A stretch of DNA of 64,000 nt. Source: Boswellia sacra (Eukaryota > Streptophyta > Magnoliopsida > Sapindales > Burseraceae). The stretch covers positions 1-64,000 of the forward strand of contig SNVD02013146.1 in assembly GCA_013180625.2 (NCBI GenBank), read 5' to 3'. Made by a program: the position numbers and the translations under genes. The notes beneath the pieces were generated by a model. It had not been told where the DNA came from, did no database searches, and worked only from the letters and a program-made list of their open reading frames with translations. Below are positions 1 to 64,000 of the stretch, in pieces; the first letter of the stretch is position 1; each line of letters starts with the position of its first letter.

Positions 1-160
1 CACACTTGTCTCCCACGTGAAGCATGGAAAATGGAGATACACTTTCGGTGGGGGTTGACAAAAAACCGCCACACTTGTCTCCCACGTGAAGCATGAAAAG
101 TAAAGATATACTTTCGGCGGAGGTTGACAAACCCTCCACACTTGTCTTCCACGTGTGCTT
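1..160. repeat. Tandem repeat, about 68 bp unit, 2.3 copies, each with a CACGTG G-box
   Basis: Copies begin near 1, 70 and 137, so the period is 67-69 bp. Each unit contains a short core (cacttgtctcccacgtg or a close variant) with the palindrome CACGTG, the plant G-box. The first two units also share an actttcgg block. The array lies where the 3' untranslated region of the minus-strand element G1 should be, just before its polypurine tract and 3' LTR, which would be left of the window. It may be an element-internal minisatellite or the start of flanking DNA; the window edge prevents a decision. Confidence 0.8.
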
Positions 161-384
161 ATATCATGGGGTAGTCATCTGGTTTGTCAAAAAGAAAACT
201 TGAAATTAAAACAAACAAAATCAACAAACAACAACAACACAAAAACAACATTGATAATCAGATCAAACGAAACAAGAAAGAAATAAAATTCGACAACAAC
301 AACACACATTCAAATATACAAGTAGTGGTGATTGTGGCTCACATCTTCCTCTGGTTTTACGTCCAGTAACGGCTGAAACGCCTT
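161..384 (-). other. 3' untranslated region of G1
   Basis: A/C-rich sequence on the plus strand (many caa/aac runs), with no credible coding content. From about 318 to 384 it matches the equivalent part of element E at about 22990-23060 (shared blocks such as cacattcaaatatacaag and catcttcctctggttttacg). The two elements are therefore related across this untranslated segment as well as in the adjoining ORF. Confidence 0.6.
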
Positions 385-1004
385 CTATGAGTCGGGGATT
401 TGCTTCCCATCCAGTTTTCTTATAAACTGGCAAACAGGGTCGTTTTTAGTCAGATTCCCTAGACTATGATGCTGCAATTCATCACGAAATTGTGTCCATA
501 GATTAAGCAATTCACGCTGAACAAGTCCACAAGAATGTGACTCAAGAGTTAATAAAACATTATCCAGCGACTCATTACTCAAACCATTCTTAATAAATGA
601 AAGTTTATCTTCTTATTCCTGGACACAAAACCTAATGAACGACAAGTCTGGTTACAATTCCATCTAGCACATTTATAACATACTTGTAACCTTTTCGCTC
701 TTCGCCTCTTGGGGTAGTAGCTCTTTCCTAGACCAGGCATGTATTTTGCGAGATTAATGTCCGGCTCACCGGACAATCTCACCTTGGCTTCGATAAGCCA
801 TCGGATATCAGCAGGCACATTTAGGAGCATCAATGCCCAAAGTCTAGTAATCCGTACTTTATAAATTTTAAACACAGCATTTTGAGGAAGTGAAGGGAAA
901 TATTTACGAGGTTCGATAGAAAGATATCCGCATCCATTGAAGAGAAGAAAAGGAGAGATATTACCGATAATGCGATTGAGTTTGTTCTTCTCCCAGATAT
1001 GCAC
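385..1004 (-). pseudogene. G1 3' ORF of unknown function, cysteine-rich core
   Basis: This lies downstream of integrase, the place where Athila elements carry an env-like ORF. Two overlapping minus-strand segments (1004-579 and 582-385) are joined by a frameshift. The first contains LPQNAVFKIYK, RWLIEAKV, a basic stretch (PKRRRAKR) and a possible metal-binding cluster C-x2-C-x4-C-x3-C (CYKCARWNCNQTC). The second contains LTLESHSCG, LWTQF and QFIRKLDGK. I see no signal peptide or membrane segment, so this is not a typical envelope. The same motifs in the same order occur in element E at 23030-23640, which argues that the ORF was maintained by selection in this lineage. I do not recognise the family. 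Confidence 0.6.
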
Positions 1005-1370
1005 GTTTCAAACCTTCGAACAATGGCTTCAACTCCAGTTTGAATGTTTCCTCAAGCTGTTGCACAACTGAACTCGAAGCACGGAATAATCAAATTAAAC
1101 ACAAGAAAAGAAAAGAAAATAGAGACACATAAAAGAAATAAAAACACAAGAGCAAATGAAAGTCAAAAACAAACAACAAAGCAAATAAGACAAATGGCAA
1201 AGAGAGATAAAACCTGATCAATTATAATAGACCATGGGAGGAATCTCCTCGAAACACAAAAATTGATTGTTACTACCTCTTTCTTTGTCCTCTTTTATTT
1301 AGTTTGAAAAACATTGGGTTGCTCCCAATAGCGCTTGTTTACGGCATCAGCCTGACGTTACTTGCCTCAC
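1005..1370 (-). other. Non-coding spacer between integrase and 3' ORF of G1
   Basis: A-rich and without coding signal. On the minus strand it begins just after integrase with the conserved block containing gcgctattgggagcaaccc (about 1309-1347), which commonly follows the integrase stop in plant Athila-type elements. It supports the lineage call and marks the end of pol. Confidence 0.6.
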
Positions 1371-2803
1371 CCATCAAGATAAGTGGGCTGTAGAGAGGTA
1401 CCTCCTCGATGTTCCTGCATGACGAATCCATAGTAAGGCCTTCAACTCGTGACCCATTCACTTGAACACTTTTGTTCCGGTTTTTAAGCTCTTGATTTCC
1501 ACTGCACCATGAGGAAAAACATTAGTAATAACAAAAGGTCCAAACCATCGAGATCGTAATTTATCTGGAAATAACTTGAGGCGAGAATGAAATAAAAGAA
1601 CTTTCTGTCCCACTTCAAAATTCTTCCTGGGGATCATTTTATCATGAAATGCCTTAGTTCTCTCCTTGTAAATTCTGGAATTCTCATAGGGATCATTTCT
1701 AAGTTCTTCCAATTCTTGCAGTTGAAGCTTCCTTTGTTCTCCAGCAGCATCCATCTCCATGTTACAAAGCTTTACTGCCCATCATGCTTTATGTTCGAGC
1801 TCCACTGGAAGGTGGCATGGCTTACCATAGACTAACCTATACGGAGACATACCAATAGGTGTCTTGTAAGCAGTTCGGTATGGCCAAAGTGCATCATTCA
1901 ATCGTAGGCTCCAATTTTTTCGGTTCGGATTCACTGTCTTCTCGAGAATGGATTTGACTTCTCGATTTGAAACTTCAACTTGACCACTAGTTTGTGGATG
2001 ATATGCAGTAGACACCTTGTGAGTGATGTTGTATTTCTTGAGCAAGGATTCAAATGATCGGTTGCAGAAGTGTGTCCCTCTATCGCTTATCATGGCTCTT
2101 GGTGTTCCAAATCTCGCAAAAATATTAGATTTCACAAAATCTACAACAACTTTAGAATCATTAGTTCTCGTAGCTTTTGCTTTCACCCATTTAGAAACAT
2201 AATCCACAGCAAGTATAATGTAAACATTACCAAAAGATGAAGGAAAAGGACCCATGAAATCAATACCCACACATCAAAAATCTCGACAATAAGTATAGGG
2301 GTTTGTGGCATTTGATTTTTGGCACTTAAATTACCTGTCCTTTGACAACGGTCACAAGCTTTGCAGAACCGATATGCATCTTTGAACAATGATGGCCAGT
2401 AGAATCCACAATCAAGAACTTTAAGGGCTGTTCTTTTTGGTCCGAAATGACCTCCACATGCATAAGAATGACAGAAGGTTAAAATTAAATTAAATTCAGA
2501 TTCAGAAACGCACCTTATTATCACTTGGTCAAAACAATGCTTCCATAAGTGCGGATCATCCCATATGTAATACTTGGCAATGTTCTTGATCTTGTCTCTT
2601 TGAGCTCGAGTCAAGTCATGTGGTAGCTTCTTGGTAACTAAGTAATTAACAATATCTGCATACCAAGGGGCTGCTACATGTAGAGACAGCAATTGTTCAT
2701 CCCGAAAACTTTCTTGTAATGGCAGTACTTCCTCGTCATGGACAATGCGACTGAGATGGTCTGCAACTAAGTTTTCACTTCCCTTCTTATCTTTGATCTC
2801 CAA
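1371..2803 (-). pseudogene. G1 integrase (with the end of RNase H), frameshifted
   Basis: Integrase inserts the cDNA into the host chromosome. On the minus strand, 2803-2183 covers the RNase H tail (ADHLSRI) and the HHCC zinc-binding domain ([10 protein letters not shown] near 2470 to CKACDRCQ near 2344). The catalytic core follows at 2270-1782, with an acidic residue in GIDFMGP, the second in SDRGTHF and the glutamate in [12 protein letters not shown], so the D,D,E triad is present. The C-terminal domain with a GPF motif (RWFGPFVITNVFPHG) lies at 1760-1458, after a break. A frame change near 2270 separates the zinc and core domains. Domain order and motifs are standard for plant gypsy; the breaks make it non-functional as read. 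Confidence 0.85.
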
Positions 2804-3336
2804 GTCAAATTCCTGTAAAAGGAGTATCCACCTGATAAGCTTGGTTTTGCATCTTTCTTTGTGAGCAAGTACCTCAAAGCTGCATGATCAGAATAAACGG
2901 TTACTTTAGTACCAATCAAATAAGATCGAAACTTTTCTAAAGCAAAAATAACCGCTAGCAACTCTTTCTCAGTGGTAGAATAATTAAGTTGAGCATAATT
3001 TAAAGTCTGAGATGCGTAGTAAATGGCATGTGGAATTTTGCCAATTTGTTGACCCAAAACGGCACCCACAGCGTAGTCACTTGCATCGCACATGATCTCG
3101 AATGGATGATTCCAATTCGAAGATTGGATTACTGGAGCCGAAGTCAAGAGTTCCTTCAGTTTCTCAAACGCCTCTTTGCATTTCTCATCAAAATCAAAGG
3201 CCACGTCATTCTGTAATAATCTGCATAGGGGCAATGCTATCTTCGAGAAATCTTGTGAATCTACGATAAAAACCTGCATGACCAGAAAACGAACGGAATA
3301 TCCCGACACTTGTGGGAGGTGGTTGGTAAGGAACAT
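2767..3336 (-). pseudogene. G1 RNase H domain
   Basis: RNase H degrades the RNA strand of the RNA/DNA hybrid during reverse transcription. The minus-strand frame shows DFSKIALPLCRLLQND, then CDASDYAVGAVLGQ (first catalytic Asp), YYASQTLNYAQ, STTEKELLAVIFALEKFR (catalytic Glu) and [12 protein letters not shown] (catalytic Asp). It follows RT and precedes the integrase zinc finger. The frame runs without internal stops, but the beginning is out of frame with RT (break near 3340-3430) and the end is shifted near 2840. Confidence 0.85.
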
Positions 3337-4146
3337 ATAAGATCTATCTTGGATTTATAAACCCTTACCTAGCAGAAAACATGTCCCAAAAACTTTACCG
3401 ATCTACCATAAAATGACATTTCTCCTAATTCAGAACAAGGTTAGTTTCATAAATCTGTGAAAGATAAGGGTAAAGGTGTCAAGGCATTTATCAAAAGAAT
3501 CACCAAAAACACTAAAGTCATCCATAAATACCTCAATGATGTTCTCAACATAATCAGAGAAAATACTAACCATACACCTTTGGAAAGTGGCAGGGGCATT
3601 ACAAAGACCGAATGGCATACGTCGATAGGCAAATGTACCGAATCGGCATGTGAATGTAGTTTTCTCTTGATCCTCAGGGGCAATGACAATCTGATTATAT
3701 CCTGAATAGCCATCAAGAAAACAATAATGAGAATGACCTGCTAATCTCTCCAGCAGTTGATCAATGAATGGCAAAGGAAAGTGGTCCTTGCGAGTTGCAG
3801 AATTGAGCTTTCGATAATCAATACAAACTCGCCACCCGGGTTGGATACGAGTGGGAACTAGCTCGTTGTTGTCATTTTTAACCACCGTAACACCAGATTT
3901 CTTCGGAACAACTTGGACTGGACTCACCCACTTGCTGTCCGAAATTGGATAAATCACACCCACATCTAACAATTTCAGGATTTCTTTCTTGACAACTTCC
4001 CTCATTGGAGGATTCAACCTCCGCTGTGCTTCTCTAGTGGGCTTGGATCCCTCTTTTAACAAGATGCGGTGCATGCATACGGCTGGACTAATACCTTTGA
4101 TGTCAGCGACTGTCCACCCAATGGCCGTTTTGTGATCTCGGAGCAC
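3337..4146 (-). pseudogene. G1 reverse transcriptase
   Basis: The minus strand encodes the fingers and palm of a Ty3/gypsy RT: a conserved N-terminal segment (IGWTVADIKGISPAVCMHRI), WVSPVQVVPKK, WRVCIDYRKLNSATRKDHFPLP, FLDGYSGYNQI, FRMPFGLCNAP-type motif and the catalytic box FMDDFSVFG. Both aspartates of the xxDD box are present. The main frame holds from 4146 to about 3433; the downstream connection toward RNase H (an NWEKCHFM-type segment, 3337-3430) is frameshifted. Acting with RNase H it would copy the genomic RNA from the tRNA-Asp primer. Confidence 0.88.
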
Positions 4147-4210
4147 GCGGATGAGTTTCTCTTCTTGTATGGTGCAAGACCTTTGCTATTATGACTGGCA
4201 AGTATCTTTC

Positions 4211-5100
4211 TCACCTAGGGAATACATGCTTCAAATGATCTGGAAGAGGCTTAAGCTCCCAAGGTAGTTCTTTCATCACAGAAGGAAGAATGTTCTCATT
4301 AGATAAAGGAAATTCAATGTACGAAACATCATACCTGTTTGTGGTGATAGCTATAGTCTCATCCAAGCTTGCCACAGCTTCCTCCACTTCTTTAGACACT
4401 TGTATCAACTTCCTCGATGCTCTGAAATTTTCTGCCCCAATGTGCTCACTAATGGCTACTTCCAATGCATCCTTGCGAGTTAACTCAAAAAGTTGTTGTG
4501 CCAAAGAATAAAAAACATCAACTGCAAAAACAGAATGCAAGTCACAAGGGTACCTCATTGCCTCAAAAATATTGAAACGAATCACCTCGCCATCAAACTC
4601 CATGGTAAGAGTGCCATCATGAACATCAATCTTGGTTCGGGCAGTTTTCAAGAATGATCTCCCCAAAAGAATCGGTGTTGGATTGGAGATGTCGTCATCC
4701 TCCATTTCTAGAACATAGAAGTCTGCTGGAAAAACCAATTGATTTACCTGCACAAGCAAATCTTCCACAACTCCTTTGGGATACGCATTAGAACGATCAG
4801 CAAGTTGAATTACAATACCAGTTTTCGCAAGGGGTCCAAGATTCAAAGAAGCATAAATAGAATATGGCATGCATTAATAGATGCTCCTAAATCTAACATA
4901 GCTCTTTCAAACTTGGTATTACCAATAGTGCATGGAATGGTGAACGTACCTGGATCTTTGCATTTCGGAGGAATTTTTTTTTGCAATACAGCTGAAACAT
5001 TTTCGCCCACACTTACCTTCTCATTTCCTTTCAACTTCCTCTTGTTGGTGCATAACTCTTTCAGAAATGTTTCGCAGAACGAGGCACTTGCTGGATAGCA
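4211..5100 (-). pseudogene. G1 aspartic protease and linker
   Basis: Retropepsin-like protease that would process the Gag-Pol polyprotein. The active-site segment LDLGASIN is read at about 4900 (DLG replaces the more usual DTG/DSG, as is common in Athila-type elements). After a frame break near 4870 come the flap region (LADRSNAYPKGVVEDLLVQV) and the ILLGRSFL motif. A small frameshift falls inside the catalytic region, just after LDLGASIN. Downstream to 4211 is the variable linker into RT. Confidence 0.78.
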
Positions 5101-6772
5101 TCCAGAAGTGGTAGTTTACCTCGATCTTGCTGAAAAGTTTCCAGGATTTATTGTTATTGTTCCTCCTTCCTTGATTTTGCAAAATTGCTAGGAAAAGGGG
5201 AGTGGAGGATAACATATGAAGGAATATGCGGTTTTAGATTAACTTAGAGATGATGTTGTATTCATGGTGGGAGTGGTGTCATCCCCTTCATCAGTTAGTG
5301 ATTTCTTTGGTGGAATGTCTAATTGCTTTCCACTTCTCAAAGTTACAGCACTAGCATTCTCTCTTGGATTGATCACCGGCTGAGAAGGTAATTTTCCTGA
5401 GCTTTGACTCTCAAATTGCTCATGTTAGTGGCCAATTGTCCCATTTGATTTTCCAGGTTTTGGATACTTGCCCTAGTTTCCTGCTGAAATTGCATTGTGT
5501 AGTGGCAAGTGCTTTAACAATATCCTGGAGAGACATACCTGAATTTTGTGGAGCTGGTTGTGGTGCTGGTTGTGGTTGTGCTTGAAATGGTTGCTGCACC
5601 CTTGGTTGATTGAAACCTGGTGGTCGATTTGGTATGGCATTTGGGGCAATTGGTTGATGATTCCCATATCTTAAATTAGGTTGATCTCTCCATCCAGCAT
5701 TATAAGTATTGGAGAAAGGGTCATACCTTTGCCTTGGTTGTCCTGGAAATCCACCCATGGCATTGGCTTGTTCTGTATCTCCTTCTTGCAAAGGTGGACA
5801 CATGTCGGTTGGATGGTCCATGGCAGAAACATACCCCACATGCATAAGATTTGCTGCATATGTCCTACGAAGCATTTTTTTTACAAAGAGAGGTAGTTCA
5901 CAACGTTGTTGTCAATGTTTGAATACTTACATCATTTTACTATTTTTGGTAGTTGTGGCTCAAATTGACTGGAATTGTTGGGATAGTGCGCTTGCCATGT
6001 CACTAATCAAACGTCTTGCACCGTTCGGTGTTTTATTAACTAGTGCTCCACCACTAGCAGCATCAATGATACTCCTTTCCAGGGGTAGGAGACCCTCATA
6101 GAAATATTGAATTAGGAGTCCATCACTAATTTGGTGGTTTGGACAGCTAGCACATAACCTCTTAAATCTCTCCCAATATTCATGAAGTGATTCTCCATTG
6201 TATTGTCGAATGCCACTAATATCTTTTCTAATATTTGTAACTTTCGAGGCTGGAAAGTATTTCTCCAAAAAGAGTTTACTCATCTCATTCCAAGTGGTAA
6301 TGGTACCTGGTGGTAGTTAGTATAACCAATCTTTTGCCGAATCTGCTAATGAGAATGGGAAAGCTCTCAATTTAATTTGCTCTTCAGAAACGCCGGTTGG
6401 CTTCATACTTGAGCATACCACATGAAATTCTTTGAGGTGTTTGTTCGGATCCTCTCCTGCAAAACCATGAAATGTAGGCAAGAGATGAATCAGTCCAGAT
6501 TTAAGTTCAAAATCTATCTCACAATTGGTGCTTATGCATAGCGGTTGTTGATCAATAATTGGAGCCGCTAACTCCTTAAGAGTCTGATCGTTTTCCATCG
6601 CCATTGCTTCCGATTCAGATTTGATTGAACTGCAAGAAGATGGGAGGGAAGTATGTCGTGCAAGGTCAAATTCTGGAGGTGGAGTTGAAATTGACCGATT
6701 TAGTCTTAAATTCGAGGATTGGAGAAACTCCTTAATTCTCTTAAGTCGCTGATCCGCTTCTCCCTCGGACAT
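5101..6772 (-). pseudogene. G1 gag polyprotein
   Basis: Gag forms the cytoplasmic virus-like particle. The frame opens with ATG at 6772 and carries the retrotransposon gag domain: FHGFAGEDPNKHLKEFHVVC, KLRAFPFSLADSAKDWLY, LFLEKYFPASKV, IRQYNGESLHEYWERFKRLC and FYEGLLPLERSIIDAASGGA. The frame breaks near 6310 and 5960. Around 5860-5810 is a zinc-knuckle region ending HPTDMCP; the two leading cysteines appear only in a neighbouring frame, so a one-base indel seems to break the knuckle. A Pro/Gln-rich stretch follows, then an AVTLRSGKQL motif near 5320, typical of plant gypsy gag C-termini. Confidence 0.82.
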
Positions 6773-6854
6773 AAAAGCCTAAACACAAACAATCAGGAAA
6801 TAACAATCAAGAATCAGTCGTAAAAACAGAATAACAAATTGATTAGAAAATCAA

Positions 6855-6872
6855 TCCCCGGCAACGGCGCCA
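6855..6872 (-). other. G1 primer-binding site, tRNA-Asp type
   Basis: On the minus strand this reads TGGCGCCGTTGCCGGGGA, complementary to the 3' end of plant tRNA-Asp, six bases inside the 5' LTR end. Athila and related gypsy elements use this primer. Its position fixes the LTR boundary and the transcription direction. Confidence 0.85.
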
Positions 6873-6878
6873 AAAACT

Positions 6879-8305
6879 TGATGCGTTCGAAACTAGCAAG
6901 TATACTAGTCGCACAAGTAATAAAGTGATAAGTAGATATCGTTCCCACGAGGATTGATTCTAATTGAATTCGTTATTTTCCAGCAACGATAAACTAAACA
7001 GGGAGGGGTTTTGTTGAATGATTAACTAAATGAAATAAGAATGCAAATTAAGAATAACAAAACAGAAGTTAATTTGAATGAAAGATCAATGAGAGACACT
7101 TGGTTAAGGGTTCTTTCTCTGCCACAAGATATGAATTTGTGAATTAACATAGAATTGTAATCCAATTACAGCATTGAAGTTATCAACCGTAGATAACAAC
7201 AAGCTCTGTTATCCCAATCTTTCCTTACTTTGTTGTTAAATAAAACAAGCTCTTTATTTAATCTCTATCCATTAAACAACCTAGAACAAGCTCTCTAAGT
7301 TTAATTCAATGGAAGCATTACGATGAGAAAGATAGGTTGATCTAAGCAATAATCACACAAGTTCAGATTATTTAACCTAGGTTGTATTTTCCAATTGCAA
7401 TCTCTGATCACAATTTTGCTACTAATGATTGGAAATTCATGACAATTACGGATCAAGATTTCTAATCTAGCAATAGACAACAACAGATTATATTCAGTTG
7501 GCCATTCCAAATACAATCAGTAAGCAATCATAAGCATTAGATATGGGAAAATACAAGCAACTTCAATTAGAGAATTGGATAACAATTTCTTACACAATCA
7601 ACTCACAAAATCCATATCAAGGGCTTTGAAATCACCCTCAACCAATTCAAATTTAGTTACACATATTCAATCAGAATAACAAATACAATACAGAGAAATT
7701 CCAGAATTGAAAAGGAAAGAAAGAACTTAGCAAATTCTTTGAAAATCTTCTTTGTAGATGAATCTTCTTGGAATTGTAGTTCCTCCTCTTTCAAAATCTT
7801 CTTTCTCCTTCAAGAACTCCAAGGGATGAGAGAAATCCAGAAATGCAGCCTCCTCCCACGTTTTCCCCTCTTCAAGTTATGAAAATAAAACCCTAAAATG
7901 TGTTTAAATACTCTGCTACAGTAACTTGCTACAGTGCCCGTATTTAATAACATGCTACAGTGATATATGGAATTACAAATATACACTTCTCATACCATTT
8001 TTATCACAACTTTCGGTACAATACATAAATTCGTGAACCGTAAATTTCTCCAGAAAATAGACTTCGAGAGCTTTTCAATGGTATATAGCATGTTATCCGG
8101 TTAATTGTATATCGATACAATCAACTCCAAGAAATTGGTTGACTAGCAGAGGTGAAAATGAAGGGTTTTACTCTAATTTTGTGTAAGTTCCTCCAAAACT
8201 CCTACAAACATCAAAAACCACACAAAAACATAAAAATACTAAGGAATATAGCAAAGAAACATGGACGAATTGATATGAAAATGATATATAAATAGACACT
8301 TATCA
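6879..8305 (-). mobile_element. G1 5' LTR (1427 bp)
   Basis: Read on the minus strand it begins TGATAAGTGTC (8305) and ends CGAACGCATCA (6879), so it has TG...CA termini and is followed by the primer-binding site. A closely related but rearranged copy is at 27530-30683. No coding content. To the right the sequence changes abruptly to the Ogre-like integrase remnant. Confidence 0.85.
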
Positions 8306-9611
8306 ATCACAAGCATAGGGTCCTTGCTGCATGGAACTCCATGAAATGGAAGTTGAAGTTGATGAGAAACCATGGTTCTACGATTTGAAGAAGTATCTAG
8401 TAGAAAGAATTCTACTAGAGGAGGCTAGTGAGAAAGATAGGGTTGAACTGTAAAGGTTGACTTAGTAATTTACTTGTCATCAAGGAGTGATGCATTAGAG
8501 CATTCTAGAAGGAATGCAATTAAGTTATGTAGATGAGAAAGAAGCTAGAAGGCTTATGGAGGAATTCCGTAGTGGTGTATACAGACCACATATGAATAGG
8601 TTGATGCTTGTAAATAAGATAATGAGATTCGGCTTTTATTGGCTAACCACAGAGACGGATTGCATCTAATTTGTGAAGAGGTGTTACTAGTGCTAGATCA
8701 ATGGAAATTTGATTCACCAACACCCATGGAGCTATAAGGAATAATGGCATTATAGCCTTTTGTTGCATGGGACATTATAGGCAAAATAAAGCTATTAGCC
8801 TTTAATGGCCATCGACATATGGTGGTGGTGATTAACAACTTCATCAAATGGATAGAAGCTAAGTCTTACAATAAACTGAGACTAAAGCAGAAGGCGAAGT
8901 TCATCGAGAAGAATATCATATGTAGATTTGGAGTACCACATCACGTCGTGACTGACAATGGGGTTTATTTCCAAGCTGAGACTAAAGCCTTGTTTGAGAA
9001 GTATGGGATTCAGTACCATAAGTCATCTCTGTATTGACTGCAAGCAAATAGAGCAATAGAAGTGACCAATAAGAACATCAAGAAGATGTGGCCGAGATGG
9101 TGCATACATACAAAGATTGGGTTGAGAAGTTATTATTTGTACTATAAGGTTATAGAATGACACCTAGAAGTTCACGGGCATGACACCCTTCTCATTGGTG
9201 TATGGTTCAGAAGCAATCTTACTAATTGAGATAGAAATGAAATTAGAGAGGGTTCTGATGGAAGCAAAAATTCTTGAGGGGAAATGGATTCAAAATAGAT
9301 GTGACTAGTTGGCCATAATTGATGAGGAAAGAATGAAGGCCAGATACCATATACAGTTGTACCAAAAGCGGGTTTGCTCGAGCCGTTAACAAGAGAATAA
9401 AGGCAAAGGAATTCAAAGAAAGGGAATTTGTCCTTAAACAAGCAAGTCTAATATTGTTTGATCCATGAGGGATATTCAAACCCAATTAAGGGGCCCCATT
9501 CATTGTGAGGAAGGTCATGTCTAGTAGAGCCATCATCTTATCAAACATGGAAGGGAATGAGTTCATGGAGCCCATCAACATGGATAGGCTGAAGAAGTAC
9601 TATGTGTGAAA
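8306..9611 (+). pseudogene. O1 (Tat/Ogre-like) integrase remnant
   Basis: Six-frame reading recovers successive pieces of a Tat/Ogre-type integrase on the plus strand. There is an N-terminal segment with EKPWFYDLKKYL and RPHMNRLMLVNKIMRFGFYWL, then a decayed HHCC region and the core (8819-9037) with FIKWIEAKSYNK, ICRFGVP and VVTDNGVYF (second catalytic Asp). RAIEVTNKNIKK supplies the expected Glu, and the C-terminus ends INMDRLKKYYV at about 9608. Many stops and frameshifts intervene. The first catalytic Asp is not clear. The expected RT and RNase H upstream are absent because the sequence is cut at the LTR of G1. Confidence 0.8.
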
Positions 9612-9825
9612 GTGAGAATAAAAGAAAAGAGCGAGAGGAAAAATAATTAATTAGAAAACCGAAAATGATTGATTAATGATAGGAGTTGTCTCATTGTGCA
9701 CATATTGCTCGAAACAAAACGATTGTGTTTTTATTAATGAAATGAAATTTTTTGAAAACAAATATGCCTTTGAAATGTCTCATTATTTTGTATGATAACA
9801 AAAGGAAAACATCTAACATCTAATC
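9612..9825. other. Spacer between O1 integrase and the antisense genes
   Basis: AT-rich, no coding signal on either strand. It separates the integrase stop from the end of the first antisense gene, so the two transcription units would converge here. Confidence 0.5.
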
Positions 9826-11328
9826 TAACAATGAAATTGTCAATGTTGTCTTTGCCTCTTTGCTAGACTACGAATAGGCTTGCCATATCTTTCATGACAC
9901 TATCTAGCTCGAATAGCTAGATCAGAAATGGAAGCCTGAAGGGTCACCTAATCCTTGTATTGGTTGTCTGTCTCAAAGCCAGGATCATGGAGCATGTTCC
10001 TCTCGATAGTCAGATGTAGCCAAAAATCCATCACACGCTTTAGATAGCGAGTAAATAGTCTGCCAGGATCAAAAGTAGTAGGTGAATCCACGATCCTCTA
10101 CTTAAGCCCATACTGCTAATGCAGTCTGGTAGGATTATAAAATGAACTGTGGGTGAAACCCACCAAAGGTATGAGTGCGATGTAGGTCTTGATTGTTATG
10201 TGGTCCAGCCTCCACCACGGATAGTGTCAACAGATCTGAGTATTAATGACTTGAAGCCGATCAACCCAAGAAGAATGTCTCTCATGTCTCCTCCTCGTAT
10301 GAAGTCGGTGGTTATAACAAAAAATATCCCCCTCAGGCGGTGCTAGAATAGACAGCTTCTCTTGTAGCCAGATCTAAAAAACAAATAAAAAATATAATAA
10401 GAAAAAGCATGCTAAGTCGAAAACTTAAAAATGTGACTTAGGCAAAAATTAAGGTAAGCCCACTAAGTTGAAACCCGAAAGGACAGCTTAAACAAAAGTT
10501 AGGGCAGAGAAAAAAAGAATAAAGAAAAAGATCGTTGAGTTGAAAACCTAAAAAGGGTGGCTCAGGTAAAAGTTAGGGTAAGCTCACTAAGTAGAAAACC
10601 CAAAAGGACATCTTAGACAAAAACTAGACCATGAAAAAGAAAAAAAGAAAAAGAAAATAAACTTGCTAAGTTGAAAACCTGAAAGGGCAACTTAGGGAAA
10701 AATAAAGGTGAAAAGAAAAATGCTTGAAGAAGCAAAAGACTACCATTGAACCTCTGACTTGAGCAATCCTGATGTGGTCCAATCTAATCAATGCCTTAGT
10801 AAGAATCAAGCGAACTGTCATTAAACCAGGTCCCATCTGACGAATGATGGCCACAAGATGTGGGTCTCCAAGACCATCTGGCATAACCAATAGAAACTGT
10901 GCAAAAAGGCAGAATTCAAGAAGGCCAATTGGATGAGGTCTTATCCATTATCTCAAGCAAAAACATGATGGAATACAATGTCACTTTATCACCTCTCATG
11001 GTAGAAATCGAAAAGTCGAAGAAATTGACAAGATAAGACATTAACAGTGTCTTAATAGTAGGCAGAATGATGCTCTCAGAATCGGATGAATGAGCACCAA
11101 TATGACAAAGAATTCCTCATACAGGGGGTAAAGCTCTTACATGTTGAAGCGAAAGAGGTGATCATGAGAATCCCAAAAGGCCGTGCACTCCTTGATAAAA
11201 GGAATGTTGAGCTTCACATGTCAAAGGAACTTCAATTTGTAGAGACCGTTAGACTCATGCAACTTCCAGTGATCATCTTTTAGAAGCTTCCAAAGAGGCT
11301 AACGGGTCTTGAAAGAGGCCTCAGGCAT
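9826..11328 (-). pseudogene. O1 antisense gene 2, unknown, decayed and probably spliced
   Basis: Starts with ATG at 11328 (MPEASFKTR, then a stop) and continues in pieces: an FWDSHDHLFRF...ELYPLYEEF segment near 11190-11110, an IILPTIKTLLMSYLVNFFDF segment near 11070-11010, and an exon-like block (MPDGLGDPHLVAIIRQMGPG) near 10890-10745 preceded by a tgcacag acceptor. A terminal block contains FDPGRLFTRYLKRVMDFWLHL at about 10060-9990. The WD-F-F-E-P-EEF pattern resembles antisense ORFs that I know from plant gypsy elements (possibly the DUF7745-type family), but that is from memory only. The gene lies opposite in strand to the O1 integrase. A hairpin-bearing minisatellite (10411-10715) sits inside it, probably in an intron. 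Confidence 0.5.
10411..10715. repeat. Dispersed minisatellite, five units of about 50 bp with hairpin potential
   Basis: Units begin near 10411, 10463, 10533, 10584 and 10666 and share a core like ctaagttgaaaacc...ggcaacttagg, separated by purine-rich linkers. In the last unit CTAAGTTG and CAACTTAG can pair as an 8-bp stem with a 14-nt loop. The array sits between coding blocks of antisense gene 2. Confidence 0.75.
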
Positions 11329-12369
11329 AGTGAAAAGTGTGAAGAGGTGTCAAAGAATGTGAAAGGAAGCTCGAAAAACGAGAGAGGAAGTGTTGAAGAG
11401 TATGGAGAGAAGCACAAGAAAAGCAGCACTTAAATAGTACAAGAAACGAAGTAGAAAAGGAAAGAGGAAGAGGAGTGGCCAGTAAGTAGTGGAAGGACTA
11501 CCTACTGACTTTCCCACCACTGGCCAATGATGGTAAGACAGCTGATCAGCTCCAATAGCTAGCTGGCATGGTTAGAGTAAAGACCTTCCAACTTCATTTT
11601 CTTGTTTTTTCGACTTCTAGTTTGTGTATCGACGAGCAGTTTCGAGTGTGTGACTTCCAAATTTTGTAATTTTGTTTAAAATTAATAAATAATAATGTAG
11701 AAACAAATTTGAACAAATTTGGATGTAAATTAGTGAAAACATGCTCAGTATAAAAAGCAGTGTAGGAAGTTGAAACTAGAAAATTTTCACTAAAGTCTTT
11801 GAAATTTGTTCATATAACTAATTGCTTTGATTGTACATCATGAAAATTCAAAGCATAAAAGTTTATATGGAGAAGCAAAATGGACGAAAGAAAGAAATCA
11901 ACTTGAAGAAAACCGATGACGACAATCCTCACTCATTACCATCATTACTATCATCTATAGAAAATGCAGCAACTTGGGCTTGAAGGCACTCAATCTCTCA
12001 CTCCAAATGATCATTCTCCTGATCATTTGTCTAATTCAAGTAAGAAGCATATAGTTAAAAAAGCTGTTAAGATAGAAATCATGCATACATAAAGTACAGA
12101 ATATTGTTTACCTGATACTGGTGAGATATCAGCAAGACATAGCAATGAGAAGCAGCTTCCATTCGAAAGACACGTTCCATGGAATATCGTGGTACTTGCA
12201 TTACAATGAATTTTCATGACTAACAAATATTTGAAGAATAATAGGAAACTTGAAGAATACAAAGTCAAGAGACTTACTAGAATGATATCATGAGGAATGA
12301 AAGGCACAGGAAAGGTTGGATCCTTAGTGATCACATGGCTACTGATTCTACGATTAAACTACATTGCTA
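11329..12369. other. Region between the two antisense genes, promoter-like near 11400-11600
   Basis: No coding signal. On the minus strand, upstream of the ATG at 11328, there is a pyrimidine-rich leader, a TATA-like TATTTAAG near 11430, and a relatively GC-rich cluster of short GGCCA/TGGCC-type repeats (about 11490-11575). The cluster and an adjacent aaagaccttcca block recur in the Ogre LTR at 34640-34790, which suggests promoter DNA related to the LTR. The remainder (11600-12369) is AT-rich spacer and the tail of the next gene. Confidence 0.35.
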
Positions 12370-14001
12370 AGGTTAGCTTGAAGATCACCATTCATATGAC
12401 CAGCTGGAATGGCTAAAGTAGCTGTAGACGCTGGAGGTGGAATGGCTGCTTAATAGTAACAACAAAAGAGGTACTGAAGGAAGAAACCCTCTATCTCTTT
12501 CCACAACGGGTAGAAGAGCTACCGGCATGGTTGGAAGAGCCACGAGTAGCACTAGCAGCGAGATAGGGAACCTCATCAGCAAGACGACCTGTCCTAGTAT
12601 ACAACAATGTGGCTTGAGCCCACTTAGCATAAAAAACTGTCACTACAAGGAACTCCTCGCTCAAGTGAATCCCAATAGTGTATATAGTCACCTCTACTCC
12701 ATGGACAAGTTAGCAAAATCTATCATCAAGATTGGTAGAGCAAGAGCGATCTGACAATAATCTGGACCTCTGAACCAATCCCAAACTCAATCATCTAGAC
12801 ACCATATCATGCTGTCAACACATGGAAGAAGAATGTAGTAGTTGACTAGTTCTCAACGAGCCCCTACCACTCATAATGAATCTACGAAGGATAGAAGTGT
12901 GGTGAGATTATGATATAAATAAGAATAACGTAACTGTAACGTCTTTTATCTTGTCCTAGGTCATCATATGGATGTAATCAAGAAAAAAATTTAGCTCGTG
13001 AGATCTTTTAAGCTCCACATGACGTGCAGCCCACCTCTTCATTCGAGGAAAAGAAACGTCCCGAGAAGCAGGAGTTAGGGAAGGTAGTATGCCTAACTCG
13101 TAGGCCCACATCTGTTATAAACAAGACAAAATCATAAATGGAATTCATGCAAACAAAACGCGAAGGTGTAAAAAGGAAAGAAATTACCTCAAGTAATGAA
13201 GCAAAATCAATAATTGCGATAACACCTTGACAGGTATCGTCTAAACCAAAGTACAACTGGCTGAGAGCAGCACGACCCTAATAGAAGGTCCTCACTCGAT
13301 CGAGATTTCGGAGGGTAAGGCCCAAAGTCAAGAAGGTAGTGTTTGACGCATTGGCGAAAAGCATCGAGCCAAGCATATACATGATGAAGCTACGTGCATA
13401 CTGATTACCTCAACTAGATTCAGATCCGATCTCCTTTTCCAAATGTAATGTGTTAAATTGGGATGTTGTTCCTGATCTTCATGTTGCATGTAAGTAATGA
13501 CGAACCAAATCTCTCGAATCCGAAATGCAAGCATCAATAAGTACAACCTCTCCACCACACGGAAGGCCAGTCAGAGTGGCAATGTTAAAAGGCGTGATAG
13601 TCATCTCACCAATTGAAAGGTGGAAAGTATGAGTCATATCCATCCACCTTTCGCATAGAGCAGCCAGTTCTCAATGATCAGTGTGCCAATTGATATCTTG
13701 TTCCTAACAGCCTCATTCTCTATCTCTAAGAACCAACTCTGGGCTCCAAAAAATAATCCACACATCTTGTTCTCATAGAAGTCCTAAGGCAAGAAATTGA
13801 AGTCTCTACATGAATACATGCCTAGAAAATTCCTAGAAAATAGAAAAGTGAAGAATGAAGAGGAATGCATACCTAGTTGATCATGTGGGAATCCAACTCA
13901 TAGACAATAGGCACCTTTTGGTCTCTTGGAAGACCTCTCAATGTCGATCTCTACACCACATCTCTCTCATTCAAGTCAAGATGGACTAGTATACTCGCCA
14001 T
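12370..14001 (-). pseudogene. O1 antisense gene 1: plant mobile domain (PMD) gene with introns
   Basis: PMD proteins (the family of Arabidopsis MAIN and MAIL1) act in the nucleus in gene and transposon silencing; copies are also carried by MULE and gypsy elements. ATG is at 14001. Exon 1 runs to 13873, intron 13872-13784 is GT...AG, and exon 2 starts at 13783. Exon 2 holds the family signature: ERWMDMTHTFHLSIGEMTI, then FNIATLTGLP, QYARSFIMYMLG and GRAALSQLYFGLDDTCQG. A second GT...AG intron (13187-13112, 76 bp) leads to exon 3 with WAYELGILP and FPRMKRWAARHVEL; a weaker tail reaches about 12370. At least three in-frame stops lie in exon 2, two at places where tryptophan is expected. The gene is opposite in strand to O1 integrase. 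Confidence 0.72.
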
Positions 14002-14237
14002 TAGAAAGATAAAGTCGAGACAAACTCGTGGGAGAAAACCAAAAGCAAATCAGGTGAAAAACAAAGTAATGGCATGTGAATGAAGTTTGGGAAGATGAAA
14101 GGTCTCTATATAAACTCTCCACTACTGGGTGACTATTGGCTGACTGCTAGTCAACAATCAAACTATCAGTCGATAGTCCTCCCACAGCCAACTGATTGTC
14201 CTTTTAATGAAGGGCAAAAGGATAAAAGCCAAAGTGA
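14002..14237 (-). promoter_or_regulatory. Putative promoter of the antisense PMD gene
   Basis: On the minus strand a TATA-like TTTATATAG sits near 14108-14116, about 110 bp upstream of the ATG. It is preceded by a cluster of short TGGCTG/AGTCAGCCA-type repeats (about 14120-14205), the same kind of cluster that precedes the other antisense gene and lies in the Ogre LTR U3. Promoter function is inferred from spacing and similarity only. Confidence 0.4.
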
Positions 14238-14366
14238 AAAAAAAAAGAAAAAGAAAAGAAAAAGAAAAGAAAGAAGAGAAGAGAAAAAAAAAAGAGAAAA
14301 GAATAGAGAGAAAGAAGAGAAGAGAAAGAAAGAAACAAGAGAAAAGAAAAGAAAAGAGAAGAAAAA
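14238..14366. repeat. Purine-only low-complexity tract
   Basis: About 130 bp of almost uninterrupted A and G (aaaag/agaag runs). It produces long spurious lysine-, arginine- and glutamate-rich frames on the plus strand and Phe/Leu/Ser frames on the minus strand. No gene. Confidence 0.9.
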
Positions 14367-14919
14367 CTTTACATCGACCTTGAAACTGATAGAATTTTCA
14401 AACGTACTGGTGACAAGCACTTGGCCATGGCAATAGCTTAGCAACTCACAAGGAAAGATGCAATCTTCGACCGGAATCACATGGAAGAATTCCTCTAGAG
14501 ACTAGAAAATAGCTTGTTAAAGAACATACCGAGTGAGGTAAAATTTGAATTGATCTTAAATCATGATGTATGATATTTTGCAAGAATTTACAAGGACAAC
14601 GGGAAGATCCCCAGTAAGTCTAAGAATCAACAACATGATATGAACTCCCTCAATAAAGGGTCCTACGAATGCAAAATCTGAAGAGATCAAGAACAAAGAA
14701 TGCTAAAGCATAGTAAATCAAAATTTTTCACGAGTGAACTGGAAGAAATCAAGAATAAAAGCAAGAATACTCAGAAGAAGGGCATGAAACCTAACAAATA
14801 AAAAGTCTAAAGAGATCAAAGAAGAATGAAGAATACTCAACCAAAGGCATGAAAAATGAAAAGGTCTAAAGACCATGAAGTAGTGCATGATAGACGTCTT
14901 TCCAGTAGGCATGCATTAG
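14367..14919. other. O1 3' untranslated region, no gene seen
   Basis: A-rich with loosely repeated short phrases (aagaatactca, ggcatgaaa, gtctaaaga). No reading frame with recognisable composition or motif on either strand. Confidence 0.5.
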
Positions 14920-15296
14920 AAGAAACCCTAGGAAGTAGATGCACTTAAGAGTATTTTAAGTCCTTAGAATAGGCACAAGCGCTAAGAAGAGGTGCATGGA
15001 AGAGTGTTAAAAACCATAGGAAGTAGGTGTACTTAAGAGTGTTTTAAGCCCTTAGAATAGCCACAAGGCCTAAGAAGAGGCACACTGACAAATGTTGAAA
15101 ACCTTACGTAGTAGGTGCACTTAAGAGTGTTTTAAGTCTTTAGAATAGGCACAAGTTCTTAGAAGAGGCCTACAGAAGACTGTTTAAAAACCCTAGAAAC
15201 TAGCTGCACTTAATAGTGTTTGAAGCCTTTAGAATAGACGCACAGAAGAGTGCTAACAAACCTTAGAAAGTAGGTACATTGAAGAGTGTTTCATCT
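14920..15296. repeat. Tandem repeat in O1 3' region, about 88 bp unit, 4.5 copies
   Basis: Units begin near 14935, 15024, 15111, 15200 and 15270 (periods 89, 87, 89, then a shortened 70). The core is gtaggtgcacttaagagtg followed by ttttaagtccttagaatagg. The array stops at 15296, where the TG of LTR A begins. A related array resumes right of element E, so E inserted into tandem-repeat DNA. Confidence 0.85.
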
Positions 15297-18200
15297 TGAT
15301 GAACACTTAAATACGTGTATTTAGTAAGAGATTAATTCATCATATTGCACTAATAGTTTCATTAAATTTTTTAACTTAAGCATATTTGTAGCATTTGCAT
15401 CTTTTAAATTAGCTTCATCTTAATTTCAATTTTGTTGCAGGTTTGGTAAAATGAGCATAACTTTCTATATATAGATCAAAATAGTGCAAATCTTTATTTT
15501 TTTTGAAAATTTGAATAAATTTTCTAAAAGATTGTTTTTCACAAGCATCATGAAATTCGAGCTTTTAGTGGACCAAAAATGGGCTTAAAGCGAACCTATC
15601 TGTAGTTTCAGCCTAGTCTAACCATGCCTTCATATTTTGACTATATCTATTGATATACGTATCCAAATCATATGAATCAAGATGTTCTAGAAAGCTGAGA
15701 AAAATATCTACAACTTTCATGAAGGCATGTAATCAAAATTTTAAATATTTCGATGCTGAAATTAGTGGTCAAAGTTGTTCACATGATGATCGAAATTGTC
15801 AACAAAATATTTTACAATTGTCCCTTATGATTTGACAAGTTTGCCCCCGAATGTTTCTATAAATAGAAGTGCATTGTGATCTATTAGGGCATCTTGGCTT
15901 TTGGCTGAGATCTTTTACCATTGTGTCTTCTCTCCTTTGTTTTGTTTTCTTAATATTATTAACAAATCATTTTCTTCTTAAAATTTATTTTATTTCTTGC
16001 ATAATGTCTTGCTAAATGCTCTCTTGTTAAGGTGAAAGGGTGAAATCCTTGATGTTAGAATAAGGATTTTCTAATCCTTTGATTTTTGCTTAAAAATCAT
16101 AATCTAGAGTTGTTTATTTTATGTGTTTTATATTTATTTTCTTAATCAATCTTGACACCACTCGTAAAGTGGAGGTCTTGTTTAGATAATCCTTGGCACA
16201 TCAAATGCTTGGATCCTTTTCTACACTGTGAATAGGGCTTTCTTCCTGCCAGAGAATTTGTGACCATGACACTGTGTTAAAGTCTCTTTTTGAGACTTAA
16301 GGGAACACAAATGAGCCACGGGCATGTCTGGAGAAAGGAGTCGCCACCCAATTATGCAATTGGGAATGAATGAGGTCAATCCGATCCCTCGCTTCGGGAC
16401 CTAAACTACCCTCCTCTCTTCAGAGATAGGTTAGGGATCCACTTGGGACATACCAAATAAGAATGTCTCATGTTGTTACTTAGTCTGCTTAAATGGTTAA
16501 TTTTATGCACACATTCTCAATTTTATCTTCATTAAGCATGTTAAGTGATTGTTCAATTAAAACAGTTGTATATTCATACAAAGAAAGAGAGAGGAGAATA
16601 GATTACATTTTCGTCATACATGGGGGAAGGGGAAAGGATTACAACATTGCTATTCAACAATAATATAATGTTCCATACATTCACATACATTCGAAACTCA
16701 ATAGATGATGAATTCCTCACCACCATATGTGAGTCTATTCAACGTCTATTCAAGTTTCTTACATATCCATAACTTAGGAATACATTCTTAGTGATGGTCC
16801 CTCACCATCAATATGAGTCCACCATCACTTCATGGCATCATACAGTTACAATTCATAATATACAAACATTCGTACATTATAAATCAAACAAAGCCATAAT
16901 CTAATGTCATGGCATTCTAGCCTAGATTTTGATAAATTCTATCGTGGCAGTTTTACCTATTGCTATTCTAGCATAACTCATATCAAGTATCATCATGGCA
17001 TTTCTAGCCTAAAACATAGCATTCATGACATATTCTAGCTAATTCATGGCATTCATGGCATATTCTTAGCCTAATTCAAACATTCAACAATCATAGCATT
17101 CAAGGGCAAAATGGTAATTCAACCTATTCGATGCTATTTCCTAGCACTCATCAAAGCAAATAAGTTTTCCTATCATGATTCTAATCATGTGCTCTTAAGC
17201 ATGATTCTAAACATGTCCTCCTAATCATGGTTCTAAGCATTCGTAGAGAAAGTAAATTCCTAAGCATGATTCTAAAAAAGGAAAGTTTGCGGACTTACCT
17301 TGACATCCTTATCCATCTTACATAACAAATTGGGTTAGCTCAATTTATAATAACTCTAGACATGTTCCTAAGCATAAAAACAATCCTAAACACACTTCTT
17401 CTAAGCAAGAAAAATAAAAGAAAGTAGGAGGGGGGAGAGAATTCTACTCTTAAGACGTACCCTTTCCGAGTTTAGAGAAATAGAATGCCTAAAAAAATTA
17501 TACCAAAAAGACTTCTCGAGTTCTCGAGTGTGTCTTCAAGAGGGAGAAAGATGATTGTATTTGACAATTGGTGTGAATTGCAAAGTGGAGGGAGTAGGGT
17601 TTTTATAGGAGAGGGGTGCAAATGAAAAAGGAAGTTTTCTAAGCAAATTTCCATAAATAAACCAACAAGGGTCGAGCGGCCATCTTCAGACAGTCGGGTG
17701 GCCATCTGATGGATGCCCGACCATTGGCTAACAGTCGAGTGGCTATCAGATGGTCGGGCTATTATCTTGGATACCCGGGCGGCAGTCTGATGGTCGGTCG
17801 GCCAATTTCCTTTTGGCCTCTTCCTTTTTTATCATCGTTCGATGTAGTCCTTTCAAACCTTTGCTTCTTCAATTGGACATAACTTTTGGAATTCAACTCC
17901 GATTTGTAATCCATAAATTTCTATGAAAACTAGACATCTGTAGCTTTGTAATAGTATATGACTCATCATCAGATTCCTCTTGGATTAATTTATGTGATTT
18001 TTCAAATTCATGTGTCAATTTTCCAAAATCTTCACTAACTTCTTTTCACCCTTCTCTTCTTGACTCTCAAGGGCATTTTGATCATTTTCTTTGCTCAACA
18101 TTCATATTCATTTCATTCTTGAGCCTCAAAAATTTAGTGTCTACATAGATGTCATATGGTTCTTTCTTACTGACACAAGTCTAGTTAAGAACCTTGATTT

Positions 18201-18760
18201 GTTGTAGATATATGGTGATTAGCATATTGGATGCTTGAACCCATTTACAAGAAGTGGTATAAATATTGGAAATGAAATCCATGTAACTAAAATGGGTCTA
18301 AAAGAAATACCTTCTGATTGAAACCTACTTGACGTGTGGATTCTAATTGAGTTATAATTGAGTTGTTTATCCTTATTTGATATATCAAGGGCGGATCCCC
18401 TAACCTTATCTTTCATTGTTGTTGTGTTAATTTCTCTTACTTGTGTATTTCATTTATTCTCGTTTATTACTTATGAACTTACTATTTCATTTGTTATAGT
18501 AGGTTTTACTACCTATTTCCATGGATGGTTTTACCACCCTTTATTTTTTTTTAAATTTGAATAGTCGGTTGTACTGCCTACCATCTTTACTTTTATTTGT
18601 CAATATTATCTTGTTATTTATTTCAATTATTCTTATCATATTTGCTTACCCTTTAGCTTGTATCGCGAAGTTCCTTTCCTTGTGGATCGACCCTGGTTTT
18701 GTTGGGTTTATTACTTTGACATTCATTTACTTGAGAGATAATCATTTTTTGGACGTGTCA
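15297..18760 (+). mobile_element. LTR A of element E (plus strand), split by an Ogre-type solo LTR
   Basis: Begins TGATGAACACTTAAATA at 15297 and ends GACGTGTCA at 18760, followed by a PBS (gacgccgttgcca). Without the nested 1919-bp insertion it is about 1545 bp, the same as LTR C, and it aligns with the reverse complement of LTR C along its length. The inserted LTR splits it between ttttctacac and tagatgtcatatgg; the two halves rejoin in alignment with LTR C. Hydrophobic short frames near 18358-18841 are LTR sequence, not genes. Confidence 0.8.
16227..18145 (-). mobile_element. Ogre-type solo LTR inserted in LTR A (1919 bp)
   Basis: On the minus strand it starts TGTAGACACTAAATTTTTGAGG (18145) and ends CCTATTCACA (16227), matching the O1 3' LTR at both ends and in the body. 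There is no internal region, so it is a solo LTR formed by LTR-LTR recombination. Flanking pentamers tacac and tagat match at 3 of 5 positions, so the target duplication is doubtful or mutated. A GC-rich cluster of short inverted and direct GGCCATC/GGTCGGGC units lies at 17660-17815 in otherwise AT-rich sequence. The 16000-17500 stretch contains many copies of atggcattctagcc-type short repeats. Confidence 0.78.
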
Positions 18761-18972
18761 AGTTTTGACGCCGTTGCCAAGGAAGGTAAAATTTGGCATG
18801 CAAAATTTGTGCTTATCTTTTTCTTTCATTTTCTCTTTTAAAATTGCATGAAAATTTGGTCATGCACATCTAGTGGTAGACTTGTGAGGAAATAAGATCT
18901 AAAATGAGAAACAGGAATACTTCCAATTTTGCTTGTCAAATTTTACCTTCCCCAGCAATGACGCTAAAAACT
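18761..18972. other. Head-to-head leaders with two primer-binding sites
   Basis: From 18761 there is a plus-strand PBS (gacgccgttgcca) and about 130 bp of gypsy leader. Near 18892 this switches to the reverse complement of the same leader (about 75 bp) ending in a second, inverted PBS (tggcaatgacgc-like complement near 18950-18966). Both leaders align with the leader of LTR C at 32150-32312. This is the pivot of a large inverted repeat formed by LTR A and LTR B. Confidence 0.75.
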
Positions 18973-19875
18973 TGACACATCTAAAAAATGATTACCTCTC
19001 AAATATAGAAATGTCGAAGTAATAAACTCGGTAAGACCAGTGTCGATCCACAGGGAAGGAGACTTAGTAGTATAGATTAATGAGTAATCAAATATTATAA
19101 GAATAATTAAAATAAATAACAAGATAATATTAACAAATAAAAGTAAAGATGGTAGGCAATACAACCGACATTTCCAATGTAAAACAAAAATAAAAGGTGG
19201 TAAAACCATCTATAGAAATACGTGGTAAAACTTACTATAGCAAATGAAATAGCAAGTTCATGGTAAAACTTACTATAGCCAATATGCTCTAATGGGTCAC
19301 AATGCACCTTTATATATAGATACATTCAGGGGCAAACTTGTCAAATTACAAAGGGACAATTGTAAAATATCTTGTTGACAATTTAGATCATTATGTGCAC
19401 CGATTTTGACCATCGATTTTGGCACTGAAATATTTAGAATTTTGATCACATGTCTTCACAAAAGTTATAGATATTTTTCCCAACTTTCTAAAACCTTGAT
19501 TCATATAATTTGGATATGTATATCAAGAGATATGGTCAAAATACGGAGGCATGATCAGATTGGACGAAAACTATAGATGGGTTCACTTCAAGCCTATTTT
19601 TGGTCTACTAAAAGCCTGAATTTCATGATACTTAAGAAATATAAACTTGTAGAAAATTTAATTAGCTTTCCAAAAAATTAAGATTTGCACCATTCCAATC
19701 TATAAATAGAAAGTTGTGCCAATTTTACCGAACCTGCAACAAACCTGTAATTAAGATGAATCTAATTCAAAAGATGCAAAAACTTCAAATATGCTTAAGT
19801 TGAGAAATTTAATGACACTATTAGTGTAATATGATAAATTAAGCTCTTATTAAACATCACATTTAATGCTCATCA
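18973..19875 (-). mobile_element. LTR B, 3' LTR of element E, internally deleted (903 bp)
   Basis: On the minus strand it begins TGATGAGCATTAAATG at 19875 directly after a polypurine tract and ends ATGTGTCAAG at 18973. Compared with LTR C it lacks about 640 bp in the middle (junction near 19280). It is in the position and orientation of E's 3' LTR, but it is followed by a PBS, which a normal 3' LTR is not. Confidence 0.8.
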
Positions 19876-19890
19876 TACCCCCCGACTAGC
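19876..19890 (-). other. Polypurine tract of element E
   Basis: On the minus strand the sequence before LTR B reads gctagtcggggggta. A G-run directly before the LTR TG is the plus-strand DNA primer site of LTR retrotransposons. Confidence 0.75.
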
Positions 19891-20603
19891 TTATTGCTAG
19901 TCTCTAACAATTAAAGCGTTATTATTCGGTAGTGATTTGTAGAATTTTACATCCAAGGTGGCCATTATTGTACTCTCCTTGATTCTATTCAAATAAACAA
20001 ACTCTGAACCGATTTTTTTTCTTTTTTTAAAAAGACTCATGTACCTTTCAGTCAAGATATTGACAAATATTCTTTTTGTGCTCAGTCGACACATGAGTAT
20101 GGGACTTTTTAGAAAGAAGCCATATCGGTTCTAATATTTGTCAAGGCTAACATCTTTAGGCAGGGGGCATTCATTCATCGTTATTTTTTTCATTTATTAT
20201 TATGATGATTATTATTATTATTTGAAACAATGCATCTTTAACCCATGTAGCGAGCCATAGGCTAATGATTTCCAGACCAATTGGTCTTAGGGCATTAGGT
20301 GTTAAGACACCCCTATGAGCTTAACGACGCGGATTGTGGATGCTTTATTTTTATTTAGAAAATTTTGGATAGTGCAATGTTGAATCCCCTTAAGCTTTCT
20401 CCTTAATCCATGTAACGAGCTTTAGGCCAATAGCTCCCAAACCAGTTGGTCTTAGGGTATTAGGTGTTAAGGCACCCCTTAGGCTTAATTGCTCAAATTA
20501 ACAAGATTATGAGACCAAACTTCTCCACAATTGCTTATTTGTTTATTTCATTTTTTTTCTTTCTCTTTTCTTTCTCTCTCTCTCTCTCTTTTTTTTTTGC
20601 TTT
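19891..20603 (-). other. E 3' untranslated region with an 85-bp direct repeat pair
   Basis: Two copies of a segment with core aggtgttaagacacccct lie at about 20243-20330 and 20408-20492. Each includes a short palindrome or near-palindrome around the accaattggtcttaggg block. A pyrimidine microsatellite (ct runs) is at 20555-20600. No coding content. Confidence 0.6.
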
Positions 20604-21462
20604 CCTCTTCCTTTTATTATTATTTTAAACAAAACAAAAGAACTCAAATATTGCAACATTTTATTTTGCAACCCACAATCATGCATCAAGTTATGTGTCT
20701 GAAGAAAGGTTCATGAATACTTGCTTACTAAGTGCATAAGCAAACAGTTTATTAAATTATAAAGTTATGAGAGTTCATAGATTAGAATAATTCAAAGTGA
20801 AGTGAATAAGACAATCTCGTTATAAAATTCAAAAATCAAAACTAAATAATAATAAGTTAGCTAAAATGAGTCTCAAGAGTGCAAAATCAAAATAACAAGT
20901 CAGTTAGAATGGGTTTCAAGACTTCAAAATTACCCTCTTTACTTTGCCATTCCTGATCCATAATGCGTCTCAAAAGGAATTGAACTCCTTATACTGCCAC
21001 TCTAAAACCAATTACTTTCTTTTTTTTAACTTTCCCCTTTCTTTTGTTGTTATCCTAAACAAAATAAAAGAACTCAAATATTGTAACATTTCATTTTGCA
21101 ACCCACAATCATGCATCAAGGTATGTGTGTGTGTAAAGAAAAATTCATGAATACTTGTTTAATGAGTACATGAGCAAACGGTTTATTAAATGATAAAGTT
21201 ATGAGAGTTCATAGATTTGGATAATTCAAAGTGAAGCAAATAAGATAGCCTCATCATAAAATTCAAAAATCAAAACTAAATAATGGTAAGTTAGCTAAAA
21301 TGAGTCTCAAGAGTGCAAAATCAAAATCAAAACAACAAGTCAGTTGTAATGGGTTTCAAGAGATAAAAATTGCCCTCTTTAGTTTGCCATTCCTGATCTA
21401 TAATAAGTATCAAGAGGAATTGAACACCTTACATTACAACTTTAAAACTAATTAGTTACTCT
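20604..21462. repeat. Tandem duplication, about 430-bp unit, two copies
   Basis: Copy 1 is about 20604-21030 and copy 2 about 21031-21462; for example caaaagaactcaaatattg recurs 430 bp apart (20628 and 21058). The copies share the cataatcatgcatcaag-type block, the gttatgagagttcatag block and the tgagtctcaagagtgcaaaa block. They lie in the 3' untranslated region of E and have diverged by scattered substitutions. Confidence 0.85.
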
Positions 21463-21787
21463 TTTTTTTTTGGCAAAAAGGATAAGTAAAACACACTTAT
21501 GTCTACTATCCTTCCCACCTGTAACCCCCCCTCGCTTCTCCCTCCCCAACCAAATGAAACATTGTCCTCATTGTTTAAACGTACAGAGATAAAGTATATG
21601 AGACATCACCTGAAGCTTTAGTTATTCAAAAGAGACGACCTAAAAGACACATATAATAAAATGCTACAAATAGTATAAAAGACAATAAAAATTACAAACG
21701 GAGCGTCAGATCTAATTTGCACTTTTTGTTGTGTCCCCTTGACCAATTAATTTGAGTTATTGCTGGGTTAGGTTCATGCTCAACTAC
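21463..21787 (-). other. E 3' region with the conserved caatgaggacaatg block
   Basis: On the minus strand 21580-21556 reads gtttaaacaatgaggacaatg, a block typical of the stretch upstream of the polypurine tract in plant Athila-like gypsy elements. The same block occurs on the plus strand near 29402-29425 inside the rearranged LTR. No coding content. Confidence 0.5.
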
Positions 21788-22341
21788 TTATAATTTGTCA
21801 AGTAATTCATTAGTAGTAGTGGCAGAAACAAAGATCTGTTGTGCCGAATGTGGGATAAAATTATTTTCTATGGCTTCATTAACAAAACGTGGCAAAGGAT
21901 CAAAGATATTTTTAACATTCAACAAACCTATGTGTTTCTGATGGAGATTCAGTTGGGTCTAAAAGGCAATTTGAAAAATTTCTTTGAAAATACTAAAGCC
22001 ACCTGGTAAAGCAATGAAGGCATCTAAATTGATAAGCATGTATGTCATGCGTTCATGCATAGATGAGACCTGTAACTTCTGTCCAACTGTTTTTTCAATG
22101 ATGCTTTCTAAAACCAAAGCTCTACGAATAACACTTAAAACTTGACTGCCTCCTAAGAGTGCAGTTGTTGACACACAATGCATTAACCCGAGGCTACCTC
22201 CCTCATAAACCACATGAATCTTTCTTTCAGCTAATAGCCTACCAAGATAATTTGCTACTTCTACAAACTCTTCACTTTTTCCAGGTTGAGATCCACAAAA
22301 TACACATATCTTTTAGATTCGATGTTTTGAGGTTTCTCCAT
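21788..22341 (-). pseudogene. Captured LOG-family pseudogene, element-sense copy, nearly full length
   Basis: LOG enzymes are cytosolic phosphoribohydrolases that release active cytokinin bases from their riboside monophosphates. The minus strand has ATG at 22341 (MEKPQNIESKR), a one-base frameshift near 22310, then ICVFCGSQPGKSEEF, LAERKIHVVYEGGSLGLM, LLGGSQVLSVI, SSMHERMTYML and DAFIALPGGFSIFKEIFQ. It ends with QLNLHQKHIGLLNV and a C-terminus stopping at 21788. About 184 codons compare with about 210-230 in plants. Plant LOG genes have several introns; none is seen here, so the copy is cDNA-derived. The PGGxGTxxE catalytic motif is changed to PGGFSIFKE, and a TAG replaces the expected tryptophan after it. 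It lies in the 3' region of E in the sense orientation. Confidence 0.82.
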
Positions 22342-22530
22342 GTCTACGCAACTCTCTAACTATATGTGTGAAGTGAAGAATAAGAGATGTCATATTTACG
22401 GAGTGCAAGTATTCTAATGATGACATCTATATAGGTAGCTCAGCTGTTTGTTGAAAAAGTTTGACAATAAAACATAGAAATTCAAAAAATGACAGAAATA
22501 AGACAACATAAATGCATAAGTCAATCGAAA

Positions 22531-23020
22531 GATAGAGATATAAGTTAAAAAATGACGGTTACAAGAGATAAAAATTCAAAAATTATAGCACACATTCATA
22601 TATACAGGTAGTTGTGAGAGAGGTAGCCTCGGGTTAATGCGTTGTGTGTTAACAACTTCACTTTTAGGAGGCAGTCAAGTTTTAAGTGTTATTCCTAGAG
22701 TTTTGGTTGTAGAAAGCATCAATGAAAAAACAATTGGACAGGAGTTACAGGTCTCATCTATGCATGAACGCATGACATACATGCTTATCAATTTAGATGT
22801 CTTTATTGCTTTACTAGGTGGCTTTAGTATTTTCGAAGAAATTTTTCAAATTGCCTTTTAGGCCCAACTGAATCTCCATCAGAAACACATAGGTTTGTTG
22901 AATGTTAAAAATATCTTTGATCATTTGCCACATAGATAGAGATATAAGTTAAAAAATGATAGTTATAAGACATAAAAATTAAAAAATTGTAGCACACATG
23001 CATATATATAGGAGTTGTGA
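22531..23020. repeat. 85-bp direct repeat flanking the inverted LOG copy
   Basis: 22531-22615 and 22935-23020 share gatagagatataagttaaaa and the downstream tagcacacat block up to gttgtga. They bracket the plus-strand LOG fragment exactly. In the second copy the sequence continues into the E 3' ORF region as in G1, so the second copy is the original context and the LOG fragment plus one repeat copy were added. Confidence 0.8.
22619..22932 (+). pseudogene. Inverted second copy of the captured LOG fragment
   Basis: 314 bp matching the reverse complement of 21889-22200, with 16 differences by my count (about 95% identity). It covers LGLMRCVLTT, GGSQVLSVIPRVL, SSMHERMTYMLINLDVFIAL, GGFSIFEEIFQ and the start of the C-terminal part, in plus orientation, antisense to E. 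It shares with the other copy the TAG at the tryptophan position and the altered GFSIF motif, so both were dead before the duplication. It keeps a proline (VIPR) that the other copy lost, while the other keeps PGG where this has LGG. Together the copies form arms around a spacer of about 418 bp. Confidence 0.82.
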
Positions 23021-23650
23021 TAATGGCTTACATCTTCATCTGGTTTTACGTCCAAAAACAACTTAAACACCTTCTACGAGCTGGAGATATGCTTTCCATC
23101 GAGTTTTCTTATAAACTGATAAACATGGTCGTTTTGAGTTAGATTGCTGAGGTTGTAATGTGCATGCTCCTCTCAAAATTGTGTCCATAATTTCAAAATT
23201 TCACACTGCAAAATTCCACAAGAATGCGTCTCAAGAGTCAATTAGATATTGTCCAAAAACTCTCTACTCAGTCCATTCTCGATGAATTGTAGCTTATCTT
23301 CTTGATTGTTAGACAAAAATTCTAAGGAGCGGTAACGCTGGTTGCAAGGCCATCTTACACATTTGTGACAAACTTATAACCTGTTCTCTCTTTGCTTTTT
23401 GGCGTAAGAGTTCTGGCATGTGATACAAAAACATCTGGAAATTCACAAGAGAATCAAACCTTTGCTTCAATTAACCATCTTCAATTAGCAAGAATACCCT
23501 CGTGTATCAACATTCTTAGTCTTTCCGCTCGAGCTTTGTAAATTTTAAGCAAATCATTTTGAGGAAGAGAGGAAAAATGTGTGTGCACATTTGAGAGAAT
23601 GGTATCCATTTGAAGAAAATGAGAGAAAAAAAGAAACTGAATGTAAGGTG
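23021..23650 (-). pseudogene. E 3' ORF, homologue of the G1 3' ORF
   Basis: On the minus strand the order is SSLPQNDLLKIYKAR, RWLIEAKV, a basic and cysteine-containing block (CHKCVRWPCNQ), then LTLETHSCG, LWTQF, NLTQND and QFIRKLDGK. Each has a counterpart in G1 385-1004. Stops and frameshifts interrupt it, and the third cysteine of the cluster is followed by arginine-tyrosine instead of the final cysteine. Unknown function; conservation between two elements whose LTRs differ suggests it was a working gene of the lineage. Confidence 0.6.
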
Positions 23651-23853
23651 AGCAACAATTTTTAGGGAACTGAAAAACGAACTTTAAAAGTCACAGAGTA
23701 CCGTATCCGCCATTTGACCAGAAAAAATCAATCCTTAAAAAGGATTGATTAAAGCAATGGATTATTCATTTCGATCAAAATTTTTGAAGAATGGTTTTAA
23801 CCGTTATCCATTAACTTTAAAAACATTATTATTCCTTAGGTTTTCAATTTCAA
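23651..23853. other. Spacer between E integrase and 3' ORF
   Basis: AT-rich; contains a short direct or inverted repeat of the type ccttaaaaaggattgattaa near 23730-23750. No coding signal. Corresponds to 1005-1370 in G1, but the conserved post-integrase block is not recognisable. Confidence 0.4.
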
Positions 23854-24890
23854 CTACTCCATGAGAGAAAACATTTTTAACAATGAAAGGTCCAATCTAA
23901 CGAGATCGAAGTTTGCTAGAAAACAAATGCAATCTTGAATCATACAAAAGAACTTTTTGTGAAGGTTCAAAAGATTTTCTAACATTAAATTTGTCATAGA
24001 AAACCTTCTTTTTTTCTTTATAGATTTTAGAATTTTCATAAGCCTCATTCCTGATTTCTTCAAGTTCACTTACTTGGAGTTTACATAACTTTCAAGCATC
24101 ATCCAAATTTGTGTTAAATGTTTTAATGGCCTAATAAGCTTTATGCTTAATTTCCATAAGCAAGTGATAAGGTTTTCCAAAAACTAATCTATAAGGAGAC
24201 ATACCTAGTGATGTTTTGAAAGCAGTTTGGTAGGCTCAAAGTGCATCATTAAGTGTAGAAACTTTATCTCCCTATTAGTCTAATTTAACTTGTCCACTTG
24301 TTTGCGGGTGATAAGGTGTAGAAACTTTATTGGTTATTTCATATTTCTTCATTAGAGTCTTAAATGGTTTCTTACAAAAATGTGTACCCCATCACTAATA
24401 ATGGCTCAAGGAATTCCAAATCTGTCCAAAATATTCTCTTTCAAGAATTTGATCATTGTTTTGTGATCATTGTTTTCACATGGAATTGCCTTGACCCATT
24501 TTGAAACATTAGTCTGCTGCAACAAGAATGTACACAAAACCAAATGATGGTGGGAAAGGTCCTATGAAATCAATACCCTAACAGTAAAAAATTTCAACAA
24601 CAAGAATGAGGTTCAAAGGCATCATGTTTTGTTTTGAAATAGATCCCAAATTTTGACAATTTTTACAAGTTTTGCAGAGTGCATGTGCATTTTTAAATAA
24701 GGTGGGCCAATAAAATCTACATTACAAGATTTTAGCAGCTATTTTTCAGATGAAAAATGTCCTCCACATGCTTTGGAATGACAAAAATTAATGACACTAC
24801 TTAGCTCATTGTCGAGTATGCATGTTTTAATTATCTGGACGGGACAATATTTAAACAGATATGGATCATCCCAATAAAAATTTTTTACCT
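23854..24890 (-). pseudogene. E integrase
   Basis: Heavily decayed. Minus-strand pieces show the HHCC finger region (ACGGHFS-like near 24770, CK.C..CQN near 24670), core fragments around 24600-24140 with a [17 protein letters not shown] start, and the C-terminal segment near 24069-23854 ([24 protein letters not shown] reading, with GPF). Several frame changes and stops. Position after RNase H and before the 3' ORF confirms gypsy order. Confidence 0.68.
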
Positions 24891-24893
24891 CGT

Positions 24894-25502
24894 TCAGTTC
24901 CTTTTATCTTGATCACTCCAATGATGTGGCATTTCTTCTCTTACAAGAAAATTTAGAATGTTAGCAAACCAAGGTACTATAGTAATGGAGAATAAAAATT
25001 CATCAGGAAAAGAGTAATTGATAGGTGAAGTTTCAATTGATGTCTCTGTCATTAATCTTGACAGATGATCTGCAACAACATTTTTGACTCCTTTCTTATC
25101 CTTTATTGTGATGTTGAATTCTTGGAGTAATAAGATCCATCGTATCAATATAGGTTTTGTATCCTGTTTAGACATTAAATATCTCACAGCTGCATGGTCA
25201 GTGTAAACAATAGTTGGAGAACCAATTAAATAAAATAAAAATTTACCCAATGCAAATACTGCTACAAGTAGTTCTTTTTCAATTGTAGTGTAATTCATTT
25301 GTTCATCATTTAAAGTTCTACTTGCATAATATATCATATAAGACTTACCTTCTCTTCTTTGTCCTAAGACAACATCAACAACATAATCGCTTGCATAACA
25401 CATTAATTGAAAAGGTAAGGACCAATCGGGAGATTGCATAATTGGAGTAGTTGTTAAAAGTCCAATTAACTTATCAAAGCATTTTGATATTCTTGAGTCC
25501 AT
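24894..25502 (-). pseudogene. E RNase H domain
   Basis: One of the longest open stretches of E. It reads CFDKLIGLLTTTPIMQSPDW, CYASDYVVDVVLGQR (catalytic Asp kept), YYASRTLNDEQMNYTTIEKE (catalytic Glu kept), IVYTDHAAVRYLM (catalytic Asp kept) and VVADHLSRL. It follows RT on the same strand and resembles the G1 domain throughout. Confidence 0.8.
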
Positions 25503-26604
25503 TCAAAATAAGTATCTTTTATTAAGAGGTTTAGATATAACACTGAAATTTCTTATGAACTTCCTATAAAATCCAGCATGCCCTAAGAATGAACGAACCT
25601 CCTTGACTGTTTTTGTTAGAGGCAAATGGGAAATCTATTCCATTTTGCTTTATCCACTTCAATTCCCTTAGAAGACACCACGACCTAAGACAATCCCTAA
25701 GGTAACCAAATAATGACATTCTTGTCAATTTAAAATATGACCTTTTTCTTCACACCTTTTTAGAACTTTTTTAAGTTTTCAAGACAATTATCAAAAGAAT
25801 TTTCAAAGACAGTTAAATCATCCATGAAAACTTCCAAACAATGCTCAACCATGTCACAAAAAATGCTCAACATGCATCTTTGAAAAGTAGCTGGAGCATT
25901 ACAAAGTCCAAAAGGCATCTTTCTAAATGTAAAAGTGCCAAAGGAGCATGTGAATGTGATCTTTTCTTGGTCTTCAAGTGCAATGAGAATTTGGTAATAG
26001 CCTGAGTAGCAATCAGGAAAGCAGTAGTAGGAATGCCCTGCTACTCTTTCTAAAATTTGATCAAGGAACTGTAAGGTAAAATGGTCTTTCTAGTGACAGC
26101 ATTTAATTTTCTATAGTCAATACACATCCTCTAACTAGATGAGACTCGAGTTGGTAATGATTCACCTTTTTCATTTTTGACTATTGTAATGCTAGATTTC
26201 TTTGGTACTACTTGTGTAGGGCTTACCCACTTACTATCCGAAATGGGGTAGATAATTCCCACATCAAGTAGTTTAAGAACTTTACCTCTAATAACCTCTT
26301 TCATATGAGGATTTAATCTCCTTTGAGGTTATCATGATGTTTTGGCATTTTCTTCTAAATGTATTCTATGTGTACAAATCAAAGGGTTAATGCCTTTTAT
26401 ATCTTTTAAAGTCCACCCAATTGCATTTTTATGCCTTTTAAGCACTTCTATCAACTTACCTTGTTGCTCGCTTATGAGGGATGAAGAAATTACTGGCAGA
26501 TACGTCTGATTCTCCCCAAGATATGCATATTTTAGTCCTTTAAGTAAAGGCTTTAGTTTTAACTTGGGAACATCCTCTTCCTTGCTTTCATTCATTTGTC
26601 CCAA
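25503..26604 (-). pseudogene. E reverse transcriptase
   Basis: The N-terminal part is open at 26604-26332 (KNAIGWTLKDIKGINPLICT) and then shifts frame. Further pieces include WVSPTQVVPKK-like sequence near 26235, FPLPF/ILDQ near 26060, YCFPDCYSGY near 26010 and the catalytic box VFMDDLTVF near 25825 with both aspartates. Stops and frameshifts separate the pieces. Confidence 0.75.
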
Positions 26605-27529
26605 TTCTTCGAATCATGATTTTCTATCACCTGTGCACAATCTAGTAAAGAAAATATATTAGAAAGATCAGGCTCTAGTTGCATACTCGATTTTAATAAA
26701 TTGACTAAACATGTTTCCAAAAGGTCAGAAAAACTCCCTTTTTGGATGTGGTCTTCCACAATAGTTTCAATCATATTAGCCTCATTCATTTCATCATCTT
26801 CTTCATGCAGTTGTTTACACGTATTAAAAATGTTAAGTTCCAATATCATGTTCCCGAATGATAGCTTCATGATTCCATCCCTGCAGTTAATCAAAGCATT
26901 AAAGGTAGCTAAAAATGAACGCCCTAAAATGACAGGAATTGAATTACATACTTTCACTGGTTGTGTATCCAAAACGATAAAATCAATTAGGTAAATAAAT
27001 TTATCGATTTGAACTAACACGTCTTTTACTACTTCTCTTGACACTTTAATTGATCTATCAGTAAGCAAAAGAGTCACAAAAGTCAGCTTTAACTCACCTA
27101 GATTGAGTTTCTGAAAAATCAAGTATGGAAGGAAATTTAAACTAGCACCAAGATCAAGTAAAGCTTGTTCAAATTTATGATCTCTAATAATACATGAAAC
27201 TGTAGGATAACTTGGATCCTTATATTTCACTGTATTATTGTTTTAAAGAATAACACTTACTTATTTGGCTAGAAAGGCCTTCTTTTTCACATTCAATTTT
27301 CTTTTTATAGTACACAAATCTTTCAAAAATTTTACATTTAAAGATACCTGTTTAATCACATCTATCAAGGGAATGTTGACCATCACCTATTTGAAAATTT
27401 CAAAAATTTTAGAATTGTGGTTTAGCTTCTTTTAAGTGGCTAATGCTTGAGGAAATGGAGGCACAGATGGGGATTTGGTTTCTTCCTCACTAAGTGTTGG
27501 TTTGGTAGCCTTTTCCTAACCTTTAGAGA
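26592..27529 (-). pseudogene. E aspartic protease
   Basis: Open from 27230 to 26592. It contains the active-site segment ALLDLGASLNFLPY (DLG as in G1), LTDRSIKVSREVVKDVLVQ, VLDTQPV and IPVILGRSFLATFNALI, all standard for Athila-type proteases. Between 27251 and 27529 is the end of gag and linker, with no clear motif. At 27530 the sequence is interrupted by the rearranged Athila LTR and resumes at 30684. Confidence 0.8.
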
Positions 27530-28658
27530 TGATGCGTTCGAAATTAGCAAGTATACTAGTCACACAAGTAATAAAGTGATGAGTAAGATATCGTTCCCAT
27601 GAGGATTGATTCTAATTGAATTTGTTATTTTTCAGCAACAATAAACTAAATAAGGGGGGTTTTGTTGAATGATTAACTAAATGAACTAAGAATGCAAATG
27701 AAGAATAACAAAATAGAAAGTTAATTTGAGTGAAAAATCAATGAGAGAAATCTGGTTAAGGAATCATTCTCTACCACAAGATATGGATTTGCGAATTAAT
27801 CGTAGAATTGTCATCCAATTACAGCATTGAAGTTATCAACCGTAGATAACAACAAGCTCTGTTATCCCAATCTTTCCTTACTTTGTTGTTAAATACAACA
27901 AGCTCTTTATTTAATCTCTATCCATTAAACAACCTAGAACAAGCTCTCTAAGTTTAATTCAATGGAAGCATTACGATAAGAAAGATAGGTTGATTTAAGC
28001 AATAATCACACAGGTTCGGATTATTTAACCTAGTTTGTATTTTCTAATTGCAATCTCTGATCACAATTTTACTACTAATGATTCGAAATTCATGACAATT
28101 ACGGATCAAGATTTCTAATCTAGCAATAGACAACAACCAGATTATATTCAGTTGACCACCCCAAATACAATCAGCAAGCAATCATAAGCATTAGATATGG
28201 GAAAATACAAGCAACTTCAATTAGAGAATTGGATAACAACTTCTTACACAATCAACTCACAGAAACCATATCAAGGGCTTTGAAATCACCCTCAACCAAT
28301 TCAGATTCAGTTACACATGTTCAAAAACGTCATAAATACAATAAAATACATAAAAATTCCAGAAGATGAAAGGGAAATGATAAACTTAGCAAATATGATG
28401 AAATCTCTTAGGATTTGTAGTTCTTCCTCTTTCCAAGCCTTCAATCTCCTTCAAGAACTCTAAGAGATGAGAGAAATCCAAAGATGCAGCCTCCTCCACG
28501 TTCTCCCCTCTTCCAGTTCTTCAAATAAAACCCTAAAATGTGTTTATATACTTTGCTACAGTAACCTGCTACAGTGTCCTGTATTATACATGCTACAGTT
28601 ATTTGTGGAATTACATTTCTACACTTCTCACACTATTTTGATTATAACTTTCGGTACA

Positions 28659-30157
28659 CTGAATGGATTCATAATAAAGGTATATAGGCTGGAAACCTTA
28701 AGTCTGCGGGCTACTGGTCCTAAGGATTGTTGAAATATACAATCTTGACTCAGGTGTAACAACGCCACGTACCGCTTTTCTTGCATTTTGTGGGTCGATG
28801 ATAAGATAATGATTGAATTAAGAATAACTCTTGGAAAATGATAAATGATGCATGGATCTGTGTGCTTGAAATGTATATTAGGTTTTTGCTTTACCTTTGA
28901 TTCCTTGCACAACATTGAGCACCGAGCCATTATCACTGAGTTATTTGTTTACTTAGAGAAGGTTTATGCAATTTAAGTGTTTCTTCAGATTTCAATAAAT
29001 TCTAGAACCTGTTTGATGGTCACTCGAGGCGAAATCCTAGACTGTGCAATATTGGGGAAATGATTTAGGCAATCTTTGGACTGTTTGAGCCTTAATAGCC
29101 AACCTTGATTGAAATTGATCCCTAGTTACCCCTTTGAGCCCTTTGTAAGCTTTTTTTTTGTTAACTCACTAAAAAGATTTCCTAACCTCAAATGAATTTT
29201 TTTTCCAAACAGTTTGTCTCTTACCTATGAGCATGTAGATCATTCACGATGACATTTTGAATTATGTTCTGGTTTTGGGAAGTTAGAGGAGGTTGGATTG
29301 TGCCATGAGCAATGCAAGTGAGTTTTATTATGTTTGTAAAAAGAAAAGAGAAAAAAAAAGAAGAGAAAAAAAATCTGTACTTATCTTCCACGTACTTAAA
29401 CATTGAGGACAATGTGTTGTTTAAGTGAGGAAGAGGGGAATTGCAGTTAAAGGAAAAAAAAAAAGAAGAAAAAGAGATCTATACCCTTGGGTGTTCTTAA
29501 AAAGAATGAAACAACAAAGTGTGGGGGAGTAGTTTCTTTTATTTTCTACGAAAAAAAGAAGAAGAAGAGAAGAGAAAAAAAAAAGAAGATTGAGTGTTCT
29601 AAATAAGTTTGGGGGAGTAACCTGGTGAATTGAAATGAAGTTGTGTTATAGGGTTGAGCTCTACATAGTCTTGAATGATTTATGTGTTTGTGGGTGATTT
29701 GAGCCAAATTATTATCCTTTATCATACCTTCACCCAAGCCAAACGTTACAAGCTTAATAAAGTCCTACTTGATCATTGGTGTTGTGCATGTCTACATTAG
29801 TGGAGAGTGACTTGAAAAGCAGGCCTATGGAGTTCATTTATACACACATCTTCAATATTAAATATGATTCATTTTTATGCATAAACTCATCTAGGTTACA
29901 AGTGATTAGGTGAGAATGGCTCTACACACACACACTTGAGGAATTGAAGTGAAGCGAAACTAATCTTTGTGATGAAATTATTGATCAAGTGCATTATTTT
30001 GAAGTTTTCCTTGGGTTATAATTAAGTACAATCTTTGAGGCCTATTTGCAAGTTGAAGCATTTGTGTGTTTTAATTTTTCTTTGATTCTGTTTCGGTTTA
30101 GTTTTGTTTCATATCGTTGTACTTGCTCGAGGACTAGCAAAGTTTAAGTGTGGGGGA
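28659..30157 (+). other. Inverted 3' internal region of a G1-family element
   Basis: Plus-strand untranslated DNA with a cattgaggacaatgtgttg block, several gtgggggag runs (29520-29615), purine microsatellites (29338-29372, 29445-29475, 29548-29590) and a final polypurine tract directly before an LTR start at 30158. No coding content is recognisable. Confidence 0.6.
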
Positions 30158-30683
30158 ATTTGATAAGTGTCTATTTATATATCATTTTCATATTAATTCG
30201 TCCATGTTTCTTTGCTATATTCCTTGGTATTTTTACGTTTTTGTGTGGTTTTGATATTTGTAGGAGTTTTGGAGCAACTTGCACAAAAATGGAGTAAAAC
30301 CCTTCATTTTCACCTATGCTAGTCAACCATCTTCTCAGATTTAATTGTATTGATATACAATGAATCCGATGACATGTTATATACCATTGGAAAGCTCTCA
30401 AATGGTATATAACATGTCATTGGATTCATGTCATGAACCGTAAATTTCTCTAGAAAATAGACTTCGAGAGCTTTCTAACGGTATATAACATGTCATCGGA
30501 TTCATTGTATATCAATACAATTAAATCCGAGAAGATGGTTGACTAGCAGAGGTGAAAATGAAGGGTTTTACTCCATTTTTGTGCAAATATCAAAACCACA
30601 TAAAAACATAAAAATACCAAGTAATATAGCAAAGAAACATGGACAAATTAATATGAAAATGATATATAAATAGACACCTATCA
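30158..30683. repeat. Large palindrome of LTR U3 sequence
   Basis: 30158 onward (TGATAAGTGTCTATTTATAT) is the reverse complement of the sequence ending at 30683. The arms, about 30158-30396 and 30465-30683, are close copies of the first 220-240 bp of the G1-type LTR. The centre holds a second hairpin: 30360-30388 pairs with 30401-30429 over 29 bp with one mismatch and a 12-nt loop. Confidence 0.85.
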
Positions 30684-32140
30684 AGAGATCGATTCATCTT
30701 TTTTCTCATAAGGTTTAGGAATGTGTTTTTCAACAACCTCACCATTGCAAAGGGTCATGATTGATTTGGCTTGGTCCATGTAATCACTGTTTGAATTGCT
30801 CAGACCTAAATTAGATTGATCTTGGGATTTTGCAATGTTTGGAAAGGAAATTTTCTTTTTTCATGTATACTAAATGTGGATATAAATTTTGCAAGCGTGT
30901 CTGTCAAATTTGCTAATCTTTGAGCAGTTTAACTATTGTAGATCTCTTTCTTTGTAATGAATAAACGCAATGTTTCTTCGAGGTCCTTCCTAGGAGGAGG
31001 AATGTATGCATGATCATGAGAATTTTAAAAATTTTGATGTGTTTGAAAAGGGACTTATGAAGATTATGCATGATTGTCATTTTCTCAACTAAAATTCGGA
31101 TAATTTCTTCAACTAGGATTGTAGGTTTGGGAGTATGGATTGTGATTTAGCCTTTTGAAAGTATTGAAGGCATTGGCTTGTTCATGGAGACATTCCTTAA
31201 AAGCAAGCAAAGTTGGGCAATCAATAGTAGGATGGTCATTAGCATTACAAATGTGACAATAATTTCTTGAATAGAATTCAATTGACCACTCTTTTTCATT
31301 TCTAAAGCGTTGACTTTTCTAGCTAAGGATGCATATTTGGCTTGAAGGTCATGGTCTTTCTTAAGGTTATATATGCCTCTATTAGATGTCAAGGGTGAGT
31401 TTTTGCTTAGTACCTCACAAGTGCCAACAGTATCCCAATTTTGGGCTTTTTCTGCTAATGAATCTAGGTAGTCAATTACTTTCTCAGGGTTTTTATCTCC
31501 AAATTATCTGTTACACATTAGCTCTATTAGTTGCCTATCTTGAGTTAACCCTTCATAGAAATGTGAATCTCCAAGTTTCAAAACTATGGTGAGAATAGGT
31601 ATTAAGTAATTCTTTATGCCAATCCCAACATTGGTAAAGGGTTTCTCCTGGTTTTTGAGTGAAAGTAGTAATTTGTTTTTTAAGAAAATTTGTTCTATCG
31701 GAAGGAAAATTTTTTTTTCAAAAATTGTTCTTTCATCTCATCCCATGAATTGATATAACTTGACCTCAAATTTTGTAGCCATGTTTTATCTTTATCTTTT
31801 AAAGAAAAAGAGAAAAGCTTTAATCTAATGGTGTTTATGCTACAATTTGGGTCACTGTAGGAGTTACGCACCTCTTCAAAGTTTTTTAAGTGTGAATATG
31901 GGTTCTCCATATCAAGGCCATGAAAGGTGGGTAAAAGTTGAATGAAACTCTATTTGAAATTGAAATGGATTGCATCAGGAGGAGAAACTACACAAGATGG
32001 TGCACTAGTCCTTACTGGATTCATTTAATCTCTGAAGGTTCTTGGTTGGTTTTGGTCATTTTGTTGGGAACGATTGTCCCCTTCATCTGTGAACCTTTCC
32101 ACTTGATTGTCGATCATGTTTTCTAGGAAAGTTGATGTTT
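30684..32140 (-). pseudogene. E gag
   Basis: Begins near 32117 on the minus strand (an ERFTDEGDNRSQQNDQNQ-type start), then PVRTSAPSC, LLPTFHGLDMENPYSHLKNF and KLFSFSLKDKDKTWLQNL, with WDEMKEQFLKKKF near 31720. A CCHC zinc knuckle (CHICNANDHPTIDC) is read near 31250, followed by HEQANAF and NPYSQTYNPS. Stops (including one just before NPVRT) and frame changes are frequent. Typical plant Athila-type gag. Confidence 0.8.
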
Positions 32141-32312
32141 TCCTCACAAGTCTACCACTAGATGTGTGTGACCAAATTTTCATGCAACTTTAAAAGAGAA
32201 AAGGAAAGAAAAAGATGAGCACACAACCAAAAAAAAATCTAAAATGAGAAAAATGAATACTTACAATTTTGCATTACAAATTTTATCTTCCTCGGCAACG
32301 ACGCCAAAAACT
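32141..32312 (-). other. E leader and primer-binding site
   Basis: The primer site at 32289-32306 reads TGGCGTCGTTGCCGAGGA on the minus strand, the tRNA-Asp type with two changes from G1. The leader matches both leaders at 18761-18972. Confidence 0.75.
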
Positions 32313-33856
32313 TGACACGTCCAAAAAAGGATTATCTCCCAAGTAGAGGAGTGTTGAAGTAATAAATCCAAGAAGACCGGAGTCGATCCACAGGAAGGGG
32401 ACTTAGCAGTACAAACTATAGGGTAAACAAATATGATAAGAATAATTCAAATAAATAACAAGATAATATTAACAAATAAAAGTAAAGATTGCAGATGGTA
32501 AAACTGACCATTCAAATGTAAAACAAAAATAAAAGGTGGTAAAAGCATCCATGGAAATAGGTGGTAAAACCTACTATAGCAAATGAAATAGCAAATTCAT
32601 AAGTAATAAATGAGAATAAATGAAATACACAAGTAAGAGAAATTAACACGATAATAATGAAAGCTAAGGTTAGGGGATCCACCCCTGATATATTAAATAA
32701 GGATAAACAACTCAATTATAACTCAACTAGAATCCACACATCAAGGAGGTTCCAATTAGAAGGTATGTCTTTTAGGCCCATTTTAGTTATATGAATTATA
32801 TTTGTTTTATTATCAATATTTATACTACTTCTTGTAAATGGGTTCAAACATCTAATGTGGCAATCACCATATGTCTACAACAAATCAAGGTTCATAACTA
32901 GACTTGTGTTGATAAGAAAGAACCATACGATGTTTGGAAAGGATCTAAGCATTTGATGTGCCAAGTATTATCTACAATAGATCAAGACCTCCACTTTACG
33001 AGTGGTGTCAAGATTGATTAAGAAAATAAATATAAAACATATAAAATAAACCCAAGATTATGATTTTTAAGCACATATCAAAGGGTTAGAAAATCTTTAT
33101 CCTTATATCAAGGATTTTACAGTTTTACCTTAGCAAGAAAAAATTTAGCAAGACATTATGCAAGAAAGGAAATAAATTGCAAGAAGAAAATGATTTATAA
33201 TGTTAAGAAAACAAAACAAGAGAGGAGACACAATGTTAAGAGATCCCAGCCAAGAGCCAAGATTCCCTAATGGGTCACAATGCACCTCTATTTATAGATA
33301 TATTCAAGGGCAAACTTGTCAAATTACGAAGGGACAATTGTAAAATATCTTGATGACAATTTGGATCATCATGTGGAGAAACTTTGAACATCAATTTTGA
33401 CACCAAAATATGTAGAATTTTGATCACATATCTTCACAAAACTTATAGATATTTTTCTCAGATTTCTAGAACATTTTGATTCATACAATTTGGTTTTGTA
33501 TATCAAGAGATATGGTTAGAATACAGAGGCATGGTCAGGTAGGGTCGAAACTACATATGGGTTCATTTCAAGCCCATTTTTCGTCCACTAAAAGACTGAA
33601 TTTCATGATGCTTCTGAAATGCAATCTTGTAGAAAATTTAATCAGCTTTTCGAAAAATCAAAATTTACACCATTCTGATCTATAAAAGAATGTTATGCCC
33701 ATTTCATCAAACCTACAAGAAAACTAAAATTAAGATGAAGCCAATTCAAAATATGCAAAGACTACAAATATGCTTAGGTTGAGGAATTTAATGACATTAT
33801 TAGTGCAATATAATGAATCAAGCTCTTATTAAACATACATATTTAAGTGTTTATCA
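32313..33856 (-). mobile_element. LTR C, 5' LTR of element E (1544 bp)
   Basis: On the minus strand it begins TGATAAACACTTAAATATG (33856) and ends GGACGTGTCA (32313), then the PBS. Uninterrupted, so it is the reference for LTRs A and B. It contains a hydrophobic spurious frame at 32512-32715 that also appears in LTR A; this is not a gene. Confidence 0.85.
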
Positions 33857-33861
33857 CATTT

Positions 33862-34110
33862 TAGTATCATAAGGATGCACTTAATGCATTAAAAGAATGC
33901 ATTTGTCTACAATAGAAGAGTGCACATCATGCATTGTAAGGATGCACTCTGTACATCAGAAAGATGCGCTTGTCCATACTAGAGAAGTGCACAATGTGCA
34001 TTATAAGGATGCATTTTGTGCATTAAAACATTTACTTATCTACACGAGAAGAGTGCACATTGTTTGCACTTAAAGAAATGCGTTGCATGCATTAGAAGGA
34101 TGCATTTTAG
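33862..34110. repeat. Tandem repeat in O1 3' region, about 66 bp unit
   Basis: The phrase gtctacaatagaagagtgcac and variants recur near 33904, 33971 and 34036, interleaved with ggatgcatt blocks. It shares the gtgcactta theme with the 88-bp array at 14920-15296 but has a different unit length. It continues O1 after the E insertion. Confidence 0.75.
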
Positions 34111-34284
34111 CCTTTGAGTGGGCACATCAGCCCTTGAGTGGACACACCTCATTTATAGGAATTGAAGAGGAAAGTTGATGGTGAAAAATCTGATAAAATG
34201 CAGATGAAGGCGAGGATGCCAAGATATGAAGAGGAAAGACGAAGAAAGAGTACTTTGCGATTTTTGTGTCTCACAAACTTCTCC

Positions 34285-34299
34285 AAAGTAGGGGCAAGC
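34285..34299 (+). other. Polypurine tract of O1
   Basis: aaagtaggggcaagc directly precedes the LTR start, as in Tat/Ogre elements. Confidence 0.7.
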
Positions 34300-36296
34300 T
34301 ATAGACACTTGATTTTTGAGGCTCGATGATGGAGTGAAGATGAATGATGAGCAAGAGAAATGATCAAAATGCCCTTGGAAGCAAAAGGAAGAAAGTCGAG
34401 AAGAAACTGATTGAAAGCTTTAAAAACTAACACATGACTTTGAAAAATCATAGCAACTAATCGAGAAGGAATCTGATGATGAGTCATACCATTGTGAAGC
34501 TATAGATGTTTAGTTTTCACATAAATTTATAGATAAAAAATCGGAGTTGAAATCAGGGATGCACGATTGAATAGCTAAAGGTTAAAAGAGACTGCATTGA
34601 AAAGATGCAAAATCGAATGGTTTGGTGGGCCATAGCTGATCGATGGCTGTGGCTATTTGGCTATCCTACCACCAGATGGTAGTCCACCCATAGCTGGCCG
34701 GTTGTCCCACTGCCAGCCAGTGATCCTCACACAGTCGGTCGGCTATCTTCCCCTCATTTTTCAAAAATTATGGTAAAGACCTTCCATTTTTGTTTAATGC
34801 TTCCTTTTTCAACTTCAACCCTCTCCTATATAAACACCTCCTCTCCTTACTTTTCAAGACACATTGAAATCCTCTCTTCTCCCTCTTGAAGACACAGTTG
34901 AGAAATTCAAGGAGTCTTTTCTAGTTTAAAGCTTTTTTTAGGTGTTCTATTGCTCTAAACTCGAAAAGGGTACGTCTTGAAAGCAGTCCTCTTTTCGGCC
35001 TCCTCTTTTCTTATTTATTTTTCTTACTTAGAATTAAGCATTCATAGGTTTTATAATGCTTAGAATGAGCATGATTAGGATTTATTTTAATGTTTAGGAG
35101 CATGTTTAGGGTTATTATGAATTATTTTAACTCTCGTTTGTTTTGTAAAGTGGAAATGCGTGTCAAGGTAAGTTATCTTTCCCTCATTTATTAAAGACAT
35201 GATTAGGAGTTTATTTTCTTTATGAATGCCTTAGAATCATGGTTAGGAGTTCATGATTAGAATCATGCTAGAAAGACTTATGGTTTTTGAAGCATACTAG
35301 AAAATAGCGTAGAATTGGTAAGAATTACCATATTTACCCTTAAGTGTTTGAATTGAGCTAGAATAGCTATGTTTGATATTGACTGATTGAAATAGACTAA
35401 AATTGCCATGCTTAGACTAGAGATTCCATGATACTATAAATTGTTATGAATTATGCTAGAATAGCAATAGGTAGAATTACCATGATAGAATTATCAAATC
35501 TAGGTAGAAGTGCCATGATTATAGATTATGGCTTTGTATTGAATCTTAATTAATTGATTAATTTTATTATAGATAATTACCATGATTAGAAATATGAATG
35601 ATAAATTATGATTGCATGATGCCATGAAGTGGTAGTGAACTCATGTTGATGGTGAGGGACCATCACTTAGAATGCATGAACGTATGAATGATGCCATGAA
35701 AGAGGCTTGATAGACGTTGAATATTTATATTAAATATTTAATATGCATTTCATTATTGAATACTTGATTTATATGAATGTTATATTTGAAATGTTTAGAA
35801 GTAGATTTACTTTATTGTTGAATAACAGTTGTTGTAATCCTCCTCCAATTTCCCCATGTTTGAAAAGGAATGTAATTCAATTCTCATCCCCATTTCTTTG
35901 TATGAATATACAATTGTTAGTAGTTGAATATATCTCATATATTTTAATGAAGATATAATGAATATCGTGAGCATCAAAACAAACGATTTAAGCAGACTAT
36001 ATAATAACTTAAGCTATTTTTTATTTGTTATACCTTAGTGGAGCTCAGATTTAGATCTGGGTAAGGCAAATGGCTTGTACCTAACTTCCCGAACCCATCC
36101 CTGAAGGGATGAGGGTAGTTTGCATCGTGAAGTGAGGGATCAGATTGTCTCCATTCATTCTTAATTGAAAAAATGGGTGGCGATTCCATTCTCTAGACGT
36201 GCCTATGACTAGTTTGTGTTTACTTCAGTCTCAAAAGAGGCTTTGACATAGTGTCGTGGTCATAAATGCTCTGGTAGGATAAAAGCCTCATTCACA
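34300..36296 (+). mobile_element. O1 3' LTR (about 2.0 kb)
   Basis: Begins TATAGACACTTGATTTTTGAGG (the TG appears mutated to TA) and ends GCCTCATTCACA. It aligns with the reverse complements of 16227-18145 and 37622-38770. The U3 has the short-repeat GC cluster at 34620-34750, a TATA-like ctatataaaca near 34830 and a pyrimidine-rich leader after it. Numerous tagaatgcc/catgattag short repeats occupy 35000-35700. Right of 36296 a copia LTR begins without a visible target duplication. Confidence 0.78.
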
Positions 36297-37111
36297 CTAC
36301 CTTCATAGAATACCAGTAATTTGAGCTAAGTATAATTATTGTTTTATACCTCTAATTACATCTTGATTCATAGATACTAGTTTTACACCATTTAAATGAG
36401 TTAAGAATTATTAAAATAAATCTTAGTTTAATGAACAACCTTTCATTAAACACTTGGCTCAGATTCCTCATTTATAACCTTATAAAATCATCAAGGTGCT
36501 TTTTTGTAATTCTTTTAGAGTCATAATTTTCATATCTATGGTGTAGTGTCTACTAGCACACAGATCTTACAATTCTAACTAGCCAAGGTATTGACCTTCT
36601 ATTTTAGATATCACTTTCCATTCTAGTCAAAGATTATAGCCTACATACTAGAGGTACACTACCCATTTGGGATTAATGTAGGAATGCCTTTAGTGCTTGG
36701 TTGCGGTAATTTACATTTGGTCATGGTGTTTTCATCAAATATTATAATTCTGGGTGGTCCATGTTTAGTGCATTCATTAATACACTAGTGTTTTTGTCCT
36801 GACGTCTCTACTTCAAATGGTTAGAGACTCACAATTTTCCTATTGAAGACAAACAGCGCTACAACCTTGTCCAAACAAAGCGCGTAGCTTTTGTTTATAG
36901 GTTGTGAACTAGTTTTGAGCTATGATAAAGTTCTATGTCTCATATATATCTCATATATACAGAACTTTATTAATGTACAAGCTTTGGAGCCTTTAGTAAT
37001 CGATGCAATCATATTTGGACAATTTATATATAATAAATTTTTATTAATTTGTAATAATGTTGTTTACATTTTATAGAAATACATCTATACTCTTAGGGTA
37101 GATTCCTAACA
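36297..37111 (-). mobile_element. Tork-like copia 3' LTR
   Basis: On the minus strand it starts TGTTAGGAATCTACCCTAAG at 37111, preceded by a polypurine tract (gtcaagtgggagat). The distal end is not defined by a clear CA; it meets the O1 LTR end at 36296 and may be truncated. No coding content. Confidence 0.6.
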
Positions 37112-37119
37112 ATCTCCCA

Positions 37120-37620
37120 CTTGACCTTAAAGAAGATGTGACGTATTTACAATTCCCATGCTTTTTAGGGACCCTCGAAGACCATAGTTGAAAGACTCTT
37201 GGTGAATGAATTAGCTAGATTTTTTGCTGTAGGGACCTTGCATACTTACACATCTCTATGTTGTACGATCTCTCATATGAGGTGGTTCCTTTCTATATGT
37301 TTTCCAATCTTGTGGTTTCTAGGTTCCTTAGAGTTAGCCACTGCCCCATTATTATCACAATAAAGTATAGTGGCCTTTTCTACATGTGGAATGACTTCCA
37401 AATCTATAAGGAACTTATGAAGCCATACTATCTCTTTAGATGCTTCACAAGCTGCTACATACTCTGCCTCCATGGTAGGGTCAGTAATGCATGACTGCTT
37501 GATACTCCTCCATCCTATGGCTCCACCACCCAAGGTGAAAACAGATTTAGAGGTTGACTTTCTAGAGTTCGAATCAGATTGGAAATCTGAATTTGCACAT
37601 CTAACCGGATTTAGATCAGT
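37120..37620 (-). pseudogene. Ty1/copia RNase H fragment (Tork/TNT1-like)
   Basis: Reads SDFQSDSNSRKSTS, then GGGAIGWRSIKQSC, DPTMEAEYVAACEASKEIVW (catalytic Glu region), LYCDNNGAVANSKEP and HKIGKHIERN, the C-terminal end of a copia polyprotein. The tail toward 37120 is out of frame. Its 5' side is cut at 37620 by Ogre LTR sequence, so only the last part of the element survives. Confidence 0.82.
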
Positions 37621-37621
37621 T

Positions 37622-38770
37622 CTAGAATCATAGTTATCGTGGCATACTCTAGCCTAAACATGGCATATTCTAGCCTAAACATGGCATTTCTAACCCAAAT
37701 GAAGCAATCAACATCAATCATGGCTATTCTAGCTCAAACAAGACATCGAAGGGTAAAATAGTAATTCTTATCTATTTTATACTATTTTTAGAATTTATAA
37801 AAGCAAATATAAGTCTTTCTTAGCATGATTCTAATCATGTGCTCCTAAGCATGATTCTAAGCATTCGCAAAATTAAATTCCTAAACATGATTCTAATAAA
37901 GAAAAGATAGCAGTTTATCTTGACACGCTTATCTATTTCGCAAAACAAACGTGGGTTAGAACATTCATAATAACCTATCATGCTTCTAAACATAAAAATA
38001 AATCCTACTCATACTTATTTTAAGCTTAAACTAACCTAAACATGCTTAATTCCGAGCAAGGAAAATAAAAGAGAAGATAAGAGGGAGGAGAGAATTCTGC
38101 TCTCAAGACAAACCTTTTTCGAGTTTAGAGCAATAGAACACCTGGAACTTTAGACTAGAAAAGACTTCTCGAATTCTTAAGCGTGTCTTCAAGAGAAAGA
38201 AGAGAGAATTATTTCAAAATTCGGTGTGTTTTACAAAGAGAAAAGGAGGAGGTTTATATAGTTGAAGGTTGAAGTTGAAATTAGAAGCAAAAAACCAAAA
38301 AGGAAGGTTTTTTAAGAAATATTCCAAAAATAGAAGGGTAACAGTCAGGCGGCTGTTAGCAGACCGTCGATCGACCATCTAATAGCTAGATGACTATTAT
38401 CTGACATTTAGGCGACTGTTGGTCAACAACCAGGTGAACTATTTGACCTTAGCCCCTTGTTTTGTTACTTTGCACTACAGTCGCTTCTGATCTTTGCTTG
38501 TTCGATTGCACATAACTTTTTGAATTCAACTTGGATTTGTGATCCGTAAATTTCTATGACAATTAGAAATCCGTATCCGCAGCAATGTGTGACTCATCAC
38601 CAGATTCCTCTTGGATTAATTTCTATGCTTCTTTGAAGTCTCATCTGTGAGACCTTTCACTAGCTCCCTCTCACATTTCCTATCTTGGCCTCCAAGGACA
38701 TTTTGGTCAATTTCTTGGCTCGACATTCATCTGCATTCCTTAATTAAGCCTAAAAAATTTAGTGTCTACA
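37622..38770 (-). mobile_element. Truncated Ogre-type LTR
   Basis: On the minus strand it begins TGTAGACACTAAATTTTTTAGGC at 38770 and runs about 1150 of the usual roughly 1950 bp, stopping at the copia RNase H fragment. It contains the GC-rich short-repeat cluster (38340-38450) and the atggcatattctagcc repeats (37640-37700). Its intact U3 end touches O2 gag sequence, as if it had inserted into O2. Confidence 0.72.
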
Positions 38771-40315
38771 CCTACGGAGTACTGCTACCCTTACCACCAA
38801 AAGAAGCCCTAAGCACTTACCCACCGAACCATAAACACGATGAGTATTGTGAATTACACTAAGCCTCTGGTTATCTTATAGATAATTATCGAAGGCTCCG
38901 CTATGAGATCTAAGGTCTAATCGATAATTGTCAAATTCTAGACCCTAGTAGACAACACCCAAACACCAACCATAACCCATTACCAAACTACTGCAACATT
39001 CTACCCACCTATAATACCAATATGATTGATTTGGGCCTGAATCTAACTGAACAATAGATAGTTGACTCTATTGAGGATGTAGAGAGGCAGAAGGATCTTC
39101 AGAGGCAAGTGGCATCCAGAAAGGGAGCCAAAAGGGAAAGCCTAGATCAAAGGTTGAAAATAAAAAAAAAAGATCGAGTAAGAGTACTTGACAAAGAAGA
39201 GCTCAAATAGGAGTGAAAGAGAGGTCCAAAGCCAATACAGGCCACTCATAAAGGAAGAAATGGTTGAACGAGAAAGAGAGTATACTTCCCTTCATGAAGA
39301 AGAGTTCACCCTACTTAGTGACAAGGAGGAGTAGAAACTATTTAGCAATGAGGGAAGTCAAAGTGAGTACATACCACTTAGCAAAGAAGGGTTTCTCAGT
39401 AGAATATGCATGATCGACTCAAGGATCATAGAAGAGGAAATTAGAAGGCTTTCTGAAGAAGAACAATTGAAATATATAAATGGGACAATTTATGTTACCA
39501 CTCTCGTAGCAAAAATCCAGATCAAAGAAAAATTAATAGAGATGACTTTGCCACGATTTAGAATATTGCTAAAATGGAATGTAGAGGAACAAAAAAAGGA
39601 AGAAGAGCAACTTGACATAACACTTCTAGCAACTGAGGTTTACTCTCAAAATACAGGATGGGTAATGGTTAAAGTAGAATCACTTGGAAGAATGGGAGAA
39701 TGGATGTAAGAAGGGACTTAGTCACAACCAATCTATGTTGAGGACAGTGAAAAGAATGACAGTAAACAAAATGAAGAATAAGTCTTCATGGTTAGAATAG
39801 GAGGTCCTGAGGGGCAGATTGAAAGATCCTTTGAGGAAAGCCAAGGAGAAGTCAAATTGGAGTTCGAGGAGAATGGATAGAGATGACCTTGGTGCAGTTC
39901 AAGACATGGCTCCAAAGAAGCGAAGAAAAGTTTGATGAAATCAAAGTATATTCCTAAAGTTTTGGATGGATGGGAATGAGGGCTGAGGACAGTGCTAGTG
40001 ATAGTGAAGGAGAAGCTAAAAATGATGAAATGGTGTCAATGGTAAGAAGAGGAGAAATACCTAGGGTCCAAATGCTTCATGACTTTTGTGATGACTTTGA
40101 TGAGGGAGAAATCGCCAAACACCAGGGTGGGAAACATAAGAGGAGAGATGAGAGTAATGAGGATGGGGAGGTAAAGGGAGTGACTCGAGGAGGGAGATTC
40201 TATGAGAATCCAAAAACGAGAGAGATGAATGAATCAAAAGACGAGAAGGGAGAGGAAAAAAAAAGAAAGAAGGAAAAGAAGAGGATGATAATGCAATCCT
40301 AAAACATCTAAAAAA
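38771..40315 (+). pseudogene. O2 (Tat/Ogre-like) gag C-terminal part
   Basis: Plus-strand fragments read LLPLPPKEALSTYPPNHKHD, a decayed knuckle-like block (YCELH...GYLIDNYRRLR), IDNCQILDPSRQH and NPLPNY, then NMIDLGLNLTEQ. This is typical of Ogre gag before the protease. 39410-39709 and 39970-40302 stay open and are rich in acidic and basic residues. The frame ends AILKHLK at 40315, where a copia solo LTR is inserted; the coding sequence resumes in register at 42155. Confidence 0.7.
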
Positions 40316-42154
40316 TGTTAGCCCTAAGGCTACATGATAATTTTGATGATAACAATACACATTGATTAATTGAGATTTACTAATATGTTTATTTATGTGC
40401 AAGAGTAAGATCATTGAAATAATTTTAAAATCAAGAAGAGGCTTATTAAAATGAAGTGTTGAAGCTAAGGAGAAGACTACATGTTAAAGGCACCAAAGTT
40501 TAAGAACAAGGATTGACTCAAGGAATGTGACACATGAGCAATGTTCAATCAATTGGTCATATATATCTCTACAAATATCCAAATGACGTGATTCTTGAGC
40601 CTTTGGAAAGCTTACTCAATTTATAACATTTCATATGTTTTAATGAAATTCAAATTTCAAGTGCAAGGTTGTCCAAATCATCATGCAAGTTGAAAGACAA
40701 ATGGAAGCAGCTAACATGAGCACCGAATACTCCTTTGGACATATCTTGAGCTAGAAAAATCAAAATGACTTGATTCTTACGGCATTGGAAAGATGACTTA
40801 ATGGAGAACAGAACATTTCATATGTTTTGAAGAAATTCAAATTTCAAATGGAAGGATGACATAATTGACATGAAATTCGGTGGACTGACACATAGAAGAA
40901 AAATCAACTCACATGAGCACTGAATTGTGTTTTGGCCATATCTTAAGATAGAGATATCCAAATGCTTTGATTCTTAATGTTTTGGAAATATTATTCAAAT
41001 ATTCAGATATTTTATGTTTTGAAGAAATTCGAATTTCAAATGGAAGGCTGACAGAATTATCGTTCAATTTGGTAGACTGACACAAGAAAGAAAAATCAAG
41101 TCACATGAGCACCAAATGGTGTTGTGGCCATATCTTGAGCTACAGATATTGAAATGACTTGATTCTTGATGAGTTGGAAAGCTTATTAAAATGTACAGAT
41201 CTTTTATGTTTTGCAGATTTTCAAATTTCAAACGGAACATTGACGAAAATGGCAGACAAGATTACGGTTTTTATAGTGGGCAGAAAATTTGAAGATGGTG
41301 TCTTCACTTGATTAAGTTCATCCCATTTGCCTATAAAAGGAGCCCTTCTCCCATGCATTCAGAAAGAGGAAGAGCAAGAGAAGTATCTATCAAGCAAAAA
41401 AACAAGAGAAATATCAAGTCTAGAGAGCTTTTATATTCTTTATCTACTCTTTGAAGAGAGTTGTACTTTTGTTGTAAGAATTTTCTTTGTTCTTGTATTG
41501 TGGTGAGAGTGAGATCTTCTTGTAAAGGATAAAAGTTATCCTTGAGAGAACTCTTTCCTTGGCGAGGTTGTTCATCAAGAAGAACTCTTGGTGTGGTGTT
41601 ATCAAGGGTTGAAGGAAGTTGCCTTGGTGAGGTTGTTCATCAAGAAGAACTCTTGGTGTGGTGTTATCAAGGGTTGAAGGAAGTTGCCTTGGTGAGGTTG
41701 TTCATCAAGAAGAACTCTTGGTGTGGTGTTATCAAGAGTTGAAGGAAGTTGCCTTGGTGAGGTTGTTCATCAAGAAGAACTCTTGGTGTGGTGTTATCAA
41801 GAGTTGGAAGAAAAAGTCTTGGTGAGGTTGCTCATCAAGCAAGTTGTAAAGATTTCTACAACTTAGTGGAAAGCTTAGCTCGTGGAGCTAGGAGCCCGTG
41901 GACGTAGGCAAGGTTTGCCGAACCACGTAAATTGAGTTTGCACTCTCTCTATCCCTATCTCTTTACATTAACTTGCACTTGTGGTTGTTCTTCATTTCTA
42001 TTCTCGTGATTGCATTCTATTTTCATCTTCTTCACCTCTATTCTTAAAGAAAGAGTTAAATAATTTTGATTTTCAAGAAAAGTTTTCTAAATCCGTTTTG
42101 ATAAATAAAAACCCAATTCACCTCCCCTCTTGGGTTGCCATACCTGGGTCAACA
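40316..42154 (+). mobile_element. SIRE-like copia solo LTR in O2 (1839 bp)
   Basis: Begins TGTTAGCCCTAAGGCTACATG and ends ATACCTGGGTCAACA. It is flanked by aaaaa on both sides (40311-40315 and 42155-42159). Removing the LTR and one aaaaa restores one continuous O2 frame across the junction, which confirms the target duplication. No internal sequence is present, so it is a solo LTR. Same family as the LTRs of elements A and B. Confidence 0.92.
41564..41840. repeat. 65-bp minisatellite in copia LTR, five units
   Basis: The phrase gaggttgttcatcaagaag recurs at 41564, 41629, 41694, 41759 and 41824, an exact 65-bp period. Because 65 is not a multiple of three, the open frame through it (41542-41742) is fortuitous. 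The other LTRs of the family carry 4, 4, 4 and 8 units. Confidence 0.93.
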
Positions 42155-43533
42155 AAAAAGACTCAGGCTAACATAAGCATCTTAGATTTACTTATGTCTT
42201 CTAAGAAACATCATGAGATTCTGGTAAGGACATTGGCCAGAATTCCTATTGTGATCGTATCAAGCCCTGAAGAGATGGTGTCAGCAGTAACTTTGGGCAA
42301 AGGAAGAAATGGGATCATTAGTTTATCTAATGCTAACTTACCAGCTAAAGGATGGAATCACAACAGACCATTGTTCATCGCAACAAAAATAAAGGGGAAG
42401 AAAACTTCCTATCTGATGGTGGATGATGGATCAACCATTAATTTGGTACCGTTAAAACTCCTATATAAATTCAGGATAAAAGAAAGTGAATTAAAGCCTT
42501 TATAAGTAGTCATCAGAGCTTAAAGTGAATTAAAGCCTTTATAAGTAGTCACCAGAGCCTATGATGACTCTAAAAGGAATGCGGTAGGCACATTCAAGGC
42601 CTTGGTCAAGATAGGACCTATTAAGGTGATGACAAAATTTACCGTGCTAAATATTTTGGTGACATTCGTAGAATTATTAAGAGGAGCTTGGTTTCACCCC
42701 TTAAGAGGAGTGTCATCTATTTGCACTAGGCTATCAAATTTCACTATGAAGGGGAAGTTGTAACTATCAAGGTGGAGTCATCATTAGCTGTGGCAGCAAT
42801 AAGTGTAACAAATGGTGAAATTCCATACATGGGTGACTTTTAGGTAGCTATGATAAATGAATTCAGACCTATTGTTGCTGACATCACGAAGAAACAAGGA
42901 TACATGCCAGGCACCAGACAAGGGAAAACCCACGTGGAGCTGGCAACTTTCTCTGAATTCAAAGGGAAAACTACTCAAAGAGGTCATGATTATGTCTCTT
43001 ATGAAGACTCAAAACCAACTGGGGACAAGAAGATGATCAAATTTGTAAAGGTTTCGAAACCAACATATGGGGGAGAAGTTGAGCCTTGGAACTATAATGG
43101 AGTAATCAAGCTTGGTTTTGAGATCTGTAAAGGTGTTATGAGTCAAGAACAAGTTAAAGTCAATGAACTTAATGAAGTGTTGGAGAAGCTGTGGTTGGGA
43201 AAGAATAAAAAGAAATGCAAGATGTTTGTTATGAGGACATCTTTGCCCTAGAAATGTTTGAAAACATTATGTTCACCTTAAAATTCAATACAATAAAGTC
43301 TAATTTCATTTCACAAGCATATTTGAAATTCATTCCGTACATTCATATTTTATTAGTCTTGGCACATCTAAGAACCCTAAGAACATATGTATTGCACATG
43401 ATTTGACTCTTATTAAGAGAGCAAGATTTGAAAAAATACTGAGAGAGCACGAAGAAGTCTTTGCTTGGTCCTATAATGATATGCCAAGAATTGACAGAAG
43501 CAAATCGCTAAGCACACGATTCCAACATATCCG
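42155..43533 (+). pseudogene. O2 protease and start of reverse transcriptase
   Basis: Reads KKTQANISILDLLMSSKKHHE, then LPAKGWNHNRPLFIATKIKG and the protease active site YLMVDDGSTINLVPLKLL (DDG in place of the usual D-S/T-G or DNG). After a stop come further protease pieces (AYDDSKRNAVGTF-like near 42555). 42850-43251 is open and carries a linker (QGYMPGTRQGKTHVEL). 43403-43533 gives HEEVFAWSYNDMPRID, the conserved entry to Ogre RT. The rest of pol is missing because copia element A starts at 43534. Confidence 0.78.
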
Positions 43534-45366
43534 TGTTGACCCAGGTATGGCAACCCAAGGGGGGGGGGAGGGGGGGGGGGGGGGGGGGGGGGGGTGAATT
43601 GGATTTTTATTTATCAAAACGGATTTAGAAAACTTTTCTTGAAAGATCAAAATTAGTTCACTCTTTCTTTGAAAATAAAGGTGAAGAAGATGAAATTAGA
43701 ATTTATCAAAGATGCAATCAAAAGAATAATAATGATGAACAATCACAAGTGCAAGTAAATGTAAAGAGGAAAAGGGATAGAGAGAGTGCAAACTCAATTT
43801 ACGTGGTTCGGCAAACCTTGCCTACGTCCACGGGCTCCTAGCTCCACGAGCTAAGCTTTCCACTAAGTTGTAGAAATCTTTACAACTTGCTTGATGAACA
43901 ACCTCACCAAGACTTTTTCTTCCAACTCTTGATAACACCACACCAAGAGTTCTTCTTGATGAACAACCTCACCAAGGCAACTTCCTTCAACTCTTGATAA
44001 CACCACACCAAGAGTTCTTCTTGATGAACAACCTCACCAAGGCAACTTCCTTCAACCCTTGATAACACCACACCAAGAGTTCTTCTTGATGAACAACCTC
44101 ACCAAGACAACTTCCTTCAACTCTTGATAACACACACAAGAGTTCTCTCAAGGATAACTATTATCCTTTACAATAATATCTCACTCTCACCACAATACAA
44201 GAACAAAGATAATTTTTACAACAAAAGTATAACTCTCTTCAAAGAGTAGATAAATAATATAAAAGCTCTCTAGACTTGATATTTCTCTTGCTTTTTGCTT
44301 GATAAAATACTTCTCTTGCACTACTTGAATGCATGGGAGAATGGCTCCTTTTATAGGCAAACGAGATGAACTTAATCAAGTGAAGACACCAACTCCAAAT
44401 TTTCTGCCCACCATAAAAAATGTAATTTTGTCTTCCATTTTTGTCAATGTGCTGTTTGAAATTTGAAAATCTGCAAAACATAAACGATTTGCACATTTGA
44501 ATAAGCTTTCCAACGCATTAAGAATCAAGTCATTTTGATATCTGTAGCTCAAGATATGGCCAAAAAACCATTCAGTGCTCATGTGACTTGATTTTTCTTT
44601 CTTGTGTCAGTCCACCAAATTTAATGATAATTATGTTAGCATTGCGTTTGAAATTTGAATTTATTCAAAACATGAAAGATCTGCATATTTGAATAATCTT
44701 TCCAAAACATTAAGAATCAAATTATTTGGATATCTCTATCTTAAGATATGGCTAAAATACCATTCGGTGCTCATGTGAGTTGATTTTTCTTCTTTGTGTC
44801 AGTCCACCGAATTGCATGTCAATTATGTCAGCCTTCTGTTTGAAATTTGAATTTTTTCAAAACATATGAAATGTTCTTCATTAAGTCATCTTTCCAATGC
44901 CATAAGAATCAAGTCATTTTGATTTTTCTAGCTCAAGATATGTCCAAAGGAGTATTCAGTACTCATGTCAGCTGCTTCCATTTGTCTTTCAACTTGCATG
45001 ATGATTTGGACAACCTTGCACTTGAAATTTGAATTTCATTAAAACATATGAAATGTTATAAATTGAGCAAGCTTTCCAAAGGCTTAAGAATCATGTCATT
45101 TAGATATTTGTAGAGATATATATGACCAATTGATTGGACATTGCTCATATGTCACATTCCTTGAGTCAATCCTTGTTCTTAAACTTTGGTGCCTTTAACA
45201 TGTAGTCTTCTCCTTAGCTTCAACACTTCATTTTAATAAGCCTCTTCTTGATTTTAAAATTATTTCAATGATCTTACTCTTGCACATAAATAAACATGTT
45301 AGTAAATCTCAATTAATCAATGTGTATTGTTATCATCAAAATTATCATGTAGCCTTAGGGCTAACA
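43534..45366 (-). mobile_element. A 3' LTR (1833 bp)
   Basis: TG...CA termini (TGTTAGCCCTAAGG at 45366, GGGTCAACA at 43534). Four copies of the 65-bp minisatellite at about 43885-44150. Near the U5 end a G-run has expanded to 10 G, one A and 25 G (43559-43594), where other copies have about seven. Confidence 0.88.
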
Positions 45367-45380
45367 ATCTCTCCCTTTTT
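45367..45380 (-). other. Polypurine tract of element A
   Basis: On the minus strand aaaaagggagagat lies directly before the 3' LTR start. Element B has the better-preserved aaaaagggggagat at 56229-56242. Confidence 0.75.
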
Positions 45381-45593
45381 GATGATGACAAACCATTGAT
45401 TGCTTTAAAATATAATCTAAAATTAAGAATGAAAATAAAATCAACAATAAGCAAAAAGAATGGCACTTGTTATGAATATAAGCAATCCAACTATTTCTCC
45501 CCCTTTTGTTATCATCAAAAAATTAATCAAATTAACTACTCCCCCTAAATATATTCTCCCCCTTAACATATGCTATCAAATATTAAAGAAAAA

Positions 45594-47162
45594 TTAAGAC
45601 ATATCCAACATGCCTAATTCTCTTCTAATTATGCAAAATCTATCTTGACTAAGGGGTTTAGTAAATATATCGGCTAATTGTTTATCGGTGGGAACAAATT
45701 CTAAAGAAATATTACCTTTTTGCACATGATCTCTAATAAAATGATGTCTAATCTCTATATGCTTAGTCCTAGAGTGTTGTATTGGATTTTTTGAAATGTT
45801 GATGGCACTTGTATTGTCACATTTGATGGGAATATGATCAAATACCACACCATAATCTTTTAAAATTTGTTTCATCCAAAGAGATTGTGCACAACAACTT
45901 CCTACTGCAATTTGATAAGGCAACAGAATTTTATTTTCTACTGAACCATGAGACTAATGCATGTCCTAGAAAATGGCAAGAGCCACTAGTGCTCTTTCTA
46001 TCAAGAAGACTTCCAGCAAAGTCCGCATCCGAATAACTAATTAGATCAAAATTATCACACTTAGGATACCAAAGACCTAGATTTATGGTTCCAAGAAGAT
46101 ATCTAAATATCCTTTTGACAGCTTTAAGGTGAGATTCCTTTGGACAAGATTGAAATCTAGCACACATACACACACTAAACATAATATCAGGTCTACTAGC
46201 AGTTAAATACAAAAGAGAGCCAATCATACCTCGATATTTTGTTACCTCAACATCTTTTCCTTTCTCATCTTTGTCAAGCTTGGTTAATGTACCCATAGGT
46301 GTGTTATATGTCCTTGAATTATCCATGCCAAACTTCTTGAGAAGATCTCTTGTGTATTTAGCTTGATTAATGAAGATCCATCTATTGATTGCTTGATTTG
46401 AAGTCCAAGGAAGAAATTTAATTCTTCCATTAAGCTCATTTCAAATTCTTGTTGCATGCACTTGGAAAATTCCTCACACATAGAGACATTAGTAGCACCA
46501 AATATAATATCATCAACATAGATTTGAACAATTAATAAATAATCATTTTTTGTTTTAACAAAAAGAGTAGTATCAACTTTTTTCATTTCGAAACCATTAT
46601 CAATGAGAATTTTGCTCAATCTATCATACCATGCTCTTGGAGCTTGTTTCAAGCCATAAAGTGCTTTTTTGAGTTTGAAAACATGGTTTGGAAAATCATG
46701 ATTTTGAAAACCAAGAGGTTGCTCTACATATACTTCCTCCATAATGTAACCATTTAAAAATGCACTTTTGACATCCATTTGATATAATGTACAATTTTTA
46801 TAACATGCAAATGCATACAACATTCTAATTGATTATAATCTAGCAACCAGTGCAAAAGTTTCCTCATAATCAATACCTTCTTCTTGATTGTATCCTTGAG
46901 CAACAAGTCTAGCTTTGTTTCTAATAATGGTGCCATTTTCATCTACTTTATTTTTAAAAATCCATTTAGTGCCTATAATAGAATGATTTTTGGGTCTAAG
47001 GACTAATTCCCAAACTTGATTTCTTTCAAATTGGTTCAATTCTTCTTGCATAGCCAAAATCCAACTTTCGTCATTTTCGGCTTCTTTAAAATATTTTGGT
47101 TCAAATTGAGAGACAAAAGCAAAATGATTACAAAAGTTCTTAAAAGAAGATCTAGTTTTCAT
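45594..47162 (-). pseudogene. A reverse transcriptase and RNase H
   Basis: RT pieces: [54 protein letters not shown] and [13 protein letters not shown] (first catalytic Asp region). [19 protein letters not shown] and the catalytic box YVDDIIFGATN follow. RNase H: GSLLYLTASRPDIMF, YSDADFAGSLLDRKSTSG, CDNTSAINISKNP, HIEIRHHFIRDHV and QLADIFTKPL. Frame changes near 46830, 46320 and 45925 break it into four pieces. It acts in the cytoplasmic particle to copy the element's RNA from an initiator-Met tRNA primer. Confidence 0.88.
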
Positions 47163-48065
47163 ACCTTGTGATGGTTCATCAATAATGAGATCTTTAGGGT
47201 GAGCTTTTGCATACCTCCATTCCTTTGATAATTCTTGGGAAGAATCATTTACTTCTCAAGCTTTTCTTGTTGAAGTTGTAATTCATCTTGGCTCTTTTCA
47301 TCAAGCCTTGATTCCTTGATTTGCCTTTCTACCTCAACAATATCATCATCTAAATTCTTTGAAGCAATAACATTAGTTTCATCAAATTCAACATGCATAG
47401 ATTCTTCAATAGTAAGAGTCTTTTTGTTAAAAACTCTATATGCTTTACTATGGTTCGAGTAGCCAACAAAAAATCTAACATCGGCTTTTGCATCAAATTT
47501 TTCAAGGTTATCCTTGGTGTTTAAAATAAAACATTTACATCCAAAAACTTTAAAAAATCCAATGTTGGGCTTTCTTCCTTTCCAAAGTTCATAAGGAATT
47601 TTCTTTATTAAAGCTCTAAGATGGACTCTATTGATTATAAAGCATGCGGTATTAACAGCTTCGGCCCAAAAATATTTTGGCAAATTATTTTTAAGTAACA
47701 TGGTCCTAGCCATTTCTCGGATAGTCCTATTTTTCCTCTCAACAACACTATTTTGTTGTGGAGTTCTAGGTGAGGAAAAATTATGTTCAAAACTATTTTC
47801 ATCACAAAGATTTTCGAATGCAACATTGTCTACTTCACCACTATGATCACTCCTAATGGACACAATAGAATACCCTTTTTGATTTGGACTCTTTTTGCAA
47901 ATTTTAAAAAAGCTTGTATGGCCTAATTTTTAGTTTTCAAGAATAATACCCAAGTGAATCTTGAATAATCATCCACAATAACAAAAACATAACACTTTCC
48001 ACCAAAGCTTTGAGTTCTTGATGGTCCAAATAAATCCAAATGAAGTAATTGTAGAGGTTTATTTG
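47163..48065 (-). pseudogene. A integrase
   Basis: Core and C-terminal part: the second catalytic Asp lies in IRSDHSGEVDN and the Glu in QQNSVVERKNRT (SVVE instead of the usual GVVE). These are followed by YFWAEAVNTACFIINRV, KVFGCKCFILN and KKTLTIEESMHVEFDE. The N-terminal part with the first Asp (LDLFGPSRTQS) is read near 48040-47960 in another frame. A frameshift near 47930 separates the two. Confidence 0.85.
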
Positions 48066-48620
48066 TTAAATAAATTTCTTATGTTTAAAAGAAGTTCTCA
48101 CTTGTTTTCCAAATCGACAAGCATCATAAATCTTATCCTTTTCAAATTTTATTTTTGGAAGACCATCAACTAAATCATTTTTAGAATTTTTTGAAATTGT
48201 GTTCATGCTAGCATGACCTAACCTTCTATGCCATAACCAAGCATCATGATTAACAATGAAACAATTTGCTACATGATCATTAACATCAATATCAATTGTA
48301 TAAATGTTACCACATCTATTACCAACAAATAATGTCTTGTTGTTACTAACATCCTTAATCACACATCTATTAGGCTCAAAAGCAACAAAATGCCCCTTAT
48401 CACACAATTGACTAATGCTAATCAAATCATGTTTCAAACCATGAACAAGCAAAACATCTTTAATAATAGGTGAAGAAGGGTTACCAATATCACCATGTCC
48501 GATTACCCTTCCTTTGGCATCATCACCGAAGGTCACATATCATTCTTTCTTCATGATTAATCTTGAGAATTTGGAGGCATCTCCAATCATATGCCTTGAG
48601 CATCCACTAAGTACCACTTG
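48066..48620 (-). pseudogene. A protease and GAG-pre-integrase zinc domain
   Basis: On the minus strand the frame opens in the flap region (VTFGDDAKGRVIGHGDIG) and continues through VLLVHGLKHDLISISQLCDKG to LWHRRLGHASMNTIS and CRFGKQVRTSF, the HHCC domain before integrase. One cysteine of the finger (CDAC) is read as YDAC. The protease active-site block (YLDSGCSRHM type) lies just upstream near 48600 in another frame. Confidence 0.82.
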
Positions 48621-49371
48621 TGTTTGCCACTCTTTTGTCTCTACAATCAACATTCAAGGAGTAACATTTTGGTACCCAAAAGTTCTTGGGTCCTTGGGGG
48701 CTAGTTATGGTACTTTTTAGAACCCATATTTGTTTCAAATTAGGATTTCTCTTAATATAACAAGAATGCCCTTTGTGTCCTTTTCTTCCACAATAAGTAC
48801 ATGAATGATTAGGATTATTCCTAGAAGATGCATGGGCAAAATAATTTTTTAAATACTTTTGATTTTTATGAGTTTTATATCCTAAACCTCTTTTATCAAA
48901 AACACATCTTTGGTTTTGTAACATAGAATTCAAATTTTTTGTGCTTTTTGTAAAACTATCAACAATATTTCTTAAGTCATTATTTTTCTTTTTCAAAATA
49001 GCATTTTGTTTCTCTAATTTATCAAAATCCTTTTGTTTTAAAATCTCATTTTCAGTTTTTAAAAAATATATTTGACTTTCCAAACTTTCAAAATCTTTTT
49101 GCTTTAAAATTTCATTTTCATTTTCTAAAGCTTCATTTATTTCTAACAACTCTTCTAATTGAGATAACATGATTTTTGACTTCTTTTTGAAAGCATTGAT
49201 TTTTGAATTTTGTTTATCAACTTGCACATGTAAATTTTGAAATGCTTCAAGTAATTCATCATATGAAAGTTTAGGATCATAGTTTAGAATACTTACCTCA
49301 TCTTCACTTAAAGCCATGAAGCACATGTTTGCCACTTCGCAATCTTCTTCTTCGGTGGAGCTAGCTTCACT
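48621..49371 (-). pseudogene. A gag C-terminal part, cut by element B
   Basis: Reads SSTEEEDCEVANMCFMALSE at 49371 downward, a long coiled-coil (repeated ENEILKQKDFESLE-type heptads), then a second CCHC knuckle CTYCGRKGHKGHSCY near 48780. The preceding half of gag, including the first knuckle, lies on the other side of element B at 58053-59026. Confidence 0.85.
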
Positions 49372-51178
49372 TGTTAGCCCTAAGGCTACATGATAATTTT
49401 GATGATAACAATACACATTGATTAATTGAGATTTACTAACATGTTTATTTATGTGCAAGAGTAAGATCATTGAAATAATTTTAAAATCAAGAAGAGGCTT
49501 ATTAAAATGAAGTGTTGAAGCTAAGGAGAAGACTACATGTTAAAGGCACAAAAGTTTAAGAACAAGGATTGACTCAAGGAATGTGACACATGAGCAATGT
49601 TCAATCAATTGGTCATATATATCTCTACAAATATCCAAATGATGTGATTCTTGAGCCTTTGAAAGCTTACTCAATTTATAACATTTCATATGTTTTAATG
49701 AAATTCAAATTTCAAGTGCAAGATTGTCCAAATCATCATGCAAGTTGAAAGACAAATGGAAGCAGCTGACATGAGCACCGAAAACTCCTTTGGACATATC
49801 TTGAGCTAGAAAAATCAAAATGACTTGATTCTTACGGCATTAAAAATATGACTTAATGAAGAACATTTCATATGTTTTGAAGAAATTCAAATTTCAAATG
49901 GAAGGCTGACATAATTGACATGCAATTCGGTGGATTGACACAGAGAAGAAAAATCAACTCACATGAGCACCGAATGGTGTTTTGGCCATATCTTAAGATA
50001 GAGATATCCAAATGCTTTGATTCTTAATGTTTTGGAAAGATTATTCAAATATCAGATCTTTCATGTTTTGAAGAAATTCAAATTTCAAACAGAATGCTGA
50101 CATAATTATCATTCAATTTGGTGGACTGACACAAGAAAGAAAAATCAAGTCACATGATCACCGAATGGTGTTTTGGCCATATCTTGAGCTACAGATATCC
50201 AAATGACTTGGTTCTTGATGCGTTGGAAAGCTTATTCAAATTGCAGATCTTTTATGTTTTACAGATTTTCAAATTTCAAACGTAACATTGACAAAAATGG
50301 CAGACAAGATTACGGTTTTTATGGTGGGCAGAAAATTTGGAGATGGTGTCTTCACTTGATTTAGTTCATCTCATTTGCCTATAAAAGGAGCCATTCTCCC
50401 ATGCATTCAATAAGTGCAAGAGAAGCATTTTATCAAGCAAAAAGCAAGAGAAATATCAAGTCTAGAGAGCTTTTATATTATTTATCTACTCCTTGAAGAG
50501 AGTTATACTTTTGTTGCAAAAATTATCTTTGTTCTTGTATTGTGGTGAGAGTGAGATATTATTGTAAAGGATAATAGTTATCCTTGAGAGAACTCTTGTT
50601 GTTTGTTATCAAGAGTTGAGGAAAGTTGCCTTGGTGAGGTTGTTCATCAAGAAGAACTCTTGGTGTGGTGTTATCAAGGGTTGAAGGAAGTTGCCTTGGT
50701 GGGGTTGTTCATCAAGAAGAACTCTTGGTGTGGTGTTATCAAGAGTTGAAGGAAGTTGCCTTGGTGAGGTTGTTCATCAAGAAGAACTCTTGGTGTGGGG
50801 TTATCAAGAGTTGGAAGAAAAAGTCTTGGTGAGGTTGTTCATCAAGCAAGTTGTAAAGATTCTACAGCTTAGTGGAAAGCTTAGCTCGTGGAGCTAGGAG
50901 CCCGTGGACGTAGGCAAGGTTTGCCGAACCACGTAAATTGAGTTTGCACTCTCTCTATCCCTTTCCTCTTTACATTTACTTGCACTTGTGATTGTTCATC
51001 ATTATTATTTTTTTGATTGCATCTTTGATAAATTCTAATTTCATCTTCTTCACCTTTATTCTCAAAGAAAGAGTGAACTAATTTTGATCTTTCAAGAAAA
51101 TTTTTCTAAATCCGTTTTGATAAATAAAAACCCAATTTCACCCCCCCTCTTGGGTGCCATCCTATACTATGGTCAACA
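49372..51178 (+). mobile_element. B 5' LTR (1807 bp)
   Basis: Begins TGTTAGCCCTAAGG, ends ACTATGGTCAACA. Four units of the 65-bp minisatellite at 50630-50840. It differs from the 3' LTR by scattered substitutions and small indels (for example the end, ctatactatgg versus accaggg), so the insertion is not recent. Confidence 0.9.
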
Positions 51179-51179
51179 A

Positions 51180-51196
51180 TGTTATCTAGCAAGGTT
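51180..51196 (+). other. B primer-binding site, degraded
   Basis: Element A has agtggtatcagagcaagg at this position (initiator-Met tRNA type). B reads tgttatctagcaagg, retaining only part of it. Reverse transcription from this copy's own RNA would be impaired. Confidence 0.6.
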
Positions 51197-51231
51197 GCTC
51201 AATTTTTTTAATCTTAATCGATTTTTGAGCT

Positions 51232-52970
51232 ATGGCAACTTTTAATTCAACTTCATATGTTGAGGGACTTTCTATCTCTAGACCTCCATTTTTTAATGGA
51301 AGTGATTACGCTTATTGGAAAACTAGAATGAGTATTTTCTTGAAATCTTTTGATTATGATTTGTGGTCTATTGTTTTGGAAGGACCTTTTGTTCCTACCA
51401 AAATTGAAATGGGGAATGCATGCTTAAAGAACCTAAAGAGTTTAGTGAAGATGATAAAAAGAAATTGAGTTTGAATGCTAAAGCTATGAATGTGTTATAT
51501 TGTGCTCTAGATAAAAATGAGTTTAATAGAATATCTACTTGTTCTATGGCACAAGAAATATGGCACACACTTGAAGTAACTCATAAAGGAACTAGTCAAG
51601 TTAAAGAATCCAAGATTAGTATGCTAGTTCATAGTTATGAGCTTTTTAAGATAAAATCGGATGAATCATTTTCTGAAACGTTTACTAGATTTACGGATAT
51701 TGTCAATGGTTTGAAATCTCTTGGTAAATCTTATTCTAATGTTGAAATGGTAAGAAAGATTCTTAGGTGTCTACCAAAATCTTGGGAGCCAAAGGTGACG
51801 GCAATTCAAGAAGCAAAGGACTTCACCAAACTACCATTAGAAGAACTTATGGGTTCTCTCATGACTCATGAAATCACCTTGAAGGAGAATGAAGAAGATT
51901 TCAAGAAAAAGAAAAATATCGCTTTCAAATCTTCAACAAAAGAAGATGATGAGTCCAACGATGAAGGAGACGATGAAGATCTTGCATTCATCACAAGAAA
52001 GCTAAAAAGGATGATTAGAAGAAACCAAAGATTCAAGAAGAATTCTAGAAGGGAGTACAAGGGCAAAGCTCAAAGCGAGATAAGAAAAATGATCAAGTCA
52101 TTTGCTATGAGTGCAAGAAACCGGGACATGTAAAGATGGATTGTCCTTACTTCAAGAGTCAAAACAAGAAATCCAAAGCAATGAAAGCCACAAATTGGGA
52201 TGATCGTGAAGCTAGCTCCACCGAAGAAGAAGAGTGCAAAGTGGCAAACATGTGCTTCAGGCTTTAGTGAAGTATGAGGTAGTATTCTAAACTATGATCC
52301 TAAACTTTCATATGATGAACTACTTGAAGCATTCCAAAATTTACATGTGCAAGTTGATAAGCAAAATTCAAAAATTAATACTTTCAAAAAGAAGTCAAAA
52401 ATCATGTTATCTCAATTAGAAGAGGTGGTTGAAATAAATGAAGCTTTAGAAAATGAAAATGAAATTTTAAAGCAAAAAGATTTTGAAAGTTTGGAAAGTC
52501 AAATACATTTATTAAAAATTGAAAATGACATTTTAAAACAAAAGAATTTTGATAAATTGTAGAAACAAAATGCTATTTTGAAAAAGGAAAATAATGACTT
52601 AAGAAATATTGTTGATAGTTTTACAAAAAGCACAAAAAATTTGAATTCTATGTTACAAAACCAAAGGTGTGTTTTTTATAAAAGAGGTTTAGGATATAAA
52701 ACTCATAAAAATCAAAAGTATTTTAAAAACTATTTTGTTCATGCATCTTCTAGGAATAATCCTAATCATTCTTGTACTTATTGTGGAAGAAAAGGACACA
52801 AAGTGCATTCTTGCTATATTAAGAGAAATCCTAATTTGAAACAAATATGGGTTCCAAAAAGTACCAAAACTAAACCCCAAGGACCCAAGAACTTTTGGGT
52901 ACCAAAAAGTTACTCCTTGAATGTTGATTGTAGAGACAAAGGAGTGGCAAACACAAGTGGTACTTAGATA
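51232..52970 (+). pseudogene. B gag
   Basis: Starts ATG at 51232 with PPFFNGSDYAYWKTRMSIFL, typical of copia gag. A frameshift near 51420 leads to EDDKKKLSLNAKAMNVLYCAL, ISMLVHSYELFKIKSDES, ILRCLPKSWEPKVTAIQEAK and LPLEELMGSLMTHEITLK. The first CCHC knuckle (CYECKKPGHVKMDCPYF near 52105-52150) is in a shifted frame. After another break come the coiled-coil region (52347-52562, with a TAG near 52560) and the second knuckle CTYCGRKGHKVHSCY near 52775. The large size with two knuckles and a coiled coil is typical of SIRE-like gag. Confidence 0.87.
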
Positions 52971-53530
52971 GTGGATGCTCAAGGCATATGACCGGAGATG
53001 CCTCCAAGTTCTCAAGATTAATCATGAATAAAGGAGGATATGTGACATTCGGTGATAATGCCAAAGGAAGGGTAATGGGACATGGTGATATTGGTAACCC
53101 TTCTTCACCTATTATTAAAGATGTTTTGCTTGTTCATGGTTTAAAACATGATTTGATTAGCATTAGTCAATTGTGTGATAAGGGATATTTTGTTACTTTT
53201 GAGCCTAATAGATGTGTGATTAAGGATGTTAGTAACAATAAGACATTATTTGTTGGTAATAGATGTGGTAATATTTATACAATTGATATTGATGTTAATG
53301 ATCATGTAGAAAATTGTTTCATTGTTAATCATGATGCTTGGTTATGGCATAGAAGATTAGGTCATGCTAGCATGGACACAATTTCAAAAATTTCTAAAAT
53401 TGATTTAGTTGATGGTCTTCCAAAAATAAAATTTGAAAAGGATAAGATTTGTGATGCTTGTCAATTTGGAAAACAAGTGAGAACTTCTTTTAACAAAAGA
53501 AATTTATTTCAACAAATAAACCTCTACAAT
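52960..53530 (+). pseudogene. B protease and GAG-pre-integrase domain
   Basis: The active site YLDSGCSRHMTGD is read at about 52963-53000, one frame off from the end of gag. Downstream: VTFGDNAKGRVMGHGDIG, LKHDLISISQLCDKGY, LWHRRLGHASMDTI and ICDACQFGKQVRTSF with the zinc ligands complete. Confidence 0.87.
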
Positions 53531-54419
53531 TACTTCATTTGGATTTATTTGGACCATCAAGAACTCAAAGTCTTGGTGGAAAGTATTATGTTTTTGTTAT
53601 TGTGGATGATTATTCAAGATTCACTTGGGTATTATTCTTGAAAACTAAAAATGAGGCCATACAAGCTTTTTCAAAATTTGCAAAAAGAGTCCAAAATCAA
53701 AAAGGGTATTCTATTGTGTCCATTAGGAGTGATCATGGTGGTGAAGTAGACAATGTTGCATTTGAAAATCTTTGTGATGAAAATGGTTTTGAGCATAATT
53801 TTTCCTCACCTAGAACTCCACAACAAAATGGTGTTGTTGAGAGGAAAAATAGGACTATCCAAGAAATGGCTAGGACCATGTTACTTGAAAATAATTTGCC
53901 AAAATATTTTTGGGCCGAAGCCGTTAATACTGCATGCTTTATAATCAATAGAGTCCATATTAGAGCTTTAATAAAGAAAACTCCTTATAACTTTGGAAAG
54001 GAAGAAAACCCAACATTGGATTTTTTAAAGTTTTTGGATGTAAGTGTTTTATTTTAAACACCAAGGATAACCTTGGAAAATTTGATGCAAAAGCCGATGT
54101 TGGAATTTTTGTTGGCTACTCCAACCATAGTAAAGCATATAGAGTTTTTAACAAAAAGACTCTTACTATTGAAGAATCTATGCATGTTGAATTTGATGAA
54201 ACTAATGTTATTTCTTCAAAGAATTTAGATGATGATATTGTTGAGGTAGAAAGGCAAATCAAGGAATCAAGGCTTGATGAAAAGAGCCAAGATGAATTAC
54301 AACTTCAACAAGAAAAGCTTGAGGAAGTAAATGATTCTTCCCAAGAATTACAAAGGAATGGAGGTATGCAAAAGCTCACCCTAAAGATCTCATTATTGGT
54401 GAACCATCACAAGGTATGA
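53531..54419 (+). pseudogene. B integrase
   Basis: Starts with LDLFGPSRTQSLGGKYYVF (first catalytic Asp), then IVDDYSRFTWV, IRSDHGGEVDN (second Asp) and QQNGVVERKNRT (Glu). YFWAEAVNTACF follows; a frameshift near 54000 leads to the C-terminal KAYRVFNKKTL and SMHVEFDETNV parts. The triad is complete in this copy. Confidence 0.87.
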
Positions 54420-56001
54420 AAACTAGATCTTCTTTTAAGAACTTTTGTAATCATTTTGCTTTTGTCTCTCAATTTGAACCAAAATCTTTTAAAGAAGCCG
54501 AAAATGACGAAAGTTGGATTTTAGCTATGCAAGAAGAATTGAATCAATTTGAGAGAAATCAAGTTTGGGAATTAGTCCCTAGACCTAAAAATCATTCTAT
54601 TATAGGCACTAAATGGATTTTTAGAAATAAAGTAGATGAAAATGGCACCATTATTAGAAACAAAGCTAGACTTGTTGCTCAAGGATACAATCAAGAAGAA
54701 GGTATTGATTATGAGGAAACCTTTGCACCGGTTGCTAGATTAGAATCCATTAGAATGTTGTGTGCATTTGCATGTTATAAAAATTTTACATTATATCAAA
54801 TGGATGTCAAAAGTGCATTTTTAAATGGTTTACATTATGGAGGAAGTATATGTAGAGCAACCTCTTGGTTTTCAAAATCATGATTTTCCAAACCATGTTT
54901 TCAAACTCAAAAAGGCACTTTATGGCTTGAAACAAGCACCAAGAGCATGGTATGATAGATCGAGCAAATTTCTCATTGATAATGGTTTCGAAATGAAAAA
55001 AGTTGATACTACTCTTTTTGTTAAACAAAAAATGATGATTTATTAATTGTTCAAATCTATGTTGATGATATTATATTTGGTGCTACTAATGTCTCTATGT
55101 GTGAGGAATTTTCCAAGTGCATGCAACAAGAATTTGAAATGAGCTTAATGGGAGAATTAAATTTCTTCCTTGGACTTCAAATCAAGCAATCAATAGATGG
55201 GATCTTCATTAATCAAGCTAAATACACAAGAGATCTTCTCAAGAAGTTTGGCATGGATAATTCAAGGACATATAACACACCTATGGTACATTAACCAAGC
55301 TTGACAAAGATGAGAAAGGAAAAGATGTTGAGGTAACAAAATATCGAGGTATGATTGGCTCTCTTTTGTATTTAACTGCTAGTAGACCTGATATTATGTT
55401 TAGTGTGTGTATGTGTGCTAGATTTCAATCTTGTCCAAAGGAATCTCACCTTAAAGCTGTCAAAAGGATATTTAGATATCTTCTTGGAACCATAAATCTA
55501 GGTCTTTGGTATCCTAAGTGTGATAATTTTGATCTAATTAGTTATTCCGATGCGGACTTTGCTGGAAGTCTTCTTGATAGAAAGAGCACTAGTGGCTCTT
55601 GCCATTTTCTAGGACATGCATTAGTCTCATGGTTTAGTAGAAACAAAATTCTGTTGCCTTATCAACCGCGGAAGCCGAGTATATTGCAGTAGGAAGTTGT
55701 TGTGCACAATCTCTTTGGATGAAACAAATTTTAAAAGATTATGGTGTGGCATTTGATCATATTCCCATCAAATGTGACAATACAAGTGCCATTAACATTT
55801 CAAAAAAATCCGATACAACACTCTAGGACTAAGCATATAGAGATTAGACATCATTTTATTAGAGATCATGTGCAAAAAGGTAATATTTCTTTAGAATTTG
55901 TTCCCACCGATAAACAATTAGCCGATATATTTACTAAACCCCTTAGTCAAGATAGATTTTGCATAATTAGAAGAGAATTAGGCATGTTGGATATGTTTTA
56001 A
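54416..56001 (+). pseudogene. B reverse transcriptase and RNase H
   Basis: Open from 54416 to 54830 with [28 protein letters not shown] and [12 protein letters not shown]. Frameshifts near 54830 and 55030 break it around [17 protein letters not shown]. The catalytic YVDDIIFGATN is near 55060-55090. RNase H runs from 55351 (GSLLYLTASRPDIMF, SDADFAGSLLDRKSTSG) with further breaks near 55650 and 55800, ending QLADIFTKPLSQDRF and a stop at 56001. Confidence 0.88.
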
Positions 56002-56242
56002 TTTTGCTTTAATAAGATAATCTTTGAATGGTAGCATATGTTAAGGGGGAGAATATATTTAGGGGGAGTAGTTAATTTGATTACATCTTTTTGATGATAA
56101 CAAAAGGGGGAGAAATAGTTGGATTGCTTATATTCATAACAAGTGCCATTCTTTTTGCTTATTGTTGATTTTATTTTCATTCTTGATTTTAGATTATATT
56201 TTAAAGCAATCAATGGTTTGTCATCATCAAAAAGGGGGAGAT
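56002..56242 (+). other. B 3' untranslated region and polypurine tract
   Basis: Short non-coding stretch with repeated aagggggaga motifs (56043, 56063, 56104) and the tract aaaaagggggagat at 56229-56242, adjacent to the 3' LTR. Several purine tracts upstream may be alternative priming sites. Confidence 0.7.
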
Positions 56243-58047
56243 TGTTATCCCTAAGGCTACATGATAATTTTGATGATAACAATACACATTGATTAATTGA
56301 GATTTACTAACATGTTTATTTATGTGCAAGAGTAAGATCATTGAAATAATTTTAAAATCAAGAAGAGCTTATTAAAATGAAGTGTTGAAGCTAAGGAGAA
56401 GACTACATGTTAAAGGCACCAAAGTTTAAGAACAAGGATTGACTCAAGGAATATGACACATGAGCAATGTTCAATCAATTGGTCATATATATCTCTACAA
56501 ATATCAAAATGACGTGATTCTTGAGCCTTTGGAAAGCTTACTCAATTTATAACATTTCATATGTTTTAATGAAATTCAAATTTCAAGTGCAAGGTTGTCC
56601 AAATCATCATGCAAGTTGAAAGACAAATGGAAGCAGCTGACATGAGCACCGAATACTCCTTTGGACATATCTTGAGCTAGAAAAATCAAAATAACTTGAT
56701 TCTTACGGCATTGGAAAGATGACTTAATGACGAACATTTCATATGTTTTGAAAAAATTCAAATTTCAAACAGAAGGCCAACATAATTGACATGCAATTCG
56801 GTGGACTGACATAAAGAATAAAAATCAACTCACATGAGCACCAAATGGTGTTTTGACCATATATTAAGATAGAGATATCCAAATGCTTTGATTCTTAATG
56901 TTTTGGAAAGATTATTCAAATATGCAGATCTTTCATGTTTTGAAGAAATTCAAATTTCAAACGGAATGCTAACATAATTATCATTCAATTTGGTGAACTG
57001 ACACAAGAAAGAAAAATCAAGTCACCTAAGCACCGAATGGTGTTTTGGCCATAACTTGAGCTACAGATATCTAAATGACTTGATTCTTAATGCGTTGGAA
57101 AGCTTATTCAAATGTGAAAATCTTTTATGTTTTGCATATTTTCAAATTTCAAACGAAACATTGACAAAAATGGAGACAATATTACGGTTTTTATGGTGGG
57201 CAGAAAATTTGGAGTTGGTGTCTTCACTTGATTAAGTTCATCTCATTTGCCTATAAAAGGAGCCATTCTCCCATGCATTCAAGTAGTGCAAGAGAAGCAT
57301 TTTATCAAGCAAAAAGTGAGAGAAATATCAACTATAGAGAGCTTTTATATTATTTATCTACTCTTTGAAGAGAGTTACACTTTTGTTGTAAAAATTATCT
57401 TTGTTCTTGTATTGTGGTGAGAGTGAGATATTATTGTAAAGGATAATAGTTATCCTTGAGAGAACTCTTGTTGTGTGTTATCAAGAGTTGAAGGAAGTTG
57501 CCTTGGTGAGGTTGTTCATCAAGAAGAACTCTTGGTGTGGTGTTATCAAGGGTTGAAGGAAGTTGCCTTGGTGAGGTTGTTCATCAAGAAGAACTCTTGG
57601 TGTGGTGTTATCAAGGGTTGAAGGAAGTTGCCTTGGTGAGGTTGTTCATCAAGAAGAACTCTTGGTGTGGTGTTATCAAGAGTTGGAAGAAAAAGTCTTG
57701 GTGAGGTTGTTCATCAAGCAAGTTGTAAAGATTTCTACAACTTAGTGGAAAGCTTAGCTCGTGGAGCTAGGAGCCCGTGGACGTAGGCAAGGTTTGCCGA
57801 ACCACGTAAATTGAGTTTGCACTCTCTCTATCCCTTTCCTCTTTACATTTACTTGCACTTGTGATTGTTCATCATTATTATTCTTTTGATTGCATCTTTG
57901 ATAAATTCTAATTTCATCTTCTTCACCTTCATTCTCAAAGAAAGAGTGAACTAATTTTGATCTTTCAAGAAAAGTTTTCTAAATCCGTTTTAATTAAATA
58001 AAAACCCAATTCACCTCCCCTCTTAGGTTGCCATACCAGGGTCAACA
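56243..58047 (+). mobile_element. B 3' LTR (1805 bp)
   Basis: Begins TGTTATCCCTAAGG and ends ATACCAGGGTCAACA, followed by tcact. Four 65-bp units at about 57500-57715. Confidence 0.9.
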
Positions 58048-58052
58048 TCACT

Positions 58053-59026
58053 ATCATCCCAATTTGTGACTTTCAATGCTTTGGATTTCTTGTTTTGACT
58101 CTTGAAGTAAGGACAATCCTTCTTTACATGTCCCGGTTTCTTGCACTCGTAGCAAATGACTTGATCATTTTTCTTATCTTGCTTTGAGCTTTGCCCTTTG
58201 TACTCTCTTCTAGAATTCTTCTTGAATCCTTGGTTTCTTCTAATCATCCTTTTTAGCTTTCTTATGATGAATGCAAGATCTTCATCATCTCCTTCATCGT
58301 CAGACTCATCATCTTCTTTTGTTGAAGATTTGAAAGCGATATTTTTCTTTTTCTTGAAATCTTCTTCGATCTCCTTCAAGGTGATTTCATGAGTCATGAG
58401 AGAACCCATAAGTTCTTCTAATGGTAGTTTGGTGAAGTCCTTTGCTTCTTGAATTGCCGTCACCTTTGGCTCCCAAGATTTTGGTAGACACCTAAGAATC
58501 TTTCTCACCATTTCAACATTAGAATAAGATTTACCAAGAGATTTCAAAATATTAATAATATCCGTAAATCTAGTAAACATTTCAGAAATTGATACATCCG
58601 ATTTCATCTTAAAAAGCTCATAACTATGAACTAGCATACTAATTTTGGATTCCTTAACTTGACTAGTTCCTTCATGAGTTACTTCAAATGTGTGCCATAT
58701 TTCTTATGCCGTAGAACAAGTAGATATTCTATTAAACTCATTTGTACCTAGAGCACAATATAACACATTAATAGTTTTAGCATTCAAACTCAATTTCTTT
58801 TTATCATCTTCACTAAAATCTTTAGGTTCTTTAAGCATGCATTCCCCATTTTCAATTTTTGTAGGAACAAAAGGTCCTTCCAAAACAGTAGACCACAAAT
58901 CATAATCAAAAGATTTCAAGAAAATACTCATTCTAGTTTTCCAATAAGAGTAATCACTTCATTAAAAAATGGAGGTCTAGAGATAGAAAGTCCCTCAACA
59001 TATGAAGTTGAATTAAAAGTTGCCAT
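58053..59026 (-). pseudogene. A gag N-terminal part
   Basis: Minus strand from ATG at 59026: MSIFLKSFDYDLWSTVLEGPF, KKLSLNAKTINVLYCALG, ISTCSTA, then (58637 downward) MLVHSYELFKMKSDVSISEM, ILRCLPKSWEPKVTAIQEAK and MTHEITLKEIEEDFKKKKNI, ending with the first CCHC knuckle CYECKKPGHVKKDC and NWDDSD. The frame is interrupted at 58052 by B and continues at 49371. Breaks near 58970 and 58700. Confidence 0.88.
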
Positions 59027-59067
59027 AGCTCAAAATCGGTTAAGATTTTAAAAAAATGAGCAACCTT

Positions 59068-59079
59068 GCTCTGATACCA
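59068..59079 (-). other. A primer-binding site, initiator-Met tRNA type
   Basis: On the minus strand TGGTATCAGAGC follows the 5' LTR end by two bases, the standard copia primer site. Confidence 0.9.
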
Positions 59080-59081
59080 CT

Positions 59082-61104
59082 TGTTGACCCAGGTATGGCA
59101 ACCCAAGAGGGGGGGTGAATTGGGTTTTTATTTATCAAAACGGATTTAGAAAACTTTTCTTAAAAGATCAAAATTATATAACTCTTTCTTTGAGAATGAA
59201 GGTGAAGAAGATGAAATTAGAATTTTTCAAAGATGCAATCAAAAGAATAATAATGATGAACAATCACAAGTGCAAGTAAATGTAAAGAGGAAAGGGATAG
59301 AGAGAGTGCAAACTCAATTTACGTGCTTCGGCAAACCTTGCCTACGTCCATAGGCTCCTAGCTCCACGAGCTAAGCTTTCCACTAAGTTGTAGAAATCTT
59401 TACAACTTGCTTGATGAACAACCTCACCAAGACTTTTTCTTCCAACCCTTGATAACACCACACCAATAGTTCTTCTTGATGAACAACCTCACCAAACTTT
59501 CTTCAACCCTTGATAACACTACACCAAGAGTTCTTCTTGATGAACAACCTCACCAAGGCAACTTCCTTCAACTCTTGATAACACCACACCAAGAGTTCTT
59601 GATGAACAACCTCACTAAGGCAACTTCCTTCAACTCTTGATAACACCACACCAAGAGTTCTTGATGAACAACCTCACCAAGGCAACTTCCTTCAACTCTT
59701 GATAACACCACACCAAGAGTTCTTCTTGATGAACAACCTCACCAAGGCAACTTCCTTCAACTCTTGATAACACCACACCAAGAGTTCTTCTTGATGAACA
59801 ACCTCACCAAGGCAACTTCCTTCAACCCTTGATAACACCACACCAAGAGTTATTCTTGATGAACAACCTCACCAAGGAAAGAGTTCTCTCAAGGATAACT
59901 TTTATCCTTTACAAGAAGATCTCACTCTCACCATAATACAAGAACAAAGTAAATTTTTACAACAAAAGTACAACTCTCTTCAAAGAGTAGATAAAGAATA
60001 TTAAACTCTCTAGACTTGATATTTCCCTTTTTTTTTGCTTGATAAAATGCTTCTCTTGCTCTTGCTGAATGCATGGGAGAAGGGCTCCTTTTATAGGCAA
60101 ATGGGAAGAACTTAATCAAGTGAAGACACTAACTCTAAATTTTCTGCCCACTACAAAAACCATAATTTCGTCTGCCATTTTTATCAATGTTCTGTTTAAA
60201 ATTTGAAAATCTGCAAACATAAAAGATCTGTACAATGGAATAACTTTCCAACGCATCAAGAACCAAGTCATTTGGATATCTGTAGCTCAAGATATGGCCA
60301 AAACACCATTTGATGCTCATGTGACTTGATTTTTCTTTCTTGTGTCAGTCCACCAACTTTCATGTGTATTATGTTAGCCTTATGTTTGAAATTTGAATTT
60401 CTTCAAAGAATATGAAATCTGCTCCATTGAATCATCTTTCCAATGCCACAAGAATCAAGTCATTTGGATATCTCTAACTCAAGATATGGACAAAACATCA
60501 TTTGGTGCTCAAATGAGTTGATTTTTCTTCTCTTTGTTAGTCCACCAAATATCATGTCAATTATGTCAGCCTTGCATTTGAAATTTGAATTTATTCAAAA
60601 CATATAAATGTGATTCATTAAGTACTCTTTCCAATGCCATAAGAATCAAGTCATTTTGATTTTTCTAGCTCAAGATATGTCCAAAAGAGTATTTAGTGCT
60701 CATGTTAGCTACTTCCATTTGTTTTTCAAATTTCATGATGATTTGGACAACCTTGCACAACCTTGCACTTGAAATCTGAATTTTTTTAAAACATATGAAA
60801 TGTTATAAATTGAGCAAGCTTTCCAAAGGCTTAAGAATCATATTATTTGGACATCGATAGAGATATATATGACCAATTGATTGAACATTGCTCATCTATC
60901 ACATTCCTTGAGTCAAACCTTGTTCTTAAACTTTGGTGCCTTTAACATGTAGTCTTCTTCTTAGCTTCAACACTTGAGCCTTTTCTTGATTTTATAATTA
61001 TTTCAATGATATTACTCTTGCACATAAATAAACGTGTTAGTAAATGACAATGAATCAATATGTATTGTTATCATCAAAATTATCATGTAGCCTTAGGGCT
61101 AACA
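59082..61104 (-). mobile_element. A 5' LTR (2023 bp) with expanded minisatellite
   Basis: Same TG...CA termini as the other family LTRs, but about 190-220 bp longer because the 65-bp array (59405-59880) has about eight units, some shortened. Differences from A's 3' LTR are many. Right of 61104 the sequence is a different copia LTR remnant with no target duplication. Confidence 0.88.
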
Positions 61105-61470
61105 CTTCATTGTAAAATATTTAAGCTTTGTGAGAGTTCAGATTATACATGACTCATATGTGTTGAGTCTGATATATGAGTGTTAAGTCTATAATAGTCA
61201 TCTTGGTTATGTCTGACGAAGCTAGTGTAGTTAAGTCTGACATATCTGCGACGTACAACATCAAAAGAGTATGTAAAAGATTATGTCTGCAATTGAGGTT
61301 GATCAAGTTTGCATAGATTAGATTAGTGAGTGAGTGAGTTTCTACCACTATAAAAAGTCCTAAGTCGAGTGTAAACATATACGACATAGTGAATTACAAC
61401 TCCTATTACCTATAGATTTAGGCCAGTTTATAGCTGAACCACTTAAAATTCTCTATTCCATCTTTTTTTA
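61105..61470 (+). mobile_element. Fragment of an LTR related to the LTR of element C
   Basis: Several blocks parallel 62040-62190: ccactataaaaagtcctaa versus gcactgtaaaaggtcctaa, tagtgaattacaactc versus tagtgaattgcagctc, and gctgaaccac versus accgaaccacg. It looks like a diverged R-U5 part of a sister LTR, cut at 61105 by element A. Confidence 0.5.
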
Positions 61471-61818
61471 ACTATTTTGGTTATTTTTGTGTTAATTATC
61501 CATATTTGTTAAAACTTATATGTATTATAAAAGGATATCAATTTATTTTCAACAATTAAAAAAAAGTAATTAAATCGAAAGACTTTGGGTTATAAGCTTA
61601 TAATTAATGAAAAATTTATTAAAATTATCTAATCCAATTTTATTTTGCTTCAAATGCTCTAGGAGATTTTGTCCAAGTATACCACTATATAAACAAAGTT
61701 ATTTCTACATAACGGAGTATGCTGATTATGTGGTGTGTTTTGTGAGTTTTTGTTTTGGCATTCCAACAACAAAGGGAGAGAGCTTCAAAGCAGAGAGGAA
61801 CATTTTTATTGTTTTGAT
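61471..61818. other. AT-rich stretch with a possible polypurine tract
   Basis: No coding signal. The caacaaagggagagag block near 61768-61785 resembles the polypurine tract region before a SIRE-type LTR, which would place an LTR start near 61819. Confidence 0.35.
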
Positions 61819-62245
61819 GAGTCCTTGATACATGTATGAGAGATAGAAATCGTACATGAGTTGTTGATTAAGTCTATATGAGTTAGTAGACACTTGGGAT
61901 AACTTGCGAGTGAAGTGTTTATGTAAGTCAGTGTTAGACATCGTTTGTTATGTATAACTTAATAGTGTGTTGTTAAGTTATCTGCGACAGAGAGTGGGTA
62001 GTGTCACTAGAGTTTAAGATCTTTAGAAAGATTTTGTTTTAGAAAGATTAGGTCAGTGTGTGAGGGTGAGTCAGCACTGTAAAAGGTCCTAAAGATTGTA
62101 CAAAAAAGAACTTAGTGAATTGCAGCTCTATAGCTATCCATGGATGTAGGTTTTATAACCGAACCACGTAAAAAATCCTCCTGTACTGATTTACATTACA
62201 GTTTACTATCATATTTCTTATAACTGCATACTTCTAGAACTCTCA
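61819..62245 (+). mobile_element. C 5' LTR, boundary uncertain on the left
   Basis: The right end is fixed by the PBS: it ends gaactctca at 62245, then the initiator-Met primer site tggtatcagagc at 62247-62258. The left boundary (tgttttgatgag near 61819) is a guess based on a TG after a purine tract. The conserved nctgtaaaaggtcc and ttataaccgaaccacg blocks are in the R-U5 part. Confidence 0.55.
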
Positions 62246-62246
62246 G

Positions 62247-62258
62247 TGGTATCAGAGC
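62247..62258 (+). other. C primer-binding site, initiator-Met tRNA type
   Basis: tggtatcagagc, one base after the LTR end; identical to the site of element A. Confidence 0.9.
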
Positions 62259-62284
62259 AGGTCAGTGACAGACAAGTGAAGAAA

Positions 62285-64000
62285 ATGATCACATTGGTCT
62301 GGAAGGATGGAGTTTATTCGCAATGGAGGATCCAGAATACAACCACTATTCTTGATGATAGTAATTACTCATATTGGAAGGTAAGAATGATGATGTATAT
62401 CAAATCTCTTGATGACAGGGCATGGACTAGTGTGCTTAAAGGATGAACACCTCTAACAAAGTTGAATGCTTTTGGTGATTCCGAACCCAAACTTGAGGAT
62501 GAATGGACTGATGAAGAATACCGACGTTCTAGCTGGAATTGAAAGGCTCTCAATGCAATTTTTGATGTAGTGGACCTAAATAATTTCGGACAGATTTCCA
62601 GATGCAAAGTTGCCAAAGAAGCATGGGACATACTTGAGGTAAAACATGAAGGTACAGCATCGGTTAAAAGATCTAAATTGATGAGACTTAATTCTCAATT
62701 TTAAAATTTAATGATGCATGAAGATGAATTGATTTATGAGTTTTACTCTAAGATATGTCATATCACAAATTTGGCATACATGTTTGGAAAAACATTCACT
62801 GATGCAGAAATTGTCAGTAAAATAATTAGGTCTGTCCCAGATAAATTTGAACCTAAAATTTCAACTATTAAGGAAGTTAAGAACACTGATGAGATGAGGG
62901 TTGATGAACTGATTGGCAGTCTCCAAAATTTTGAAATTAATCAAAGTACTAGGAAGCAAAAAGGAAAAAGCATTGCATTCAAAGTGAAAACTGAAAAATC
63001 TGATGATGAAAGTAATGATAAGCTTGATGAAACTGATTCTAAACAGATTGCTTTTCTAACAAGGAAGTATGTCAAGTTCATGAAAAGAAATTTCAGGAAA
63101 AGAATCAAGGAAAGCCATTAAACTCAAGTGATGAAAAATTCAGAAAGTTTAACAAGGAGAATGACAAGAAGAAGCCAAAACAACCTAAAAAGAAATGGCA
63201 GATTTAGTGTTATGGATGTTCTGGTTATGGGCATATTCAGTCTGAATGTGCTAATCTTAAGAAGAAGAACAAATGCCTGAAAACAACCTGGAGCGATGAA
63301 TCAGAATCGAAGTCAGAAGATCAAGATTGCATGAACAATTTTGTTACATTTACTGCATCTGCAGCGGATAAAGGGAAAGCTATTATGTCTAACATAACAG
63401 AAAATTGTAGAACCAGTGTTGATCATTCTGATGAAAAAGATGGACCAGAATACTGTGAAGAGTTGCACGAGACATACAACGCACTCTGTAGTGAATGGCT
63501 GAATCAGAAGGAAGAAATCAAAATCTTGAAGAAGAAGATTGAGGTACTGGAATGTGAAAAATCTTATGCTGAAAATCATATCTCGAAACTGGAGACTGTT
63601 TTGACAGACAAAACAGCATATATTGAGAAAATTGTAACAGAACTGGTTGAAAGCAAAAGGTTCACTGATCAACTCAAAATGGGGGCAGCCAAACTTGATC
63701 AGGTCTTGAGCCTTGGAGGAGACAACTCCAACAAACAAGGATTGGGGTATACAGAAGGTAACATAACATCTTCATCAACAACTATTTTTGTTAAAGCTTC
63801 AACATTAGGTAAGAATTATGAACTTAACTCTTTAAAGTCAAGTCCTAATTCCAAGAGCAATGAGACATTTGTTTCTCCTCTGAGTTCTTTCAAATATAAT
63901 CCTGAAAAGGTAAGGAAATTCATTTCTATTTGTTATTTTTGTGGTAAAAAGGGGCATATTAGACCTAGATGCTTTCAATTGTTAAATCTTTTGCATAAAA
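62285..64000 (+). pseudogene. C: SIRE-like copia gag, running off the window
   Basis: ATG at 62285. It reads TTILDDSNYSYWKVRMMMYI, EAWDILEVKHEGTASVKRSK, LIYEFYSKICHITNLAYMFG, IIRSVPDKFEPKISTIKEVK and VDELIGSLQNFEINQ, then a first CCHC knuckle (CYGCSGYGHIQSEC) near 63210. A coiled-coil stretch (63480-63720) and a second knuckle CYFCGKKGHIRPRC near 63935-63975 follow. Stops include two TGA codons where tryptophan is expected (after VLKG near 62445 and in SWN-K near 62540), a TAA near 62703 and a TAG before the first knuckle. The protease and later parts lie beyond the window. Confidence 0.85.

Follow-up and report, generated by a model that had tools for sequence, protein, structure and literature searches.

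The window analysed here, 64,000 nucleotides from Boswellia sacra (contig SNVD02013146.1, positions 1 to 64,000), contains an Athila-like Ty3/gypsy element, an old copy that is dead and is referred to below as E. Placement with Athila rests on the tRNA-Asp-type primer binding site (PBS), the long LTR and the sense ORFs towards the 3' end, which we take to be traits of that lineage. E and the inverted repeat within it consist of the following features, given in element order.

32312..33856, minus strand: 5' LTR of E (3' end approximate), a direct match of about 84% to 18890-19875; it starts TGATAAACAC
32294..32306, minus strand: PBS of E, one mismatch to TGGCGCCGTTGCC, which is exact in three complete copies of the family
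26592..27242, minus strand: protease region of E (PF08284 RVP_2, E 6e-6)
25760..26089, minus strand: reverse transcriptase fragment of E (PF00078 RVT_1, E 1.8e-14)
24894..25502, minus strand: RNase H region of E (PF17917, E 1e-28)
24137..24583, minus strand: integrase region of E (tblastn with the other integrase of the window, 1785-2273; 44%, E 3.5e-37)
23176..23609, minus strand: broken ORF of viral nucleic-acid-binding type, called CRP (tblastn with the intact CRP of locus L013; about 70%, E 1e-53)
22934..23012, no strand: direct repeat copy b, adjoining arm 2 (repeat search of the window)
22612..22931, plus strand: arm 2, a piece of LOG repeated in inverted orientation (repeat search; locus L008 has no arm 2 at the same place)
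22530..22608, no strand: direct repeat copy a, adjoining arm 2 (single copy in L008)
21889..22208, minus strand: arm 1, internal to LOG (repeat search of the window)
21692..22341 (approximate, from alignment), minus strand: full-length but broken LOG frame, arm 1 included (82% to the LOG of L008)
21695..21715 (placed by hand), minus strand: C-terminal LDLTLRL tail (LxLxL), still readable in the translation of the window LOG
18890..19875, minus strand: 3' LTR of E (direct repeat match with the 5' LTR), continuing through a PBS and leader up to an inverted LTR

Protease, reverse transcriptase, RNase H and integrase follow each other on the minus strand in the order expected for Ty3/gypsy elements, and no gag match was found in the window copy of E. 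The LTR pair is present, with a K2P distance of 0.17-0.18, as is the PBS with its single mismatch, which we assign to tRNA-Asp for the whole family; the 3' end is disturbed. The first-pass annotation had recognized a LOG-like sequence lying in sense within a gypsy-type element, and both points hold: the ORF at 21959-22312 (minus strand) matches PF03641 (E 1e-10), and LOG has the orientation of the element, its frame sharing the minus strand with the remnants of protease, reverse transcriptase, RNase H and integrase. The frame is dead in this copy: comparison with L008 over 205 codons shows two stops, the reading shifts by one base close to its start, and the PGGxGTxxE motif is lost.

The surroundings of E are crowded with other repeats. 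Between LOG and the 3' LTR lies a tandem duplication of about 430 nt (20590-21467, 84-88% identical), and head-to-head LTRs occupy 15297-19875, the inverted LTR-PBS-leader being met at about 18890. A direct repeat of 1.15 kb (89%) pairs 6879-8020 with 27530-28658, the second copy lying inside E, and may be a small element of its own. At the left edge of the window there is a second gypsy element on the minus strand (360-908 and 1785-6778) with gag-, protease-, RT- and integrase-type ORFs; it carries a viral-type ORF, its integrase is up to 95% identical to those of LOG-bearing loci, and its LOG, if there, would fall outside the window. Copia-type ORFs in opposing orientations fill 40296-61000, where arrays of 65-nt and 192-nt units give rise to large inverted repeats.

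The two LOG-derived arms do lie in opposite orientation, as first noticed, although their dimensions are slightly revised, from about 314 nt, 95% and a spacer of 418 nt to 320 nt apiece (21889-22208 and 22612-22931), 94% complementarity with 18 mismatches, and a spacer of 403 nt. The pair is far above chance (BLAST, E 3e-141), and arm 2 is flanked on either side by a copy of a 79-nt direct repeat, the two copies being 90% identical. The long hairpin expected of a transcript is borne out by a predicted structure of -571 kcal/mol for RNA through the repeat region, a raw energy computed without a shuffle control at this size of more than 1000 nt. The inverted duplication found no support, on the other hand, as a feature of the element family. 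When the 551-nt junction region was compared with the whole genome, the window alone matched the full query among the 50 matches listed (best 40 of 2810 first-look candidates scored). The remaining listed matches cover only the arm; identity is 94% for arm 1 of the window itself and 86-89% for the others. Some of them have the 79-nt block about 400 nt off on the other strand, which is the ancestral layout. Likewise, none of the 55 arm-matching loci among the 74 fetched, some of which are the same copy, matched the arm on both strands.

The ancestral layout can be read from L008 (contig C6751), which aligns to the window on both flanks of LOG: it has one 79-nt block and no arm 2, where the window has block, inverted arm and block in that order. 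At 38 positions the two arms are alike and L008 is different, and the same in-frame TAG stop is present in both arms, so the piece was copied after the LOG frame had decayed. Furthermore, 18 differences in 320 nt between the arms against a distance of 0.17-0.18 between the LTRs of E make the duplication younger than the insertion. A later accident of repair or replication, involving two template switches after decay of the frame, would have placed an inverted 320-nt piece next to LOG and duplicated the 79-nt flank along with it, and two such switches would yield the layout of block, arm and block. We regard it as very probable that the inverted repeat is private to the window copy, late and functionless. 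A working small-RNA hairpin, whether aimed at host LOG genes or, as would be likelier, at sister elements, seems to us highly improbable. It would be long and near-perfect if transcribed, and sister elements could be its targets, each of the 30 L008-type loci sharing 4-21 exact 21-mers with the arms; but the repeat occurs in one copy only among the listed junction matches and the 55 arm loci, the piece already held a stop when it was copied, and among the 44 other loci 42 have no 21-mer in common with the arms, the remaining two being the L008 copy itself.

Unlike the repeat, LOG belongs to the family as a whole. It is a standing gene of a high-copy Ty3/gypsy family of Athila-like type, placed in sense orientation after pol and before the 3' LTR. 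In the genome of 638.6 Mb (7431 contigs), a PF03641 search returned at least 150 matches, each stop-free over 131 positions, these being the best of 10198 first-look candidates and thus biased to intact copies. Whether other copies of the family carry LOG had been left by the first-pass annotation to such a search; they do, and its picture of a LOG capture by this one copy gives way to a gene that is old, under selection and common to the family as a whole; the duplication copied an already dead piece of it. A processed pseudogene captured by this copy alone, suggested by the intronless frame and a T-run, was likewise dropped once the genome search showed a family-wide gene.

Three complete insertions (C1783, C6917 and C6751) give the anatomy in full. 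Their LTR pairs, of about 1.4-1.5 kb, are 95.2, 95.8 and 98.1% identical, respectively, an exact PBS lies a few bases past the 5' LTR, and a sense LOG stands ahead of the 3' LTR. All three have TG...CA LTR ends, a G-rich polypurine tract and a perfect 5-bp target duplication (AGCAT, CCATC and GAGAG, respectively), with ends, tract and duplications read by eye. A gag match was obtained for C6751 only; no reverse transcriptase was found among the 10 ORFs scanned in the three copies and no integrase by tblastn, so they look non-autonomous.

Preceding LOG, between it and the gag/pol part, sits the CRP ORF. In all three complete copies CRP matches PF05515 Viral_NABP (E 1.7e-8, 7e-10 and 4e-10; 35.2-40.5 bits against a cut-off of 23) and also PF01623 Carla_C4. 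Among 49 aligned relatives, 44 match Viral_NABP at E <= 0.001 and 42 match Carla_C4, and 227 database proteins match CRP. The window has at least two broken or partial copies, at 23609-23176 in E and at 908-360 in the left-edge element. The structure model of CRP is poor (pLDDT 65), and a fold search with it gave no match at E <= 0.001. Short of that threshold, and with the same poor model, the first rank was the 15 kDa protein from Cherry mottle leaf virus, a record which we take to be of a plant-virus protein, ranks 2 and 3 bear the name RNA silencing suppressor and rank 7 that of nucleic-acid binding protein, all from plant viruses.

The association of CRP with LOG was followed from both sides, in sets that may count some copies twice and for which the numbers of first-look candidates are loose. 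With the DNA upstream of LOG, mostly the CRP ORF, as query (best 40 of 1996 first-look candidates scored, 97-100% identical), at least part of LOG was found at 28 of 30 loci, with an unbroken frame in 7, one of them the query's own copy; 10 of the 30 had an integrase match in the same neighbourhood. With the L008 LOG as query (best 40 of 2459 first-look candidates scored, 98-100% identical), a full stop-free LOG frame was present at 19 of 30 loci and CRP at 25, unbroken in 9. The L008-type and L003-type sets were each chosen by likeness to one copy. CRP had no full frame in 16 of the 25 L008-type loci that have it, and 11 of these 16 stand beside a full LOG; thus the CRP-LOG pair need not work in cis. 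The L008-type subfamily (L045-L074) looks like a very recent burst, with LOG 98-100% identical in all 40 scored and an LTR K of 0.016 in one copy. In one subfamily, tandem units of about 60-67 nt lie between the viral-type ORF and LOG (L007:2242-2435 and L003:950-1144).

Both genes bear the mark of purifying selection. Comparison of nine full-length LOG copies with L008 gave dN/dS of 0.162-0.205 between subfamilies; these are Nei-Gojobori counts rather than a codon model, and the nine comparisons are not independent, as all involve L008. The corresponding dS of 1.13-1.45 comes from a set in which frame-truncated ORFs were counted and one copy entered double, as L003 and as L015, whereas the dN/dS counts for both genes refer to full-length, non-duplicate copies. 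CRP gave 0.113-0.174 in 19 comparisons; of 40 loci examined, the 20 whose frame is uninterrupted were used, with the duplicates L008, L009, L011 and L015 left out. Within subfamilies, LOG dN/dS was 0.21 (36 pairs) and 0.37 (17 copies), values biased low because only intact frames were taken. The dead LOG of the window gave 0.42 against L008, higher than the intact comparisons. We are all but certain of the element anatomy and of purifying selection on LOG and CRP.

These values bear directly on the idea that LOG is a passive passenger, retrocopied once by chance, spread along with a recent burst and without a role in the element. Recent bursts do occur, given that 40 of 40 scored copies are 98-100% identical to L008, and many copies have decayed. 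A passenger would sit badly, however, with dN/dS of 0.16-0.21 at dS of about 1.1-1.45 between subfamilies, with catalytic residues and a tail that are retained, and with a single clade of proteins presumably from species of several orders. We find the passenger hard to credit and read LOG as a gene that the family has kept.

The intact copies keep the catalytic motif and, by structure prediction, the LOG fold. The AlphaFold model of an intact element LOG has a pLDDT of 87, and the closest solved structure to it is AtLOG3 (2a33; TM 0.93-0.95 by target). Over 45 sequences E120 and E121 are invariant and R98 is nearly so; we take these three to be the catalytic residues of LOG. PGGxGTxxE is present in most proteins of both types, 107 of the 120 element-type ones and 108 of the 120 host-type ones, the former set being the best database relatives of the element LOG and the latter LOG1/3-type database proteins, not those of this genome. 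Thus, intact element copies show each mark by which the LOG class, the cytokinin riboside 5'-monophosphate phosphoribohydrolases, is recognized here (PF03641, PGGxGTxxE, the Arg/Glu pair and, in the model, the LOG fold).

What sets the element-type proteins apart is the C terminus, a basic patch followed by LxLxL, whose last 16 residues are of low confidence in the model. LxLxL occurs within the last 14 residues in 95 of 120 element-type proteins versus 0 of 120 host-type proteins, and still in 42 of 53 after thinning of the element-type set; elsewhere in the element-type proteins it was seen in 11 of 23238 stretches of 14 residues. In all 95 tailed database proteins the end of the motif coincides with that of the protein, and 88 of them have at least three K/R in the preceding patch. 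The tail is missing in the other 25 of 120, some of which retain the basic patch alone. Among the copies of this genome, LxLxL is terminal or two residues before the end in 10 of 10 full-length copies and in 17 of 18 L008-type frames, and L003 and L031 have M rather than L as the last residue.

The EAR motif is defined as LxLxL or DLNxxP in the abstracts of two papers (PMC6283911, PMC9956375), and by sequence the tail is EAR-like. That it binds TOPLESS is, on this likeness, a tentative proposal, to which we give well under even chances. Slightly better placed, though we still would not bet on it, is the alternative that LOG is selected but its C-terminal LxLxLxL serves peroxisomal-type targeting, oligomer contact or stability instead of co-repressor binding. 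Such a role would suit a motif fixed at the very last residue of 95 tailed proteins, a position that EAR does not need, and a tail that forms a low-confidence, probably flexible stretch of the model. It would leave aside that the inner leucines are conserved too and are preceded by a basic patch, that L003 and L031 end in M, and that the tail fits the EAR definition LxLxL as printed in the abstract of PMC9956375.

We built a tree from 57 rows of element type, 5 of them of this genome, together with 13 host rows and a single bacterial one. One branch (SH-aLRT 94) sets the element-type rows apart, and another (95) the host LOGs, AtLOG8 included. The 120 element-type proteins had been thinned to 52 by length and identity, and the host rows are 12 of the 120 host-type proteins plus AtLOG8. 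On these sequences the tree fits a single old LOG capture, with host LOGs sampled narrowly. The relatives come from Xanthoceras, Reevesia, Diplodiscus, Paulownia, Populus, Rehmannia and Melia, among others, so that the clade presumably spans Malvales, Sapindales, Lamiales and Malpighiales. That these database proteins are element-borne is deduced from their multiplicity per species. For one LOG (P0006) and one CRP (P0241) the longest contig is 8723 bases in each case, from which we infer that the two lie on one contig, a possible element link in another genome. The tailed LOGs could instead be a host gene clade that elements captured repeatedly, the tail then being a host trait. Gene-like names on some entries, such as Populus LOGL10 (P0061), and a host sample confined to the LOG1/3 group speak for this; but many element-type proteins occur per species (28 of the 120 rows are from Reevesia pubescens), and both lineages in the B. 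sacra genome are intronless frames within LTR elements. We consider a host clade rather unlikely and keep to an element-borne one.

Taken together, these results are probably best explained by an old two-gene element family carrying LOG and CRP, with the inverted repeat of the window as a late accident. Downstream of pol and before the 3' LTR, the family has two additional genes in sense orientation, CRP first and then a full LOG. LOG would make free cytokinin in cells that transcribe the element, and this would favour division and a meristem-like state of those cells, through which new copies would pass into the germ line. Judging from residues and predicted fold, it is rather likely that the element LOG acts as a cytokinin-activating enzyme. 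CRP would bind RNA and blunt silencing; that it acts against silencing is a reading of its viral similarity which we put forward with reserve, at somewhat less than even odds. More speculatively, the LOG tail would recruit TOPLESS-type co-repressors. The combination of all these roles, a two-gene host-manipulation cassette made of a virus-type silencing suppressor and a bifunctional LOG that activates cytokinin and recruits TOPLESS via its tail, is on balance unlikely. If true, it would provide dividing, silencing-poor cells suited to transposition and would be a plant counterpart of growth-gene-carrying retroviruses.

The inverted repeat itself is of little weight. If LOG is active, however, the many element copies are potential sources of growth hormone signal, and they are also a potential source of false 'LOG gene' annotations. 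The function of extra ORFs in plant LTR retrotransposons is raised as a question in PMC6317226. With purifying selection, an enzyme with a measurable reaction and a testable binding motif, this question is here open to direct assay.

LOG in elements of this type is known. Two Athila-like elements with similarity to LOGL4 were reportedly described by Steinbauerova in 2011. According to section 12 of PMC9289625, which cites Steinbauerova 2011, a YgdH/LOG domain occurs in Ty3/gypsy consensuses of two Citrus species and, under a looser filter, of Populus. The likeness to the family described here is thus a LOG-family domain in eudicot LTR retrotransposons; the difference is that this section gives the presence of the domain alone, with copy integrity, selection, LxLxL tail and viral-type partner unmentioned there. 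In a search of the literature that covered main texts only and few subscription papers, the tail, the CRP-LOG pair and selection on both genes were not met, nor did a search by title bring up anything coupling carlavirus proteins to LTR elements, and neither Viral_NABP nor Carla_C4 is named in the papers listed; the three features are apparently new with respect to the literature searched.

Env-like, Grande, RIRE2 and Retand elements (PMC7264820) likewise have an extra ORF between pol and the 3' LTR that is kept in most copies, and LOG and CRP share the sense orientation of the env-like class there. The extra genes of that set are transmembrane env-like or antisense ORFs, whereas the present family has a hormone enzyme of host type and a nucleic-acid-binding protein of virus type. 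CRP resembles the NABPs of betaflexiviruses and allexiviruses (PF05515, PF01623) in having a basic patch and then a short cysteine array, but it is retrotransposon-encoded and its structure match is not significant. Insect retrotransposons with a viral SF1 helicase (PMC6338049) are also retroelements with a virus-derived domain, for which weak silencing suppression is reported; they differ in kingdom, in domain and in having the domain as part of a polyprotein instead of as a separate 3' ORF. Finally, the element LOG shares with plant LONELY GUY proteins (AtLOG3, 2a33; AtLOG8, 1ydh) the fold, as modelled, the PGGxGTxxE motif and the Arg/Glu pair, and is distinguished from them by its intronless frame, its separate clade and a basic-LxLxL tail that none of the 120 LOG1/3-type host proteins has.
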